A DNA stretch of 63,324 bases. It comes from Oligoflexales bacterium. Its GTDB lineage: Bacteria; Bdellovibrionota_B; Oligoflexia; Oligoflexales; RGVZ01. The translations under genes were made by a program, and so were the position numbers. Positions 1-63,324 of the stretch are shown in pieces. The notes below the pieces were generated by a model that ran no database searches, was not told where the DNA came from, and worked only from the letters and a program-made list of their open reading frames with translations. Numbering within the stretch: position 1 is the stretch's first letter; each line of letters starts with the position of its first letter. Location: contig CANILH010000009.1 in assembly GCA_947468665.1 (NCBI GenBank), positions 1-63,324 on the forward strand, read 5' to 3'.

Positions 1-461
1 AAAAGTGCAATAGAAAGAGTCACGTAGTTCTCTCTAAGCTCCAGGTAAAGCTTCGCTAGATCTGACAGCACGCGGGCCGTTGCGCCGTCTTGCCAGGAGC
101 TTCGAAGGATTCCCACCTTCTCGTCAATAGCCTGGTGACTGATGGAGTAAAGTGCGCGCAGGTCGGCCTCAGCAGCAATTTGAAGAGCAATATGGGAATA
201 GATAAGATCAGCTTCTGTGATGGCACCGCGGGCGTGAGCGCGGACTTTAATGTCGTAGGTTACATTGGCTTGGTTTAATGCGGCCTTAGTTCTTTCACGG
301 GCGAGTTCAGCGAACAGGCCTTGATCGTGTGATTCTCTGGCGTCATTGTTGCGCGCAAGTGAGTTTTCATTGAGGTCTGGGCTGGCATAGACCACATTTG
401 TCTGTGTGATTGACCAAATAGGGACAAGGAACATAATGGCGAATATCCGACCAAAGGACAT
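1..461 (-). CDS. Secreted helical protein of unknown function, C-terminus cut by window edge
   Basis: An open frame of at least 153 codons starts at 461 and runs off the left edge without a stop. It begins with a signal peptide (residues 1-27, hydrophobic core around FAIMFLVPIW, likely cleavage after VYA). The start is supported by AGGAGG seven bases upstream. The mature part is polar and largely alpha-helical, with many Ala, Glu, Arg and Leu residues and no motif I recognise. It is divergent from the tRNA-Arg gene. It is probably a periplasmic or envelope protein; no function is assigned. Composition resembles its neighbours, so nothing suggests recent transfer. Confidence 0.7.
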   Translation of the reverse strand, partial: MSFGRIFAIMFLVPIWSITQTNVVYASPDLNENSLARNNDARESHDQGLFAELARERTKAALNQANVTYDIKVRAHARGAITEADLIYSHIALQIAAEADLRALYSISHQAIDEKVGILRSSWQDGATARVLSDLAKLYLELRENYVTLSIAL

Positions 462-500
462 AGCGAGGCCTCCTAAATAATGAGCACTTGGCATGTCGGG

Positions 501-528
501 GTTATAACATTTTTTGATATAATTGCAA
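501..528 (-). promoter_or_regulatory. Predicted sigma-70 promoter for the truncated secreted-protein gene
   Basis: On the minus strand a -35 TTGCAA and a -10 TATAAC are separated by 16 bp, and a TG dinucleotide one base before the -10 gives an extended -10 element. The start codon at 461 lies about 40 bp downstream, leaving a short leader with a strong ribosome-binding site. Confidence 0.5.
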
Positions 529-662
529 GGATGACGGGTAATCGGACTGCCAGCGGCAAAATTGGCATTTAACCATGTAAAAACAGTTGATTATGCGTTA
601 CCAGCGAGCTTATCCAGGGGGTCATCGTTTAAAATAATTTTATAGTTTTATGACATTAGGTG

Positions 663-691
663 TTGCAAATAGCTCCGAGGGTTTGTATATA
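663..691 (+). promoter_or_regulatory. Predicted sigma-70 promoter of tRNA-Arg
   Basis: TTGCAA and TATATA are separated by exactly 17 bp, and the mature tRNA begins 22 bp after the -10 box, a fitting distance for a short 5' leader. Confidence 0.6.
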
Positions 692-712
692 GCCCATCCT
701 GTTTCCACATAC

Positions 713-789
713 GCACCCGTAGTTCAGCTGGATAGAATACTAGACTACGAATCTAGGGGTCGGAGGTTCGAATCCTTCCGGGTGCGCCA
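713..789 (+). tRNA. tRNA-Arg (anticodon ACG)
   Basis: A 77-nt cloverleaf with a 7-bp acceptor stem GCACCCG/CGGGTGC, D-loop containing AGCTGGATAG, anticodon stem CTAGA/TCTAG around loop CTACGAA (anticodon ACG), T-loop GGTTCGAATCC, discriminator G and a genome-encoded CCA at 787-789. ACG is normally deaminated to ICG and reads CGU, CGC and CGA codons. It stands alone between a divergent secreted-protein gene and glmM. Confidence 0.97.
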
Positions 790-909
790 TCTCCCCTCTT
801 CAGAAGCCCTTTTCAATCCCCCCACCCTAAAAGCTATTATAACTATCAACAACGATAGACATTTCTGTTAAAATCGACGCCCCGCGGTAATTTTCCTTTG
901 AGGTACTTG

Positions 910-2286
910 ATGGCTCGTTTATTTGGAACTGACGGCATAAGAGGTCTTGCCAATGTTTATCCTATGTCACCAGATATGGTCCTCAAGCTTGGACAGGCGA
1001 TTGGCATTTACTTTGGAACGAGACAAAATAAAGCCCGGATCCTGATCGGCAAAGACACCCGCCGCAGTGGCTACATGCTGGAGCAGGCCCTTTGTTCTGG
1101 TATCTGCAGTGTCGGAGTAGACGCCTTCTTCTTAGGACCCTTGCCAACTCCCGGGATTGCCTATTTGACCCGCGGCATGCGGGCAAGTGCCGGCATTGTT
1201 ATTTCCGCCTCTCATAATCCATTTCACGATAACGGCATTAAGATCTTCTCAGCAGACGGCTACAAACTTCCGGATGAAGTAGAAGACGAACTTGAGAGGC
1301 TCGTCCATGATCCAAACCTCGCGGAAAACGCTCCAACCGGAGACGGCATCGGCACGGCCCGCCGTATTGAGGACGCCATTGGCCAGTACGCGGTATTCCT
1401 CAAAGAACAATTCCCAAAGCATCTGCGCCTTGATGGTCTCAGGGTCGTGATTGACTGCGCCAACGGGGCCGGTTACCGCGTAGCTCCTAAGGTGTTCTCA
1501 GAGCTTGGGGCAGATGTGTTTATGATTGGTGATGAGCCTAATGGCGTAAATATCAATGAGCATTGTGGTGCCCTTTATCCCCAGGCCCTAAGAGAAAAAG
1601 TCCTTCTTTATAAAGCTGACCTTGGCATAGCTCTCGACGGCGACGCGGACCGCATCGTAGCCGTAGACGAAAAAGGTGAGATCATTGACGGTGACGAGAT
1701 GCTGGCCGCCTGCGGCGTCTCAATGCTGAAGAAAAAGAAACTTAAAAACAACACCGTTGTGTCCACTGTCATGAGTAACATGGGCCTTGATGTGGCTCTG
1801 GAAAGACACGGCGGACACCTTGTTCGCTCTAAAGTTGGCGACCGCTATGTCATGGAAGCCATGCGTCAGGGAGATCACATGTTGGGAGGCGAGCAGTCCG
1901 GACATTTAATTTTTCGGGATTCGTCTACTACTGGTGACGGTATTTTGGCCGGCCTTAAAATTCTGGAGATTATGGTGGAAGATGGCCGCAAGGCGTCTGA
2001 GCTTCGTCAGACGATGACCCGTTTCCCCCAGCTTGTGCGAAATGTGAAGGTCAGCGAGAAAATTCCTCTGGAGTCCTTAAAAGGCTTTCAAAAAGCACTC
2101 AAAGGCATCGAGAAAAAGCTAGACGGTAAGGGCCGGGTCCTTGTGCGCTACTCAGGCACAGAAAGTCTTGCCCGCGTTATGGTAGAAGGTCAAAATCGTG
2201 ACGAAATAGAGGCGTTTGCCCAGGATCTTTGTGAAGAGTTGACCTCTTCAATTGATAAAACCAGCAGTGGCAAGGCGGAGGTCTGA
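910..2286 (+). CDS. glmM: Phosphoglucosamine mutase GlmM
   Basis: GlmM interconverts glucosamine-6-phosphate and glucosamine-1-phosphate in the cytosol, feeding UDP-GlcNAc for peptidoglycan and LPS. The 458-residue length is typical. Four family motifs are visible: the phosphoserine loop SASHNPFHDNGIK (catalytic Ser101), the metal loop DGDADR, the sugar-binding GEQSGH and the phosphate-binding RYSGTE near the C-terminus. I chose ATG at 910 because MARLFGTDGIRG is the usual family N-terminus and GAGG lies five to six bases upstream; a TTG at 898 in frame is not favoured. It is the first gene of glmM-pdxJ-tsaE, with 2 bp before pdxJ. In Firmicutes glmM is linked to cdaA-cdaR; here those genes sit just beyond tsaE on the opposite strand. 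Confidence 0.97.
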   Translation: MARLFGTDGIRGLANVYPMSPDMVLKLGQAIGIYFGTRQNKARILIGKDTRRSGYMLEQALCSGICSVGVDAFFLGPLPTPGIAYLTRGMRASAGIVISASHNPFHDNGIKIFSADGYKLPDEVEDELERLVHDPNLAENAPTGDGIGTARRIEDAIGQYAVFLKEQFPKHLRLDGLRVVIDCANGAGYRVAPKVFSELGADVFMIGDEPNGVNINEHCGALYPQALREKVLLYKADLGIALDGDADRIVAVDEKGEIIDGDEMLAACGVSMLKKKKLKNNTVVSTVMSNMGLDVALERHGGHLVRSKVGDRYVMEAMRQGDHMLGGEQSGHLIFRDSSTTGDGILAGLKILEIMVEDGRKASELRQTMTRFPQLVRNVKVSEKIPLESLKGFQKALKGIEKKLDGKGRVLVRYSGTESLARVMVEGQNRDEIEAFAQDLCEELTSSIDKTSSGKAEV

Positions 2287-2288
2287 CA

Positions 2289-3077
2289 ATGATTCGTCTT
2301 GGTGTGAATATCGACCATGTGGCCACCGTCAGACAAGCCAGAGGAGAACGTTATCCTGACCCAGTCCAGGCGGCAGTTATGGCTGAACTTGGCGGGGCCG
2401 ATAACATCACCTGTCATCTTAGAGAAGACAGACGTCATATTCAGGACCGGGACGTGTGGGTCTTAAAAGACACCATTAAAATTCCATTAAACTTTGAGAT
2501 GGCCTGCACCAAAGAAATGCTCGCCATCGCCAAGAAATTAAAACCGCATGCTGTCACGCTTGTGCCGGAGAAGCGCGAGGAACGGACAACCGAAGGTGGT
2601 CTGGACCTCAAAAAAAACCTCAAGGCACTGACGGCCGTCACTGGCGAGCTCCAGGATCTTGGGATTGCCGTGTCATTATTTATTGAGCCAAGTGTGGCCG
2701 CCGTCGAGCTGGCGGCAAAAACCAAGGCAAAGGCAGTGGAATTTCATACAGGGTTTTTTTGTCACAGAGTAGATGAGATGACTCTGACGGCTGACAAAGT
2801 AAAACTTGTCGAGACTTTGACAAAGGCAAGTACCGCCGCCCATCAAAATGACATCCAAAGCCACTTTGGCCATGGGCTTCACTACGGCAATGCCTCATGG
2901 CTTCAATTGGTACCTTTTGCGGAAGAAGCCAATATCGGGCACGCCATTATTGGCAGGGCGATATTCTCTGGTCTTGAGAGAGCTGTTCGCGACATGAGGG
3001 ACTGTCTGAATGACTCAAGGTTTATGCCGTTGCCAAGTATGGGTGTGAGTTTTAAAGCAACAAAAGCCAAGGGATAA
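2289..3077 (+). CDS. pdxJ: Pyridoxine 5'-phosphate synthase PdxJ
   Basis: PdxJ condenses 1-deoxyxylulose-5-phosphate with 3-amino-2-oxopropyl phosphate to give pyridoxine 5'-phosphate, the last ring-forming step of DXP-dependent vitamin B6 synthesis. The 262-residue protein is of family length and opens with the hallmark LGVNIDHVATVRQARG; the phosphate-binding HLREDRRHI, the ALTLVPE-like AVTLVPEKREE and the C-terminal IGRAIFSGLERAV segment are all present, consistent with a complete TIM barrel. It lies 2 bp after glmM and 1 bp before tsaE, so the three are almost certainly co-transcribed and translationally coupled. Confidence 0.97.
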   Translation: MIRLGVNIDHVATVRQARGERYPDPVQAAVMAELGGADNITCHLREDRRHIQDRDVWVLKDTIKIPLNFEMACTKEMLAIAKKLKPHAVTLVPEKREERTTEGGLDLKKNLKALTAVTGELQDLGIAVSLFIEPSVAAVELAAKTKAKAVEFHTGFFCHRVDEMTLTADKVKLVETLTKASTAAHQNDIQSHFGHGLHYGNASWLQLVPFAEEANIGHAIIGRAIFSGLERAVRDMRDCLNDSRFMPLPSMGVSFKATKAKG

Positions 3078-3078
3078 A

Positions 3079-3528
3079 ATGTCCACGAACGCTGTTTTAA
3101 AAAAATGGCTGGCCCGTGAAGAGGATCTCCCCGGGGTTGCCAAGGCGGTGAGAGATCTAATTATCTCGTCCGGGGAAAAGCCTTTTTCATTATGGCTTAA
3201 AGGTGATTTGGGCGCCGGGAAGACCGCATTCGCAAGGGAGCTTCTTCGGGTGTTCGGCCTGCCGAAGCGGGTTCCGGTGCTGTCGCCGACATTTACTTTC
3301 ATGACTGAGTATGAGACTCCAGAGGGGCTGGTCGCCCACATGGATTTATATAGGCTTATTGACGGGGACTTGGACTCTGTTGAGATGCTTTTGTCTGGAA
3401 GAACCTTTCGCGGATTGATTATTGAGTGGCCTGAAAGGGCCGCGGAGTCGCCATTTATCCACAAAACACACCAGATTATAATCAGCGCGACCAACGACGA
3501 TCTCGTTCGCCTTATGGAGCTTACTTAA
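3079..3528 (+). CDS. tsaE: tRNA threonylcarbamoyladenosine biosynthesis ATPase TsaE
   Basis: TsaE is the small ATPase that works with TsaB, TsaC and TsaD to make t6A at position 37 of ANN-decoding tRNAs. The 149-residue protein has the Walker A loop GDLGAGKT (Lys48), the switch-like SPTFTFMTEY and the conserved HMDLYRL segment, followed by the IEWPER motif; all are family hallmarks. It is the last gene of the glmM operon. Its TAA overlaps the stop of convergent cdaR: the two coding regions share 8 bp (3521-3528), so there is no room for a terminator between them. Confidence 0.95.
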   Translation: MSTNAVLKKWLAREEDLPGVAKAVRDLIISSGEKPFSLWLKGDLGAGKTAFARELLRVFGLPKRVPVLSPTFTFMTEYETPEGLVAHMDLYRLIDGDLDSVEMLLSGRTFRGLIIEWPERAAESPFIHKTHQIIISATNDDLVRLMELT

Positions 3529-4456
3529 GCTTTTTTTGATTATAAATCTCTACAGCCACTGTCTTTGGCGAAATGTCCTGAATAATGACGCCTTCCGGAC
3601 TAGTCGCAAGGACTCCGAGATTATAGCGGCCGGGAGCTAGGTCTTTGGCGGTGACGGTCACATGGATATCTTTGTGACTTATATGCTTAATGACATCATC
3701 AGGAGCGCTGACGATAACGGTCACGCCAGCGGGGCGGACAGACCCGACCTTGTCGGTATCAATAATGGCGACAGGGACGACTGACAGCGTTTTACTTTCC
3801 TTTTTTGGACCTACTCTCAGGGCGACGGTGACTTCCCTGGCGCTTAACTCCACGTCGGGTAAATTCGTGTGCGCGAGAGTTGAGGTCACAGACTTAGAGT
3901 CCTTTAAGCCGTTAACGTCAATAGGATCCGTCAATAGCTCTGTCACGTGACTGACCTCTGATTTGGCGCCGGTAATCTCTATTTCTGCCGGGGAGGGCTT
4001 CGCCTCGTCAATCATAAGTGGCGGGGGCACGTCGCCGACGACAACAGGCCTAACGGGGATCTTTTTGGTGAGCCGCTCTTCAACAGCGACATTTACATAG
4101 GGGTCATGAATGGTAAGGCGCACGCGGTTATCCCAGCCTGGTATAAACTCTTTATCCAGACGGTAACGAAGGTTTCCAGATTTTCCGGAGGGGACCCGGA
4201 TAATCGCCTGGAGGCTTTTGCCTTGAAGGGTTCCAACCAGTACTCTCGGGCCACGTAGCGTGATATCGCGCGACATCACGCCCGCGTCACGAACGGCGAA
4301 ACCTGAGGCGACATCAACTCTGACATCAAGTTTGGCATTAACCTCTAAAACTTCCTCGCCCTGGACAATGTACCAAACGAGTGTGGCGAGGACCAAAGCC
4401 GTCAGTTTATAGCCAAAGTTTGAGACCAGACGTTTTAAAAGTCGCGGTTTTGTCAT
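3521..4456 (-). CDS. cdaR: CdaR/YbbR-domain membrane protein, c-di-AMP cyclase regulator
   Basis: A 311-residue protein with one N-terminal membrane segment (about residues 14-32, around ALVLATLVWYIV) followed by an extracytoplasmic region of repeated YbbR-like beta domains. Proteins of this type bind and modulate the diadenylate cyclase CdaA in Gram-positive bacteria; the same role is inferred here because it directly follows cdaA. ATG at 4456 was chosen: it lies 2 bp after the cdaA stop, has a GAGGGG upstream inside cdaA, and places the membrane segment at the N-terminus; a longer in-frame start at 4516 would lie wholly inside cdaA. The end overlaps convergent tsaE by 8 bp. Confidence 0.85.
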   Translation of the reverse strand: MTKPRLLKRLVSNFGYKLTALVLATLVWYIVQGEEVLEVNAKLDVRVDVASGFAVRDAGVMSRDITLRGPRVLVGTLQGKSLQAIIRVPSGKSGNLRYRLDKEFIPGWDNRVRLTIHDPYVNVAVEERLTKKIPVRPVVVGDVPPPLMIDEAKPSPAEIEITGAKSEVSHVTELLTDPIDVNGLKDSKSVTSTLAHTNLPDVELSAREVTVALRVGPKKESKTLSVVPVAIIDTDKVGSVRPAGVTVIVSAPDDVIKHISHKDIHVTVTAKDLAPGRYNLGVLATSPEGVIIQDISPKTVAVEIYNQKKLK

Positions 4457-4458
4457 GG

Positions 4459-5295
4459 CTAGTTCCCCCCTCTTCCGAAGAATTGGGAGACATAACGATG
4501 AAATTTTCCCTGCCAAGAGGTGATTTTTGGTTTCTTGGCGTCCGTCACAACAAGGCGCCTGATCAATTCCTCTCTCAAGGTTTTGCTGTCGAGTTTTCGT
4601 GAAATGACGCCGCCCTCCACGATAGCCATACTGGCCCCCTCCTCGCTGACAACTATAACGAGGGCGTCGGTTTCCTCGCTGATGCCGATGGCTGCCCGGT
4701 GGCGGGTCCCAAGATTCGGATCAACATGCTCGTCACGGGTAAGAGGCAAAAAGCAGCCGGCTGCCGCGATTCGGCTGTTTTGAAGGATGACCGCTCCATC
4801 GTGAATGGGCGAGCTTGGGTGAAAGATCGAAAGAAGTATTTCCTTTGAGACGCGGGCCTCAAGGGGTACGCCGATATCAACGTAACGGCTCAAGATGATG
4901 CCGCGCTCCACGACAATTAATGCCCCGATTCGTTTCGCGGCGAGAGCGGTAGCCGCGCGGCTGATCTCGTCGATGATCTGATGGCTTGACGACGCGTCAT
5001 CGCCAACAAATATCTTGCGACGCCCCATGGTGCTCAAAACGTGCCGGATGTCGTCTTGGAAAATTATGATCAGAATAATGATGAATGAACTATAAAACTT
5101 GTTCATCATCCAATTAACGGTTGTGAGCGGAAATACATTGGAGAGAACAAATAATCCAACGACAAGCAGCATGCCTATCAAGATCTGCGCGGCCCGCGTT
5201 CCGCGAATTAAAAGAAGAATCTGATAAAAAATAATAGCAAGCAGCAGCACATCGAGAGCTGACCAGAAATTAAACTGCTGTAACACGTCATTCAT
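4459..5295 (-). CDS. cdaA: Membrane diadenylate cyclase CdaA (c-di-AMP synthase)
   Basis: Makes cyclic di-AMP from two ATP. The 278-residue protein has three N-terminal membrane segments (about residues 14-30, 36-53 and 64-80) and a cytosolic DAC domain with both signature motifs, DGA at 166-168 and RHRAA at 198-202. Its ATG overlaps the folP stop (ATGA, 4-bp overlap) and GAGG lies seven bases upstream, so translation is coupled. Known partners are CdaR, which follows, and GlmM, which is encoded nearby on the other strand. c-di-AMP is best known in Gram-positive bacteria, but cdaA homologues in delta-type proteobacteria are established. No receptor for the nucleotide is evident in the window. 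Confidence 0.95.
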   Translation of the reverse strand: MNDVLQQFNFWSALDVLLLAIIFYQILLLIRGTRAAQILIGMLLVVGLFVLSNVFPLTTVNWMMNKFYSSFIIILIIIFQDDIRHVLSTMGRRKIFVGDDASSSHQIIDEISRAATALAAKRIGALIVVERGIILSRYVDIGVPLEARVSKEILLSIFHPSSPIHDGAVILQNSRIAAAGCFLPLTRDEHVDPNLGTRHRAAIGISEETDALVIVVSEEGASMAIVEGGVISRKLDSKTLREELIRRLVVTDAKKPKITSWQGKFHRYVSQFFGRGGN

Positions 5296-6107
5296 TGACG
5301 CGCCTCTGTCAGGGTGGCGGTTAATTTAATTAACCGGCCAACGTCGTGTGTTCTTATGAGGGTGGCGCCAGCCAATATGGCGGCACTTTCCAAAATCTTG
5401 GATGAGGTGTCGCGCTCATGAGGAGTATCGCCACCGAGAGCCCGGCCAATGAAGCCCTTGCGGGAGAGACCAATAGCGATATTACGGGATTTAGAAAAAT
5501 TAGGCGTATTGAGAAGCAGCTTCCAATTGGCCGCGTCAGTTTTACCAAAGCCAATGCCCGGGTCCATGTAGATGTTTTCCGCGGCGCAGCCGGCCACCAG
5601 CAGTTCCTCTGAGGCGTCATCAAAATAAGCCGCCACACGTTTAATGGCCGCCCCCGGAGACAAGGGATTGGTCTGCATCATTTCTGGTGTGCCGTGCATA
5701 TGGCAGGCGATAAAAGAAAGTTTGGGGTTTACCTTGAAAAGAGCCGACAGATCTATCTGATCGGGAAGCGGGCCAACATTATTGATAAAAGAGACCTGCA
5801 TCTGGACAACCTGTTTCATGACAGAAAATTTTCTGGTGTCGATACTTACTTTATCCAGCATCCCTTTGTGCTCAATCAAACTCAAAAAAGGAAGAAGCCT
5901 ATCAAGCTCCTCGGCTTCGGAAACTTCCTTGGCGCCTGGGCGGGTGGATTCCGCCCCGACATCGATAAAATCGGCGCCCTCACTTAGGAGGGCATCAAAG
6001 TATTTTAGAGCGTCAGCGGGCTTCGAAAGCTTTCCGCCATCAGAAAAAGAATCGGGAGTTAGATTTAAAATGCCAAGTACTTTATAAGCCCGCGCTTCAT
6101 GAGCCAC
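5292..6107 (-). CDS. folP: Dihydropteroate synthase FolP
   Basis: FolP joins p-aminobenzoate to 6-hydroxymethyl-dihydropterin pyrophosphate in folate synthesis and is the sulfonamide target. The 271-residue TIM-barrel protein shows GILNLTPDSFSDGG near the N-terminus, DVGAESTRPGA, the IDPG-type MDPGIGFGKT segment and the C-terminal RTHDV, all characteristic. The start is GTG at 6107 with GAGGG seven bases upstream. It lies 10 bp after ftsH and overlaps cdaA by 4 bp, forming ftsH-folP-cdaA-cdaR. Confidence 0.96.
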   Translation of the reverse strand: MAHEARAYKVLGILNLTPDSFSDGGKLSKPADALKYFDALLSEGADFIDVGAESTRPGAKEVSEAEELDRLLPFLSLIEHKGMLDKVSIDTRKFSVMKQVVQMQVSFINNVGPLPDQIDLSALFKVNPKLSFIACHMHGTPEMMQTNPLSPGAAIKRVAAYFDDASEELLVAGCAAENIYMDPGIGFGKTDAANWKLLLNTPNFSKSRNIAIGLSRKGFIGRALGGDTPHERDTSSKILESAAILAGATLIRTHDVGRLIKLTATLTEARQ

Positions 6108-6117
6108 TGAACGACCC

Positions 6118-8091
6118 TCAGGAACCAGCTGGCTGTGGTGTCATTAAATCAGAGGATGCCTCAGGCGCGGGGCTTGATACCGTTAACTCAGGCCTCTGCG
6201 CGTTTGATAGCTCCTTTGCCTTTCGGCGAGTATCATCATAACGGGCGCGATCCTCATCTGTTAGAAGGGTTTCGCCACGAATGACTCTGCGAATCTCCTC
6301 ACCGTTGATGGTTTCTTTAATCAGGAGTGCCTCAGCGAGGATCTCTAATTTGTCCTTGTTGTCCTTCAGGATTTTAAATGCCTGCTTGGCGCCTCCGGTG
6401 ACGAGGCGGTGAATCTCCTCATCCACTTCTTCCGCGACTTTCTCGGAGTAATTGCGGCTTTGGCTTATTTCCCGACCGAAGAAAACCTCCTCGTTGCCCT
6501 TCTTTCCAAGTGACATCGGCCCAAGCTTTTCGCTCATACCCCAGCTGCACACCATTTTTCGCGCAATGTCGGTGGCTTTATTAATGTCGTCACCGGCGCC
6601 GGTAGTCTGGCGGTTAAAGACGAGTTCTTCTGCAGCCCGCCCACCCATAGCGTAGGCGATCATCCCCTCGGCGTATTCTTTTGAGATGGTCAGGCGGTCT
6701 TCTACTGGCAGCATTATGGTTACACCGAGAGCTTGTCCACGGGGAATGATACTGATTTTGTGGACGGGATCTACGTGACCAACAAGCATTCCAACTAGGG
6801 CGTGTCCTGCCTCATGATAGGCTGTGTTGCGTTTTTCCTCTTCGTTCATAATAAGGCTTCGTCTCTCCGGGCCCATTAAAACCTTATCTTTAGCCTGCTC
6901 AAAATGCTCCATACGGACTTCCTTGCAGTCACCACGGGCGGCGATTAGAGCGGCCTCGTTGACGAGGTTTTCTAAATCAGCACCAGAGAAACCTGGCGTT
7001 CCCTGAGCAATCACCGCAAGTCTGACATCAGTGGCAAGGGGGACCTTTTTCGTGTGAACGACCAGAATACCTTCCCGACCGCGGACGTCGGGTTTTGGAA
7101 CAACGACCCGGCGATCAAAGCGCCCTGGCCGCAGGAGGGCCGGATCAAGTACGTCTGGTCGGTTGGTGGCGGCAATAATGATAACGCCGTCGTTACCTTC
7201 AAATCCGTCCATCTCAACCAGTAATTGGTTTAAAGTCTGTTCGCGTTCATCGTGGCCGCCGCCAAGGCCCGCTCCGCGGTGACGTCCTACAGCGTCGATC
7301 TCGTCAATGAAGACAATGCAGGGAGCGTGTCTTTTGGCTTGTTCGAAAAGATCTCTAACGCGGCTAGCGCCGACGCCGACAAACATTTCGACGAATTCAG
7401 AGCCAGAGATGCTGAAAAATGGTACGCCAGCTTCGCCAGCGATAGCCTTGGCGAGAATAGTTTTACCAGTGCCAGGTGAGCCGATTAATAAAACCCCTTT
7501 GGGGATGCGCCCACCAAGACGGGTGAATTTTTTCGGGTCTTTCAGGAAGTCGATAATCTCTTCCAGCTCCTGTTTTGCCTCGTCAATTCCCGAGATGTCC
7601 TTAAAAGTGAGCTTCGGCTGGCTATCAGTTAGCATCTTCGCCCTGCTCTTGCCAAAGCTCATGGCCTTGCCGCCACCAGACTGGACCTGGCGCATGAAAA
7701 ACAAAAACAAAAACAAAAGAAGCAGCATGGGAAGGCTATTGATCAAAAGGGCCTTCCACCAGCTCGCCTCCTCTGCGGGTTCATAATTAACGCTGATGCC
7801 TGTGGCTTGAAGCTCCTTACGAAGATCAGCATCGGCAGGTCCAAAGGTGCGGAAGGTGCTCTTGTCTACGCGAATGCCGGCGATCATGTTTTCTCGGAAG
7901 GTAACTTCTTTGACCCGGTTAGGGTTATCGGCAGGAAGTTTGACGGCTTCTGTGAACTCAGAGAACTTAATGAACTTTTCTTCTTCTACTGGCTTTACTA
8001 GGAGGTGCAAAAGCAAAAACCCAAGTATCGCCACACCGACTAAAGCAGTGTTTCGTGTTTGATTGGGGTGTTTTGAGGGCAACTTAGCCAT
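6118..8091 (-). CDS. ftsH: ATP-dependent zinc metalloprotease FtsH
   Basis: Membrane-anchored AAA+ protease that degrades unneeded and misfolded membrane and cytosolic proteins. The 657-residue protein has a first membrane segment (about 15-32), a periplasmic domain, a second membrane segment (about 112-130, [15 protein letters not shown]), Walker A GSPGTGKT at about 204-211, Walker [10 protein letters not shown], the second-region-of-homology RPGRFDRR, and the zinc site HEAGH (His426, Glu427, His430). ATG at 8091 was chosen because AGGAG lies about eight bases upstream; a longer frame from 8127 adds twelve unlikely residues. The C-terminal tail past residue 620 is low-complexity, as usual. 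Confidence 0.97.
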
Positions 8092-8235
8092 AAATAATCT
8101 CCTGAATTGCGGGTCGCGCGGGGTCATCTATCCATTATTGTGACACAGAATACCAAAACCACTACTCGGTAAAGAATTCCTGGTAGAGGTGTCAAAATAC
8201 ATGATTTTGAGCCGAAAAAAAACTAATTGCTTAGG

Positions 8236-9198
8236 CTAAATACCTGGTTCCAGCGTGATTTCCGTGGTGGAAAGCCTGAGAGTGCGGCCCCCAGGCAGGG
8301 AATATGCCCGAATTTGACCATCGACACCTGTGGAAATCTTATGAATGCCTGCGGAGATTTGGACTATAACTTGCCTGGGAACAGGCGAGCGACCACCATA
8401 AGAGACTTCCAGAAAATCATGCACGAGCTTCTCTATAGCCGACCTGGCGGCAATTGCAAACATAGCCATGGGTACTTTTGCCGAAGGCATCATGCCCTCT
8501 CCGGGGTTCGGTAGCGGAAGAGACAAAAATGCCCGCGCGATTCTTTCGGCGGCCCCAGGGAAGAGCTCATCTAGAACCGGGATAACCGAGAGACGAATTT
8601 TATTGCGGGAATAATAAAGTTCCTGATTGGATGAGTCTTCGCGCCACGAGATTTTTTTCGCGGTCAGGGCGCTCCGGATAAGGGCTCTTGGCGCCTCAAG
8701 CCAGGGCCGAAAGACCCCCTCGGTAAAATGCGTCATACCTGCGGCATTCTCCACGGAGCTTCCGCGCGCCAGACGTAGAATAATATTCTCGGAGAGGTCA
8801 TCACTGTTGTGAGCCAGCGCGATAATAAAACCTTCCTTGGCAAACTCGCGCTGAACACCGAGACGAAATTCACGCGCAGATTCCTGAATCGCCGCAGATA
8901 AAGGTTTTTCAGGCCTGGATACACTCAGCCTGATATTCGCCCGTGCGCAAAGGTCGCGAACAAATGCCTCGTCACCGCTACTTTCCTCCCCGCGGAGCCC
9001 AAAATTAATATGGAAAACGACCAAAGCAGAAATTTTTTTTTGTTTGAGAAAGTCACAAAAAACATGGAAAAGCCCAACGGAATCAGCGCCTCCCGACACC
9101 CCGAGCGCAACACGTTGATTTTTATCAATAAATTCGGAAAGTTTGTGGTCTGCTAAAGACCATAACCCGTCAAAATTATGGGAATAACTGGCAACCAT
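8236..9198 (-). CDS. tilS: tRNA(Ile)-lysidine synthase TilS
   Basis: TilS converts cytidine 34 of the CAU-anticodon tRNA-Ile to lysidine so that it reads AUA. The PP-loop signature SGGADS lies about residues 34-39 (ALGVSGGADSVGLFH), followed by the LAHNSDDLSENIILRLARGS region that matches the family HNxxDxxET-type motif. At 320 residues it holds the catalytic domain and a shortened C-terminal part compared with the 430-residue E. coli protein. GAGG lies four to five bases before the ATG. It is separated from ftsH by 144 bp and is divergent from the flagellin pair. Confidence 0.93.
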   Translation of the reverse strand: MVASYSHNFDGLWSLADHKLSEFIDKNQRVALGVSGGADSVGLFHVFCDFLKQKKISALVVFHINFGLRGEESSGDEAFVRDLCARANIRLSVSRPEKPLSAAIQESAREFRLGVQREFAKEGFIIALAHNSDDLSENIILRLARGSSVENAAGMTHFTEGVFRPWLEAPRALIRSALTAKKISWREDSSNQELYYSRNKIRLSVIPVLDELFPGAAERIARAFLSLPLPNPGEGMMPSAKVPMAMFAIAARSAIEKLVHDFLEVSYGGRSPVPRQVIVQISAGIHKISTGVDGQIRAYSLPGGRTLRLSTTEITLEPGI

Positions 9199-9248
9199 TG
9201 GACCTCGTTGGTGAAGGCCGGGAATTTCGTCAAAGCTAAAAATATTTT

Positions 9249-9275
9249 TAAAGTTTTCACAAAAACTAACGAATA
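9249..9275 (+). promoter_or_regulatory. Predicted sigma-28 (FliA) promoter of the first flagellin gene
   Basis: The -35 is TAAAGTTT, an exact match to the enterobacterial FliA consensus, followed by N11 and AACGAATA, which keeps the central CGA of GCCGATAA. The flagellin ATG is about 80 bp downstream. fliA itself is encoded at 52059-52817. Confidence 0.7.
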
Positions 9276-9355
9276 CCTCTGTGCAAGCTCCAGGGTGGAG
9301 CCCGCTGCTAGGCCAGAGTGCCCAGTAATCAAAATGTATTCAAGGAGGATTTATT

Positions 9356-10231
9356 ATGGGAATGCGTATCAGAACTAACGTGCCTGCCATCACTGCTCAA
9401 CGGTTCATGTCTGACAACAGAGATGCAATGAACAAGAACCTTGAGCGACTCTCATCTGGTTACCGGATCAACAAGTCTGCCGATGACGCCGCCGGCCTTG
9501 CCATTTCGGAAGGTTTACGAGGTAAAATTCGTGGACTTAACGTCGCTAAGCGTAACGCTAATGATGCCGTATCCATGGTTCAGGTTGCGGAAGGAAGCAT
9601 GAACGAGATGACAAACATCTTGATTCGTCTTCGCGAACTTACGGTTCAGTCATCTACAGACACTCTCGGGGAAAAAGAGCGTTCATATCTTAACCGTGAG
9701 TACACGCAGCTTGCGGACGAACTTGACCGGATCGGTAACTCTACAGAGTTCAACGGTATTAAAATTTTCGATAAAAATAGCGAACGCGATCAATTTGTCA
9801 TCCAGGTGGGTACAAATGGCACTCGGCCCGAAGAAAACATCGATACCATTTCCGTAAACATTGCCGGCCTTAAGTTTAATACTGAAGACCTTGGTATCGG
9901 TAAGGGGAGCGAAATTGGCGCGCTAGAGGGCGAAACAGGACCCGAGCTCAGCGAGATTTCGAGCAAGCTTAACGTTCTCGATAATGCCCTGACAAAAATT
10001 GCCAGTGAGCGCGCTACCCTGGGTTCCGTCCAAAGCCGCCTTGGCAGCGCCCTTTCTAACCTCTCGATTAACGTTGAGAACATGGAAACCGCGAAAAGCC
10101 GGATCAAAGACGTCGATTTCGCGTCAGAAACAGCTGAGCTTACTCAAAACCGCATTCTTACGTCTTCAACGACAGCGGTTTTGCAGCAGGCCAACCAGAT
10201 GCCAGAGCAAGCTTTGCAGCTTCTGCGCTAA
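9356..10231 (+). CDS. Flagellin (first of a tandem pair)
   Basis: Structural subunit of the flagellar filament, exported by the flagellar type III system. The 291-residue protein has the conserved D0/D1 N-terminus (IRTNVPAITAQ, then LSSGYRINKSADDAAGLAIS) and C-terminus (RIKDVDFASETAELTQNRIL ending LQLLR), joined by a short variable centre of roughly 70 residues, so the surface D2/D3 domains are almost absent. AGGAGG lies about eight bases before ATG. A near-consensus FliA promoter precedes it and a second flagellin follows 81 bp downstream, with no promoter seen between, suggesting one transcript. Confidence 0.96.
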   Translation: MGMRIRTNVPAITAQRFMSDNRDAMNKNLERLSSGYRINKSADDAAGLAISEGLRGKIRGLNVAKRNANDAVSMVQVAEGSMNEMTNILIRLRELTVQSSTDTLGEKERSYLNREYTQLADELDRIGNSTEFNGIKIFDKNSERDQFVIQVGTNGTRPEENIDTISVNIAGLKFNTEDLGIGKGSEIGALEGETGPELSEISSKLNVLDNALTKIASERATLGSVQSRLGSALSNLSINVENMETAKSRIKDVDFASETAELTQNRILTSSTTAVLQQANQMPEQALQLLR

Positions 10232-10312
10232 TCAACGGAATTTTATTGAATTTTGTGCTCTCAGACGGGCCAAGGTGGACCCGTTTGTCCCAACACCAAG
10301 GAGGTTTTTGTT

Positions 10313-11236
10313 ATGGGAATCAGGATTAAGACAAACATAGAGTCACTAGTAGCACAGCGTCGCGTAAGTGAAAGCCGCAAAGCTCTCGGTGACTCTTATG
10401 AAAAACTCGCGAGTGGTCAGCGTATAAACAAATCAGCCGATGATGCGGCGGGCCTTGCGGTCAGTGAGCGTATACGCGCTAAGACCAGAAGTTTGGACGT
10501 CGCGAAGCGAAATGCCAACGACGGCATCTCATACATTCAGGTAGCGGAAGGTGGTCTTAATGAGACTACTAATATCGTTGTCCGGATGCGTGAACTTGCC
10601 GCTCAGGCAGCCTCAGACACCATTGGTAACCGTGAACGCGGATTTCTTGATAAGGAATTCACGCAGCTTCGCCAGGAGGTTGGTCGGATCATGGACTCTA
10701 CAGAGTTCAACGGCGCTAAGGTTCTTCAAGTTGATGATCAGAAGCCGATGAGAATCTTTGTGGGCTCGAGTAACCGCGGCAACGACGCTGACGGCAACGC
10801 CCCGGACATCAAGCCGGAATCTGATCCGGATATTCTGACAATCGATCTTAAGGATCTGGCGACCTTCAGAAAATCAATGGAATCGATTCTCGACGATAAA
10901 TTGAGCATTGTTCCTGCTGACGTTGACGGCGGCGCGGCTGACCTTGGCCCAGATGGAACCAATGACGTGTTTAACCGTCTTGACTCCGCTCTTGACTCGA
11001 TGGCGTCTTACCGGGCAGTACTGGGTTCCGTTCAGTCCAGGCTGAACTCCAGTATCACGAACATCGATGTGACAAACGAGAACCTGCAGGCCGCGCAAAG
11101 CCGTATCCGTGACGTTGACTACGCGTCAGAGACAGCTAAGCTCGCCACTAACCGCATCTTGACTCAAGCCGGCGTCTCAGTCTTGACTCAAGCTAACGCT
11201 AACAGCGAGTTCGCGCTGCAGCTTCTTCGCGGTTAA
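10313..11236 (+). CDS. Flagellin (second of a tandem pair)
   Basis: A 307-residue flagellin paralogue of the upstream gene: MGIRIKTNIESLVAQRRV start, LASGQRINKSADDAAGLAVS, and a C-terminal RIRDVDYASETAKLATNRIL block ending LQLLRG. The central variable stretch (about residues 145-215) differs from both other flagellins here and is rich in Asp and Pro. ATG at 10313 is chosen because AAGGAGG lies eight bases upstream and the product then matches the family N-terminus; an in-frame start at 10253 would add unrelated residues. A strong intrinsic terminator follows at 11265-11295. Confidence 0.95.
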   Translation: MGIRIKTNIESLVAQRRVSESRKALGDSYEKLASGQRINKSADDAAGLAVSERIRAKTRSLDVAKRNANDGISYIQVAEGGLNETTNIVVRMRELAAQAASDTIGNRERGFLDKEFTQLRQEVGRIMDSTEFNGAKVLQVDDQKPMRIFVGSSNRGNDADGNAPDIKPESDPDILTIDLKDLATFRKSMESILDDKLSIVPADVDGGAADLGPDGTNDVFNRLDSALDSMASYRAVLGSVQSRLNSSITNIDVTNENLQAAQSRIRDVDYASETAKLATNRILTQAGVSVLTQANANSEFALQLLRG

Positions 11237-11264
11237 TCAAAAAACGTGTCTACCTTTTAGCAGA

Positions 11265-11295
11265 GCCCGCGCTGGCACACCAGCGCGGGCTTTTT
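11265..11295 (+). terminator. Intrinsic terminator after the flagellin pair
   Basis: An 11-bp perfect stem GCCCGCGCTGG/CCAGCGCGGGC with a CACA loop, followed directly by TTTTT. It lies 28 bp after the second flagellin stop and ends 10 bp before the end of the convergent desulfurase gene. Confidence 0.9.
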
Positions 11296-11305
11296 AACGT
11301 TCATG

Positions 11306-12478
11306 CTAACGTAAAAGCAATTTAGAGATATTTTTGATAAGGATTTCTGCCGCCGCGCGGCTTTGGTCGACGGTCACGCCGTCGCCAAAGCTTGCTCGCA
11401 GCACATTCGCGCTAATCTCTATGGGAAGGCCAAGTGCTTTTGGCACGTGACTGAATTTTTCACCACCACTTCCCGTACAAGAGGCGCCGCGGTTTATACA
11501 GACCTCCGGGGTCTCCTGAAGCAGCGTGGGAGCGTCAATGCCGTTCACATAAAAATTCACGATCCCCCCGGCAAGTTCATTCAAAGGAACCGTCAAATGA
11601 AAGCCCTTGAGGTTTCTCAGGGTCTCCACAAATACGTTGGCGCAGTCTTTCATATGTTTGACTCGCGCAGTTCTATTTGATTCGTGCAGTGCTATGGCCC
11701 GGGCGCCCGCCGCAATCGCGAGTGTGTTCATGGTACCTGGTCTTATGCCGCGCTCATGACTTCCGCCCTTGTAGGCAGGAGTCAGCCGGGGAGAGAGAGC
11801 CCCGCTTCCCAGGATAAGTATGCCAAGCCCCTTTGGCCCGTATATTTTATGAGTGGAGATCACATAGGAGCCAAAAGTGCCTTTCGAGAAATCGATTTTT
11901 TCTCTGACGTAGCCCTGCACGCCGTCACAATGAAAAAAAGCGCCATGGGTGAGACAGAGCGTTGAGATTTCCTCTATAGGACTTCGCACGGGTATCTCAT
12001 TATTAGTATGCATAATCGCCACAAGTGTGGGGGTTCCCCTGGACTTTTCCAAGAGAGCCTTTAACGCGATCAGATCGGTTGCTCCGCTGGACTTAACCGG
12101 AGCCTCTGAGGCAGTTATTCCCAATAGTTCACAAAGCGCCTGACAGGTGTCAAAAACACTTTTGTGCTCGGTCGCGCCGTAAATTATATGGCATCCGCGG
12201 GTTCGGTACCTGAGGGCAAAGCCCCAAAGTAGAAGATTATTGGCCTCCGTTGCCCCGGACGTGAAGATAATTTCTTCAGGCGAGGCACCCAAGGCCTTTG
12301 AGATCACTTTTCTGTAATCTTCAACAAGTTGGTAGGCTTTTAGGCCGGCCTCGTGATGAACGGCTGCGGGATTTCCGAAATTTCCGGAATTAAGAAATGC
12401 CTGGGCCGCGTCATGGACTTCGGGGGCAAGTGGTGTGGAGCCACAATGATCTAAATAGTACAATTCGCGGGTCTCCAT
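11306..12478 (-). CDS. Cysteine desulfurase (NifS/IscS family)
   Basis: A PLP enzyme that removes sulfur from L-cysteine for iron-sulfur cluster assembly. Visible features are YLDHCGSTPLAPEV at the N-terminus, the ATEHKSVFD histidine, the FHCDGVQGY aspartate, the PLP-lysine motif STHKIYGPKG and the mobile-loop cysteine in RGASCTGSG. Length about 390 residues is normal. It lies directly after nadA, whose product needs a [4Fe-4S] cluster; such nadA-nifS pairing suggests a dedicated sulfur donor. Start is uncertain: ATG 12478 has GGGG ten bases upstream and fits the family; ATG 12499 lies 5 bp after the nadA stop without a clear ribosome-binding site. Confidence 0.9.
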   Translation of the reverse strand: METRELYYLDHCGSTPLAPEVHDAAQAFLNSGNFGNPAAVHHEAGLKAYQLVEDYRKVISKALGASPEEIIFTSGATEANNLLLWGFALRYRTRGCHIIYGATEHKSVFDTCQALCELLGITASEAPVKSSGATDLIALKALLEKSRGTPTLVAIMHTNNEIPVRSPIEEISTLCLTHGAFFHCDGVQGYVREKIDFSKGTFGSYVISTHKIYGPKGLGILILGSGALSPRLTPAYKGGSHERGIRPGTMNTLAIAAGARAIALHESNRTARVKHMKDCANVFVETLRNLKGFHLTVPLNELAGGIVNFYVNGIDAPTLLQETPEVCINRGASCTGSGGEKFSHVPKALGLPIEISANVLRASFGDGVTVDQSRAAAEILIKNISKLLLR

Positions 12479-12504
12479 TTGGCGTTTGCCCCGGCGCATT
12501 TAAA

Positions 12505-13596
12505 CTAGCTGAGTTCAAACATGCGGTTTAAGGCGAGCATTGAGTCCCGCGCCGTGGCCGGGTCTACCGTGATCCGGTTGTTACGCTCGTTTTTGTCAAC
12601 AAGTCCGTCCAAAACCCACGCCAGACTGTGAAGGCTTATGCGATTCATCGTGCCGCAGAGGCAGGTAAAGGGATTTAAGCTGGTAATTGTTTTATCTTTA
12701 TGTTGAGCCGCAAGTCTTTCGACAAGGTGTTTTTCTGTTCCAACTGCCCATTTACTTCCCGCCGGGGAGGTCTCTATGGTTTTAATAATGAAGTCCGTTG
12801 AGCCTGATAGGTCAGAGACGTCCACTATTTCCATGGCGCATTCAGGGTGGACGAGGATTTTTGTCTCAGGTGAGGTCTCGCGGATTTTCTTAACCTGATG
12901 GACGGTAAAAAGCGCGTGTACAGGGCAGTGCCCCTTCCAAAGCCAGATTTTTCGGGACTTTATCGTCGAATCATCCAGTCCACCTAGTGGTTTAGCAGGA
13001 TCCCAAAGCAGCATGTCTTTTGACACGCTAAGCCCAAGACTTTTGCCGATATTGCGCCCGAGATGCTGATCCGGAAAGAAAAATACATGCTCGCCGTGCT
13101 CTAAGGCCCAGGAGACCACAGCCTTGGCGTTTGATGAGGTGCAGATGACACCGCCGTTACGACCAACGAAAGCTTTCAATTCGGCTGACGAGTTAATGTA
13201 GGTAACTGGGATTATGTTTTTTACCCCCGCTTTTATGGCATCCTGCCAGCTGTCCTCAACGTCGCGAAGAGTCGCCATGTCGGCCATTTCACATCCAGCC
13301 CCAAGATCTGGAAGTGATACGAATCGCGTTCCGCCGGTAAGTATATCAGCGGTTTCGGCCATAAAATGAACGCCACAGAAGATAATATTTGCGGCTGTTG
13401 AGTCGCGGGCGATACGCGCTAATTTTAGGCTGTCACCAGTAAAATCAGCGTGGTCGAAGACTTCGTCTCTTTGATAGTGGTGGACCAGGACTATTGTGCT
13501 TTGCCCAAGTTTAAGTTTTGCCTGCCGTACAAGTTTGTGTGCCTCGACATCACTAAGACGCGCAATATGTTCTGGTAGTGGTATTTGTGTCAGCAT
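12505..13596 (-). CDS. nadA: Quinolinate synthase NadA
   Basis: NadA condenses iminoaspartate with dihydroxyacetone phosphate to quinolinate, the precursor of NAD. The 363-residue protein contains the repeated-domain motifs of the family: VLVHHYQRDEVFDHADFTGDS, IIFCGVHFMAETADIL, the CTSSNA segment, HPECAMEIV and the C-terminal LNPFTCLCGTMNRI; the three cluster-ligand cysteines are in place. It is followed by the desulfurase gene in the same operon. nadB and nadC are not in the window. Confidence 0.96.
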   Translation of the reverse strand: MLTQIPLPEHIARLSDVEAHKLVRQAKLKLGQSTIVLVHHYQRDEVFDHADFTGDSLKLARIARDSTAANIIFCGVHFMAETADILTGGTRFVSLPDLGAGCEMADMATLRDVEDSWQDAIKAGVKNIIPVTYINSSAELKAFVGRNGGVICTSSNAKAVVSWALEHGEHVFFFPDQHLGRNIGKSLGLSVSKDMLLWDPAKPLGGLDDSTIKSRKIWLWKGHCPVHALFTVHQVKKIRETSPETKILVHPECAMEIVDVSDLSGSTDFIIKTIETSPAGSKWAVGTEKHLVERLAAQHKDKTITSLNPFTCLCGTMNRISLHSLAWVLDGLVDKNERNNRITVDPATARDSMLALNRMFELS

Positions 13597-13672
13597 AAGT
13601 CCTCGACAGATCCAGGTAATTCCCGAAAGTTACAAGACTTCTATCTATATGAGTCAAACCCGTCTCCGCAAG

Positions 13673-14377
13673 CTAATTTCTGATGAGCTTTGTGCGGGTT
13701 AAGTTCACCAGAGAGAAAATAGCAGGCAGCAGAAATAGCACTATCAATACTGTAGGTTGCACCCTATGCGGGTCGCCCCGGCCAATCGCGCAGCCGGGCG
13801 CGAGTTTAGACCTTGAACCGTCAATTGGGTAGAGTCTTGAGATGGCCGCCTCATCGTCCAGAGACAGAGCAAAGGAGTTTACCTCCAGATGATAGCTCAT
13901 GATGGAGTCTGCCATAAGGCTGTGAGCAAGGCCAATGCAGTGGCCAAGCTCATGAAGTGTGGTTTTGTGTAAGGCCTCAAAGTCAGAATTGGCGTCGGCG
14001 GCGATATGAACGCTGCAATGAAGTGGCACGCCATTTTCAACCGTGTCAAAAATAGAGTAGCCCGCGGCCGTAGCTCCACCGGCAATAGTGGTGTCATAAT
14101 TAACTGTTATTTGTGCGGGGTGGTCAGTGGAGGCGGGCTCAAGTTTAATGAGTGCACGCTCAACGTCTGTCCATAAATTCGCCGCGGCATTAACGACAGG
14201 TGAAATGTAGGGTTTAAGCCCCTCATCAGTCGTATTTACCTCGTAGTAAATGGTCGGGCTTTCAACCGTGATGGGCCAGGCGTGAATGTTGCCGTCCACG
14301 TCGACAGGCGTAGGGTAAGCCCAGACGGGTGTCGCAAGCATAGCCAAAGTTAAAAGGCGATAGTGATTCCAGCCCAT
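13673..14377 (-). CDS. Matrixin-like secreted zinc metalloprotease with C-terminal hydrophobic segment
   Basis: A 234-residue protein with a signal peptide (residues 1-20, LLTLAMLATPVWA), a metzincin zinc site HELGHCIGLAHS and a downstream Met-turn region (ADSIMSYH), typical of M10-like peptidases. It is unusual in ending with a hydrophobic stretch (VLIVLFLLPAIFSLV) and a short basic tail, which would anchor it to a membrane or act as a sorting-type C-terminus. ATG at 14377 has GGAG nine bases upstream and gives a clean signal peptide; the coding region then overlaps the upstream barrel gene by 28 bp. Substrate is unknown. It is the last of three minus-strand envelope genes. Confidence 0.8.
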   Translation of the reverse strand: MGWNHYRLLTLAMLATPVWAYPTPVDVDGNIHAWPITVESPTIYYEVNTTDEGLKPYISPVVNAAANLWTDVERALIKLEPASTDHPAQITVNYDTTIAGGATAAGYSIFDTVENGVPLHCSVHIAADANSDFEALHKTTLHELGHCIGLAHSLMADSIMSYHLEVNSFALSLDDEAAISRLYPIDGSRSKLAPGCAIGRGDPHRVQPTVLIVLFLLPAIFSLVNLTRTKLIRN

Positions 14378-14850
14378 ATTGGGTAGCTCCATATAATGAC
14401 GCGTTGGGGGGTGGCATAAAATTGGGAGGTAATATCTAAACGAAGTCCCGGAATGTACTTGGGAGACGACATGGGAAGCCAAATTGGCAGTAATGGAATT
14501 ATTGTCCCCCAGGAGATCTCGGCAAAAGCACCCGCGTTGGTTACGCCTCCGCCCACCTGGGCGAAAAACTGCCAAAAACAAGCGGAATCACATACCGGGA
14601 GCCGGTAATCATAGCCCGCGCCCATCAGGCTGGACGAGCCCACGAGAAGTGACCTATTTTGGAACCCGTATACTGCGTTGTGGCTATGATACCACTCAAG
14701 CCTGTAGGCATCTTGGCCTCCGGCGTTTGGAGCTAGAGCCTTGACGTGTGCGGATATCGCGTGGCGATCCGAGTCACCAGTGCCGCTCTCCGCATGGACC
14801 GGACTCAGGCTGGAAAAGAGGAGAAGGAATTTGACGAAAGCTTTTAACAT
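14350..14850 (-). CDS. Probable small outer-membrane beta-barrel protein
   Basis: A 166-residue protein with a signal peptide (residues 1-20, ending VHA) and a mature part of alternating polar and aromatic residues (YRLEWYHSHNAVYGF, GAGYDYRLPV, FFAQVGGGV) that closes with phenylalanine after IWAGITIAF, the usual BAM recognition end. This suggests an eight-strand barrel of the OmpX/OmpW size class, though no family is recognised. It lies 3 bp after a similar gene and overlaps the metalloprotease gene by 28 bp. Function unknown. Confidence 0.6.
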   Translation of the reverse strand: MLKAFVKFLLLFSSLSPVHAESGTGDSDRHAISAHVKALAPNAGGQDAYRLEWYHSHNAVYGFQNRSLLVGSSSLMGAGYDYRLPVCDSACFWQFFAQVGGGVTNAGAFAEISWGTIIPLLPIWLPMSSPKYIPGLRLDITSQFYATPQRVIIWSYPIWAGITIAF

Positions 14851-14853
14851 TGT

Positions 14854-15417
14854 CTAACCACCAATCGAGATCGGAGTCGACACGGAAAATATAAACCACG
14901 TGAAGGGCCACGCCACGTATGCCTCCGCCTGTACCTTGGAGCTTTGGCAGATCATCATCTGATGGGCGAGTCTGAAGTCGATATTGTTATTGCCCCATTT
15001 TGCCTCAAGAGACGTAGCGATTCCTGGCAACCGATAGGCCTCCCTGCGAGGCGCAACATCGGCATCATCTTTGATATAGCCCCAGGCGTAACCGCCACCC
15101 ACCAGGGCATTAACGCCAATGTTGCCGATTCTGAGCACGCTTTTGCCGAACATCGCCGCGGCTGAAAAATCCTGATCAACATATCCGGCGTTCCGAAAGG
15201 CAGGCCGCTCAAGATATTGAAGGCGAAGCATGGCGACGTCATTTTTCCTGGCGAGATCCAGCTGACCACCATAAACGTAGTGATAATACTGGGAGGATGG
15301 CTGCTGCATGAGGCCCGTCAAAAGCATTGGCCTGGCACTCGCGGCCAATGCCACCGGCTCAAGCCCGAACAACAGCGTGAATAAGGACATCAATGTCGCG
15401 ACGCGAAATTTCGACAT
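14854..15417 (-). CDS. Probable outer-membrane beta-barrel protein, partner of the next gene
   Basis: A 187-residue protein with a signal peptide (about residues 1-26, ending VALAA). The rest has barrel-like alternation (YYHYVYGGQLDLA, VAMLRLQYLERP, VNALVGGGYAWGYI, IDFRLAHQMM). It resembles the following gene in architecture, spacing of glycine-rich strands and length, so the two may be diverged paralogues. ATG at 15417 has GGGTG about ten bases upstream; GTG at 15429 is possible. No family recognised; the cluster with a metalloprotease suggests envelope or surface processing. Confidence 0.55.
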   Translation of the reverse strand: MSKFRVATLMSLFTLLFGLEPVALAASARPMLLTGLMQQPSSQYYHYVYGGQLDLARKNDVAMLRLQYLERPAFRNAGYVDQDFSAAAMFGKSVLRIGNIGVNALVGGGYAWGYIKDDADVAPRREAYRLPGIATSLEAKWGNNNIDFRLAHQMMICQSSKVQAEAYVAWPFTWFIFSVSTPISIGG

Positions 15418-15477
15418 AACAATGCGCACCCAAATATAGGACGGGTTTTATCCAGCTATTCTATCAGGTTTGGAAGG

Positions 15478-16563
15478 TTACGCAGCTCGTTTTGAGAGGC
15501 CGGAGTGCAGTTCAGCGAAGATTTCGAGATCTTTGGGCGAAATATTGGCGGTCTGGCAGATGTTGTCGACCGCGTTTTGGTCCATGCGGCTCGGCCGGAG
15601 CAGGATCCAGTGAGACAGTTGGTTTGCCAAAGCAACACATTCGGAAAGCTTGAGTTTGCCATCCATTCTTTTCTGACCGGGGGTTGGCGCCAACAAAGGT
15701 CCGTGGTGGCTAGCGATGGCGTCGAGGACATATTTTGGAAGTCCCCATATGGCTCCCCCGATCTCTCCCAGTAGTGCATGATTTGGTACTTTAAGGATGG
15801 CTTCAGCCTGTGGCCAGGTACAGAGAGTCTTAGGGCTATTGACCATCGCCCCGATTTTGTCGGTGTTTTCAGGTAGGGCGATGGCGCCGACAATTTTTCC
15901 TATATTGCAGAGAGCGGCACTTACAAAGACCTCATCTTTGATGATGTCGCCACCCCACTTGGCGGAAATGAGCTCAGCGAGCTCAGCCACAACAAAAGAC
16001 TCCTGCCAGAAGCGGTCGGAATTGAACAGGGTGGTTTTGGCTGAAAATGACTGCAGCGAAATCATCATGACGAGCTCGCTGAAGGCCTTTTTCCCGATAT
16101 ATGCGATGGCGTGCTCAAGGCCTGCTATTTTCTTGCGGTCTTTGGGATCGCGGGCCGCTTTCATATTGTTCGCGATCTCAAGGAGCCTGGCAGCCAGGAG
16201 GGGGTCTTGCTTAACTTTTTTGGACAGTGATGGCACATCAAGATTCGGAGATTGTAGAGCTTCCTGGATTTCCATGACAGACAGCGGGACATGGGGCAGC
16301 TCTTTTAGCCCGCCGATTTTGTTAAATAATCCGGCTGCACCCGAACTCATGGCTTTATCGGGGGAATACCAATCAAACTTCCCCTTGACGATCATCAAGG
16401 TGCTGCCGCAGCCGCAGTTAAACCAGAGGTTTTTGCGGTCGCAAATACGCCACCGGCTCGTACCCGTGAGAAAGTTCGCTTCGGTCGCGAAAATTCTATT
16501 ACAGGTAGCGCACTGCTTAGCCTCTATAGGCTTCGCGTTGACCAGTTTTGTCTCGTTTTCCAC
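15478..16563 (-). CDS. HDOD-domain protein with N-terminal cysteine cluster
   Basis: HDOD domains are catalytically altered HD-superfamily modules used as signalling scaffolds. Residues about 85-290 carry the HDOD pattern (LPHVPLSVMEIQEAL, QDPLLAARLLEIANN, GLEHAIAYIGKKAFSELV, ALLGEIGGAIWGLP, AIASHHGPLL). The N-terminus has Cys18, Cys21, Cys41, Cys50 and Cys52 (CATC, CGCG), which looks like a zinc ribbon or metal site not standard for HDOD. I chose GTG at 16563 (AGGGG six bases upstream); an alternative ATG at 16644 overlaps the preceding acyl-CoA synthetase gene by 14 bp and would add 27 residues. Likely co-transcribed with that gene. Target pathway unknown. Confidence 0.8.
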   Translation of the reverse strand: MENETKLVNAKPIEAKQCATCNRIFATEANFLTGTSRWRICDRKNLWFNCGCGSTLMIVKGKFDWYSPDKAMSSGAAGLFNKIGGLKELPHVPLSVMEIQEALQSPNLDVPSLSKKVKQDPLLAARLLEIANNMKAARDPKDRKKIAGLEHAIAYIGKKAFSELVMMISLQSFSAKTTLFNSDRFWQESFVVAELAELISAKWGGDIIKDEVFVSAALCNIGKIVGAIALPENTDKIGAMVNSPKTLCTWPQAEAILKVPNHALLGEIGGAIWGLPKYVLDAIASHHGPLLAPTPGQKRMDGKLKLSECVALANQLSHWILLRPSRMDQNAVDNICQTANISPKDLEIFAELHSGLSKRAA

Positions 16564-16630
16564 GCGGAACCCCTGAAATATTATAGGCAGTTGTCGGCGG
16601 GACTTCTGAATTCCATTAGTTTTGCCTAAT

Positions 16631-18289
16631 TCACAATTTCCCATCCCTCAGTTCTCGCCGGAGAATTTTACCAACACTGGATTTTGGTAAACTATCCCTG
16701 AACTCAAATTGGCGCGGGCATTTATAGCCAGTCAGGTTTTCTTTACAATAAGCCCGCAAGACTTCGACGGTGAGATTTTTATCCTTGGGGACGACAAAAG
16801 CTTTCACGGCCTCGCCGCTTGATTTGTCGGGGATGCCAATCACGGCCGCCTCAAGAACCATTGGGTGGCATGCCAAGACCTCCTCCACCTCATTGGGATA
16901 GACGTTAAATCCACTGACAAGAATCATGTCTTTTTTTCTGTCCACAATGAAAAAATATCCGCGCTCGTCCATTCTGGCTATATCACCGGTCCATAACCAC
17001 CCGTCTCTCAGCACCCGGGCCGTCTCGTCGTCTTTTTTCCAATAGCCTTTCATCACCTGAGGGCCTTTGATGACTAGCTCGCCGACCTCTCCCGGCGGAA
17101 GCGAGGTGCCGTCCTCGCCGACAATTTTCGCGTAAGTAGAAGGCAAGGGCAGACCGATGGATCCTACAGGGTTATTCCCCCCGATTGGGTTAACATGAGT
17201 TACGGGTGACGCCTCCGTAAGGCCAAAACCCTCTGTAATTGGCGTTCCAGTGATGCTTTGAAATGTTTTGTTAACGGAGTCTTGCAGGGCCATTCCACCG
17301 GCGACAACGACCTTTAATGTTCTTGGCGCGAGCTCTTTAAAATCATTGCTGTTATTGAGTGAATTAAAGAGGGTGTTGACCCCAGTCATTGCGGTGATCT
17401 TAAACGATCTAAACAACTTTACTGTATTGATGATCGGCACCGGTTTCGGCACGAGAACGATGTGTTGGCCGTCGGCTAAAAAGGCGAGAAAATTAACGCT
17501 GAGCGCGAAGATATGATAGAGAGGGAGCGCGGTCAGCACGGTCTCACTGCCCTGCTGGAGAGGGCCACTTGTGATAGCTTGTATCTGAAGCATGTTGGCG
17601 AGAATATTTTTATGGGTGAGCATGGCGCCCTTTGAAACCCCGGTAGTCCCCCCGGTATATTGAAGAACGGCTAGATCATCGAGTCCTAAATCGACAGGTT
17701 TGAGACTACTGGGATCGCAAGCGGATAGGGCCGATTTAAATCGCCAGAATTTCAAGGAGCACTTTGGGATTTGCTTTTTAAAGCGCATTACTTTATCAAG
17801 AATGGCGCCCTTCCAAAAAGGCAGTTGATCGCCGATAGATGTGATGATCACGTGCTCGATCTGGGTTTCTGAAATAATCTGCTCCAGCTTGTCGGCGAAT
17901 AAATCAACGATGACTATGGCTTTCACCCCGCTGTCATTAAACTGATGGCGCATCTCCCGGGGCGTATACATGGGATTTGTGTTTACGCAGACAGCCCCTA
18001 TTTTGAGGGCAGCAAGCTCGGCGACAGGAAACTGCAAAATATTAGGAAGCATAATAGCAATGCGGTCGCCCTTTTGAATTCCAATTTTGTTTTGAAGAAA
18101 CGCGGCAAATCGGTTTACGGCCCGGCTGAGTTCGCCGTAAGTCATGGAAGCACCCATGCACGATACGGCTGTTAGCCGGTCAAAGTTCCTGAATGTTCTC
18201 CCGACATAATCAGAAATGGACGATATATCCCCAAAAGATATGTCTTCGGGTACCGTGGGGGAGTAATGTTTAGTCCAGGGACGTTCCAT
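16631..18289 (-). CDS. fadD: Long-chain-fatty-acid CoA ligase (FadD-like)
   Basis: Activates fatty acids to acyl-CoA through an acyl-adenylate. The 552-residue protein has the AMP-binding P-loop YTGGTTGVSKGAMLTH, the adenylate motif GFGLTEASPV, GWLWTGDIARMDERGYFFIVDRKKDMI and the C-terminal catalytic lysine region PKSSVGKILRRELR, all in order. AAGG lies upstream of ATG. Substrate chain length cannot be read from sequence; close relatives are FadD-type enzymes used in fatty acid degradation and phospholipid turnover. HDOD gene follows. Confidence 0.92.
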   Translation of the reverse strand: MERPWTKHYSPTVPEDISFGDISSISDYVGRTFRNFDRLTAVSCMGASMTYGELSRAVNRFAAFLQNKIGIQKGDRIAIMLPNILQFPVAELAALKIGAVCVNTNPMYTPREMRHQFNDSGVKAIVIVDLFADKLEQIISETQIEHVIITSIGDQLPFWKGAILDKVMRFKKQIPKCSLKFWRFKSALSACDPSSLKPVDLGLDDLAVLQYTGGTTGVSKGAMLTHKNILANMLQIQAITSGPLQQGSETVLTALPLYHIFALSVNFLAFLADGQHIVLVPKPVPIINTVKLFRSFKITAMTGVNTLFNSLNNSNDFKELAPRTLKVVVAGGMALQDSVNKTFQSITGTPITEGFGLTEASPVTHVNPIGGNNPVGSIGLPLPSTYAKIVGEDGTSLPPGEVGELVIKGPQVMKGYWKKDDETARVLRDGWLWTGDIARMDERGYFFIVDRKKDMILVSGFNVYPNEVEEVLACHPMVLEAAVIGIPDKSSGEAVKAFVVPKDKNLTVEVLRAYCKENLTGYKCPRQFEFRDSLPKSSVGKILRRELRDGKL

Positions 18290-18379
18290 AAAAATCCTTG
18301 TGCGAATGTTGAGTAAATAGCTTACAATACTACTGTGAAAAAATCAGTCTAAGGTAGGCCCTTTCCCGAGGTTGAGCGC

Positions 18380-19051
18380 ATGCAGAAAATTAGAGCAGTT
18401 TTATTTATAATAGCTGTCCTTGGAATCACTCAGTTGCCCGTGAAAGTCGCACGCGCCGCATCGTTGGCTGGCGAGACTTTGAGTACTGAGGAGCTTAGGG
18501 AGTTGCAGTCAAAGCTTAATAGCAGGCAGAACTTAAGCGTTAATTTTATTCAGATTCGCACAAGCTCCCTTCGGCCTCAAAAGCCCTCTAAGTCCAGCGG
18601 TAAGGCCCGGTTCACGAAACCAGCTAAATTTCGCTGGGAGATGGAGACACCTCAGGCAGATGTGCTGATTTTCAATGGGACGGATCTTTTGAGCTTTAAG
18701 CCAGGGGAGAAGACCGGGTCGCGATTTAAGACAGAGGGGGAGCGGTCAAAGGAAGTTAAGGAAGTGATTGACTTTGTGCTTGATTTTGACGCGCTGATGA
18801 AGCGTTACCGGTTGGTTGAGTCCATCCGCTTAGATCAAACTATCCAACTTAAACTAAAACCAAAAGTCGCAGGTCCTGTTAGTGACATAAATATCTCAGT
18901 TGATGGTAAAGATTACTTTGTCAAAACGGTGAAGATGATATTTCATAACAAGAACACGTCAGAATTTCAGTTTTTTGATCCTTCGTCCGGAAGTATCGAT
19001 CCAGTCGCGTTTTCGGTGCCATCAGGCATGAAAGTTGTTGATGCCATTTGA
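18380..19051 (+). CDS. lolA: Periplasmic outer-membrane lipoprotein carrier LolA
   Basis: LolA carries lipoproteins across the periplasm from LolCDE to the outer membrane. The 223-residue protein has a signal peptide (about residues 1-27, cleavage near ARA-AS) and the LolA fold pattern: SVNFIQIRTSS, then GKARFTKPAKFRWEMETP and VLIFNGTDLLSFKP, followed by later beta strands such as DINISVDGKDYFV. Its presence implies an outer membrane and suits the lipoprotein gene at 45045. It starts a plus-strand pair with the DUF3095-like gene 13 bp downstream. Confidence 0.88.
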   Translation: MQKIRAVLFIIAVLGITQLPVKVARAASLAGETLSTEELRELQSKLNSRQNLSVNFIQIRTSSLRPQKPSKSSGKARFTKPAKFRWEMETPQADVLIFNGTDLLSFKPGEKTGSRFKTEGERSKEVKEVIDFVLDFDALMKRYRLVESIRLDQTIQLKLKPKVAGPVSDINISVDGKDYFVKTVKMIFHNKNTSEFQFFDPSSGSIDPVAFSVPSGMKVVDAI

Positions 19052-19064
19052 GGGGTAACAATCA

Positions 19065-20267
19065 ATGTCCCGAAATTTTTACCGTGACCTAACTACTTTA
19101 AAGTCATTTTCAGAGGCGACAGATACCTTGCGGCACACGCAGCTTCCGCCCGATTGGTGGGTTGTGGTAGCCGATGTTCTAGGCTCAACGGCCGCGATCG
19201 AGGGAAACCGGTATAAGGACGTGAATACCGTCGGCGCAGCGACAGTCATGGCCATTATTAATGTCGATCGCGCGACTGACGTGCCCTTTGTATTCGGCGG
19301 TGACGGGGCATTGTTGGCGATTCCGCCTCATTTGCTTCACGGCACCAGGCAGGCCTTGCTGGGATCCCAGGAGCTTGCGAAAAACGGTTTTAATTTGGAA
19401 TTGAGAGTTGGCATGATTCAGGCGAAGGATCTTTTCGCCAAGGATTTTTGGCTAGGAGTGGGCAAGTATCAACTCAGTAAAAATCTTTCGCAGACTACTT
19501 TTAGTGGTTTTGGATGGTCATGGGCGGAAGCTGTTATAAAAGACAAAGGTGAGGGACGTAAATATCTTGTCACCGAAGACGAGAGTACGAAGGCGAACGC
19601 GGACTTCACGGGCTTTGAGTGCCGCTGGCAGCCGGTAAAGGCGAGAAACGACTTTAAGCTGGCAATCATCGTTCAGAGCATGCTTTCAAAGGCAAAGGCG
19701 CATAGTAGTCTTTACGATGAGGTGCTTGCCGAGTTTAGCAAGATTTTTGGCGATATTTCCTCAATTCACCCCCTTGCAAGTCAGAGCCGGTTAAGGCTTT
19801 CTTTTGACCCAGGGAAATTAATCGGGGAAGTTAAAGTTAAGAGGACGGGCGAAAGCCCATTTTCGCTAATTTTTGGTGTTTTAAAATTGATGGCTACGAG
19901 TGCTGTTGGGATGCTCGCGTTTACTATGAATCTTAAGATAATGGGCGTAGGTTGGGGCAAATATCGCGGCGAGGTTATTGGGAACACGGATTTCAGAAAG
20001 TTTGACGGCGCTCTCAAAATGCTGATTGACGCTAAGGTCGGCCAAGAAGAGCACTTTAGGGAGTTTCTTGAGAGAAAAAGAAAAGAGGGAACTCTTGTTT
20101 ATGGGCTCCACCGTTCGACGCACGCGATCATGACCTGCTTTGTGTTTACCCCTGGCCAAGATCATGCTCATTTTGTGGATGGAAGTGACGGAGGCTATGC
20201 GATGGCCGCGAAAATGATGAAAGAGCAACTAAGTGATCGTAAGTCGGCCGGGCCACCGGTAGCCTGA
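19065..20267 (+). CDS. DUF3095-family (adenylate-cyclase-like) protein
   Basis: A 400-residue soluble protein whose N-terminal half matches the DUF3095 pattern as I recall it: FYRDLTTLKSF, LPPDWWVVVADVLGSTAAIEGNRYKDVNTVGAATV and FVFGGDGALLAIPP, an arrangement resembling nucleotide-cyclase catalytic folds (metal-binding Asp and GGDGA). The C-terminal half contains FRKFDGALKMLID and a HYGLHRSTHAIMTC-like stretch. GGGG lies upstream of ATG. Activity has not, to my knowledge, been shown for the family. It probably shares a transcript with lolA. Confidence 0.75.
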   Translation: MSRNFYRDLTTLKSFSEATDTLRHTQLPPDWWVVVADVLGSTAAIEGNRYKDVNTVGAATVMAIINVDRATDVPFVFGGDGALLAIPPHLLHGTRQALLGSQELAKNGFNLELRVGMIQAKDLFAKDFWLGVGKYQLSKNLSQTTFSGFGWSWAEAVIKDKGEGRKYLVTEDESTKANADFTGFECRWQPVKARNDFKLAIIVQSMLSKAKAHSSLYDEVLAEFSKIFGDISSIHPLASQSRLRLSFDPGKLIGEVKVKRTGESPFSLIFGVLKLMATSAVGMLAFTMNLKIMGVGWGKYRGEVIGNTDFRKFDGALKMLIDAKVGQEEHFREFLERKRKEGTLVYGLHRSTHAIMTCFVFTPGQDHAHFVDGSDGGYAMAAKMMKEQLSDRKSAGPPVA

Positions 20268-20357
20268 CAGGGAATGGGTGTATTTACCCACGTTATGTGT
20301 CGCAATATTGGCGCATAATGATCTAACATACCGTAATCATTAAAACACAAGCGCTGT

Positions 20358-20384
20358 TAAGTTTTTATTCAGTCGTGCCGATAT
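20358..20384 (+). promoter_or_regulatory. Predicted sigma-28 promoter of the PocR-type activator gene
   Basis: TAAGTTTT, N11, GCCGATAT: the -10 matches seven of eight FliA consensus positions and the -35 six of eight. The activator ATG lies about 75 bp downstream. Confidence 0.5.
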
Positions 20385-20457
20385 CCATACAGACTGTCGC
20401 GGTTGGCGACACTTTGTATGAAGAACGCACACGTGAAGAAATAAGGGAGCGTTTATT

Positions 20458-22017
20458 ATGGCTGAGCAGCATGTCCGTTGGGATGAGTTCGACAAAATTC
20501 ACGTGATCCGTAAACTTCGCGAGATCGTGGGAAGGTGGTGGAAGATCCAGCTTAACTTTACCGACCAAAAAGGCCTTTTACGTGGAGTGCCCGAAGGAAA
20601 GTTCTTTAATCCGCTGAATCACGTTTGTAAGGCGATCACGGAGAACGGCAAAGGGTTTGATGGTTGCCGGGGTACTGCCAGAACAACGACGGCGGCACTT
20701 ACTAACTCAAAGGGCGTTAAGATTTCTGCCTGCCATGCGGGCTTCTCTACAGTTTCAGTGCCTATCCGCGTCAACGGTCAATTTGTAGGAACGGTTTTTG
20801 GTGACGGCTTTGTTTTAGAGGAAACGGCCGCGCAGCAGAGAATCGCCATAAAGCAATATATGGAAAGAACCTTCCCTGAGCAAAAAAACGAAATCACGAC
20901 GTGGGTAAATGAGCTACCCGCTCTGTCAGCTAAGGATCTCGACTATCTGACTGAGCTGGTGAATCTTGTGGTTGATGAGATTGTCATGACTCATAAGACC
21001 ATCAATGATCAAGAAGATACGGTAAAAGATCTTCGTAGCCAGCTCACAAATCGTTACGGCTTCCATAATATGATTGGCAAGTCGGCTCCGATGCAAAATC
21101 TTTATCGCCTCCTTGAGCGGGTGGCCGCAAGTGACGCGACAATTCTTGTTCAGGGAGAAAATGGTACTGGCAAGGAACTTATCGCGAAGGCGATTCATTA
21201 TAGTAGTAATAGAAAGAAAAACCGACTGATCCCTGTCAACTGTGGCGCGTTTAACGATAACCTTCTCGAAAGTGAGCTCTTTGGCCACATGAAAGGTTCG
21301 TTCACCGGGGCTATGAAGGATAAAAAAGGTCTATTTGAGGAGGCAGACGGCGGGACCTTGTTTATGGACGAACTTGGCGAGACCAGCATGGCAATGCAGG
21401 TTAAGCTTTTGAGAGTCCTGCAAGATGGAACATATACACCAGTTGGAAGTAGTCAGGTCAGGAAATCAAACGTTCGCGTGATCGCCGCAACCAACCGCGA
21501 CCTTGCTAAAATGGTTAAGGATGGGACTTTCAGGGAGGACCTTTTTTACCGCCTGAATGTTATCAATGTCACGGTTCCCCCACTACGCGAGCGTCGTGAC
21601 GACATTAAACTTCTCACAGACCACTTTTTGGCCGCCTACGCTAAGCATAGTAATAAGCCCGTGAAAACTATTGGCACAGAGTGTATGGAAGTGGTCATGA
21701 ACTATGACTGGCCTGGTAACGTCCGTGAGCTTGAAAATGAGGTGGAAAGGCTTTGTGTACTGGCAGGAGATGACAAGGAGATCTCATCGGAATATATATC
21801 GCCAAGAATCAGTAATCTCGTTAAATCTAACGGGGGCAGCATTAAGTTCGCTGGAAGTTTAAAGGGCACCATGGAAGAAGTCGAGAAACAGATGATCTCT
21901 GAGGGACTGGTTAAGCACCGCTATAACCGCTCAAGGCTCGCTAAGGAGCTTGGAATGAGCCGAGCAAGCTTGATCTCAAAGATATCAAAATACGGCCTGG
22001 ATAAAACAGGTTCCTAA
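20458..22017 (+). CDS. Sigma-54-dependent transcriptional activator with PocR sensory domain
   Basis: A 519-residue bacterial enhancer-binding protein. Residues about 20-180 form a PocR-like ligand-binding domain with conserved cysteines Cys57, Cys70 and Cys92 (NHVCKAI, GFDGCRGT, ISACHAGF). The AAA+ domain (about 215-445) has Walker A GENGTGKE and the sigma-54 contact loop GSFTGA, a common variant of GAFTGA, plus Walker B GGTLFMDELGE. The C-terminus is a Fis-type helix-turn-helix (HRYNRSRLAKELGMSRASLI). No receiver domain, so it likely responds to a ligand or metal rather than phosphorylation. A FliA-like promoter precedes it and a bidirectional terminator follows. A sigma-54 promoter at 29744 is a possible target. 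Confidence 0.9.
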   Translation: MAEQHVRWDEFDKIHVIRKLREIVGRWWKIQLNFTDQKGLLRGVPEGKFFNPLNHVCKAITENGKGFDGCRGTARTTTAALTNSKGVKISACHAGFSTVSVPIRVNGQFVGTVFGDGFVLEETAAQQRIAIKQYMERTFPEQKNEITTWVNELPALSAKDLDYLTELVNLVVDEIVMTHKTINDQEDTVKDLRSQLTNRYGFHNMIGKSAPMQNLYRLLERVAASDATILVQGENGTGKELIAKAIHYSSNRKKNRLIPVNCGAFNDNLLESELFGHMKGSFTGAMKDKKGLFEEADGGTLFMDELGETSMAMQVKLLRVLQDGTYTPVGSSQVRKSNVRVIAATNRDLAKMVKDGTFREDLFYRLNVINVTVPPLRERRDDIKLLTDHFLAAYAKHSNKPVKTIGTECMEVVMNYDWPGNVRELENEVERLCVLAGDDKEISSEYISPRISNLVKSNGGSIKFAGSLKGTMEEVEKQMISEGLVKHRYNRSRLAKELGMSRASLISKISKYGLDKTGS

Positions 22018-22030
22018 GACATAGCGACTC

Positions 22031-22070
22031 AAAAAAGCCCCCGAAGTGAGAACTTCGGGGGCTTTAATTT
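22031..22070. terminator. Bidirectional intrinsic terminator
   Basis: An 11-bp perfect stem GCCCCCGAAGT/ACTTCGGGGGC (22037-22047 and 22052-22062) with a GAGA loop. On the plus strand TTTAATTTTT follows; on the minus strand TTTTTT follows. It serves both the sigma-54 activator gene and the convergent coiled-coil gene. Confidence 0.9.
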
Positions 22071-22083
22071 TTAACTCAAGGAA

Positions 22084-22362
22084 TTAATTAACGACTTTTT
22101 TCAGGTTGTCGCTCAGAATGTGGAGCAAATCTGTATTTTGATTAGACTGCTGGTTATTGAGAATGACATCGAGTGCAACGACATCCTCAAAATCATCGGT
22201 TGAGATGATACCTTTGTCGTCTAAGAGCTTTTTCAGGCTGATAAATACTTGTCTATAGCTCGTGTTGGATCTTTCCACCTCGTCCATGCGGTGCTTTACA
22301 CGAAAAACCTCTGCTCCAAGCTCTAAAATGGACCGTTCGAGGTGCTCGATTTTATCACTCAT
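22084..22362 (-). CDS. Small coiled-coil protein of unknown function
   Basis: A 92-residue acidic protein. Residues 1-45 (SDKIEHLERSILELG, VFRVKHRMDEVERS) form a heptad-patterned coiled coil; the C-terminal half is helical with no motif known to me. ATG at 22362 is chosen because GGGAG precedes it and the upstream extension from a TTG at 22473 is basic and unlike the rest; this is not certain. It ends in a shared terminator with the sigma-54 activator gene. It is cytosolic by composition; no function is assigned. Confidence 0.5.
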   Translation of the reverse strand: MSDKIEHLERSILELGAEVFRVKHRMDEVERSNTSYRQVFISLKKLLDDKGIISTDDFEDVVALDVILNNQQSNQNTDLLHILSDNLKKVVN

Positions 22363-22553
22363 ACGTTTGAGATCTCCCTGATCGAGGTTGATTTTCAGCA
22401 AGACTTGCCTGGACAGGCCTCCGCTAGACTTTAGGGACCACCGGATCTTCCTGAGAGAGAGTATTCGGCTCAAATCTGACTAAACTTAGCTATGGGTCCA
22501 TGTTGCTGAAATCGCAATAATCCCAAGACCCGAAAGACTAAGGGAGAATTGCC

Positions 22554-23618
22554 TTAAACTGTGTATTCCGTAGAAGCGACTCTCTGACATTCGGCTAATC
22601 CAAGGCCGCGAAGCTGGTCAAACGCTGCCGCTGATTCATTAAGGCTTGTCTCAGTATCCTGGCCGTAGATGTTGGAAATGTGGAATATCTGAAGCTTTTT
22701 TGCTGAAAGTAAGGCGGCGATCAATGCCGCCTGAGTAGTCGTAAGATGCTTTTTTAATTGGGCTTTATCCCTGTCTGACGCCAGATAATTTGCCTCAGAA
22801 ATCACCAGGTCAACAGGGCGGTCAGTAAGGCTCTTGAGGGACCTCATGTTGGCCTCGCTAAATACCATATCGGTGACGTATACGACCGACTCTCCGAGTC
22901 TCGGCTGAAGGAGGTCTTTTGCCAGCTCAAGGGCTGAAATAGTTTTTCCGCCAATCTCGATGGTGCCCGTGAGATCGCCGCTAGCAGCCTTTTTCTGAAG
23001 ATCCCCAATCCAGGGGCCTGGTTCAAAAGAGCTCGCGGCCAGTTTCTCCTTATTGACGGCGAGAGCATCGGGCATCGTCAGGCAAAAGGCCAATACATCT
23101 GTCCCATGATCAACAACCGTGGCCCTAAGGCTATAGCCGACGCTCTGCAGCAAAGGAACATGAACGGCGACTCCAGGTCCTTGCGGGCTCTCATTAGCTT
23201 CGGAAGTCCCAACAGGTCTGGCCTCAAAATTAAAGGTATTAGAGATCTTGACGCTTCGAATTGTGCCGATTTTTGAGACCTCGTGAACGACAAAATTAAC
23301 CTGATCCGGTTCCAAAAGATTCCAAAGGTAGCCGGTTAGTTTTCCGCGGATATTTTCAATGATACCCGTGGGGCCTACGACCTCAACGGTTCTGAAGTGC
23401 GGAACATTGACTCTGATCAGGCGGTCAAACCCAATGAAATGATCGACATGGGTATGAGAGATAGCGACAACCCGGACCTTTAAAAGCTCGCGGCTAGTCA
23501 TGGTCTCAAGAGAGCCGGCGTCAAAAAGTAAACTTTCTCCAGCTTGAGTGAAGTTTACGCAAATGGCCGGGTCACCGGCCAGTCCATTGACTAACTTTAT
23601 GTCTATAGCATTTCCCAT
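22554..23618 (-). CDS. Metallo-beta-lactamase-fold hydrolase (ribonuclease Z-like)
   Basis: A 354-residue cytosolic protein with the metal motif SHTHVDHFIGFD (HxHxDH) near residue 56 and a downstream VDHGTDVLAFCLTM segment with the second metal histidine, followed by VISEANYL. The layout resembles RNase Z and related beta-CASP-free hydrolases, but the flexible arm of RNase Z is not obvious, so the substrate is unsure. It is the last gene of purM-pyrB-nitrilase-MBL on the minus strand, 51 bp after the nitrilase gene. Confidence 0.75.
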   Translation of the reverse strand: MGNAIDIKLVNGLAGDPAICVNFTQAGESLLFDAGSLETMTSRELLKVRVVAISHTHVDHFIGFDRLIRVNVPHFRTVEVVGPTGIIENIRGKLTGYLWNLLEPDQVNFVVHEVSKIGTIRSVKISNTFNFEARPVGTSEANESPQGPGVAVHVPLLQSVGYSLRATVVDHGTDVLAFCLTMPDALAVNKEKLAASSFEPGPWIGDLQKKAASGDLTGTIEIGGKTISALELAKDLLQPRLGESVVYVTDMVFSEANMRSLKSLTDRPVDLVISEANYLASDRDKAQLKKHLTTTQAALIAALLSAKKLQIFHISNIYGQDTETSLNESAAAFDQLRGLGLAECQRVASTEYTV

Positions 23619-23669
23619 TGTGAGCTACATGTAGATATAACAGGAGATAAAGTCAATCAAAGGCCTGAG

Positions 23670-24512
23670 CTACCGGTAAATCTCAGGTCTTTTATTATCC
23701 AAGGCCGGCAGTTGCCCCCGGCATATCTTCATTCTCTCAAGGGCCATCGCAGCCATGGCCACACCCTCAAGATGACCGGTGTCAGCCAGCACGGTTCCCC
23801 AGGGGTCAACGACAAGACCATGACCGTAGGATTGTTTCCCTGGGCTATGTACGCCCACTTGGTTGGGGGCTACCACATAACAGATGTTTTCCACGGCCCG
23901 GGCACGCAAGAGTAATTCCCAGTGATACATGCCTGTCTGATGAGTGAAGGCCGCGGGGATTACAAGACAATCAGGAGGTCCTGACATTGATAATGCCGAG
24001 AATAAATCCGTAAAGCGCAGGTCATAACAGGTGGCAAGGCCGACTTTCCAGCCGTCAATTGCTACGGTGACAAGATCATTTCCCGACAGATACCCGTCAC
24101 TTTCGCAGTAAAGGGTTTTTCCCGCCTGGTCTTTGAGATTAAATAAATGAGTTTTTCTGTACTTGGCGAGCTTTTCGCCCCGGCGCCCAAAGACATATTG
24201 CGTGTTATAGATTTTACCAGAAGTAGAGTTTTCTGGTCGTTCCCCTACACTTCCGGCGAAAAGTACCACGCCGTGGCGGCTCGCGAAATTTGAGAGTCTG
24301 TCGTTAAGTGGCCCATTCTCGAATTCAGCGTTTTCCCAGAGTTCGTTATAGGGCCCGTGAAAAGAAAACATCTCTGGCAGTGACACCCAAGAGGCGCCGT
24401 CTTTGACGGCTTCCTCGGCTCTGGTAAAGATTTTCTCGAGATTTTGTTTTTTATCACCCGTGGCGGTAATGCTGATCACCGCCGCGCGGATTTTCTCTAA
24501 AGGCTGCGCCAT
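23670..24512 (-). CDS. Carbon-nitrogen hydrolase, Nit1/Nit2 type amidase
   Basis: A 280-residue nitrilase-superfamily enzyme with the complete catalytic triad Glu47 (SLPEMF), Lys120 (YRKTHLF) and Cys162 (ATCYDLRF). The C-terminal LPALDNKRPEIY matches the family's LxxxxxRRxDLY-type end. Close relatives remove deaminated glutathione or act as omega-amidase (alpha-ketoglutaramate), a metabolite-repair role. Start is 1 bp after the pyrB stop, so translation is coupled. Assignment to a specific substrate is inference. Confidence 0.88.
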   Translation of the reverse strand: MAQPLEKIRAAVISITATGDKKQNLEKIFTRAEEAVKDGASWVSLPEMFSFHGPYNELWENAEFENGPLNDRLSNFASRHGVVLFAGSVGERPENSTSGKIYNTQYVFGRRGEKLAKYRKTHLFNLKDQAGKTLYCESDGYLSGNDLVTVAIDGWKVGLATCYDLRFTDLFSALSMSGPPDCLVIPAAFTHQTGMYHWELLLRARAVENICYVVAPNQVGVHSPGKQSYGHGLVVDPWGTVLADTGHLEGVAMAAMALERMKICRGQLPALDNKRPEIYR

Positions 24513-24513
24513 T

Positions 24514-25503
24514 TCATAGCTCCGGCAAAAGGATTTTCTCGTCCATGCCCAATAGTTTCGTCATTAGGGCTACTCTTGTCCACATGCCATTACGCTCCTG
24601 GCGCCAGTATTTGGCCCGTGGGTCATTATCTATGGCAGGATCGAGCTCATTTCGGCGAGGCAATGGATGCATGATGACAGATGTCGGTTTCATGATTTTG
24701 AGATGCTCCGCTTTCAGGCAAAATGCTGACGAGTCCACCTTGGCGGAATCTCCAGCAACCGTGTCATATTCGTCTTGGACGCGTGTCATATAGACGGCGT
24801 CACTTTGTGAGATGGCCTCCTTAAAATTCTCTGTTTCCATAAATTCAGTGCGAGACGACCGCAAAAATTGGCGCAAATCATCCTCTATTTTAAATGCCTG
24901 GGGAGAGGCGAAGAGAAGTCTCGCCTGTGGATAAAGTGTGAGTAAACGAGAAAGGCTTCTTACGGTTCGCCCACGTTTTAGATCGCCCACCATGCATATT
25001 GTTTTGCCCTCAATGCCACCGAGGTTTTTAAAGCTTCGCTCTAACGTATAGATATCAAGAAGTGCCTGGGTGGGGTGCTCATCAGGGCCGCTGCCGGCAT
25101 TGATAATCGGCACAGGACGGTCAGTCTTATCCAGCAAACCCGCGACGCGGTCACAAAGGCCGCCCACGGGAGATCGCATAATAATTAAATCAACATAGCT
25201 GCTGAATGTTCGAAGAGAGTCCTCAATGGATTCGCCCTTACGCTCAGAGCTTGTTGCGGTGTCCCGGATCTCGGAGTTTTTGATGCCAAGAATATGGCAG
25301 GCGGATTGAAAGGATAAAAACGTTCTAGTTGAGGGCTGCGTGAAGTAAAGCATGGCTCTCTTGTGAGCCAGAAGACTTTGGAGGTAGATCAGGCCTTCTT
25401 TACTTTTATCGAATTGCCGTATTTTGTTAGTCAGTCGGTACATGCGGTCAAGAAAAGGGCGGTCAAACTGTGAGGCACTTAAAATGTGTCTGATCTCGCC
25501 CAT
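24514..25503 (-). CDS. pyrB: Aspartate carbamoyltransferase catalytic subunit PyrB
   Basis: Catalyses carbamoyl phosphate plus aspartate to carbamoyl aspartate, the first committed pyrimidine step. The 329-residue protein has the carbamoyl-phosphate loop PSTRTFLSF, the HPTQALLDIYT motif and a C-terminal HPLPRRNELDP segment, all diagnostic. GGAG lies eight bases before ATG. pyrI is not adjacent, so it may work as a plain trimer. It sits between purM and the nitrilase gene. Confidence 0.95.
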   Translation of the reverse strand: MGEIRHILSASQFDRPFLDRMYRLTNKIRQFDKSKEGLIYLQSLLAHKRAMLYFTQPSTRTFLSFQSACHILGIKNSEIRDTATSSERKGESIEDSLRTFSSYVDLIIMRSPVGGLCDRVAGLLDKTDRPVPIINAGSGPDEHPTQALLDIYTLERSFKNLGGIEGKTICMVGDLKRGRTVRSLSRLLTLYPQARLLFASPQAFKIEDDLRQFLRSSRTEFMETENFKEAISQSDAVYMTRVQDEYDTVAGDSAKVDSSAFCLKAEHLKIMKPTSVIMHPLPRRNELDPAIDNDPRAKYWRQERNGMWTRVALMTKLLGMDEKILLPEL

Positions 25504-25526
25504 AATGACAGCTCCCCCATTGAGAT

Positions 25527-26567
25527 TTAGATATATCGCACACTGGCGGGCTTATTGGTGTCGCTTTGCGATTCTTTGACAGAACCGATGACATGAGGCT
25601 TTAGGCCCATTTCGCTCGCGTCCTGGAGAAACTTAGCGCAGGCATTGGCATCAACTACCGCGATCATGCCAGCCCCCAGATTAAAGACCTCTTCGACATC
25701 TTTTAGACTTAGAACATGGGAAAGAATAAAATCCCTCATCCAGGCTGGCGTAGGAAGTTTATCAAAAGAAATCTCGGCAAGGGTGTTTTTTGGCATTACT
25801 CTCGGCAGGTTTCCAGAGATGCCGCCGCCCGTGATATTGGCCAGGGCGTGAAATGTCTCAGGGTGTTTTAAAAAAAGATCCGGGATCTCTGAATATAGTT
25901 TTGTCGGTGCCATTAGTGGCGAGACAAGATCAGGGCGTGGAGTTTCTTTAAGCCATTTTCTTACAAGTGAATAACCATTTGAGTGAAAGCCAGTCGCCTC
26001 AAAAGCCACTAATTGATCGCCCGCCTTTACACGGTGAGGGCCCAGTCTTTGGTCACCATCCACGGCACCAACGACAAACCCGGCCAGATCAAAATGCCCT
26101 TTTTCGTAAAGGCCGGGCATCTCTGCGGTTTCTCCTCCGAGAAGAGCCATATCACAGGTTTTGCAAGACGCTTGAATTGAGGACAGAACTTCCTTGAATT
26201 GGTTTTGATTCAGAGATCCCGTGGCGTAGTAGTCCAGAAAAAATAACGGCGAGGCACCGACTGTATATAAATCATTAACGCACATGGCGACCAGATCCTG
26301 GCCGAGATCCCGGCAAAGATTATTTTCAAGGCCAAGAAGAAGTTTTGTACCGACACCGTCAGTGGAGGCCACTAACGTAGGATTCTTAAAGCGAGAGAGG
26401 TTTATTGAAAATAAACCGGCGAAGCCACCGATGCCGTCAGCGACGCGACCAAAACCTTTGGGATGCGTGAAGCTAGATTTTTTGGACTGTAGCCAGCCCA
26501 CGAGAGCGTCACCGGCATCAGTATCGACGCCGGCGTTTTTGTAGTGATCTTGAGTGCCTTCGGACAT
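25527..26567 (-). CDS. purM: Phosphoribosylformylglycinamidine cyclo-ligase PurM
   Basis: PurM (AIR synthetase) closes the imidazole ring of purines using ATP. The 346-residue protein shows the N-terminal YKNAGVDTDAGDALV, the STDGVGTKLLLG loop, the CVNDLYTVGASPLFFLDYYA block and GGETAEMPG, all characteristic. GGGGGG precedes the ATG. It heads the minus-strand purM-pyrB cluster, so purine and pyrimidine synthesis are linked here; the partner purC is at 36448 on the same strand but not contiguous. Confidence 0.96.
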   Translation of the reverse strand: MSEGTQDHYKNAGVDTDAGDALVGWLQSKKSSFTHPKGFGRVADGIGGFAGLFSINLSRFKNPTLVASTDGVGTKLLLGLENNLCRDLGQDLVAMCVNDLYTVGASPLFFLDYYATGSLNQNQFKEVLSSIQASCKTCDMALLGGETAEMPGLYEKGHFDLAGFVVGAVDGDQRLGPHRVKAGDQLVAFEATGFHSNGYSLVRKWLKETPRPDLVSPLMAPTKLYSEIPDLFLKHPETFHALANITGGGISGNLPRVMPKNTLAEISFDKLPTPAWMRDFILSHVLSLKDVEEVFNLGAGMIAVVDANACAKFLQDASEMGLKPHVIGSVKESQSDTNKPASVRYI

Positions 26568-26828
26568 GGGAAAGCCCCCCTATGAAGCGTGCTCTAGGAT
26601 TTATACCTGACAGCGCGCGGGGACTCAAGGCGAGAGGCAAATGAAATCAGCGGGTAAGGCCTGATGGGAAAAATTTGCCTATTACGGAATCCGACCATCA
26701 ACTTGAAGTAAATCAGGGAGTTGTGAGGCCAGACTCAATATATTTTGGTTCCAGTCGATGAAAGAGCCATCTGTAAATGTTTTGTGAAGAGGTTCTTGAG
26801 CTTTGAAGCGATTGAGGGAGGATTATTC

Positions 26829-27620
26829 ATGAATTCCCTGTCATTTAGCGGGAGGTTACCAATGTTGGCGAAGTACTTAGCTTTGGCAATAGCCTTTTTT
26901 CTGTCAGCGTTCGGCGCCAATGCCAGTGAGGGTGGGTATAGAATCAAGGGCTATCTCTCAAGTGGCGAAGACGCGCGGCACGTGATTCTTGATGCCGGGC
27001 GCACCTCCGGAGTAACCTCTGGCGAAGTTTTTAGAGCGGTGAGACCGGCAAGGGGCGGAATGAATACCCCCATTGAAACGGGTCTTCTTAAAGTAATCGC
27101 TGTACACGAAAATGAGTCCATCGCCGAAGTTACACAACAGGGAACATCGCAGAGTACAGCCATATTTGGCGGCTATGCCGATGTTATGGCAGGGGATGTC
27201 GCTATGGGTCAGAGGATTTCCATTGTGCGGGCTAAAGCGTTAGCGCCAGAGGTCACCATTAAGTTCAGTCAGCTATTTGATGATCCGAAAGGTCAGCCAA
27301 CAACGTTTGAGCTGACACCAGGTGGCCGGGAGCAATTGCGTACGGTCGCCCTCGAGGTGGCCAGTATCAAGGCTGGGATGCTGATGATTGAGGGCCACAC
27401 CGATCAAAAGGGTGATTCTGAGCAAAATCAGATTGAGACCTACCAACGAGCCCTCACGATCAGACAATATCTGATTGACGAGCTTGGTTTTGATGAGAAT
27501 CGCGTTACAGCGATCGGCCTTGGTGAGAGCGAGCCTATTTCAGATGTAATTTTGCCAGGCAATGCCGACCGGTCTAGACGGATTGTTTTGAAGGTGGTAC
27601 CAATTCCCGGCAGTCATTAA
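26829..27620 (+). CDS. OmpA-family peptidoglycan-binding outer-membrane/periplasmic protein
   Basis: A protein with a signal peptide (LAKYLALAIAFFLSAFGANA), an N-terminal region of about 120 residues rich in beta strands and a C-terminal OmpA-like domain (about residues 165-255) with VTIKFSQLFDD, IEGHTDQKGD and RVTAIGLGES, which binds diaminopimelate of peptidoglycan. It probably ties an outer-membrane complex to the wall. Two starts are both well placed: ATG 26829 (GGAGG, seven bases) and ATG 26862 (GGAGG, six bases); the shorter form gives the tidier signal peptide. mutM follows 18 bp downstream. Confidence 0.82.
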   Translation: MNSLSFSGRLPMLAKYLALAIAFFLSAFGANASEGGYRIKGYLSSGEDARHVILDAGRTSGVTSGEVFRAVRPARGGMNTPIETGLLKVIAVHENESIAEVTQQGTSQSTAIFGGYADVMAGDVAMGQRISIVRAKALAPEVTIKFSQLFDDPKGQPTTFELTPGGREQLRTVALEVASIKAGMLMIEGHTDQKGDSEQNQIETYQRALTIRQYLIDELGFDENRVTAIGLGESEPISDVILPGNADRSRRIVLKVVPIPGSH

Positions 27621-27638
27621 TTGCCGGAGACCGTTTGA

Positions 27639-28463
27639 GTGCCTGAATTACCAGAAGTAGAATCTCTAGTACGTGGCGTTCGTCAAGAGCTTGTTGGCAA
27701 GCGATTCGCGGACGTCTCCTTTTTGCGGCCAGATGTCCGGGAAGTGATTCCAGCGGCCCGGCTTAAGGATATTCTGGTGGGCGAAACCGTGACAGAGGTC
27801 ACCCGGCGCGGCAAATACATGCTGATTCATACTAATAAAGGAGCACTTGGTGTTCATCTTGGGATGAGCGGCAGGTTTGTTGGGGCTTCAAAATCCGCGT
27901 TGCTCGTGGCACATACGCATGCGCGGTTTGAGGTTAATGACGGGCTGGAATATAGATTTATTGATCCCCGAAGGTTTGGGCGTTTATTTAGCCTGGAGCC
28001 TGGTGAGGTTGGTTCTCATCCTTTTTTAGCCAAGCTAGGGGTAGAGCCGCTTGATCCTGGTGTTGATCTTCGCGGTGTTTTACTTGAAGCTTCACGCAAC
28101 AGACGTCAGCCAGTAAAAGTTTTTTTGATGAACAGTGAAGTTGTAGTTGGCGTAGGTAATATCTACGCGAGCGAGGTTCTTTGGCGCGCGAAAATTAATC
28201 CTCATACAGTTGTGAATAAAATCCCGGTGCGGAAATTTATTGAGATCAGCCGCCAAATAATTGACGTTCTCAGTGAGGCCATCAAAGCCGGTGGGACAAC
28301 GTTCAGAGATTACCGTGATAAAGACGGTAACCCCGGTTACTTTCAGGAAAATCTCGCTGTTTATGGCAGGCAAGCAAAACCTTGTGGGCGTTGTGGCTCA
28401 AAGATTGTGAAGACAACGCAGGCAGCTAGGTCAACGTACCATTGCCTGGTTTGTCAAAAGTAA
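27639..28463 (+). CDS. mutM: Formamidopyrimidine-DNA glycosylase MutM (Fpg)
   Basis: Base-excision repair enzyme that removes 8-oxoguanine and FaPy lesions and nicks the AP site. The 274-residue protein starts PELPEVE with the catalytic Pro2 and Glu3, has the HLGMSGRF region, the helix-two-turn-helix with VGVGNIYASEVLW, and a C-terminal zinc finger (CGRCGSKI, YHCLVCQK). The start is GTG at 27639 after GGAGA. It lies 18 bp after the OmpA-like gene; a weak hairpin follows. Confidence 0.97.
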   Translation: MPELPEVESLVRGVRQELVGKRFADVSFLRPDVREVIPAARLKDILVGETVTEVTRRGKYMLIHTNKGALGVHLGMSGRFVGASKSALLVAHTHARFEVNDGLEYRFIDPRRFGRLFSLEPGEVGSHPFLAKLGVEPLDPGVDLRGVLLEASRNRRQPVKVFLMNSEVVVGVGNIYASEVLWRAKINPHTVVNKIPVRKFIEISRQIIDVLSEAIKAGGTTFRDYRDKDGNPGYFQENLAVYGRQAKPCGRCGSKIVKTTQAARSTYHCLVCQK

Positions 28464-28545
28464 AAAAAGAGTACTTTTCCCGTGTAAATCCATTAATCGC
28501 GCGGGCCTTATAAAATAGTTTCATAAGTTTAAATTAAAATAAATC

Positions 28546-28572
28546 TAAAGGATCATTTTAAGACTCCGAGAT
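28546..28572 (+). promoter_or_regulatory. Predicted sigma-28 promoter of the third flagellin gene
   Basis: TAAAGGAT, N11, TCCGAGAT. The -35 core TAAAG and the -10 CCGA sit at the FliA spacing seen at 9249. The flagellin ATG is 52 bp after the -10. Confidence 0.6.
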
Positions 28573-28623
28573 AGAATTTGTTAAAAATGACAAAGTTCTA
28601 TTAAAAATCTTTAGGAGGATAAA

Positions 28624-29517
28624 ATGGGTCTACGTATCAAAACTAACGTAAGTTCAATCAACGCGCAGCGGAACTTGGCTACGACCAACAACGCGGCAAA
28701 AGAAACCATGCAGCAGCTTTCCAGTGGCTACCGCATCAACAAAGCCGCCGATGATGCGGCAGGTCTTGCCATCTCCAATAACATTACGGCTAAGACGCGC
28801 TCTTTAGAGCAGGCATCCCGTAACGCCAATGATGGAGTGTCTCTCGTATCTATCGCGGAATCCGGCATGAATGAGATCACTAATATCTTGACCCGCCTTC
28901 GCGAACTCGCGACTCAGGCAGCGTCTGATACGATCTCCAACGTGGAACGCGGATACACAAACCGCGAGTATACCAAGCTCGTGGATGAAGTTCAGCGTAT
29001 TGCTAATACAACAGAGTGGAACGGTCTAAAAGTTCTCCAGGGTTCGGCTGGAAACAAGGAATTTGGAGGTGATCTCATCACGATCCATGTTGGCTCTGGT
29101 GACGGGACCGTTGAAAACCGTGACACAATTAAACTTGATATTGACGCGATGAGTCTGAATCCTGCCGAGGACCTCGGTCTTGAGGCTACCGGAAGTCAGA
29201 TTGGTCCGGAAAATGACGGTGATAGCTTCACGCGTTCGATGGCCTCTGAGAAACTAGGTAAGATTGACAAGGCCCTGGGCCGCGTCGCCTCAACCAGAGC
29301 GACTCTCGGAGCGCAGCAAAGCCGTTTGACGTCAGCCATCAATAACCTTGGCATTCAGGTTGAGAACTATAAAGGTGCCAATAGCCGTATCCGTGACGTT
29401 GACTTTGCGTCCGCTACAGCGGCCTTTACACAAAACAAGATTCTCGCACAAGCAGGTGCATCTGTTCTTGCTCAGGCGAATCAGGAACCTGAGATTGTTA
29501 TGCAGCTTCTTCGCTGA
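28624..29517 (+). CDS. Flagellin (third, separate copy)
   Basis: A 297-residue flagellin with the conserved N-terminus (LRIKTNVSSINAQRNL, LSSGYRINKAADDAAGLAIS) and C-terminus (RIRDVDFASATAAFTQNKIL ending IVMQLLR) and a short variable centre (about residues 135-205). AGGAGG lies eight bases before ATG. It has its own FliA-like promoter and lies 17 kb from the tandem pair, which suggests separate dosage or placement in the filament. Sequence identity with the other two is high in D0/D1 only. Confidence 0.96.
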   Translation: MGLRIKTNVSSINAQRNLATTNNAAKETMQQLSSGYRINKAADDAAGLAISNNITAKTRSLEQASRNANDGVSLVSIAESGMNEITNILTRLRELATQAASDTISNVERGYTNREYTKLVDEVQRIANTTEWNGLKVLQGSAGNKEFGGDLITIHVGSGDGTVENRDTIKLDIDAMSLNPAEDLGLEATGSQIGPENDGDSFTRSMASEKLGKIDKALGRVASTRATLGAQQSRLTSAINNLGIQVENYKGANSRIRDVDFASATAAFTQNKILAQAGASVLAQANQEPEIVMQLLR

Positions 29518-29660
29518 TTTGTTTCTTGAATCATTGATTTTTGAAATGAGACCCATTTTTTGATACGTGGCGGGGGAATTCTCCCCCCGCCACGTGGTAT
29601 CAAAATAAACTTGGTTGAACGCATCGCGGTATATTTTTGATACCGGCAAGAGCCTTTCAA

Positions 29661-29679
29661 TGGTAACGATTTGTTACCA
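29661..29679. promoter_or_regulatory. Dyad, candidate enhancer for the sigma-54 promoter
   Basis: TGGTAACGATTTGTTACCA: a perfect 7-bp inverted repeat with a 5-bp spacer, about 65 bp before the -24 element, where enhancer-binding-protein sites often sit. Binding protein unknown. Confidence 0.5.
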
Positions 29680-29743
29680 AACCCACCCCAAAAAGACTCC
29701 TAACTAACAGGAAATACAGGAACTCACTCGAGGTGTCGGAGTG

Positions 29744-29759
29744 TGGCACACCATTTGCT
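29744..29759 (+). promoter_or_regulatory. Sigma-54 (RpoN) promoter of the Fis-type gene
   Basis: TGGCACACCATTTGCT fits TGGCAC-N5-TTGCW exactly, with the invariant GG and GC at the correct 10-bp spacing. The predicted start is about 29771, some 50 bp before the ATG at 29821. Confidence 0.85.
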
Positions 29760-29772
29760 CGCTTGTTCTTTG

Positions 29773-29795
29773 TTGGCAAATATTGTGTTTGCCAA
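29773..29795. promoter_or_regulatory. Perfect dyad in the leader of the Fis-type gene
   Basis: TTGGCAAA-N7-TTTGCCAA, an 8-bp perfect inverted repeat located just after the predicted sigma-54 start site. It could be an operator for autoregulation or an RNA hairpin; the sequence cannot tell which. Confidence 0.5.
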
Positions 29796-29820
29796 AAAGC
29801 GCCCGAGAGAAGGAGCAGTC

Positions 29821-30069
29821 ATGGAAGCAGTCAGAGTCATTGATACCCAGGAAAATCAGGTTTTGGTCGTACAGCCCGGGCATGCAAAATTGGAAGACGT
29901 TGAGCGCTTTCTGATTCTCGCGACTCTGCGTAGAACTCGTTATAACAGGACGAAAACGGCGAGACTTCTTGGAATTGGCATCAGAACACTGCAGCGTAAG
30001 CTTAAGCAGTATGGCGAAGGCGATATTTTAGCGCAAATGGACACGTCAGCTGTCGTAATGGCGGTCTGA
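29821..30069 (+). CDS. Stand-alone Fis-type helix-turn-helix protein
   Basis: An 82-residue protein whose C-terminal half (about 27-70: DVERFLILATLRRTRYNRTK, then TARLLGIGIRTLQRKLKQYG) is the Fis-like DNA-binding domain normally found at the end of NtrC-type activators, here without AAA+ or sensor domains. It resembles the C-terminus of the PocR-type activator at 20458. ATG at 29821 has AGGAG six bases upstream; an earlier in-frame ATG lies upstream of the predicted transcript start. Likely a dimeric nucleoid-type or antagonist regulator. It is expressed from a sigma-54 promoter and lies just after a flagellin, suggesting a flagellar or surface role (inference). Confidence 0.85.
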   Translation: MEAVRVIDTQENQVLVVQPGHAKLEDVERFLILATLRRTRYNRTKTARLLGIGIRTLQRKLKQYGEGDILAQMDTSAVVMAV

Positions 30070-30124
30070 AAGGGCAGAAGGCGCTGTCGTTTTTCTGGTG
30101 TTTTCTAACATTCTGGGGGGAGAA

Positions 30125-30201
30125 TGGTAGGCCTGGGCAGATTCGAACTGCCGACCTTTGCCTTATCAGGGCAACGCTCTAACCAACTGAGCTACAGGCC
30201 T
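30125..30201 (-). tRNA. tRNA-Ile (anticodon GAT)
   Basis: A 77-nt cloverleaf on the minus strand: acceptor AGGCCTG/CAGGCCT, D-arm GCTC-AGTTGGTTA-GAGC, anticodon stem TTGCC/GGCAA with loop CTGATAA (anticodon GAT), T-loop TTCGAAT, discriminator A and encoded CCA. It is alone here rather than in a ribosomal operon spacer. Confidence 0.97.
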
Positions 30202-30219
30202 ATAATCATAGGAAGAGAG

Positions 30220-30249
30220 CTTATAGTTAAGAAAGGCCCCCCCGGTCAA
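30220..30249 (-). promoter_or_regulatory. Predicted sigma-70 promoter of tRNA-Ile
   Basis: Minus strand TTGACC and TATAAG separated by 18 bp, the -10 box ending 19 bp before the tRNA 5' end. The spacer contains a run of seven G. Confidence 0.55.
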
Positions 30250-30268
30250 GCGGAATCTGACCAAGATC

Positions 30269-31747
30269 TTATTTCCGAAAAAGTCCTTTTAGGACGTCAT
30301 CTTGCAGGTTTCGTACGTCCAGAAGTCCAGGCTGCGACTTGCCCTCTATCCCATTACCAATCATTACAAAAGAAACCCAGCCATCTTCAGGAAGTCTGAA
30401 GTAGCCCGCGAGAGCGGCTACGGTAATGGGCTCAGTGAGGGTTCCTGACTTGGCCCTGACCTGGCCGGCCAGGTCGTCAGCTTTTTTCAGGCGCTTTTTA
30501 AGAGTGCCGTCCCAAGCCGAGGCCGGGAGGCTTCCGATAAAATCCGGAAATAGGTCCCCTCGTTTTTCCATCCAGTTTAGTACGCCTGCAATTTGCCTGG
30601 CAGAAAGCCGATTTTCTGTTGATAGACCGGAGCCATTATAAATCTTAAAGGCACTTTTAATCCCGACGTCATTTCGTAAAAAAGAACTTAATATTGAGAT
30701 GCCAGCCCCGAGAGTTCCGGATCCCGGCATGTCCGGGTTTTGGGGATTGCCGAACGCGGCACCAAGGCGCTTGGTCAGCATATCAGCGATAAAGTTATTG
30801 GAAAAAGTATTAAGCCCCTGCGTTATGCGGCGCATGTCGTAGCCGGTGATTTCGTAAAGCGGCTTCGCGTTGGTCGGGGTCTTGCCGGTGCGTGCCGCGG
30901 CGAGACATTTGATACCAGCATCTCCCAAAAACCCAAGGACATAGTCCCCCGCCGCGACATCCGGGTCTCCAACGCTTCGGTATAGCTTTTTGATTGGAGA
31001 GTCAGCACCGATGACTCCGCCACTGGCAAGCGCTATCCCGCCGTCAGGGGTGGTATTTCTTGAAAGGCTAACGCCTGCAGACTGATCGCCTTTGCCGGTT
31101 GATACTTTGCCGGTGTGTCTTACATGCCGAAGGGGAAAGGGAGTCACGCTGGTCAGCGCTATTTTACCTGGGGTGTCGGGCGCCGTGGCGACGGCGACGG
31201 TATTGAAGTTCACCGCGAAGGCGGACACCGGCGCATCATAGGCATGAGTTGATTTTTGGGTGCTGTTTAGACGACTCTCGTCTCTCGACTCGCCGTCAAA
31301 AAGCTGGTTATCAATGATCACGGCCCCTGTTATTTCCCGGATGCCGAGATGGCGAAGATCAACGGCAGTTTGCCAGAGAATCTCCGAAACAATAAAAGGG
31401 TCCCCGGAGCCCTGAATAATCAGATCTCCAGCCAGACGGCCTTTATCAATTTTCCCCGTAAAGTAAACCGGTGTCTTAAAGCTGTAGGCGGGCCCAAAAT
31501 AAGTCAATGCGGCAGCACTGGTGATAACCTTGGTCACAGACGCCGGCGACATCAAGTCGTCAGCACCCTGCTCAAAGAGAATTTTGCCATCACTTAGTCT
31601 TGTGAATATTACGCCATGAGCAGCGGATTTTATTGAGGAGAATTTTCGGCTTAACTCGGCCTTGTCGACATCTCCCAGCGATGCTGTAGCGAGTGTAACC
31701 AGAGAAAACAACGAAGATAATTTAAAAACCGCCGTCATCAAGCTCAT
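30269..31747 (-). CDS. dacB: D-alanyl-D-alanine carboxypeptidase/endopeptidase, PBP4 type (DacB)
   Basis: A peptidase family S13 enzyme that trims or cleaves peptidoglycan cross-links in the periplasm. The 492-residue protein has a signal peptide (about residues 1-25), the active-site SVTK (Ser70, Lys73), the SNN motif in TFSNNFIADML and the KSG triad in VRAKSGTLTEP, in that order. ATG at 31747 has AGAGG seven bases upstream; it overlaps the end of the macrodomain gene by 26 bp. It is the last gene of sucC-sucD-macrodomain-dacB. Confidence 0.92.
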   Translation of the reverse strand: MSLMTAVFKLSSLFSLVTLATASLGDVDKAELSRKFSSIKSAAHGVIFTRLSDGKILFEQGADDLMSPASVTKVITSAAALTYFGPAYSFKTPVYFTGKIDKGRLAGDLIIQGSGDPFIVSEILWQTAVDLRHLGIREITGAVIIDNQLFDGESRDESRLNSTQKSTHAYDAPVSAFAVNFNTVAVATAPDTPGKIALTSVTPFPLRHVRHTGKVSTGKGDQSAGVSLSRNTTPDGGIALASGGVIGADSPIKKLYRSVGDPDVAAGDYVLGFLGDAGIKCLAAARTGKTPTNAKPLYEITGYDMRRITQGLNTFSNNFIADMLTKRLGAAFGNPQNPDMPGSGTLGAGISILSSFLRNDVGIKSAFKIYNGSGLSTENRLSARQIAGVLNWMEKRGDLFPDFIGSLPASAWDGTLKKRLKKADDLAGQVRAKSGTLTEPITVAALAGYFRLPEDGWVSFVMIGNGIEGKSQPGLLDVRNLQDDVLKGLFRK

Positions 31748-32291
31748 CAGGAAACCTCTGGAAAAGATGCTGTTGTAAGGTCTCGTACATCTTACCATCA
31801 AAGGCGACAAAGGTGAGGCGTCCGAGAGTAGTCTTTCTCCCCGAATCAAGAAATTCCTTAGTCGCGAGAAACGCGATGTCTGCGGCCTCATTTGCCGGGA
31901 AGCCGTATGTGCCGGTGGATATAGCCGGAATGGAGATGTGTCTCGCGGCGAGACTCTCGGCGGCCTGAAATACGCTATGGTAGGTCTTTTTTAAGAGTTG
32001 GTTTTGATTTATTGAGTCTTTTGACCAGACGGGCCCTACCGCGTGAATAACATGCGTGGCCGGGAGAAGGCCTGCGGTCGTAATGACTGTGTCACCGGTC
32101 GCGCAGCGGCCGATTTCCTGACACGCGGCCAGTATATCAGGACCCCCGGCGGCGTGAATAGCGCCGTCAACGCCAAGGCCTCCAAGGAGCTCCTCATTGG
32201 CCGCGTTAACGACGGCGTCTACGGCAAAGGACGTGATGTCTCCTTGCCAGAGGTCAATCTGAGTGCCTTTATATCGTCTGAGCCCGAGCAA
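31722..32291 (-). CDS. MacroD-type macrodomain ADP-ribose hydrolase
   Basis: A 189-residue macrodomain with the MacroD motifs VNAANEELLGGLGVDGAIHAAGG and AISTGTYGFPAN, which bind ADP-ribose. Such proteins remove ADP-ribose from proteins or O-acetyl-ADP-ribose. It follows sucD by 35 bp and overlaps dacB by 26 bp. The physiological target cannot be inferred from the neighbours. Confidence 0.92.
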   Translation of the reverse strand: MLGLRRYKGTQIDLWQGDITSFAVDAVVNAANEELLGGLGVDGAIHAAGGPDILAACQEIGRCATGDTVITTAGLLPATHVIHAVGPVWSKDSINQNQLLKKTYHSVFQAAESLAARHISIPAISTGTYGFPANEAADIAFLATKEFLDSGRKTTLGRLTFVAFDGKMYETLQQHLFQRFPDELDDGGF

Positions 32292-32326
32292 GGTTTAGAC
32301 CCCGGATTGTTCCCGCTGAATTAGTT

Positions 32327-33208
32327 TCAGCGCTTTTTTTGTAATGCTGCGGCAATGGCTTTGCCGATATCACCAGGGGACTCGGCTACAGTGATGCCGG
32401 CGGCCCGCATGGCGTCCATTTTTTCGAGAGCCGTGCCGTGGCTTCCAGAAATAATAGCGCCGGCATGCCCCATTCGTTTTCCTTTGGGAGCTGTTTGACC
32501 GGCGATAAACCCGGCGACGGGTTTTTTGATGTTGCCTTTGACAAACTCAGCGGCACGGATCTCTAGATCACCGCCAATTTCGCCGATCATGACGATGCCT
32601 TCAGTCTCAGGGTCTTCCTCAAAAAGCTGCAAAAGCTCGATATAGCTCATGCCGCCGATTGGGTCTCCCCCGATACCGATACAAGTTGTCTGACCAAGTC
32701 CCATGGCTGTCGTTTGTCCTACGGATTCGTAAGTAAGGGTTCCGGATTTGGAGATAATCCCGATTTTGCCGCGCTTATGAATGTGTCCGGGCATAATCCC
32801 GATTTTGCATTCGCCTGGAGTGATAATTCCAGGGCAGTTGGCACCTATCAGTCGCGAGATCTTACTGCGTTCCAAGGCTTTTTTGACAGGAATCATGTCA
32901 AGGACAGGAATGCCCTCGGTAATACAGACGATGGTCTCAATCCCAGCTGAGATGGCTTCCAAAATCGCGTCAGCCGCGAAGGGAGGTGGAACGAAAATCA
33001 TAGTGGCGTTGGCACCTGTTTTCTCACGGGCTTCTTTTACGGTATCAAAAACCGGCAGCCCGATATGAGTAGTGCCTCCCTTGCCTGGAGTTACGCCGCC
33101 GACAAAACGAGGAGCGTACTCATGAGAAAGTTTGGTGTGAAACTCACCGGATTTTCCGGTGATTCCCTGGGTGATAACTTTGGTGTTTTTTCCGACGATG
33201 ATACTCAC
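32327..33208 (-). CDS. sucD: Succinyl-CoA synthetase alpha subunit SucD
   Basis: With SucC it interconverts succinyl-CoA and succinate with nucleotide triphosphate formation in the TCA cycle. The 293-residue protein has the CoA-binding [15 protein letters not shown] and [14 protein letters not shown], and the active-site histidine in [10 protein letters not shown], phosphorylated during catalysis. It lies 25 bp after sucC. Confidence 0.96.
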
Positions 33209-33233
33209 TTTTTGAGCTCCTTTATTTTTAATG

Positions 33234-34394
33234 TTACTTGGCGGCGGCGACGGCTTTGCGGGCCCCGTCTTCCATGTCGTCAGCGGGTGTGATTTTAAGG
33301 CCGGATTTTTTTAGGATGTCTTTGCCAAGCTCCACGTTGGTGCCCTCAAGACGGACAATAAGCGGGAGCTTCAGGCCAAGGGCCTTCGCCGCGTTGACGA
33401 CGGCGTTGGCGATCACATCACAGCGCATAATGCCGCCAAAGATATTTACGAAGACAGCCTTTACGCGGGTGTCAGAAAATAAAATTCTAAAGGCGTTAGT
33501 AACCATTTCCTCAGAGGCTCCGCCGCCGACGTCAAGGAAGTTAGCGGGGGTTCCGCCGCAGTGCTTAATGATGTCCATGGTCGCCATAGCCAGACCAGCG
33601 CCATTGACAAGGCAGCCGATGTTGCCGTCAAGGCCAATGTAGTTAAGGCCGTATTTAGCGGCTTCCACTTCCCTGGAGTCTTCCTCATCGTAGTCGCGCA
33701 TAGCGGCGATTTCTTTGTGACGAAAAAGAGCGTTTTCGTCAAAATTCATCTTGCCGTCAAGGGCCAGGAATTTTCCCTCTTTGGTCCAGCAAAGGGGGTT
33801 GATCTCAAGAAGCGAGAAGTCATACTTCATAAACATGATATAAAGCCTAGTCACAATCCCGTGGAATTCTTTGGTTTGTTCTTTGGAGAGTTTCATCGCG
33901 AACGAGAGATTACGCAGATGAAAGCCCTGGAGACCCGTGGTCGGGTCGACATTAACAGTTACGATTTTTTGAGGAGTCTTAGCGGCGACGTCCTCGATAT
34001 CCATGCCCCCTTCAGTGGAGAACATGATTGCGATGGTCGCCGTGTCGCGGTCAACCAGCATCGCGAGGTAGAACTCTTTATCAATGTTGCTTCCCGCCTC
34101 AATGTAAAGCTTGCGGACAAGTTTCCCCTCTGGACCTGTCTGGGGCGTAACGAGTGTCATGCCGAGCATGTCTTTTGAGACGTTAAAGCAGTCATCGGGA
34201 GTTTTGACTAGTTTTACACCGCCCCCTTTGCCGCGTCCACCCGCGTGAACCTGGGCCTTAACGACAGCCACGGGGCTATTTAAGCGCCTGAAGGCGAATT
34301 CGGCTTCAATAGGGCTTGCCGCGAAATAACCTTCTGGTACGGGCACACCGTTAAGAGCGAACAGTGCTTTGGCTTGATACTCATGGATATTCAT
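33234..34394 (-). CDS. sucC: Succinyl-CoA synthetase beta subunit SucC
   Basis: ATP-grasp nucleotide-binding subunit of succinyl-CoA synthetase. The 386-residue protein starts [11 protein letters not shown], the family N-terminus, and shows [17 protein letters not shown], the [10 protein letters not shown] segment and [18 protein letters not shown] at 34394 was chosen for this match; a longer frame from 34427 adds eleven residues. GAAGGG lies about eleven bases upstream. Nucleotide preference (ATP or GTP) is not decided by what I can see. Confidence 0.95.
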
Positions 34395-34616
34395 AAAAGG
34401 CATCCCTTCAAGGCGGAATATGAGCAAAAATTACGCAATATTAGAGTTGGTATTGTACTAAGGCTTTCAAAGAAAAGAAAGCGCGCGAAATTAGGCCTGG
34501 AGTGGCGCTAGGGGCATCTGTGTATGTCAAAGTCTGGACGGGGTGACCTTTGGGGGGCTATGATAGGCCCCTGGCCGTTGCGATGGTCAGTTCTTTTTTA
34601 ATAAAGCGGGTGACAT

Positions 34617-35567
34617 ATGGGTCTTGGTCGAAATCGTGTCGTTATTACAGGTGGCGCGGGGTTTATCGGAAGTCACCTGTCGGCGAAATTCTTAAGTGAT
34701 GGATGGGATGTCGTGGCGGTGGATAATTTTCATACCGGGCAGAAGTCCAATGTTCTCGAGTTAATGAAAAACCCCCGATTTGAGCTGCTTCGTCACGACA
34801 TCGTTGAGCCTCTGAGGTGTGAGGCCGATTTAATCTTAAATTTCGCCTGTCCGGCGAGTCCTGTTCACTATCAGTCAAATCCAATCTGGACCATGAAGAC
34901 AAGTGTGCTGGGAACTATGAATATGCTCGGACTCGCAAAGAGAACGAAGGCCCGCATCTTGCAAGCCAGTACCAGCGAGGTATATGGCGATCCCCATCAG
35001 CACCCGCAAAAGGAAACCTACTGGGGTAACGTCAACCCCATTGGTATTCGCAGTTGTTATGATGAGGGCAAGCGTGCGGCTGAGACGCTCTGCTTTGATT
35101 ACCACCGAAGCCACGGCGTTGATATTCGCGTGATCCGGATATTTAATACTTATGGTCCAAATATGGCCATTGATGATGGTCGTGTTGTCAGCAACTTCAT
35201 CGTTCAGGCTCTAAAGGGCGAAGACATAACAATGTACGGGGACGGTAAACAAACCCGCTCTTTTTGTTTTGTTGATGACCTGGTGGATGGAATTTTCAGG
35301 TTCGCCCAGACCGATAATGTCACAGGGCCGATTAATCTCGGCAATGACCGGGAATTTACGATGCTGGAATTGGCTGAGGTGGTTCTTAAAAAAACGCAAA
35401 GTAAGTCAAAGCTTACCTTTAAGCCGTTGCCGTCAGATGACCCAAAGCAGCGTCGTCCGGATTTGACACTGACAAAATCGATCCTTAAAGGTTGGGAGCC
35501 AAGGGTTAGGCTGGAAGACGGCATTGAGAAAAGTATTCCTTATTTTCGCGGGGCGATAAGGTCCTGA
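34617..35567 (+). CDS. UDP-glucuronate decarboxylase-like SDR (UDP-xylose synthase family)
   Basis: An extended short-chain dehydrogenase of 316 residues. It has the NAD-binding [11 protein letters not shown], the [11 protein letters not shown] motif, [16 protein letters not shown], the catalytic tyrosine and lysine in [13 protein letters not shown], and [10 protein letters not shown], a pattern typical of UXS enzymes that convert UDP-glucuronate to UDP-xylose. This suggests surface or LPS polysaccharide synthesis. It is monocistronic or paired with the next gene, 48 bp downstream. Confidence 0.9.
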
Positions 35568-35615
35568 TGAATATCCTGACGGATTTTTTAACTGAATATA
35601 AATGGGACAAAAGCA

Positions 35616-36455
35616 ATGACAGGTCAAAGTGTTGGTCACCCGGCAGAAAAATCAATTGACGGTATCCACTATAAGATTTCAGGGGATGGTCCCAGAACCG
35701 TGGTCTTACTGAGGGGTCTAGGCCGGTGGTCAGAGCATTGGCTTGGTGTCGAGAATCTTCTCGCGGCCGAGGGTCTTAGAGTTATTTCGATTGATAATCG
35801 CGGTTTTGGTAAATCAAAAGACGTTTTACTGGCTAAAGATCAAAATGTGGATCAATTTGCCGATGACGTGTCGGCGGTGATTACTAAAGAAGCCCCGTCG
35901 GGAGCCCATATTATCGGCGTATCTCTTGGCGGCATGATCGCCCTCTCTCTCGCCGCGTTAAAACCACAACTGGTAAAGAGTCTTGTGATCATTAACTCCA
36001 GCGTGGCGGGCTCAAAATGCTCGCGGCTCAAACCAAAGGCCGTGCTCGCGTTAGCGGCGGTCGCTATCGGCTCAAAGAAAGCCTACGACCGGCTTGCCGG
36101 AGTGCTTCTTGGAGCAACCTCTTCCGCCGATAAGAAAACAAAACTTGCGTCATCATGGTCAGCCATTGACGCGCGGTCAAAATTTACTTTGGGGCCAGTG
36201 TGGTCGCAACTACTTGCCGCTAAGCGCTTCCAGGGTTTTTCTGAGATGGCGGCGATTCAGTGTCCTGTGACGGTCATTAAAAGCGAGGGGGACTTATTTA
36301 TCGACCCAGCCAACAGTGATTTTATTCATAAGCAGATTAAAGGCTCGACATTAATCAAGCATCCCACGGCCGGGCATGAACTGGCTTTTGATGATACAGA
36401 GTGGTTTGTCAAGGCGGTCACGGATCAGGTCAGTGGTCGGACCTCGGCTAAATAG
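35616..36455 (+). CDS. Alpha/beta-hydrolase fold protein
   Basis: A 279-residue protein with the nucleophile elbow GVSLGGM (Ser103), the strand DNRGFGKS, a late VIKSEGDLFIDP carrying the likely acid and HPTAGHELAF with the likely histidine. Substrate is unknown. Its end overlaps the convergent purC by 8 bp, a repeat of the arrangement at tsaE/cdaR. A second paralogous hydrolase lies at 49723. Confidence 0.85.
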   Translation: MTGQSVGHPAEKSIDGIHYKISGDGPRTVVLLRGLGRWSEHWLGVENLLAAEGLRVISIDNRGFGKSKDVLLAKDQNVDQFADDVSAVITKEAPSGAHIIGVSLGGMIALSLAALKPQLVKSLVIINSSVAGSKCSRLKPKAVLALAAVAIGSKKAYDRLAGVLLGATSSADKKTKLASSWSAIDARSKFTLGPVWSQLLAAKRFQGFSEMAAIQCPVTVIKSEGDLFIDPANSDFIHKQIKGSTLIKHPTAGHELAFDDTEWFVKAVTDQVSGRTSAK

Positions 36456-37407
36456 CCAAAGGTTTTCCGACAAGAGTTTCCGCCACCTGGAGATATGTTC
36501 TCGCGAGATCAAGCAGTAAAGTCCTTGGCACTGCCGGCACGTCGCCCGCTCCAGAAAAACCATGATCTAAAAGCCATCTTCGGACATTTTCCTTATCAAG
36601 CATCTCTGGAGGCAGGCCTTCTTGAAGGAGCGCCTCATAAGTGTCCATTTTCCAAAGCCGGCTGCTATCTGGCGTGTGAATCTCGTCGATAAGTTTAATC
36701 GCTCCATTTTGATCGCGTCCAAACTCATACTTTGTGTCCGCTAAAATCCAACCCTTTCCAGCGTAGATTTGGCTGCCAAGGCTGAATATTTTAAGAGCCA
36801 TTGTCGATATTTTATCCCACTCCTCTTTTGTACAGACTCCGCGTTTAACGAGATCCTCCGCGGAGGTATTCTCATCGCGCTCAAAAGCGGCGGCCTTTGT
36901 TGTAGGCGTGATGATGGGCTCTGGTAGTCTTGCGTATGGCTTTAGTCCTTCTGGCAGCGAGACGCCGCAGAACACTCGCGCACCACTCTGGTACGCCCGT
37001 TGAAGGGAGCCAGCGAGGTAACCCCGGACTACGACCTCAGTTTTGATGGGGTGCAGACTTTCTGCTAAAATTGCCCTTGGCCCAAGGCCTTCAATAAAGT
37101 GGGTTGGTAACGTTTTTGAAATTTCCTCAAGCCAGAACTTTGTGATGGCAGTAAGAATAACGCCCTTTAGCGGAACGTAGTCAATATGCCGGTCAAAAGC
37201 TGTCAAGCGGTCGGAATGGAGCATTTGAATACGGCCATCGCGGCTTAGAATGGTCCGGATTTTGCCCTGGTAAACACCAAAACCCTGAGACTCCCAGCTG
37301 ATAATGTCAGATTGGGCGGGGCCTTCCCAGACGTGTGTTTTCCAAAGTCTTGAGTTGGCGGTGTTAGCGGAAAGTTCCTGATAAATGTCTCTAAGAAGCG
37401 TTGCCAT
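36448..37407 (-). CDS. purC: SAICAR synthetase PurC
   Basis: Joins CAIR and aspartate with ATP to make SAICAR in purine synthesis. The 319-residue protein belongs to the longer PurC type: YQGKIRTILSRDGR, SDRLTAFDRH, EVVVRGYLAGS, PIITPTTKA and LIDEIHTPDSSRLW are all present. ATG at 37407 has GGAGG six bases upstream; a longer frame to 37443 is not favoured. It overlaps the hydrolase end by 8 bp. Confidence 0.95.
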   Translation of the reverse strand: MATLLRDIYQELSANTANSRLWKTHVWEGPAQSDIISWESQGFGVYQGKIRTILSRDGRIQMLHSDRLTAFDRHIDYVPLKGVILTAITKFWLEEISKTLPTHFIEGLGPRAILAESLHPIKTEVVVRGYLAGSLQRAYQSGARVFCGVSLPEGLKPYARLPEPIITPTTKAAAFERDENTSAEDLVKRGVCTKEEWDKISTMALKIFSLGSQIYAGKGWILADTKYEFGRDQNGAIKLIDEIHTPDSSRLWKMDTYEALLQEGLPPEMLDKENVRRWLLDHGFSGAGDVPAVPRTLLLDLARTYLQVAETLVGKPLAI

Positions 37408-37530
37408 GGAGAACCTCCAAGTGTGCGAGTTAGAGTGCGTCATCCCACAAAGGATATGCTAGGCTAATTGGTAATGTTTTTTTAAGGTGTTCGCAATCAC
37501 AATAGTTGGTTTTTACGGGAACTTTACATC

Positions 37531-38958
37531 ATGCCTCATAAGCATTTATCACCAAAAGTCATGCGCTCTGACGCGGTAGCGTTTTTTAAAAAACTTCTTG
37601 GGGAGACATATGTACTTACCGGAGAGGCCGATCTTAAAGCCTGGGGTACGGACTGGACTAAGGTTTTTGAGCCAAAACCGCTGTGCGTTGTCTTGCCGTC
37701 ATCGACAGAGGACGTCAGTAAAATCCTCTCCTACTGCAACACGAATGAGTTGGCGGTGACCCCCTCCGGCGGCCGCACAGGACTTTGCGCGGGGGCGGTA
37801 GCCAGTGACGGTGAAATTGTTGTCAATCTGACTCGCATGTCAAAGATTATGGCTGTGGATACGACGGGTCTTACCCTCACAGCTGAGGCCGGTGTCACGA
37901 CTCAGGCTCTGCAAGACGCCGCGAAAGAAAATGGGCTATTTTTTCCGTTGGATCTCGCGTCCAAAGGGACTTGTCAAATAGGCGGTAATATCGCGACTAA
38001 CGCCGGTGGTGTGAAGCTTATCAAATATGGCGGCACAAGAGAGCAGGTCTTAGGTCTTGAGGTGGTGCTCGCGAGTGGCGAGATACTTGATATGAACGTG
38101 GCACTCAGGAAAAATAACTCGGGCTATGATTTAAAGCATTTATTTATTGGCAGCGAGGGAACCCTTGGAATTGTTACTAAAGCGGTGTTGAGACTGATGC
38201 CAAAGCCCAGAAACCTGCAGCTCGCGATTATGGCAGTCGGTGATTTTATCAGTATCCCAAAGATTCTGGCGGTATGTAGTCAGAAGTCAGCGTCTGTAAC
38301 GGCTTTTGAGTTTTTTACCGAGGTGGCTCACAAAATAGTTCTCCAGCGCCTACCGGGGGCGAGAACACCTTTTAAAGATATCTCGCCTTTTTATGTATTG
38401 CTTGAGATCGAGCAGCCAGGGCGTGAGCCGGAGCTGGAAGAGCTTCTTGAGGCTTTGTTTGAGGAGGGCCTGATAACTGATGCAGCCATTGCAGCGAACT
38501 CAACTCAATTTAAAGAATTCTGGGGGCTAAGGGAAAATATTACAGAGTCCCTTGCCGCTCATGGGCAGGTTAGAAAAAACGATATTTCGCTAGCCATTGA
38601 TAAGCTTGACGGGTTTGTAAAAGCGCTTCAGGTGTTACTTCTCTCAAAAAGACCGAAAGACATGGAGATTGTTTTCTTTGGCCACATTGGTGACGGGAAT
38701 TTGCATATTAATTATGTCTCGCCTAAAACTCGCGACAGTAAAGACTTTCATGCGGAAGCCCGGGAGATTGAGGAAGGCGTGTTTAAATTACTGGCGTCTT
38801 TTAAGGGCAGCATCTCAGCGGAGCATGGTATTGGACTGACCAAGAAAAAAGATCTTCACTTCACCAGAACTGACAGTGAGGTCAGTTGGATGCGGATGAC
38901 TAAAAAAATGTGGGATCCCAAAGGAATACTAAATCCTGGGAAAATCTTTGATCTCTAG
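37531..38958 (+). CDS. FAD-linked oxidase, GlcD/D-lactate or D-2-hydroxyglutarate dehydrogenase type
   Basis: A 475-residue soluble flavoenzyme with a PCMH FAD-binding domain (VTPSGGRTGLCAGAV, then CQIGGNIATNAGG and FIGSEGTLGIVT) and a C-terminal FAD oxidase cap with the HIGDGNLHINY metal-type motif and SAEHGIGLTKK. Relatives oxidise D-lactate, glycolate or D-2-hydroxyglutarate; the exact substrate cannot be read. The ribosome-binding site is weak (GGGAA). Confidence 0.87.
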   Translation: MPHKHLSPKVMRSDAVAFFKKLLGETYVLTGEADLKAWGTDWTKVFEPKPLCVVLPSSTEDVSKILSYCNTNELAVTPSGGRTGLCAGAVASDGEIVVNLTRMSKIMAVDTTGLTLTAEAGVTTQALQDAAKENGLFFPLDLASKGTCQIGGNIATNAGGVKLIKYGGTREQVLGLEVVLASGEILDMNVALRKNNSGYDLKHLFIGSEGTLGIVTKAVLRLMPKPRNLQLAIMAVGDFISIPKILAVCSQKSASVTAFEFFTEVAHKIVLQRLPGARTPFKDISPFYVLLEIEQPGREPELEELLEALFEEGLITDAAIAANSTQFKEFWGLRENITESLAAHGQVRKNDISLAIDKLDGFVKALQVLLLSKRPKDMEIVFFGHIGDGNLHINYVSPKTRDSKDFHAEAREIEEGVFKLLASFKGSISAEHGIGLTKKKDLHFTRTDSEVSWMRMTKKMWDPKGILNPGKIFDL

Positions 38959-38992
38959 TCATTATTTCGTTGCCGGAAGATTTTATTTCGGC

Positions 38993-39019
38993 AAAAGTTA
39001 CTCTAACAATTCGCGTTAA
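38993..39019 (+). promoter_or_regulatory. Weak sigma-28-like element before the cysteine-rich secreted-protein gene
   Basis: AAAAGTTA, N11, CGCGTTAA, six and five of eight consensus positions. Plausible but weaker than the flagellin elements, and the region is AT-rich. Confidence 0.3.
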
Positions 39020-39080
39020 ATAATTACTGGGCATGGTGCCCAATATTTCGAAGGCGCGTTTTAATTTGGAGACTATTTTC

Positions 39081-39383
39081 ATGATCACAAAAACATTATT
39101 GGCAATCAGCGTTCTTGGTATGGGTTCAGTAGCTATGGCAGGCCAAAATTCCTGCGATTACTCAGCAGCTAAGGTTTGTATTGAAAGCGCGAACGTTGAT
39201 TTGTCTGAAGACTGCGCTCAAAATCAAGGAACTGTTGGCACAACTTGCCCGACAGGTGACCGCATGGGTACATGCACAGTGACTCAAGGTACTCTTTCTG
39301 TAGACGTTCGTTACTACAATGGCTTTCAGGCAGATGCTGAGCAAAACTGCGCTGAGAACAACGGCGCTTACACACGCGGTTAA
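39081..39383 (+). CDS. Small secreted cysteine-rich protein of unknown function
   Basis: A 100-residue protein with a signal peptide (1-20, LLAISVLGMGSVAMA) and an 80-residue mature part with six cysteines (CDYSAAKVC, EDC, TTC, GTC, QNC), likely forming disulfides. The order GTC, RYYNG, AEQNC, NNGAY resembles a small module I recall from secreted proteins of related bacteria, but I cannot name a family. GGAG lies eleven bases before the ATG. A hairpin and the fabH gene follow. Confidence 0.75.
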   Translation: MITKTLLAISVLGMGSVAMAGQNSCDYSAAKVCIESANVDLSEDCAQNQGTVGTTCPTGDRMGTCTVTQGTLSVDVRYYNGFQADAEQNCAENNGAYTRG

Positions 39384-39433
39384 TTGCGGGTCGGGACTCT
39401 CTTTACAAGAGTCCGCCTGAATCTTAACTGTTT

Positions 39434-39452
39434 GTTTAATTTAAAATTAAAC
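39434..39452. promoter_or_regulatory. AT-rich perfect palindrome upstream of fabH
   Basis: GTTTAATTT-A-AAATTAAAC: a 9-bp perfect inverted repeat around one base, in the gap before fabH. Candidate operator; the regulator is unknown. Confidence 0.45.
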
Positions 39453-39461
39453 AAAAAATAT

Positions 39462-39503
39462 AAAATTCCTCCAGGTGATTCAAATCATTTGGAGGAATTT
39501 TTT
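39462..39503 (+). promoter_or_regulatory. Hairpin containing the fabH ribosome-binding site
   Basis: The 5' arm 39462-39479 and 3' arm 39484-39501 form an 18-bp stem (two G-U pairs) capped by UCAA. The outer 12 bp (AAAATTCCTCCA/TGGAGGAATTTT) pair perfectly, and the 3' arm contains the GGAGG of fabH. A run of T follows to 39503, directly before ATG, so it can also be read as a terminator for the upstream gene. Confidence 0.8.
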
Positions 39504-40502
39504 ATGATTACTAGGGCGATTATTACAGGAACTGGACACTGTGTCCCGGACCGCGTTGTGACAAACAATGATCTTGCTAAAATAATGGACACCTCTGATG
39601 AGTGGATCCAGCAGCGCTCAGGCATTCGGGAGAGACGCCATATTGAGGACGGACTCGCGCCAAGTGATTTGGGAGCGAAGGCGGCGTTAAATGCCCTCGA
39701 GGCCGCCAAATTAACCCCTAAAGATATCGATCTTTTGCTGGTAACGACACTTTCCTCTGAGCATACGTTTCCCGGAACCGCCGCCTTCATTCAAAGAAAA
39801 CTTGGCATGCAGGGCATTCCGGCGATGGATCTTCGAGCTCAGTGCTCAGGATTCCTTTATGGACTTGCCACGGCAGATGCCTTCATAAAAAGTGGTTCTT
39901 ACGGCCGGGTACTGCTTGTGTCGGCGGAGGTTCATTCGAGAGCTCTTGATTTTAGCGACCGCGGTCGTGATACGGCAGTCCTCTTTGGCGACGGTGCTGG
40001 AGCGGTTATCCTTGAGCCAAGTCCTAATCCTGAGCGCGGCATTATGTCGATAAAACTTCATAGCGACGGGGATTTCGCGGAGAAATTGTGGGTCGAGTAT
40101 CCGAGCATGGCCCAGACTCCGCACGTGACTCCGGAAATTGTCCGTGAAGGCGGGGTCTATCCAAAGATGGACGGAAAATTTGTCTTTAAACACGCGGTAA
40201 CAAGGCTTCCTGAAGTGGTTTCCGAAGTGTTGGAATCTCTCCATTTAAAACCTCAAGATATTGATCACTGGCTTTTTCATCAGGCCAATCTCAGGATCAA
40301 TGAGCGCGTGGCGGCGACCTTGGGAGTCTCAGTGGAAAAGTGTCCATATAATATCGACCGTTACGGTAATTGCTCGTCAGCCTCGATTCCAATTTTACTG
40401 GATGAACAAGTACGGGCCGGGAACATTAAGCCCTGGAAGCTCATTTGCAGTGCGGCCTTTGGCAGTGGGTTTACCTGGGGTGGAGCCGTCATTCGCTGGT
40501 GA
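39504..40502 (+). CDS. fabH: 3-oxoacyl-ACP synthase III FabH
   Basis: FabH starts fatty acid synthesis by condensing acetyl-CoA with malonyl-ACP. The 332-residue protein has the catalytic Cys114 in DLRAQCSGFL, His in FHQANLRI and Asn in RYGNCSSASIP, the complete triad. ATG at 39504 has GGAGG eight bases upstream and matches the family N-terminus (TGTGHCVPDRVVTNNDL); a longer frame from 39384 is not favoured. The ribosome-binding site is buried in a stable hairpin. Confidence 0.96.
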   Translation: MITRAIITGTGHCVPDRVVTNNDLAKIMDTSDEWIQQRSGIRERRHIEDGLAPSDLGAKAALNALEAAKLTPKDIDLLLVTTLSSEHTFPGTAAFIQRKLGMQGIPAMDLRAQCSGFLYGLATADAFIKSGSYGRVLLVSAEVHSRALDFSDRGRDTAVLFGDGAGAVILEPSPNPERGIMSIKLHSDGDFAEKLWVEYPSMAQTPHVTPEIVREGGVYPKMDGKFVFKHAVTRLPEVVSEVLESLHLKPQDIDHWLFHQANLRINERVAATLGVSVEKCPYNIDRYGNCSSASIPILLDEQVRAGNIKPWKLICSAAFGSGFTWGGAVIRW

Positions 40503-40530
40503 GGTTTTTTAAATTAGACGAGAGATAAAG

Positions 40531-40559
40531 AGAGGCTCTCAAATATGAGAGCCTCTTTT
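40531..40559. terminator. Terminator between fabH and convergent pckG
   Basis: A 10-bp stem AGAGGCTCTC/GAGAGCCTCT with a 6-nt loop and a short T tail on the plus strand. It lies between the two convergent stops. Confidence 0.75.
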
Positions 40560-40585
40560 AAGTTTGGATAGGTGGTATAACCGGA

Positions 40586-42343
40586 TTAGCTGTTGAGCTC
40601 ATTAGTGATGCGTTTAAGCTCGCTAAGAAGTTCATCCGGCATATGGCTGCCGTATTTATCAAAGTATTCTTTGATGCCAGTCATCTCTGACTTCCAGGCA
40701 GGCGCTTCAATTGAAAGAAGCTCGCGCATTGTTTCGGTCGTAAGGCCAGTGCCATCAGTATTGATAGCGTCTGTGGTAGGCAGATATCCGATAGGCGTGC
40801 GAATGGCGTCACCTTGGCCCTCGCAGCGCTTTAGAACCCACTCAAGAACCCGCATGTTGTCGCCAAAGCCAGGCCACATGAATTTCCCGGCTTTATCCTG
40901 ACGAAACCAGTTGACGTGGAAAATTTTGGGGAGCCTGTCAGATTTCTTGGCAAACGATAGCCAGTGAGTCCAGTAGTCGCCAAAGTTATAGCCGCAGAAT
41001 GGCTGCATAGCCATAGGGTCGCGGCGAACAACACCGACGGCTCCAGTAGCGGCCGCTGTTGTCTCAGACGCTACAGAGGCGCCAAGGAACACTCCGTGAG
41101 CCCAGGACACGGATTCTACTACGAGGGGAGCAAGCTCTTTGCGGCGACCGCCAAATACAATCGCCGAGAGTGGAACGCCATGAGGATCTTCCGCAGCCGG
41201 CGTGTAGCTTCCACACTGCTGAGCGGAAACAGTAAAACGGCTATTGGGGTGAGCGGCGGGGCCTTTGCCGGATTCCCATGGCCGTCCTTGCCAGTCGGTG
41301 AGGCCTTCTGGAGCGGATTTTGTGAGGCCTTCCCACCAAGGCTGTTTATCTTTGGTGATGGCGACATTGGTGAAGATCGCGTCCTTATTTAGCATATTGA
41401 GAGCCGTTGGATTGGTGTTAGCCGCTGTCCCTGGAGCCACACCAAAGTAGCCTGCCTCTGGGTTGATGGCATAAAGGCGGCCGTCTTTGCCTGGCTGAAT
41501 CCAGGCGATATCATCACCGACGGTAAATACCTTCCAGCCTTTTTCGCGGTAACTTTGTGGCGGGATCAGCATGGCAAGATTTGTTTTACCGCAAGCTGAC
41601 GGAAAGGCCGCCGCGACATAGTGGCGTTCACCTTTGGGGTTCTCGATACCGACAATCAGCATGTGTTCTGCAAGCCAGCCTTCTGTGTGCGCCTGCCAGG
41701 AGCCAAGCCTTAGAGCGTGGCATTTTTTACCAAGAAGAGCGTTTCCGCCGTACCCAGAACCAATGGACTTGATGGCAAGTTCTTCAGGAAAGTGCATGAC
41801 AAGCCGGCGATCTGGGGAGAGATCTCCAATGGAGTGAAGGCCTTTAACGAAAGTGCCTTCTTTCTCGATGCGTTTGAGAGCTTTTTCGCCCATGCGGGTC
41901 ATGATGCGCATATTTATTACGACATAGGCGCTGTCAGTGATCTCGACACCACAGCGGGATAGTGGTGAATCGATAGGGCCCATGCAGTATGGGATCACAT
42001 ACATGGTGCGGCCTTTCATACAGCCGGCAAATAACTGATCTACCTTTTTGTGGCCTTCAGCGGGTTCAAGCCAATTATTATTGGGGCCAGCGTCGTCTTT
42101 ATTTTTGCTGCACACAAAGGTCAGGTGCTCGGTACGGGCGACATCACTCGGGTCTGACCGGTGAAGGTAGCAGCCAGGATGGCTTTGCTCGTTAAGCGGA
42201 ATAAGAGAACCTGTTTTAACCATTTCCGCGATTAGAGTTTTTTTCTCGGCCTCACCGCCATCACACCAGTGAATTTTGTCAGGTTTAGTGAGAGCCGCGA
42301 CCTGCGCGACCCATGCCTCGAGAGCCTTGTTTGTGGTAGTCAT
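40586..42343 (-). CDS. pckG: Phosphoenolpyruvate carboxykinase, GTP-dependent
   Basis: Converts oxaloacetate and GTP to PEP, CO2 and GDP in gluconeogenesis. The 585-residue protein belongs to the GTP class: the P-loop FPSACGKTNLAM with the active-site cysteine, RRKELAPLVVES, and the C-terminal nucleotide-binding NWFRQDKAGKF are all present. The ATP-class motif is absent. Monocistronic by context; two hairpins flank it. Confidence 0.95.
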   Translation of the reverse strand: MTTTNKALEAWVAQVAALTKPDKIHWCDGGEAEKKTLIAEMVKTGSLIPLNEQSHPGCYLHRSDPSDVARTEHLTFVCSKNKDDAGPNNNWLEPAEGHKKVDQLFAGCMKGRTMYVIPYCMGPIDSPLSRCGVEITDSAYVVINMRIMTRMGEKALKRIEKEGTFVKGLHSIGDLSPDRRLVMHFPEELAIKSIGSGYGGNALLGKKCHALRLGSWQAHTEGWLAEHMLIVGIENPKGERHYVAAAFPSACGKTNLAMLIPPQSYREKGWKVFTVGDDIAWIQPGKDGRLYAINPEAGYFGVAPGTAANTNPTALNMLNKDAIFTNVAITKDKQPWWEGLTKSAPEGLTDWQGRPWESGKGPAAHPNSRFTVSAQQCGSYTPAAEDPHGVPLSAIVFGGRRKELAPLVVESVSWAHGVFLGASVASETTAAATGAVGVVRRDPMAMQPFCGYNFGDYWTHWLSFAKKSDRLPKIFHVNWFRQDKAGKFMWPGFGDNMRVLEWVLKRCEGQGDAIRTPIGYLPTTDAINTDGTGLTTETMRELLSIEAPAWKSEMTGIKEYFDKYGSHMPDELLSELKRITNELNS

Positions 42344-42435
42344 TACGGTGATCCTGTTTGATTAAAAAATTGCGGAAAGACATCCACATTAAAAACGGGC
42401 GGGATGTCTAAAAAACAGTTATCCAAAAAACACTG

Positions 42436-42459
42436 AAAACCCGCTAACCATGGGCTTTT
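42436..42459 (-). terminator. Weak intrinsic terminator after the receiver-TPR gene
   Basis: Minus strand AAAAGCCC pairs with GGGTTTTC around a 9-nt loop, with one G-U pair and a T-rich 3' side. It lies 33 bp after the stop of the 42493 gene. Confidence 0.5.
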
Positions 42460-42492
42460 AACATGCGTTTGGGGGGGGTTGGCAATAGCTCT

Positions 42493-44664
42493 TTAGCTTG
42501 CCGTTTTAGTTCCGTCGGCGCCGGCAAAGGTCTCGCCTCTTTCAAGGGATTTGCGCGCCTTAAATTTAGGCGCCACTGCCAGGGCTTTAGTCAGCTCAGG
42601 GGAGTCGGCTGAGGTGGTCTTAAACAAGAGGTAGCAACAATGGTCACCGGGGCCTTGTTCTAGCATGACCGTGACAAGAGTTGAGGCATCGGCTGTTTGC
42701 CCTTCTTCTTTGTTGGTGGGTGCGGGTTCAGGCGCGTTGGCCGCGTCGACCTCACGAAGCGAGAAAGTTTTCCCGGTTATTACGGCGGGTTCAAGTCTTG
42801 CTTTAAGATCCGCCGCCTTTTTATGCACACGGCTTTCAGTGATGGAGATAACGGCATCTAGGTCGGGTAATGCTCCGGAAAAATCGCCAAAACGGATCTT
42901 TGCCAAGGCCATATTATAGTTAACAATCGAGAGGATATCTCTTTGTGCCGATGGAATCGCGGCTAGCGTCTTTTCGTAGAGTTTGATGCCTTCCTCAGAA
43001 AAACCACACTTGGCATGAGCTACGGCTTTGTTGTTCAAATAGCTGATTACATTACTCATGGATTCTAGCTGACCAAGAATCTCTTTGGCGGCCTCTGGTG
43101 ATCCACCTGCCAGGGCAACTTTGGCCTCGCCCTCTATGGTCGTTGTGCTATTTGGGTCAATGTCCTTGGCCTTATTGATGGACTCAACCGCTTTGACCGG
43201 CTCAACCATTTCAGCTTGAGTCTCAGCCATCATGACAAGTCGCTCAAGGTTTGTTGGTGATAAGCCTTGGGCTTTCTGGAAGCACTTCAAGGCCGGCTCA
43301 AACTGTCTGAGTGTCATGAGTGACTTTCCGAGAATGTTGAGCGCGAAAAGGGACTCTCCGCTTTGTCTGATGGCCTCAATCGAAAAGTCACGGGCTGCCT
43401 CAAACTGGTCCTTGGCGAACGCCTGCTCGGCCCTCATAACGGCTTTTCTTCCGGGCGCGATTCCCACATCGGCAAGATATCGGGCAATGAGTTCCTCGGC
43501 ATTGCCGATTTTCTTGTTGCTAATGTAAGCCCGGATTTTATTTTCCATTGTCTGGGCTTCAGTTGGCATGCGGTCTTGTTGAACCGTCCAAATAATCACT
43601 TTAAGGAATGCGTCGCGCTCCATAGGTTTTTGGGCGAGATTTGCCACACCCATCTCGCGTATGATCGGCATATCCATAGGTTTGATAAGGGAGCTTAGTA
43701 ATATGATCGGTACGTTGACAGCACCCTTGGAGCGGATTCTCTGCAGTAGAAGAGGCCCCGTCACTTTTGGTATCCGCCACTCCATAATAACCAGAGACGG
43801 TTCTGGATTCGCGCGGAACCACTCAAAAGCCGCGTCACCATCGGCGAAGTCAAAGATGTCTTTCACACCGAGTTCGTTGAAAATTGCTCGGACGGCGGAG
43901 CGTACCGAGTCGTCGCCATCTATAATAACGACAACCCCGAGGCCAAGTATGTTCTCGCCTGCGACGGGAGCGGCGTCCGGACCACCGGCATCAGCGCCAA
44001 AAAGCGCGGCTCGTTTCTCCTTTATGGTCGCGGCCGCGCCGGTGTCAATGAATTCCACTTGCTTTAAGGTTGCTTTGGCCTTGTCAGTCTGTCCATTCAC
44101 ATGAAGTGCCTCGGCAAGGCAGATAAGAAGTTTCGTGTTGCCAGGGAATAACTCAAGAAGGCTTTTCTCAAGAGTAAGGAGGTCTGCAGCCTGGTTGGTC
44201 TCGCGAAGATGTTTTCTTAGGTACTCTGAAGAGGTGCGGGCCGCGTCCCAGTCATTTTCGGCGAAAATTCCCATGAGCTCCTCAAGCTCCTTGGTGAGGC
44301 TGTCCTTTGTAAAGGGCTTCATATGAAAGCTTAGTAGCCCGAACTCAAACGCTTTTGAAAGGGCCCACGCCTCGGCATCCTCTACGAGAAGCGAGACCTT
44401 TACTCCCTTCAGCTCAGCAAAATTGATGACCATACGGACAGTCTGGAGTCCATTAGCATCTTGTGTGCCGTTAAGAGGAACGATGAGCCAATCAACGGAC
44501 TCTGTCTCAAGAAGATTGTGTGCGTCCGCGAGAGACGAGACTGATTGCGAATTACTGAAACCAATACCCTTCGACACTTCGGAGAGAAGTTGCCGCACAG
44601 GTCCAGACGAGTCTACTAAAACGACTCGTGCGGTTTTATCCTGAAATTTAGTTTCTATGGCCAT
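42493..44664 (-). CDS. Double pseudo-receiver protein with TPR repeats
   Basis: A 723-residue soluble protein. Residues about 10-130 form a first degenerate receiver (ARVVLVDSSGPVRQLL, FHMKPFTKDSL) without a phosphorylation Asp; residues about 150-225 are TPR-like; residues about 245-365 form a second receiver (VVVIIDGDDSVR, LVIMEWRIPKVTG, AQKPM) in which the phosphoacceptor is Glu295, a change that often mimics the phosphorylated state. TPR repeats follow (about 370-640). No output or DNA-binding domain, so it is likely a protein-interaction scaffold. It shares its upstream intergenic region with the VWA lipoprotein gene and has a FliA-like promoter. A smaller relative lies at 48405. Confidence 0.8.
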   Translation of the reverse strand: MAIETKFQDKTARVVLVDSSGPVRQLLSEVSKGIGFSNSQSVSSLADAHNLLETESVDWLIVPLNGTQDANGLQTVRMVINFAELKGVKVSLLVEDAEAWALSKAFEFGLLSFHMKPFTKDSLTKELEELMGIFAENDWDAARTSSEYLRKHLRETNQAADLLTLEKSLLELFPGNTKLLICLAEALHVNGQTDKAKATLKQVEFIDTGAAATIKEKRAALFGADAGGPDAAPVAGENILGLGVVVIIDGDDSVRSAVRAIFNELGVKDIFDFADGDAAFEWFRANPEPSLVIMEWRIPKVTGPLLLQRIRSKGAVNVPIILLSSLIKPMDMPIIREMGVANLAQKPMERDAFLKVIIWTVQQDRMPTEAQTMENKIRAYISNKKIGNAEELIARYLADVGIAPGRKAVMRAEQAFAKDQFEAARDFSIEAIRQSGESLFALNILGKSLMTLRQFEPALKCFQKAQGLSPTNLERLVMMAETQAEMVEPVKAVESINKAKDIDPNSTTTIEGEAKVALAGGSPEAAKEILGQLESMSNVISYLNNKAVAHAKCGFSEEGIKLYEKTLAAIPSAQRDILSIVNYNMALAKIRFGDFSGALPDLDAVISITESRVHKKAADLKARLEPAVITGKTFSLREVDAANAPEPAPTNKEEGQTADASTLVTVMLEQGPGDHCCYLLFKTTSADSPELTKALAVAPKFKARKSLERGETFAGADGTKTAS

Positions 44665-44745
44665 ACGCCCCTGTTCGTCGCGATACTACCCGATAATTTG
44701 GACTTTACTCGTCATGAGTAATAACCCCCGATCATCGCCTACTTA

Positions 44746-44772
44746 CTATCGGCAGAAAATTTAAGTTCTTGA
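44746..44772 (-). promoter_or_regulatory. Predicted sigma-28 promoter of the receiver-TPR gene
   Basis: TCAAGAAC, N11, GCCGATAG: the -10 matches seven of eight FliA consensus bases. The start codon lies 82 bp downstream on the minus strand. Confidence 0.6.
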
Positions 44773-44965
44773 TGTCCCGGCCGGTAAGTTTTCCAGCGGA
44801 TCAATTGGGGGTTTCAGCACAATAGACCTAACAGTCAGTGATCCCGCGTCATTGGAAAAGCTCATTCGTGGCAGCGGGATTTAACGAGGAGGCGGGAAAT
44901 GGCAGAAACCACTCTGATTTAACGTCCCGTAAACGTTAGGAATATTCCATATTTTAAATATTTAC

Positions 44966-44992
44966 TAAAGGAATCTAGCCACCGGACGAAAA
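44966..44992 (+). promoter_or_regulatory. Predicted sigma-28 promoter of the VWA lipoprotein gene
   Basis: TAAAGGAA, N11, GACGAAAA: the -35 core TAAAG and six of eight -10 consensus bases. The lipoprotein ATG is 53 bp downstream. Confidence 0.6.
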
Positions 44993-45044
44993 CATACCTA
45001 GCAACACCTTTCCGGTGGGGCCCTGATTTAGAGGACACTATATT

Positions 45045-47246
45045 ATGAAGACATTTCTATCTGCGTTATTGGTAACCTCGTCGTCTCTGATCGCTCTGAC
45101 ATCGTGTCACTCAGAGGTGAAATTTGCTGGTGGAACCGGACACACATATGACGCTGTATCAAGTCAGGTTTTTAATTTTACTGCGTCTACTATCGCGGAT
45201 GGAAGCGTCAGTATCAAAGACAGCGGCCGCTATACAGCCGTAGATATTACACAAGCTGAAACAAGGCCATCTCAGGTTATTCAGCCGCAGTTAACGCGCA
45301 AATCGTATGATGACGTGTTTAAGCAGGGGCATAACGCGCGGTTTAGTACCGAGACCTTCCAGCTTAGCGAGGCTGGGATGCTGGATCTTCTGCTGGTCAT
45401 TGATGACTCCAGTTCCATGAAAGAGGAACAGGACATGGTCGCTACGGGACTTTCAGCCCTGATCGGCGACTTTAATGATACCAACTGGCAGATCGCCGTG
45501 ATCTCTACGACCGATGAGTGCGTAACAAAGGACAATCTCATTACAAAGGGAGACATAAACGCGGAGGCAAAGTTCTCCGCCGCCGTAAGACGGGGAACCA
45601 ACGGGAGCAGTATCGAGATGGGCTTTCCGAAGTCCATCCTCGCGCTGAAGGGAGAGTGCAGCGGGATTTTTCGTAATGGCCTCAAGTGGGTCCGACCAGG
45701 CTCATCATTGGGTGTTATGATACTTAGTGATGAGGACAATTGCGGCTCGGCCCCGGGCGAGGTGGATAAATGCCGTAATGTGTACGGAAAGAACGCCGGT
45801 GAGATGGTAAGTTTTTTAAGGTCCATCCGCGCGCCTGAAGAGGCGAAAATATACGCCATAGTTGATAAGGACGGAACCTGCCCCAACGCAGGCGGTACCG
45901 GGACAATGTATGTCCAGGCGGCAGCCCTTACAAACGGCACCGTCGGGTCAATTTGCCATGATTTCACGCAGGCGAATGGTTATTCCGACTATCTGAAGTC
46001 TGTTTCCAAGGATGTCAGCCGGTTAATCAAAAGACAGTTTACGCTTTCCGCTGTGCCAGACCTCGCTTTGTTTGATGTGTTTGTTGACGGTCAGAAGGTT
46101 GACGCGACCGGAGCGTTTACAGTTGTCGGTAAAGTCGTCTATATCGACCCCGTGCGATTCAAAGTGGGTCAAAAAATCACGTTCTCTTATTCACACGACG
46201 CGATTCCAATGTTTAGCAGTGTTGCCGCCCAGGCAACACCTGATATGAGCTCCGTAAAAATCTCGGTAAACGGTATAGCTCTCTCTCAAGACACTGATTT
46301 TACCTTTGATCCCGTAAAGCGGGAATTTGCATTCGCGAAGATGCCACCTGAGGACGCGAAAGTCACGGTAAGCTACATAGAGGACTTGAAACTGCTGACT
46401 CACTTCGGCGTTGATTTAACTGGCGTTCGACCAGATACACTGGCCGTTTCGGTAAATGGCGTCGCAGTTGACTCCAAAAATTACTCGTATGGTCGGACCG
46501 GCATTGATTTTCCGACGCCACCCACAGACGGAGCTTACGTCACAGTCTCGTGGAAAACTGAGGCGAATAAAATATTGTCTTATGCGGCCGCTATCAATGA
46601 CGCGCGTCATGTCGCCGCGTGGACTCTAAAAGACAAAAAAACGGGCGACGACGTCGCTGCCCAGTGGGATCAGAAGAACCTTGTATTCACGCCTGACAAT
46701 GTCGTAGAAGGCAAAGAGCTTTCTCTTGTCGTTGACTTTGGCGCAAAATCATCAGTGAGGACAGTGGATCTTCCCGATGTCCGTATAGATGACGATGTAA
46801 AAATTGTCGCAGATGGCCAAGATGGTATCTGTTCTCCTAAAGATAAACCCGTCTATGATACTGGTGGAGCTCCGCCAACGGCCATGGCGGATGTCTCAAA
46901 GGATGATTTACAAGACACCCCAGACACTGGGAACAATAAAGACCCGTCGTGGAAGTCCAGGTATAAGGGCAGTGAACTTGAGATCCAGTGTAAAGACGAT
47001 ATGGACTATACAGATCTCGCGATACACTACAAACATGAGGTTTCCCGTACAAATCATTTCAAGGTAAGTCTTCCTGAAGGAGTTAACCCGGACGGCGACA
47101 ACCTCGCATGGAAGGTGTTTATCGCTGGGGTGCCAATCAAGCAGTTTAAGAGAACTGGCGCGGAGGTCGAAATAGAGGATGACCTTCTCCCACCAGAAAT
47201 CAGAGTCGACATAGAGGTCGTTACGTACACAAAAGTCACGAAATAA
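45045..47246 (+). CDS. Surface lipoprotein with von Willebrand A domain and repeated beta domains
   Basis: A 733-residue protein with a lipoprotein signal (lipobox LTSC, Cys21) and a VWA domain starting near residue 113, whose MIDAS D-x-S-x-S is Asp120, Ser122, Ser124 (VIDDSSSM), followed by SDEDNC. Residues about 340-506 hold three similar repeats of roughly 45-50 residues ending in VTVSY- or ITFSYS-like strands. A low-complexity, Asp-rich linker and a final beta region follow. VWA domains bind proteins through a metal ion, so an adhesin or surface receptor role is inferred. A FliA-like promoter precedes it; a terminator follows at 47262. Confidence 0.85.
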   Translation: MKTFLSALLVTSSSLIALTSCHSEVKFAGGTGHTYDAVSSQVFNFTASTIADGSVSIKDSGRYTAVDITQAETRPSQVIQPQLTRKSYDDVFKQGHNARFSTETFQLSEAGMLDLLLVIDDSSSMKEEQDMVATGLSALIGDFNDTNWQIAVISTTDECVTKDNLITKGDINAEAKFSAAVRRGTNGSSIEMGFPKSILALKGECSGIFRNGLKWVRPGSSLGVMILSDEDNCGSAPGEVDKCRNVYGKNAGEMVSFLRSIRAPEEAKIYAIVDKDGTCPNAGGTGTMYVQAAALTNGTVGSICHDFTQANGYSDYLKSVSKDVSRLIKRQFTLSAVPDLALFDVFVDGQKVDATGAFTVVGKVVYIDPVRFKVGQKITFSYSHDAIPMFSSVAAQATPDMSSVKISVNGIALSQDTDFTFDPVKREFAFAKMPPEDAKVTVSYIEDLKLLTHFGVDLTGVRPDTLAVSVNGVAVDSKNYSYGRTGIDFPTPPTDGAYVTVSWKTEANKILSYAAAINDARHVAAWTLKDKKTGDDVAAQWDQKNLVFTPDNVVEGKELSLVVDFGAKSSVRTVDLPDVRIDDDVKIVADGQDGICSPKDKPVYDTGGAPPTAMADVSKDDLQDTPDTGNNKDPSWKSRYKGSELEIQCKDDMDYTDLAIHYKHEVSRTNHFKVSLPEGVNPDGDNLAWKVFIAGVPIKQFKRTGAEVEIEDDLLPPEIRVDIEVVTYTKVTK

Positions 47247-47261
47247 TCTGAATATAAAATG

Positions 47262-47299
47262 AAAAAGCTCCACGGGCGATGGCCTTGGCGCTTTTTTTT
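47262..47299 (+). terminator. Intrinsic terminator after the VWA lipoprotein gene
   Basis: AAAAAGC pairs with GCTTTTT around an interrupted inner stem (CCA/TGG, GGC/GCC), followed by eight T. Confidence 0.8.
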
Positions 47300-47310
47300 C
47301 GTCAAGTTTA

Positions 47311-47321
47311 TGTGCTATAAG
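47311..47321 (+). promoter_or_regulatory. Extended -10 promoter element before the YbhN-type gene
   Basis: TGCTATAAG fits the TGnTATAAT extended -10, 28 bp before the GTG start; no good -35 is seen. Confidence 0.4.
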
Positions 47322-47348
47322 AGGACCTTGTAATGGGGAGGCTGATCG

Positions 47349-48356
47349 GTGCAGGCAGGCAAAAATATTTTAATTAATGTTCTAAAAATGACATTTGTGG
47401 CTCTTTTACTCTGGTGGATGGCTGCATCAGGCCGTCTATCGTGGTCTCAGATGGCCATTATTTTGAACAGGCCAGACGCTTTGGCGGCAAGTGTCGCCGT
47501 TTGGTTATTTGGCCCCGTGCTTCTTGGGACAGCGCGCTGGTGGCTTCTTATGCGGGGAGCTGGCCTGAAATGCGGATATTTCCGCGCCATGAAGCTTCAA
47601 TTGGTCGGCTTTTTCTTCAATACCGCCATGCCAGGGGCTGTCGGTGGTGACATCATAAAGGCCATTTACATTATGCGCGAGCAACCAGCCGGAGGTGGTA
47701 AGACGCCCGCGATGCTCAGCGTGCTTTTGGACCGCATAGTCGGTCTTATCGGACTGTTTGTTATGGGGGTTGTCGCGGCAGGATTTTCATACCGGCAGTT
47801 GGTCAGTAATCCGGTTACTGCGCAGCTGATGAGTGGATTGGCGTTGGTGGTATTGCTTAGTGCTGTATTTTTAGGGCTCGTTTTCTTGCCATATCCTGAT
47901 GGGCGAGATCCATTTAAAAAAATACTCTCGCAGACACTACCGGGCTTTTCAGTGCTCCATGGGATTTATGAGGCTCTGCGCAGCTACAGGAAGAAACCCG
48001 GAATTCTTATTTCGACCATTATGATTTCTGTGTTTATTCAGGTCATATTTTTGTTTTTTATGGGATTTATCGGCCGTATTATGTATGGGTCTGACGCCTT
48101 TGATCAGACGCTGCTTGCCCCGATATTTCCATTTGGTATTTTAATAACAGCCATCCCTCTCGCGCCAGGGGGGCTTGGCGTGGGGCATGCCGCCTTTGAT
48201 AAATTGTTTGCCCTGGTTGGGCTTCCTGGTGGGGCAAATGTCTTTAACGCCTATGTTTTAAGTCAGCTTTTGCTGAATTTCCTAGGCATCATTCCATACC
48301 TCTCAATGAAAACATCTATTGCCGGGACGTCGCCAGATCAAGTTCAGGTAATCTGA
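47349..48356 (+). CDS. YbhN/UPF0104-family multi-pass membrane protein
   Basis: A 335-residue inner-membrane protein with about eight hydrophobic segments and the family signature GAVGGDIIKAIYIMR near residue 97, together with VLLDRIVGLIGLF and the C-terminal LAPGGLGVGHAAF. Relatives are the lysyl-phosphatidylglycerol synthase flippase half and putative isoprenoid or lipid transporters. The GTG start has GGGGAGG seven bases upstream. It lies after the VWA lipoprotein terminator and before the single-receiver TPR gene (48 bp), with which it may be co-transcribed. Confidence 0.85.
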   Translation: MQAGKNILINVLKMTFVALLLWWMAASGRLSWSQMAIILNRPDALAASVAVWLFGPVLLGTARWWLLMRGAGLKCGYFRAMKLQLVGFFFNTAMPGAVGGDIIKAIYIMREQPAGGGKTPAMLSVLLDRIVGLIGLFVMGVVAAGFSYRQLVSNPVTAQLMSGLALVVLLSAVFLGLVFLPYPDGRDPFKKILSQTLPGFSVLHGIYEALRSYRKKPGILISTIMISVFIQVIFLFFMGFIGRIMYGSDAFDQTLLAPIFPFGILITAIPLAPGGLGVGHAAFDKLFALVGLPGGANVFNAYVLSQLLLNFLGIIPYLSMKTSIAGTSPDQVQVI

Positions 48357-48404
48357 TACCGATATAATTCAACAAACTTGCTATTCCTTGCGGAGGCTAG
48401 AACG

Positions 48405-49697
48405 TTGGCAAACCTGATTGAAAAAGTCATCATCGTTGATGAAAGCGACGGCAACGTCCTTTTTTGGGAGATGCTGCTGACGGATCTTAAGCTTACGATT
48501 TTCAAGGCGCGAACCGGCGCGAAGGCGCTTGAAGTCATCGAGAAAGAGGACATTCAATTGGCGATTGTGGCATGGGAGCTTAGCTCCATGTCTGGCGCGA
48601 TTCTTCTTCAGAAAGTCAAGGCTAATACGAAGAGACGCCGGATGCCGTTTATAATTTACTCAAAACGAATGTCCGATGAAGATGTGCAAATTACGCGTGA
48701 AATCGGCGTGGATAACGTTTTAAATATGCCGTTTGATAAAGCGAAGGTTAGGGAGATTATAACCCGTCTGATCGAGGACGAATCCAATATCAGCCCTCTC
48801 GAGGTAAAGCTGCGTCATATGGAAGACTTCCTTGGGGAGGGTAAACCCACTGAGGTACTAAAAATGGTTGGACCTCACGTTAGCGAACAAGGGCCTCACC
48901 TACCTCGCTATAAAACAATTATCGCCGAGACATTCCTCCAGATTGGGAATCTTGACAAAGCTCTGAAAGCGGCAGATGAATGTCTCGAGGTTGATGGAAG
49001 CTATCTTCCGGGACTTTATATCAAAGCCAGGCTGTTATCCGCCTGGGGGAGGCATAATGAGGCTATCGCGGTATTAAAAGCGGTCGCGGAAAGTCGTCCG
49101 CAAAGTATTCAACCGCTGGTAAATCTCGGATCAGCGTATATTTCCGCCGATAAAATTGAGGATGCGAAAAAAACTATCGATAAGATCAGCAGCCTTGACC
49201 CGGATTGCGAGGAGACCAAAGACAATAAGGGCAAAATTGCGTTGAAAGAGGGAAATATTGGACTGGCAGCGCAGCTATTGAGTGAGACTCAAAATGGCGA
49301 CGAGATCGCGCGCTTTTACAATAGTATCGGTATATCCATGGTGGCAAAAGGGGATTTCGAAAGTGGGATAGAAACATACCAAAGCGCGATTAAAATTCTG
49401 TCGTCTAAGACAAAATTACATCTGTTGTTTTTTAACCTGGCTCTCGCGTATCGCAAAAAAGGCGATATTCAAAATGAAGTCGCCTATTTCTGCGAAAGCT
49501 ATGTGACGGAACCGTCGTTTGAGAAGGCCTATGCCTGCATCGCGCGCGGTGTCCAGGAGGCCAATGTAAAGGGGGTAACACTCAATATGCCGACACTGAA
49601 CGCAGTGTTGGCGCGGAGGAAGGTCTTTTTAACCGAGAATCCGAAGGCGGCGGAGAGAATAAAAGAGCGCCTTGAAAAGGCATCGGCGGCTAGTTGA
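48405..49697 (+). CDS. Single pseudo-receiver protein with TPR repeats
   Basis: A 430-residue protein: an N-terminal receiver (residues about 5-120; VIIVDESDG, LAIVAWELSSMSG, NVLNMPF) whose phosphorylation site is Ala56 and whose usual switch lysine is Met, so it cannot be phosphorylated in the normal way; then TPR repeats (about 125-400). It resembles the second half of the 42493 product. I chose TTG at 48405, which has GGAGG eight bases upstream; a start at 48378 is less likely. No output domain; a scaffold role is inferred. Confidence 0.78.
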   Translation: MANLIEKVIIVDESDGNVLFWEMLLTDLKLTIFKARTGAKALEVIEKEDIQLAIVAWELSSMSGAILLQKVKANTKRRRMPFIIYSKRMSDEDVQITREIGVDNVLNMPFDKAKVREIITRLIEDESNISPLEVKLRHMEDFLGEGKPTEVLKMVGPHVSEQGPHLPRYKTIIAETFLQIGNLDKALKAADECLEVDGSYLPGLYIKARLLSAWGRHNEAIAVLKAVAESRPQSIQPLVNLGSAYISADKIEDAKKTIDKISSLDPDCEETKDNKGKIALKEGNIGLAAQLLSETQNGDEIARFYNSIGISMVAKGDFESGIETYQSAIKILSSKTKLHLLFFNLALAYRKKGDIQNEVAYFCESYVTEPSFEKAYACIARGVQEANVKGVTLNMPTLNAVLARRKVFLTENPKAAERIKERLEKASAAS

Positions 49698-49722
49698 CTG
49701 AGTATAACGAGGGGTTGATATT

Positions 49723-50508
49723 ATGACATTGCTTCAAAGACCCGGCGCCACCATAAACTATGAGTTCATTGGAGAAAAGAATACGCCGGTCGTTACGCTT
49801 GTTAATGGCCATACAAGATCAAGCAGTGATTTTCGGATGATGGCAAGGATTCTCGCGGGCGATGGGATTGCGGTCTTATCGCTTGATAATCGCGCCGCTG
49901 GTAAATCAGAGGCTGAGGGCTCATTTACAATTAAAGACATGTGCGCTGACGTGGTTGCCATTTGGGATGAAATCGGCATTCAGAAGTCGAGCCTGCTAGG
50001 CATATCAATGGGTGGATTTATCTCGTTGGGGATAGCGATCACATTTCCGGCGAGGGTCAACAACCTGATCCTGGTATCTACGGCGCCGGAGGCCCGCTAC
50101 ATTAATCCAACGAGTGGCGGCTGGATTAGTGAGGGAAACGAGCTTGATAAAAGAATGCGCACCTATTTCGCTCCGGGATTCGTGGAGCGAAATCCAGTAT
50201 TATTCAATACGATGGTTAGTCAGATCCGGCAGGCTATTGACTCCGGGCAATTTACCAAACGGTCCGACATGCAGCGTGAGGCGCTCCGCGGGGCCGAATG
50301 GACATCACAACTTGGAAAGATTTCCGCGCGAACATTAATCATCCACGGGCAGCAAGACCTGGTAATAGACCTGGCAGCCGGGGAACTTTTATCGCAAGAA
50401 ATACCCGGAGCAAAAATTGAGGTGATAGCGAACGCCGGCCACCTGCTTCTCGCGGAGGCTCCCAAAGAACTCTATCGCCTGGTCCAGGAATTTTTGAGGG
50501 AGAGATGA
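49723..50508 (+). CDS. Alpha/beta-hydrolase fold protein
   Basis: A 261-residue protein with the nucleophile elbow GISMGGF (Ser95), LDNRAAGKS, the acid strand IIHGQQDLVID and histidine in NAGHLLLAEAP, a full triad. Substrate unknown. It follows the TPR gene by 25 bp and is convergent with the flagellar operon end, 3 bp away. Confidence 0.85.
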   Translation: MTLLQRPGATINYEFIGEKNTPVVTLVNGHTRSSSDFRMMARILAGDGIAVLSLDNRAAGKSEAEGSFTIKDMCADVVAIWDEIGIQKSSLLGISMGGFISLGIAITFPARVNNLILVSTAPEARYINPTSGGWISEGNELDKRMRTYFAPGFVERNPVLFNTMVSQIRQAIDSGQFTKRSDMQREALRGAEWTSQLGKISARTLIIHGQQDLVIDLAAGELLSQEIPGAKIEVIANAGHLLLAEAPKELYRLVQEFLRER

Positions 50509-50511
50509 TTT

Positions 50512-51102
50512 TTAGGGAGTGCCGGCGACGAGTCGGACTTCCTGCGCGCTGACGCCGAGATCACTCGCTATGCGCTCAGGTTGGATGCCTCTCGCGAGGA
50601 GTGCGCGGATGTCGGCGTAGCGACGGACCTCGAGTTGCTCCACAATGTCTTCCCAGGAATCTCCCGCATTCAGTAGTTTGGCGGCGTTCTCCGCGCGGGC
50701 AACTACCCGCGCGAGCAACTCCCGCTCTTTGTGCGCGTCCTTTGACAGCTGGGCGATAAAATGCTGCTTCTCGTTAAGCGCCCGCATTGGTGAGTCGAGT
50801 TTTTGGGAGATGTTGGCGATAATCACATCCACTTCTTTAGTAATCTCGGAGACGCCCTGCCTGACCTCTTGCTCCGCCTCAGTCGCCAATAATTGGACCT
50901 GATCCCTAAGGGTTCGCACCTGATTTTGTGTTGCTTGCAATTCTGCACGGATCTGGGCCCGCAATTCGGAGAGCAGGCCTCGTTCTTCAGTCAGCTCGCG
51001 AACAACTTCCTGACTGTCAGTTTGCCGTCTCTGCAGGCGTAAGAATGCGAACACGATGAAGACATCAGCCAATACTACACAAAGGAGGACCATGCCAACC
51101 AT
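50512..51102 (-). CDS. Membrane-anchored coiled-coil protein at the end of the flagellar operon
   Basis: A 196-residue protein with one N-terminal membrane segment (about residues 2-20), a long coiled coil (about 25-150) and a C-terminal helix-turn-helix-like end (YADIRALLARGIQPERIASDLG) that recalls DUF2802/DUF6115 proteins of flagellar loci. It lies 3 bp after the PilZ-like gene. Role unknown; a structural or regulatory part of motility is inferred from position. Confidence 0.65.
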   Translation of the reverse strand: MVGMVLLCVVLADVFIVFAFLRLQRRQTDSQEVVRELTEERGLLSELRAQIRAELQATQNQVRTLRDQVQLLATEAEQEVRQGVSEITKEVDVIIANISQKLDSPMRALNEKQHFIAQLSKDAHKERELLARVVARAENAAKLLNAGDSWEDIVEQLEVRRYADIRALLARGIQPERIASDLGVSAQEVRLVAGTP

Positions 51103-51105
51103 AAT

Positions 51106-51591
51106 TCACCCCTCTTGAAGGTAATTTTTAAGAACGAGCTCGTCGGTCTCATCAATACTGACGGTTTGAACTGTTACGGATTTTTTTTTACCACGCCTTC
51201 CGATGCTCTCTACACTTATGACTTTTGCGAGAATTGGAAAGCGTGCTGGCTGGTCAGTGCGCCGATACTGTACGAAGCGAAGTTTGCGCTGCCAATAGTC
51301 AGGTATGTCAAGATGAATTCTAAGAAGGGTGCCAGGAGCGTATGACGCAGTGGTGTGAAATTCGATGCCATGGGGGCTGATGTGGACGCTCTGCGTCGCT
51401 TCTAGAGTGTCATCATCGGCCGACAGGCTGTAGGCGCCGTATTTCATGGAAACTTTACGGGTGCTGCGCGGGTATTTTTTGATAAGTGACGCGTCAAATT
51501 TTCCTGGTGATGTTGACTCAGGGACAGCCGAAGCTTGGGGGGTTGTTGATTCAATGTTCGCATTTATAACGTTTGGCTGTAAATTGCTCAT
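51106..51591 (-). CDS. PilZ-like protein
   Basis: A 161-residue protein whose residues about 40-155 match a PilZ fold: YPRSTRKVSMKYG in place of the RxxxR arm, SVHISPHGIEF for the D/NxSxxG motif, then a beta-barrel with PGTLLRIHLDIP. Both c-di-GMP motifs are imperfect, so binding is uncertain. PilZ proteins near flagellar genes act as brakes (YcgR type). It follows cheY by 26 bp. Confidence 0.7.
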   Translation of the reverse strand: MSNLQPNVINANIESTTPQASAVPESTSPGKFDASLIKKYPRSTRKVSMKYGAYSLSADDDTLEATQSVHISPHGIEFHTTASYAPGTLLRIHLDIPDYWQRKLRFVQYRRTDQPARFPILAKVISVESIGRRGKKKSVTVQTVSIDETDELVLKNYLQEG

Positions 51592-51617
51592 AAAGTATTA
51601 CCCGATCAAAATTGTGA

Positions 51618-52019
51618 TTAACTAGCTTTTCTTGTCGCAAAAACCTTCGCCAACTTTTCTTGCAGAGTTACCCCGGTAAATGGCTTCACGATGTAGTTAT
51701 TCACCCCGCTCTTTACTGCTTCGATAATATTTTCTTTTTCGGCTTCGGCTGTGACCATTAGAAATGGGAGGTGCTTAAATCTCGCGTCCGCGCGGACGGC
51801 CTTCAGAAGCTCCAGGCCGGTCATGTTGGGCATGTTCCAATCGCTTATAATAAATTCGATGTCTGGCGTAGTTTCCAGCATCTTAAATCCTTGCACGCCA
51901 TCTTCCGCCTCCACAAAGTTCGTGTAGCCGTTTTGGCGCATTAGGGTTTTAACGATGCGACGCATCGTGGGGAAGTCGTCAACTACCAGAATTTTCATGT
52001 CGGGACGGCCTAATGCCAT
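51618..52019 (-). CDS. cheY: CheY chemotaxis response regulator
   Basis: A 133-residue single receiver with all key residues: Asp14 and Asp15 (LVVDD), phosphoacceptor Asp60 (ISDWNMP), Thr90 and Lys112 (VKPF). It binds FliM when phosphorylated. ATG at 52019 has GAGGAG nine bases upstream; a longer frame to 52052 is less likely. It lies 39 bp after fliA in the flagellar operon. Its intact acceptor contrasts with the pseudo-receivers at 42493 and 48405. Confidence 0.93.
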   Translation of the reverse strand: MALGRPDMKILVVDDFPTMRRIVKTLMRQNGYTNFVEAEDGVQGFKMLETTPDIEFIISDWNMPNMTGLELLKAVRADARFKHLPFLMVTAEAEKENIIEAVKSGVNNYIVKPFTGVTLQEKLAKVFATRKAS

Positions 52020-52058
52020 GGTGTAAATCTCCTCTATGTAGTCTCTGCACAAAAGTAA

Positions 52059-52817
52059 TTAGTCAGAAAGAATCGAGCGGTGCTTCTTTAGCTTTTCTAT
52101 GGCCTGTGTGTGAAGTTGACTGACGCGTGACTCGGTGACTTCGAGAATGCGTCCAATTTCCTTCAGATTCAGATCCTCGAAATAGTAGAGTTGCAAAACG
52201 AGTTTTTGCTTCTCGGGTAGCTCGTCTATGTGTCGACGGAGGATATCCCTCGCGGAAGCGTTACGAAGTTGAGTAAATGGATTTTTTGAGTTTGGGTTCT
52301 CTAGAGAGTCTAGCAGACTTCGGCGCTCCGTATTACCGTTTGTTCCGCCGAAATCGTCAATAGAGAGAAGCTGTACACCCTTAACTTTAGCGTTCATGTC
52401 GAAGAATTCATCTATTGGCATGCCGAGGGCCTGGCTCAACTCGTCATCCGTTGCCTTTCTTCCGAACTTCTGTTCCAGATCCGAAGCCATTCTATCGAGA
52501 CGCTTGGCCTTATCTCTTACCGAGCGCGGCACCCAGTCCTGGCTTCTGAGCTCATCGAGAATCGCGCCACGAATTCGAAACTCAGCATATGTTTTAAATT
52601 TATTATCTCGGCTTGGATCATATTTATCGATAGCGTCCATTAGGCCGATGACGCCGCTGCTGATTAAATCTTCGATGTCGATATTGCTCGGCAGGCGGGA
52701 TCCGATTCTTTGTGCCACAAACCGAATTAGTGGTGAGTAGTCCATGATCAATTGATCACGTAACTTCCCATCGACTGCGGTGTTTTCCTGCTTGTATTTT
52801 TTAACGAGTGATTTCAT
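52059..52817 (-). CDS. fliA: Sigma-28 factor FliA
   Basis: A 252-residue sigma factor for late flagellar genes. Region 2 (LIRFVAQRIGSRLPSNIDIE, GVIGLMDAIDKYDPS, FRIRGAILDELRSQDWVPRSVR) and region 4 (LPEKQKLVLQLYYFEDLNLK with EVTESRVSQLHTQAI) are present and region 3 is short, as in FliA. It follows flhG by 56 bp. Candidate promoters for it occur across the window. flgM is not in the window. Confidence 0.95.
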   Translation of the reverse strand: MKSLVKKYKQENTAVDGKLRDQLIMDYSPLIRFVAQRIGSRLPSNIDIEDLISSGVIGLMDAIDKYDPSRDNKFKTYAEFRIRGAILDELRSQDWVPRSVRDKAKRLDRMASDLEQKFGRKATDDELSQALGMPIDEFFDMNAKVKGVQLLSIDDFGGTNGNTERRSLLDSLENPNSKNPFTQLRNASARDILRRHIDELPEKQKLVLQLYYFEDLNLKEIGRILEVTESRVSQLHTQAIEKLKKHRSILSD

Positions 52818-52873
52818 AGCAGCGCCTCAAAATGAGTTCAAACAATATTTTACCGCATTGCTGAGGAAACCTG

Positions 52874-53719
52874 TTACGGGTCAATAAATTGACGCCCCGC
52901 AGGAGGTGAAGACATAGCCGTCCATACGTCCCCCAACCCACCAGAACGCCCCACGAAATTACCGGATGTTAGAATTTCAGAAATCGCACACCACGCCTGC
53001 CCCCAACCTTGTCCGCACAAGGATGCTAGCGACCCCTCGGAGCCAACCTTCCGCGCGAGAATCATCCGGATTAGGCTAATGTCGTTCAAAACTGTCCCAG
53101 CGTGTCGGACATCGGAACCGCAATACATGCGGGCAACCTCTGCGATGCGACTGGCCACCCGCTTTCCTTCATCAGAGTTGATCGACTGGTTGACGATAAG
53201 CGCGCAGTCGTGACGATCGTGCTCCTCTGCCATTACTTTGATAAGCGCGTATGCGTCAGTAATAGCGTGAGGCTCTGGGGTCGTTACTACGACGAACAGG
53301 TCACTAATCGCGTTGAGCGATAAAACTGATTCAGAGATGCCCGCGCCGGTGTCCAGAAAAACTACATCATAGGTGTCCGGTAACCTGGAAAGCTCATGAA
53401 CCAGAAAGCTACGACTGAGTGGGCTCATATTTGCCAAGCGGGTTACACCAGAGCCAGACGAGATGACGTCTACTCCCTGAGGCGTTCGTGAGATGATGTC
53501 TGAAATTGACATCTCACCGTCCAGAACATTCTTTAGCGTTCCTTTTGGGTCAAGACCCATTACTACATCGACATTGGAGAGTCCAAGATCACCGTCTACA
53601 ATCAGGACGCGTGAGCCAGATTTGGCCGCCGCAAGCGCCATATTTATAGTCGTCATGGTTTTTCCGACACCGCCCTTGCCACTTGTTATCGAGACAATTT
53701 TGCCCATGCTAGCGTCCAT
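52874..53719 (-). CDS. flhG: Flagellar number regulator FlhG (FleN)
   Basis: A 281-residue MinD-like ATPase with the deviant Walker A SGKGGVGKT and VLIVDGDLGLSNVDVVMG. FlhG limits flagellar number with FlhF. Start is ATG at 53719, 30 bp after the flhF stop; an upstream open frame would overlap flhF and is unlikely. The end extends about 50 residues past the usual MinD core. It is between flhF and fliA. Confidence 0.9.
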   Translation of the reverse strand: MDASMGKIVSITSGKGGVGKTMTTINMALAAAKSGSRVLIVDGDLGLSNVDVVMGLDPKGTLKNVLDGEMSISDIISRTPQGVDVISSGSGVTRLANMSPLSRSFLVHELSRLPDTYDVVFLDTGAGISESVLSLNAISDLFVVVTTPEPHAITDAYALIKVMAEEHDRHDCALIVNQSINSDEGKRVASRIAEVARMYCGSDVRHAGTVLNDISLIRMILARKVGSEGSLASLCGQGWGQAWCAISEILTSGNFVGRSGGLGDVWTAMSSPPAGRQFIDP

Positions 53720-53748
53720 TTCTGTTGAGTGGTTAATTGGGTGATCAA

Positions 53749-54921
53749 TTAAATTTCGGTTTTGAATATCTGTCCGATAATGCTCTCTCTCGATGCCCGC
53801 TCGGGGGTGTCGGACGGAGTTTGAGAAAATGAGAGCCAGCTTACCGGCAACGACCATTTTGATGATGCATTGAAAATGTCCGCCCATGCAGGGATCTCAT
53901 CGAGTTTTGTGAAAGCGACGCTGGAGATTCCAATGGTGCTGAAATGCCGGATCGCGCGGTCCTGAAGAGCGGGCTTTTCAGTGGCGCTAAGTGTGAGGTG
54001 AAATTCAAGTGAGAGACCCTGATTTTTGATTATCTCGAGGTCAACAAGACTCGCGGTGTCAACGGGATTTCTACCCGCCGTGTCAACGAGCAGAAGATCA
54101 ATGCCCCGCATTTTTAATATTGCGGGCTTTAGTTCCTCAGCTCGGGTAATTACAAAATGGTCGACACCAAGAATTTTGCTGTAGATTCTTGTTTGCTCGG
54201 CCGAGCCGAGTTTATCTGGATCCCAGCTTAAAATGGCAACTTTGTGACGATCCTTTCTTGAGACGGCAGTGGCAATTTTCGAGACTAGTGTGCTTTTACC
54301 AGCACCGGGAGTGCCGAGAATCACGTGAACATTTGTCATGCCGGGCACGTTGGACCATTTGGGGGCGATTTTCAGGCGTTTCATCATCCACCGCGTGGCG
54401 AGATCACGGTAATAGGCCTCAACATTTTCACCTGATATTTTCGATATTTCCTGAGGCGCCGGAAGACAAGACAGGTGTCTTGTCAGCTCAGCGATTGCCG
54501 CGCGATCGACACCAGCAGCGTTAAGAGTCGTCTCAATCGCAAATAAATGCGGGTGCGCATTGGCGTCAGGCCTTTTATCTCTCAGCAGATCAAGCAGAAG
54601 ATTTTTGACATCATGGACTGCGCCCTCAATCAGCCGAACCTGGCGGGCAGATGCAACGGTTTCAGCAAGGGTCGAAAGTCGGGCCGAGAGCTCATGTTCA
54701 GCTTGTGATGACGGCAGAGCATCAGAAAATCTAATTTTCGCCTCCGCGCCGGACTTCGATGAAACGGAGGCCGCCGCGGTTACCTCATAAAGTTTCGGAA
54801 CACCGTTTTCAGTTGCGGGCAATTCCTTTGTGGAAAGAATTACAGCGTTTGGACCGAGCTCCTTTTTTACGGCCGATATGGCATCGCGCATCGTAGTGGC
54901 CTCGAATTTACGTACTTGCAT
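53749..54921 (-). CDS. flhF: Flagellar biosynthesis GTPase FlhF
   Basis: A 390-residue SRP-type GTPase that sets flagellar position. Its basic N-terminus (MQVRKFEATTMRDAISAVKK) and the NG domain with the P-loop LGTPGAGKST, LLVDTAGR and FTKLDE are visible. It lies 24 bp after flhA. The G-domain motifs are a little divergent from Vibrio FlhF, as usual in this group. Confidence 0.92.
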   Translation of the reverse strand: MQVRKFEATTMRDAISAVKKELGPNAVILSTKELPATENGVPKLYEVTAAASVSSKSGAEAKIRFSDALPSSQAEHELSARLSTLAETVASARQVRLIEGAVHDVKNLLLDLLRDKRPDANAHPHLFAIETTLNAAGVDRAAIAELTRHLSCLPAPQEISKISGENVEAYYRDLATRWMMKRLKIAPKWSNVPGMTNVHVILGTPGAGKSTLVSKIATAVSRKDRHKVAILSWDPDKLGSAEQTRIYSKILGVDHFVITRAEELKPAILKMRGIDLLLVDTAGRNPVDTASLVDLEIIKNQGLSLEFHLTLSATEKPALQDRAIRHFSTIGISSVAFTKLDEIPAWADIFNASSKWSLPVSWLSFSQTPSDTPERASRESIIGQIFKTEI

Positions 54922-54944
54922 GTTAATACCTCCTATTTAATCAA

Positions 54945-57071
54945 CTAGAGCGAAACTACACCGACTTTATTCGTTTGAATCTCGGAAGGGATCTCGTCGA
55001 ATGCGAGTACCACTACGCCAGGCACAAAACGATTTATGAGCTTGCGCAAATCCCAGCGAATGCGCGAACCACATACCAGAACCGGCATGGTTCCAAGCGA
55101 ATCAAACTTACGCATCGTCTCGGCCACCTGATTGAGGAGTCTTTCAACATAGCGCGTATCTATGTTGAAGTAGGTGGTCCCATCCTCGGCCGATTGGAGT
55201 GCCCCGACCAAGACATCCTCCACCGCCCGATCAAGGGTTGCAATATGCAGCGTGTTGTCACTCGCCAAAAACTTCTTAATTATACCACGGCCTAGAGCTT
55301 TGCGAACGTAGCGGGTTAGAATATCCGGATGGCTCACCTTCTTGCAGTGATCGGCCAGTGTCTCGAAAATACTGTGAATATCGCGGATACTTACCGATTC
55401 CGCCAAAAGATTCTGAAGCACTTTAACCACATCTCCGAGCGTCAAACGCTCGGGCCCTACGACCTCTTCGACAACTTTTGGCGCGTCGGCCTTGAGGTTA
55501 TCAATAAGTTTCTGAGTTTGTTGACGGCCCAGAAGATTATGCGCGTTTTCTCCTATCAGCTTTGTCAGGTGGGTTACGATTACGGTTGCGCAATTAACGA
55601 CAGTGTAACCACGGAAGGTGGCCTCGTCTTTTTGACTTGGCTTGATCCATAAAGCGTCGAGGCCGTAGGCAGGCTCCTTGCCTTTTATTCCCTTAACCGG
55701 ATCTGTAATGTCGCCCGGATCCATCGCAAGCCAATTCTCTACTATCAGGTTCCCGCGTCCAATCGTATTCCCTTTCAAGAGGATATGATACTCGCCTGGC
55801 TTTAGCTGGATATTATCTCGAACCATTACCATCGGAACAATTATCCCGAGATCTTGTGCGAATTGTTTGCGCGCGCTTACAATCCGTTCAAGAACCTCAC
55901 CATCCTGTGTTGTGTCTACTAGAGGTACCAGCCCTACACCAACCTCCAGACTTAATGTGTCAACATGCAGCATGTTCTCAACTGAATCAGATGTACCCTC
56001 GGAGAGGCGATTTTTGTTCGCGTCGTCCGCGACTTTCTCAGCGGCTTTCTCTGCGACACTTGATGCACTATAGCGTCCGAGATAGTAGAATAGAGCGGTC
56101 AGTGCCAGGAATGGGAAAGCGGGGAAACCCGGCAAGAGGGCCAGTACCGCCATCAAGCCGCAGCAGACATAAAGAGGCTTCGTGTGCGCGACGATTTGAT
56201 TGCCGATTTCCTCGCTAAGGCCGGTTTCAGTGGAGCTTCTTGTGACAACGATACCAGCGGCAATCGAGATAAGTAGTGATGGAATGATGGCCACAAGTCC
56301 GTCACCAATAGACAACAACGTGTACTTTGACGCGGCTTCCTTAAAGCTAAGGTTATGTTGCAGCACCCCAATAGCCAGTCCTACAATGACGTTTATCAGG
56401 GTGATGATGATACCGGCTATGGCATCGCCTCGAACGAATTTAGAGGCGCCGTCCATGGAACCGTGGAAGTCAGCTTCTCTTTCTACCTTGCGCCGGCGCC
56501 TTTTGGCCTCATCGCGGTCGATCACCCCGGCGTTGAGCTCTGCGTCGATGGCCATTTGCTTTCCAGGCATAGCATCAAGTGTGAAGCGAGCGCTCACTTC
56601 CGCGACCCTGCCGGAGCCCTTGGTAATGACGAAGAAGTTCACGATGTTTAAGATGAGGAAAATCACGACACCTACAAAGTAGTTACCGCCAACTACGAAT
56701 TCGCCGAACGCCTGGATCACATGGGAGACATCTCCTGTCGCGCCATTCAGTAATATGGATCTAGTACTGGCGACGTTTAGCGCTAGCCTCAGGCCCGTTG
56801 ACAGAAGTAAAATGGTAGGGAAGGTCGAGAATTCCAGCGGCTCCTTAATATAGGTGGATATCAATAGAATCAAAACGCCCATGGTGATGGATATCGCGAG
56901 TAGCATATCCATGAGTACGGGTGGCAATGGCACCAACATTAAGAAGACACCCGAGACGATTCCAACCGCGAACTGAACGTCGGTACTTTTTATCAGGTCG
57001 AGAAAACCGGGTCCAGCGCCCGCGATTTCCGCCCGATTTTGTTTGACGGCTTTTGCCGTTGCCTGTGCCAT
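54945..57071 (-). CDS. flhA: Flagellar export gate protein FlhA
   Basis: A 708-residue export-gate protein with eight N-terminal membrane segments, the conserved FHIPEP-family cytoplasmic loop (RVAEVSARFTLDAMPGKQMAID, then VEREADFHGSMDGASKF) and a C-terminal domain that binds chaperone-substrate complexes. The start ATG lies 20 bp after the flhB stop. Confidence 0.96.
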   Translation of the reverse strand: MAQATAKAVKQNRAEIAGAGPGFLDLIKSTDVQFAVGIVSGVFLMLVPLPPVLMDMLLAISITMGVLILLISTYIKEPLEFSTFPTILLLSTGLRLALNVASTRSILLNGATGDVSHVIQAFGEFVVGGNYFVGVVIFLILNIVNFFVITKGSGRVAEVSARFTLDAMPGKQMAIDAELNAGVIDRDEAKRRRRKVEREADFHGSMDGASKFVRGDAIAGIIITLINVIVGLAIGVLQHNLSFKEAASKYTLLSIGDGLVAIIPSLLISIAAGIVVTRSSTETGLSEEIGNQIVAHTKPLYVCCGLMAVLALLPGFPAFPFLALTALFYYLGRYSASSVAEKAAEKVADDANKNRLSEGTSDSVENMLHVDTLSLEVGVGLVPLVDTTQDGEVLERIVSARKQFAQDLGIIVPMVMVRDNIQLKPGEYHILLKGNTIGRGNLIVENWLAMDPGDITDPVKGIKGKEPAYGLDALWIKPSQKDEATFRGYTVVNCATVIVTHLTKLIGENAHNLLGRQQTQKLIDNLKADAPKVVEEVVGPERLTLGDVVKVLQNLLAESVSIRDIHSIFETLADHCKKVSHPDILTRYVRKALGRGIIKKFLASDNTLHIATLDRAVEDVLVGALQSAEDGTTYFNIDTRYVERLLNQVAETMRKFDSLGTMPVLVCGSRIRWDLRKLINRFVPGVVVLAFDEIPSEIQTNKVGVVSL

Positions 57072-57090
57072 GTATCACCCTCTTTTGGAG

Positions 57091-58209
57091 TTATGTTTTG
57101 GATTGCGGTTTGGATTGAGAGTCGTCCGCGTTTTTTCGCGGTATTTTGACACCTTTAAGTTGGAATACAAATTTGATAATCTCACTGACGGCTTGATACA
57201 TGTTGGCCGGTATTTCGTCGCCCTCTTTAACCGCGGCGTAGATGGCCCGTGCAAGTGCCTTATTTTCAATGATCGGGATTTCAAGTTCTTTTGCCGTTTC
57301 CCGCATTTTCAGCGCTAGGAAATCGACGCCTTTCGCGACCACAATGGGTGCAGGCATCCCGACCTCATATCGGATCGCGATTGAGTAGTGGGTTGGGTTG
57401 GTAACCAGAACCGTCGCTTTTTTGGTGTTCTCGACTGTTTTTTTAGTCGCTATATCGCGAGCCATGCGGCGGAGTTTTGCCTTCACATGGGGATCTGTCT
57501 CGCGCTGTTTGGACTCCTCTTTGACTTCTTGCTTGGACATTTTCATTTTTGTTTCAAGGGAAATAAAGATATAAATAAAATCGGCAGCGCCGATAAACAG
57601 CATCAGTCCAACCACGCCCCAAAGGAGCTGTTTTGTGATGTCTGCCCAATATAGCCATGCGCCTGAGAAATTAGCATTCAGCAGGGCTGGAAGCTGACGC
57701 CATTCTCCGGCCAGAACCAGATACGCGATAACAGAGACTGCCGCCAGTTTGGCTGAGCTTTTGATCAGCCCAACGGCGGCCTCCTTGCTGAAAAGGCGCG
57801 CCATTCCGGGAATTGGGTTTAGCTTGGACCAGTCGGGTTCGAGTTTTTTCCACGACCAGTTAAATTGTGTCTGTAAAAGCGTGACGACAGTACCCGCGAC
57901 GGCCGCCACTATAAAAAAGGGAAGAATGATATACAGCAGCTCAACCCATGTTGAGCTGAGGTATGCGACGAGATTTTTATCGCTCACGCGGAACGACTGA
58001 ATTGCCTGAAAATTCCGAATCAGAATTATTTTACTGCGCTGAATAACCTGGGGCATGTACCACGATATGAACATGGCAATTGCCGCGAGCCCGGCTACCT
58101 GACTGAGCTCGTGACTAGTGGCAACGTTACCCTGCTCGCGAAACTCCTCGCGGCGCTCCGTCGACGCATCCTCGGTCTTGTCTTCCTGGTCGGTTTCATT
58201 GTCAGACAT
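57091..58209 (-). CDS. flhB: Flagellar export switch protein FlhB
   Basis: A 372-residue membrane protein with four transmembrane segments and the autocleavage motif NPTHY (Asn271, Pro272) that switches export specificity from rod/hook to filament. The N-terminus is acidic and polar, the C-terminus long. It lies 15 bp after fliR. Confidence 0.96.
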   Translation of the reverse strand: MSDNETDQEDKTEDASTERREEFREQGNVATSHELSQVAGLAAIAMFISWYMPQVIQRSKIILIRNFQAIQSFRVSDKNLVAYLSSTWVELLYIILPFFIVAAVAGTVVTLLQTQFNWSWKKLEPDWSKLNPIPGMARLFSKEAAVGLIKSSAKLAAVSVIAYLVLAGEWRQLPALLNANFSGAWLYWADITKQLLWGVVGLMLFIGAADFIYIFISLETKMKMSKQEVKEESKQRETDPHVKAKLRRMARDIATKKTVENTKKATVLVTNPTHYSIAIRYEVGMPAPIVVAKGVDFLALKMRETAKELEIPIIENKALARAIYAAVKEGDEIPANMYQAVSEIIKFVFQLKGVKIPRKNADDSQSKPQSKT

Positions 58210-58224
58210 CGCCTAAAACCTCCC

Positions 58225-59013
58225 TTAATGCCCGAGCAGAGCTAACGCGGTCATTAATTGGCGCTGGCTCGTCTCGAAGTGATTTTGAAGCCATCCTGGA
58301 AACAACGGTAAAAGAGCCATGTAGAGAAATAAACCCACGAAAAAATTCGCCGGAAAGCTCATGACGAATACGTTTGCCTGGGGGACGGCGCGATTTATGA
58401 GACCTAAGGCGCATGTTGAGAATAGAAGGCCAACCAATATGGGAGCCGCCAACTGAACTGCGGTCAGGAATATTCCAGACGAAACCTTAAGAAGCAGGAT
58501 ATTGAGGCTTCCCGAGGGTAGGGCGTGGCCAATTGGTATCAGCTGAAATGAGTCCCAGATTGATTTGATATATATATGATGCATGTTTAAGGCCAGAAAA
58601 ATCAGGATAATCAGCAGCCTGTGCAGAGCGCTGAATCCATTCGTCTGTTCCTCGCTGTCGGGCATAAAAACACTGGCGGTGTTAAAGCCCATTTGAATCC
58701 CTATCATGCTTGCTGCCATCACGATTCCGTCAAATGCGAGTTTTGCGGTGTAGCCCATAGTAATACCGATGAGCATTTCTTTCGCCATGACAAGACTGAG
58801 CGTTCCGACGTCCTGCAGAGCTATTGTGACTGTTCTCTCGTAGTCTTCTGGTAGTAGCGGGTAGATGCCGGCTGTCAGCGCAAGGGAGAGGAGTATCCGC
58901 ACCCGGACGGGTACATTGCTCTCGCCGAATAATGGCAGCAGAGCGATGATGCAGCTGATCCTGAGGAACGTCGCTGCCGCGGTTAAAATATCGCCCGTGT
59001 CAAACGAGAACAC
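58225..59013 (-). CDS. fliR: Flagellar export protein FliR
   Basis: A 262-residue membrane protein of the export gate with about six hydrophobic segments and the family MFSFDTGDI-like start, PLFGESNVPVRVRILLS and FAPAILVGLLF-type core. It lies 15 bp after fliQ. Confidence 0.92.
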   Translation of the reverse strand: MFSFDTGDILTAAATFLRISCIIALLPLFGESNVPVRVRILLSLALTAGIYPLLPEDYERTVTIALQDVGTLSLVMAKEMLIGITMGYTAKLAFDGIVMAASMIGIQMGFNTASVFMPDSEEQTNGFSALHRLLIILIFLALNMHHIYIKSIWDSFQLIPIGHALPSGSLNILLLKVSSGIFLTAVQLAAPILVGLLFSTCALGLINRAVPQANVFVMSFPANFFVGLFLYMALLPLFPGWLQNHFETSQRQLMTALALLGH

Positions 59014-59028
59014 GAGGGCCCCCTCTCG

Positions 59029-59298
59029 TTAACGGGAAATAAACGGGATTTTGTTAAAAATCCCGATGGTAAATTCAATGGTTGTCTCGAGAATCCAGGG
59101 CCCCGTAATCGCCAGTGCCACGGTCATCACTATTATCTTCGGGATAAAAGACAGTGTTTGCTCGTTGATCTGAGTAGCCGCCTGAAGTACCGAGACAATC
59201 AGCCCAGTTATCAAGATCGCGATCAGTGCCGGGGCCGAGATCAGGCATGCTATCCAGATTGCGTTTAGCCCCAAGTCAATGACGGTCTGCTCAGTCAT
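59029..59298 (-). CDS. fliQ: Flagellar export protein FliQ
   Basis: An 89-residue two-helix membrane protein with LISAPALIAILITGLIVSVL and QINEQTLSFIPKIIV, both typical. It lies 12 bp after fliP. Confidence 0.95.
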   Translation of the reverse strand: MTEQTVIDLGLNAIWIACLISAPALIAILITGLIVSVLQAATQINEQTLSFIPKIIVMTVALAITGPWILETTIEFTIGIFNKIPFISR

Positions 59299-59310
59299 GG
59301 CATATTCCTT

Positions 59311-60087
59311 TTACGAGTATGTGTGGAAGCTCTTGACTAGGGCCCCGACGATGAGCGACCAGCCGTCGACAAGTACGAAGAGTACGAGCTTAAATGGAAG
59401 GGATACGACGGTCGGTGGCAGCATCATCATGCCCATCGCCATGAGGATCGCCGATACGACCATGTCAATCACGAGGAACGGGATATAGATCAGAAATCCA
59501 ATTTGAAACGCGGTTTTAAGCTCACTGATCATAAATGAGGGAATCAGTACGCTCATGGGTATGTCATTTTGGGTCGCGGGCTTTGGAAGCTTTGAGAGGT
59601 TCATAAAGAGCCCAAGGTCGGCCTCCCTCGTCTCAGCGAGCATAAATTTGCGAACCGGCTTAATGATTTCCTCAAGCGCCCTCTCCTGGGTAATAGCGTT
59701 TTGACTCAGCGGGGTAATGACGCGGTCATTTATCGGTCCCCAAACTGGTGCCATCGTGAACATCGTCAAAAATAGTGAGAGTCCGAGTACGACCTGATTT
59801 GGTGGCATGCTGTTTGTGCCGATGGCCTGCTTTAGGAAGCTTAAAACCACCAAAATCCGGGTGAACGATGTCATCATGAGTAAAATCGCCGGAGCTATGC
59901 TCAGAACAGTCAGGATGCTTACGATTTTAATCGCGGGCACTACCGCGTTGGGATCGTCGGTCTGGCTGAGGTTAAGCTGAAGTTTCGGAACTCCGGTGTC
60001 GGCGAATGCGACATCATTTACTAAGGCAAAGGCCGCCAGAATGGCGGTGGCGAGAATCGCAAGTATAAATTTTCTGTAGTCACGCAT
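59311..60087 (-). CDS. fliP: Flagellar export protein FliP
   Basis: A 258-residue protein with a signal peptide (about residues 1-29), MTSFTRILVVLSFLKQAIG, PPNQVVLGLSLFLTMF and LVIDMVVSAILMAMGM, hallmarks of FliP. It lies 25 bp after fliO. Confidence 0.95.
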   Translation of the reverse strand: MRDYRKFILAILATAILAAFALVNDVAFADTGVPKLQLNLSQTDDPNAVVPAIKIVSILTVLSIAPAILLMMTSFTRILVVLSFLKQAIGTNSMPPNQVVLGLSLFLTMFTMAPVWGPINDRVITPLSQNAITQERALEEIIKPVRKFMLAETREADLGLFMNLSKLPKPATQNDIPMSVLIPSFMISELKTAFQIGFLIYIPFLVIDMVVSAILMAMGMMMLPPTVVSLPFKLVLFVLVDGWSLIVGALVKSFHTYS

Positions 60088-60112
60088 AGGGTACCACCTT
60101 TTTGACGCACGC

Positions 60113-61294
60113 TCAGCCTGGGGGAAGGTTACGGAGTCTGTCTCTTAAAATTTTTGTGATGTCACCTTCATTATGACTGGTCTGGGAATTCAGGTTCTGT
60201 GGTCCGTTTTCGCCAACACCTACATTGATGCGACCGCCTTTGATGGTATTTTCGGAACGGGTTTGCGTTGTGGATGCGATGGCTGGCCTGCGCTGAGGGC
60301 GTGGAGTTGTAATGTCCTCAGCCGCCTTCAGCCTGATTTCAGCGTTCGGGTTCGCGGCGTCAAGCTGGCGGGCGAAGCTGTTTTGCCGCGGCTTTGGCTC
60401 AACTGTGGTAATCAGATTGATTGACTCAGAGCTGACACCAAGGAGAATTTGTTGATCTCCTACCTGAACCAGAGTTAGTCGTTGTTTTGGGCCAATATTG
60501 ACACTCGAGAGGACTTTTAGGGATGCAGGTTCCACGGCTTGTCGATCAAAGGATCCGCGACTTTTCTTGATTCTTCTGGCTCGTGCCCAATGGGCCGCGA
60601 TTAGCGCCAGAAACATGATGGCGCAAAATCCCGCCAATTTCGTCAACTGCGGAGCAAGGTTAGAAATGCCCGACGTCTCAGTAGGAACGATTTTCTCTGG
60701 TTTCGCGTCCGCGTTGATCAGGTCAGAGGGTGCCGGAGAACTTTTCTCGACCGTTGTTTTGGCGATGATGTCTGTCGCCGTGTCCTGCTTCACTGCTTGC
60801 GGAGCTATCAGCTGTTCCATCTTTTTGTGATCGATGGTGATGACTAGTCGGTCGCCAAGAAGTTCCGCGGTAGTCGCGAGCTTGGCCTTGGCGGCGTCTT
60901 GATTCACAAAGAGGCGCAATGCCCCATCCTCATCTGGCAGCTGGAAGGTTGCGAGCTTTCTCAAAAATGGACCGTTACCGTCAATGAACTCGCCGGAAGC
61001 CGGGATTTGAGTTTGTGGCAATTTAACCTGGAGAAATGTTCCATGTTCCTCGAGAACGACCTCCTTCCAGTCCGGGATTTTGTTCAGGCGGGCGGTAACT
61101 ATAGTCAGGTCACCCTCAACCTCTGTTGTAATTTGCCCCAGGGAGGTGACTTTTGCCCTCGACGAGACCGCTGTCAGCGTTTTGACGGGCTCCACGGATG
61201 GTGTCGGGGATTGAGGGTGCTTCGGAATGTTCGCCGCAAATGCGGACGATCCAAGCAAGATGCCTCCGATAACAGAGATATTATAGAACCACAT
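60113..61294 (-). CDS. fliO: Long FliO with N-terminal AMIN-like domain
   Basis: A 393-residue protein. Unlike short FliO, it has a signal peptide (about residues 1-20) and a periplasmic domain (about 45-160) resembling AMIN domains, then one membrane segment (about 222-240) and the FliO domain (about 262-300, LKVLSSVNIGPKQRL). FliO aids assembly of FliP; AMIN-type domains often bind peptidoglycan, so extra wall contact is inferred. C-terminal about 70 residues are low-complexity. It lies between fliN and fliP. Confidence 0.8.
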   Translation of the reverse strand: MWFYNISVIGGILLGSSAFAANIPKHPQSPTPSVEPVKTLTAVSSRAKVTSLGQITTEVEGDLTIVTARLNKIPDWKEVVLEEHGTFLQVKLPQTQIPASGEFIDGNGPFLRKLATFQLPDEDGALRLFVNQDAAKAKLATTAELLGDRLVITIDHKKMEQLIAPQAVKQDTATDIIAKTTVEKSSPAPSDLINADAKPEKIVPTETSGISNLAPQLTKLAGFCAIMFLALIAAHWARARRIKKSRGSFDRQAVEPASLKVLSSVNIGPKQRLTLVQVGDQQILLGVSSESINLITTVEPKPRQNSFARQLDAANPNAEIRLKAAEDITTPRPQRRPAIASTTQTRSENTIKGGRINVGVGENGPQNLNSQTSHNEGDITKILRDRLRNLPPG

Positions 61295-61326
61295 GAGAGC
61301 CTCCGGGCGTCAGTTTAGCTGTTAAT

Positions 61327-61761
61327 TTAACCCGCGTCCTTGGTCGCGCCGAAGTCACCCAGACCAAATTGGCTGACCACGTCTGTAAGGCGAACGCCGA
61401 ATTTCTCGTTAACTACGACAACCTCGCCCATGGCGACTAGTTTGTCGTTGATCAGGATTTCCATCGGCTCACCTGCGATTTTGTCCAACTCAATGACGGA
61501 GCCTTGACCGAGCTGAAGGAGGTCGTTGACGAGCATTTTCGTTCGACCGAGCTCGACACTGACCTTCAAGGGGACGTCGAGAATCATCTTCAGCTTGGAG
61601 AAGTCGGTTTTACCAACACGCCCCCCGTCGCCGCCTCCGCCCCCGCCCCCTCCCCCGCCGTCCTCGGATTTGCCTCCCTTGCCCGCTTCTGCCAGGGCGT
61701 CGTCAAAGTCGCCGCCGAGTCCGAAATCTTCCGCGCTCAGTCCACCGCCGTCCATTGCCAT
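61327..61761 (-). CDS. fliN: Flagellar motor switch protein FliN with poly-glycine linker
   Basis: A 144-residue C-ring protein. The C-terminal SpoA domain (about residues 58-135: MILDVPLKVSVELG, LLQLGQGSVIELDK, VMGEVVV-like MGEVVVVNEKFGVR) is typical. The N-terminus is unusual: acidic, then a run of ten Gly (about residues 35-44). ATG at 61761 has GGAG seven bases upstream. The gene lies 31 bp after fliM. Confidence 0.93.
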   Translation of the reverse strand: MAMDGGGLSAEDFGLGGDFDDALAEAGKGGKSEDGGGGGGGGGGDGGRVGKTDFSKLKMILDVPLKVSVELGRTKMLVNDLLQLGQGSVIELDKIAGEPMEILINDKLVAMGEVVVVNEKFGVRLTDVVSQFGLGDFGATKDAG

Positions 61762-61792
61762 AATGTGTCTCCTATGTTTTTTTTTATTTTAT

Positions 61793-62776
61793 TTATCCAA
61801 GAACGTCTGTGATCTTTATCGCTCGATTACCTTTTGCCAGGCCTGGAATTCCCTTAAATTTCGGAAGGCCCTCAACTAAAACATCCAGTGGGAGGGTGGC
61901 ATCAGAGTGCAGCTGGATGATGTCACCCGGCTCAAGCTCTATAAGATCCCGGACCGTGATGTCAGCGCTTCCAAGTTTAACGAGCATGTTGGCTGTAGTG
62001 CCCATAATTTGTTCTTTAATCCGGTTAATCCAGATAAAGTCCACTTCAAGCTGCTCGCTCTGGAATCCTACGGAGAGTTTTGACTTAATTGGTTCAAGTG
62101 TCGCGTACGGTATAACTATTTTTATCGTACCGCTGACCTTCTCTAGCTCGATGTCAAATGTTGTGGCGATGACGACGTCTGATGGTGGGACTACGGCCAC
62201 GAATTGAGGGTTGATTTCCGTCCGGCTGTAGCCGACTTTAAGCGGGTAGACAGGCTCCCACGCTTTCTCCAGGTCATCAATCGCGATGAGAACTACACGG
62301 CGGGCTATTTTGATCTCTATTTGGGTAAAATCCTTACCCTCGATTTTGGTGTAAGGGACATCATTTCCGCCAAAGAAGCTGTCCACCAAGGCATAAAGCA
62401 GCTTGGACTCGATAACCATCACGGCCGCTCCGCGCAGCGGGTCAAGCCTGAGGATGTTCAGACATGATGGCAGTGGAAGAGAGTTCATGAACTCGGAGAA
62501 TTTTAACGGCCCGGTGGAGTTGACCGATATATTCGCCATTTTTCTGAGCGAATTTGAAAGCGACATCCGGAAAAGACGAATGAAACGGTCATGAATAATA
62601 TCAAGAGTGGGCATTCTTCCACGGATAATACGATCCTGGTTAGCCAAGTCATACTGGACGACTCCAGCTCCACCGGCCCCACCGCCGCCTTCCCCGCCAG
62701 GGGTATCCATGCGGTTGTCAGACACCGCTGAAAGCAACGAATCCACTTCATTTTGTGAGAGAACCTGATTCATCAT
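61793..62776 (-). CDS. fliM: Flagellar motor switch protein FliM
   Basis: A 327-residue C-ring protein with an N-terminal CheY-binding peptide (LSQNEVDSLLSAV), a Gly-rich linker, the CheC-like middle domain (HDRFIRLFRMSLSNSLRKMA) and a C-terminal SpoA domain (LGSADITVRDLIELEPGDII). It is 43 bp after fliL. Confidence 0.95.
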   Translation of the reverse strand: MMNQVLSQNEVDSLLSAVSDNRMDTPGGEGGGGAGGAGVVQYDLANQDRIIRGRMPTLDIIHDRFIRLFRMSLSNSLRKMANISVNSTGPLKFSEFMNSLPLPSCLNILRLDPLRGAAVMVIESKLLYALVDSFFGGNDVPYTKIEGKDFTQIEIKIARRVVLIAIDDLEKAWEPVYPLKVGYSRTEINPQFVAVVPPSDVVIATTFDIELEKVSGTIKIVIPYATLEPIKSKLSVGFQSEQLEVDFIWINRIKEQIMGTTANMLVKLGSADITVRDLIELEPGDIIQLHSDATLPLDVLVEGLPKFKGIPGLAKGNRAIKITDVLG

Positions 62777-62819
62777 GCGCTCCGAGGCAAATGTTGTCGG
62801 GGGTTAACCACATAAAACC

Positions 62820-63324
62820 TCACTCGATCAGTATGTCTGTGATAAATACGTTGGTAATTTTCTTATCAAGGTACTGATTAACGCGGTTCTTAATTTCCAG
62901 CCTGAGCTGATCTTTTCCGTCGGGGCTCAAAAGATGCTCTCTTGTCTTGCGGCTGACGATTGAGACAATCGCGTCACGCAATTGGCTGTCTCGGGCCCGA
63001 AGCTCCGGACGCTGCTCCTCATTTGGGAATTCAAGGCGTATTTCCATCCGGACGTAACGGTTTTCAAGTGGGTTACCGAGATTGAGGTGAAATGGCTTCA
63101 TGTCATACATGACGCCGATGCCGTTATATCTTTCGGGGGCGGCGCCTTCTTTGCCGGCTTCTTTGCCGGCTTCTTTTTTCTCGCCTTCTTTGCCGGCTTC
63201 TTTGCCGGCTTCTTTTTTCTCGCCTTCTTTGCCGTGTTCTCCCTTAGCAGCGCCTTCTTTGCCGGCTTCTTTTTTCTCGCCTTCTTTGCCGTGTTCTCCC
63301 TTAGCAGCGCCTTCTTTGCCAGCT
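62820..63324 (-). CDS. fliL: Flagellar basal-body protein FliL, start cut by right edge
   Basis: The frame is open from the stop at 62820 to the window edge, at least 167 codons. Residues near the C-terminus (from MYDMKPFHLNLGNP, then RYVRMEIRLEF and ITNVFITDILIE) form the FliL periplasmic domain. Before it is a charged Lys/Glu/Gly/Ala repeat region encoded by an almost perfect 57-bp repeat. The membrane segment lies beyond the edge. FliL supports stator function. An apparent start at 63110 is internal and should not be used. Confidence 0.9.
   Translation of the reverse strand, partial: AGKEGAAKGEHGKEGEKKEAGKEGAAKGEHGKEGEKKEAGKEAGKEGEKKEAGKEAGKEGAAPERYNGIGVMYDMKPFHLNLGNPLENRYVRMEIRLEFPNEEQRPELRARDSQLRDAIVSIVSRKTREHLLSPDGKDQLRLEIKNRVNQYLDKKITNVFITDILIE
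63137..63323 (-). repeat. Tandem repeat array inside fliL
   Basis: Two perfect or near-perfect 57-bp units (63323-63267 and 63266-63210), a 39-bp shortened unit (63209-63171) and a final partial unit, encoding repeated AGKEGAAKGEHGKEGEKKE-type blocks. The array continues past the window. Confidence 0.9.

Follow-up and report, generated by a model that had tools for sequence, protein, structure and literature searches.

The 380-bp gap at positions 44665-45044 separates two divergent genes of an Oligoflexales bacterium and raises the question of which form of RNA polymerase reads them, and whether they are controlled as a pair. The window, that is the whole stretch of 63,324 nt that was analysed, forms contig C9 of a metagenome assembly of 2.6 Mb with a completeness of 85% (genome G000; it and its congeners, compared below as G000-G005, belong to the same genus). 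The MAGs closest to it carry the labels Oligoflexales bacterium, Pseudobacteriovorax or Bdellovibrio, which makes a place in Oligoflexia of the Bdellovibrionota most likely. On one side of the gap lies a minus-strand gene (42493..44664) for a 723-aa protein with TPRs and two receiver domains, and on the other a plus-strand gene (45045..47246) for a 733-aa lipoprotein consisting of a lipobox LTSC (Cys21), a VWA/MIDAS domain (DDSSS) and then tandem beta domains. The lipoprotein start is preceded by a ribosome-binding-site-like AGAGGA (45030..45035, plus strand), the AGAGG of which is identical in all six congeners. FliA is usually seen as the sigma that serves the late flagellar genes. The sole FliA/WhiG-type sigma found in the assembly is encoded by fliA at 52059..52817 (minus strand), about 7 kb from the gap, and flagellins and flagellar export genes also lie within the window.

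The original prediction placed two outward-facing sigma-28 motifs in the gap, each 11 bp after a -35-like box, and both were located where it had put them. The minus-strand site (44772-44746) reads TCAAG-N14-GCCGATAG, with TCAA(G) as the -35, a 15-nt spacer and a -10 at 44753-44746 that ends 81 nt upstream of the ATG of the TPR/pseudo-receiver gene. The plus-strand site (44966-44992) reads TAAAG-N14-GACGAAAA, with TAAA(G) as the -35, a 15-nt spacer and a -10 at 44985-44992 that ends 52 nt upstream of the lipoprotein ATG. Both -10 boxes stand 15 nt past the TMAA tetramer, which is the same as 11 nt past the octamers TCAAGAAC and TAAAGGAA, the count used in the original prediction. A TAAA-type -35 and a CGA-core -10 at the sigma-28 spacing of 15-16 nt are present at both sites. 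The geometry was also, as proposed, that of the sigma-28-like promoters of the window's flagellins, which we used as references: TAAA-N15-TCCGAGAT at 28546..28572 (plus strand) for the flagellin at 28624 and TAAA-N15-AACGAATA at 9249..9275 (plus strand) for the flagellin at 9356. The genome holds one cognate FliA, together with known targets, the flagellins, that carry the same motif. The plus -10 GACGAAAA deviates from GCCGATAA, a point against FliA control, although AACGAATA or AACGAAAT stands in flagellin promoters of this family. A de novo EM motif from the flagellin upstream regions was dropped, being swamped by the orthology of the flagellin leaders. The enteric sigma-28 class 3 promoter has the form TAAAGTTT-N11-GCCGATAA, and the gap sites share with it the -35 TAAAG, the 15 nt after TAAA and the CGA core of the -10, but have softer -10 boxes (GACGAAAA, TCCGAGAA) and non-flagellar targets.

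When the textbook matrix TAAA-N15-GCCGATAA was compared with dinucleotide shuffles of the region, p-values of 0.012 (plus) and 0.005 (minus) were obtained. After small changes to the matrix (a G at position 5 and softer weights for the -10) the two sites took ranks 1 and 2 over both strands of the whole 63-kb window, ranks that depend on a matrix chosen after the sites had been seen. The comparison between spacers uses a single matrix throughout and is less affected by this adjustment. The plus site was kept in all six genomes of the genus and the minus site in all four that have the divergent pair. The plus -10, each time after TAAAG, is GACGAAAA in G000, G002 and G003, GACGAAAC in G001, GTCGAAGA in G004 and GACGATGA in G005; the minus site reads TCAAG..GCCGATAG in G000, TCAAG..TCCGAGAA in G002, TAAAG..CCCGATAC in G004 and TCAAG..GCCGATGT in G005. 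All ten sites have TMAAG with G as the fifth base and 15 nt from TMAA to the -10, even though the sequence around them has diverged. It is this comparison that carries most weight. When spacers of 9 to 21 were tried in turn, the plus and the minus sites gave one peak, at 15, which demonstrates a spacing-specific conservation among related genomes. The summed best score at spacer 15 was 81.0 for the plus site, versus 20.6-47.1 at spacers 9-14 and 16-21, and 55.0 for the minus site, versus 16.7-27.9. Relative to shuffles, z was 9.5 (plus) and 8.7 (minus), and the observed values were reached by 0 of 3000 shuffles.

Other elements were also looked for. Neither housekeeping sigma-70 promoters nor terminators were found across 44500-45200, and, with no Rfam match in the gap up to E=5, a riboswitch or another known RNA there was rejected. 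The gap does contain an 8-bp perfect inverted repeat, CCACCGGA/TCCGGTGG (44979-45018), which begins just upstream of the plus -10 and overlaps it. We rejected it as a regulatory hairpin: it is not conserved in the congeners, its fold energy is no better than that of shuffles and, because the 5' arm overlaps the plus -10, it would fall outside the transcript.

Sites of the same kind were detected outside the genus. Among TPR-receiver orthologues in 18 genomes of other genera, nearly all of them unlinked to a VWA gene, 11/18 had a site at spacer 15 versus 1-4 at each of the other spacers (p=2e-6, a value that, like those below, treats related genes and genomes as independent and is too small to that extent). 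The site was less frequent in 40 further matches of this family, 8 of which had it at a score of >=10, versus 0-4 at control spacers. VWA lipoproteins outside the genus had a site at spacer 15/16 in 20/35 cases versus 34/210 controls (p=8e-7), or 4-7 sites for each control spacer pair, the pooling of 15 and 16 having been decided after the peak at 16 had been seen. Some TPR-receiver and VWA homologues have no recognisable site, which speaks against FliA control. Across the order, sites of the sigma-28 type, spaced by 15 or 16 nt, often stand before VWA/MIDAS lipoprotein genes, flagellum-less genomes included (L271-L289; L011-L034; L132-L161). In the G000 genome TMAAG-N15-MCGAWA occurred 34 times versus 15 for the reversed pattern, so that roughly half of the genome-wide sites may be real. 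Genes starting 20-60 nt past TMAAG-N15-MCGAWA or TMAAG-N15-CCGANA sites make up a candidate regulon of this genome. The candidate targets include a LysM lipoprotein, an M23 peptidase, an S41 protease, an MlaD protein, a PP2C phosphatase and a PAS histidine kinase (candidate-target positions C1:53029, C1:78598, C4:9147, C12:37464, C28:10056 and C5:51870), and another gene behind such sites is a flagellin.

Judged from these sequence comparisons, the gap very probably holds two independent outward FliA (sigma-28) promoters, which would drive a putative adhesin-like lipoprotein and a TPR pseudo-receiver protein. The original prediction went further and had FliA control a surface/scaffold pair; the sites do behave as FliA promoters, but the linked pair was not borne out. 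In the genus, G002 and G004 keep the order FAD-oxidase, PEPCK, TPR-receiver, VWA and LPG synthase, and G005 keeps TPR-receiver, VWA and LPG synthase. The divergent arrangement in four congeners, which recurs between distant homologues in genus g19 (G030, G036), would suit a functional surface/scaffold module held by a shared bidirectional control region, an addition to FliA control. Such a module is unlikely: G001 and G003 lack the TPR-receiver gene, so that PEPCK adjoins VWA, yet retain the VWA promoter; outside the genus the two genes are mostly apart, each often behind its own site; and the relatives of the TPR-receiver gene in the order track flagella (29/35 flagellated genomes versus 0/8 without flagellin), whereas VWA relatives are present also in the flagellum-less genomes G011, G012, G019 and G020. 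The restriction of TPR-receiver relatives to flagellated genomes is at the same time in favour of FliA control, and the lack of good sites at the g19 pair counts against it. Because of the promoter retained in G001 and G003, these differing distributions and the lack of good sites at the g19 pair, the two genes are probably separate members of a regulon, and their neighbourhood is probably secondary.

We also considered that the plus site alone is used and that the TPR gene is read mainly from another promoter. The minus site cannot be aligned base for base across the species, and its -35 is TCAA in three of the four, but its geometry and its distance from the start (61-81 nt) are alike in all four congeners and sites precede unlinked TPR-receiver orthologues in other families, which makes this improbable. 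Chance, that is two degenerate 27-bp motifs in 380 bp with no transcriptional role, is strongly disfavoured and very improbable because the spacer control peaks at 15 only; each motif alone is expected about once per 80-200 shuffled regions and a third sigma-28-like site of similar score, unconserved, lies at 44761-44787 (plus strand), but the fixed spacing is conserved in 6/6 and 4/4 congeners despite diverged flanks, no shuffle attains the joint score and the sites are enriched in other genera.

As for the products of the two genes behind these FliA-type promoters, neither is encoded by a classical flagellar gene, in agreement with the original prediction, and one is a surface lipoprotein. 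It combines a signal peptide with lipobox and a VWA domain with the DxSxS MIDAS motif, as expected of a MIDAS-type adhesin, and Cys21, D120, S122 and S124 are invariant. The Foldseek matches of its low-confidence model (pLDDT 63) were integrin beta headpieces, with an integrin-beta-like fold; no solved structures were found by sequence search. The likeliest role of this protein is that of a surface adhesin. It scored 23.3 bits with the equivalog NF052240, below the cut-off of 700, and is a possible relative of the NF052240 MIDAS adhesins that stands outside that equivalog. Like the MIDAS adhesins Bd0875 and Bd1483 of Bdellovibrio bacteriovorus (PMC11003981; NF052240) it has a lipobox and a VWA domain with MIDAS among beta domains, but it is about twice as long, has extra tandem beta domains and matches NF052240 weakly. 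Bd0875 itself was undetected on unattached attack-phase cells. For the TPR protein, the label of pseudo-receiver proved apt. The first receiver domain has Pro63 where the phospho-acceptor Asp is expected; in the second, Glu295 replaces the acceptor Asp. This Glu does not vary among 10 orthologues, and the second receiver retains its acidic residues as well as Ser324 and Lys346. With the acceptor Asp absent from both receivers, the protein is not classed as a phosphorylatable response regulator, and since an invariant Glu stands in place of this Asp, its sequence suggests a locked, phosphorylation-independent interaction module. The TPR and receiver/pseudo-receiver family is expanded, with 15 matches in G000 and up to 29 in other genomes; in the window it is represented at 42493-44664 and 48378-49697, and the close orthologues carry an invariant Glu for Asp.

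We propose that FliA-RNA polymerase, freed once the flagellar hierarchy attains its late stage, would read TMAAG-N14-NNCGA on both strands. The holoenzyme would transcribe a MIDAS-type outer lipoprotein, presumably related to the prey-contact adhesins of Bdellovibrio, and a cytoplasmic TPR protein with two pseudo-receivers, which may have a phosphorylation-independent scaffold role. Both proteins would be made alongside flagellin in the swimming form. The two genes would belong to a broader FliA regulon outside the flagellum; they happen to adjoin in this genus and would form no obligate pair.

The occurrence of FliA was not restricted to flagellated members of the order. Eight of 43 Oligoflexales genomes had no flagellin match and no FlhA match (G011, G012, G015, G019, G020, G021, G028 and G039; loci L260 and L262-L268), at an estimated completeness of 92-96% for G011, G012, G019 and G028 and of 82-86% for the other four. 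All eight keep an intact FliA above the curated cut-off, 55-72% identical to the FliA of the window, with regions 2 and 4 well conserved. A PilZ gene adjoins fliA in seven of them, and in the stretches compared from those seven genomes no matches to the CheY-like gene, flhF or flhA were found beside fliA. Among the VWA lipoproteins of four flagellum-less genomes, 9/18 had a site at spacer 15/16 versus 18/108 controls (p=0.003). TMAAG-N15-CCGAWA showed no genome-wide excess in G012 over 800 kb (2 at spacer 15, 0-6 at others), so that the claim for the flagellum-less state there draws on the lipoprotein upstream regions only. Because eight apparently flagellum-less genomes still keep FliA, the sigma factor in this group probably does more than build flagella. 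We lean slightly towards the view that FliA serves the Oligoflexales mainly as a surface/life-style sigma, such that an ancestral non-flagellar regulon including the MIDAS lipoproteins would outlive the flagellum with FliA promoters still driving them. FliA-family sigmas without flagella are known elsewhere, namely WhiG of Streptomyces and sigma-28 of Chlamydia. A literature search found no report of FliA retained without flagella in Oligoflexales, which is weak evidence of novelty. As to gene order, the flagellum-less G011 (L260, G011:C53), read from ORF starts, seems to resemble the window at 37531-52817 in having FAD-oxidase-, LPG-synthase- and hydrolase-like genes next to pilZ-fliA; PEPCK, TPR-receiver and VWA, which lie between them in the window, seem to be missing.

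In B. bacteriovorus a FliA-like site was found in 92/140 attack-phase promoters, including those of cell-surface genes (Karunker et al. 2013, PMC3627812). The consensus reported there, TTAAG-N16-CCGATA (PMC3627812), implies a 16-nt spacing by our count. Our sites are like this attack-phase regulon (PMC3627812) in that FliA-type promoters stand before non-flagellar and surface genes in the same phylum; they are unlike it in that the host belongs to another class, predation is unproven here and the sites of this genus have a spacer one base shorter than that consensus implies. FliA regulating beyond flagella is thus already known in B. bacteriovorus; the more novel part is that FliA is kept where flagella appear to be lost. 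With two conserved FliA promoters and a FliA that survives apparent flagellum loss, the attack-phase idea is extended from Bdellovibrio to Oligoflexia, and named promoters are now available for asking what FliA does besides flagella. It is the retention of FliA without flagella that is most worth following.
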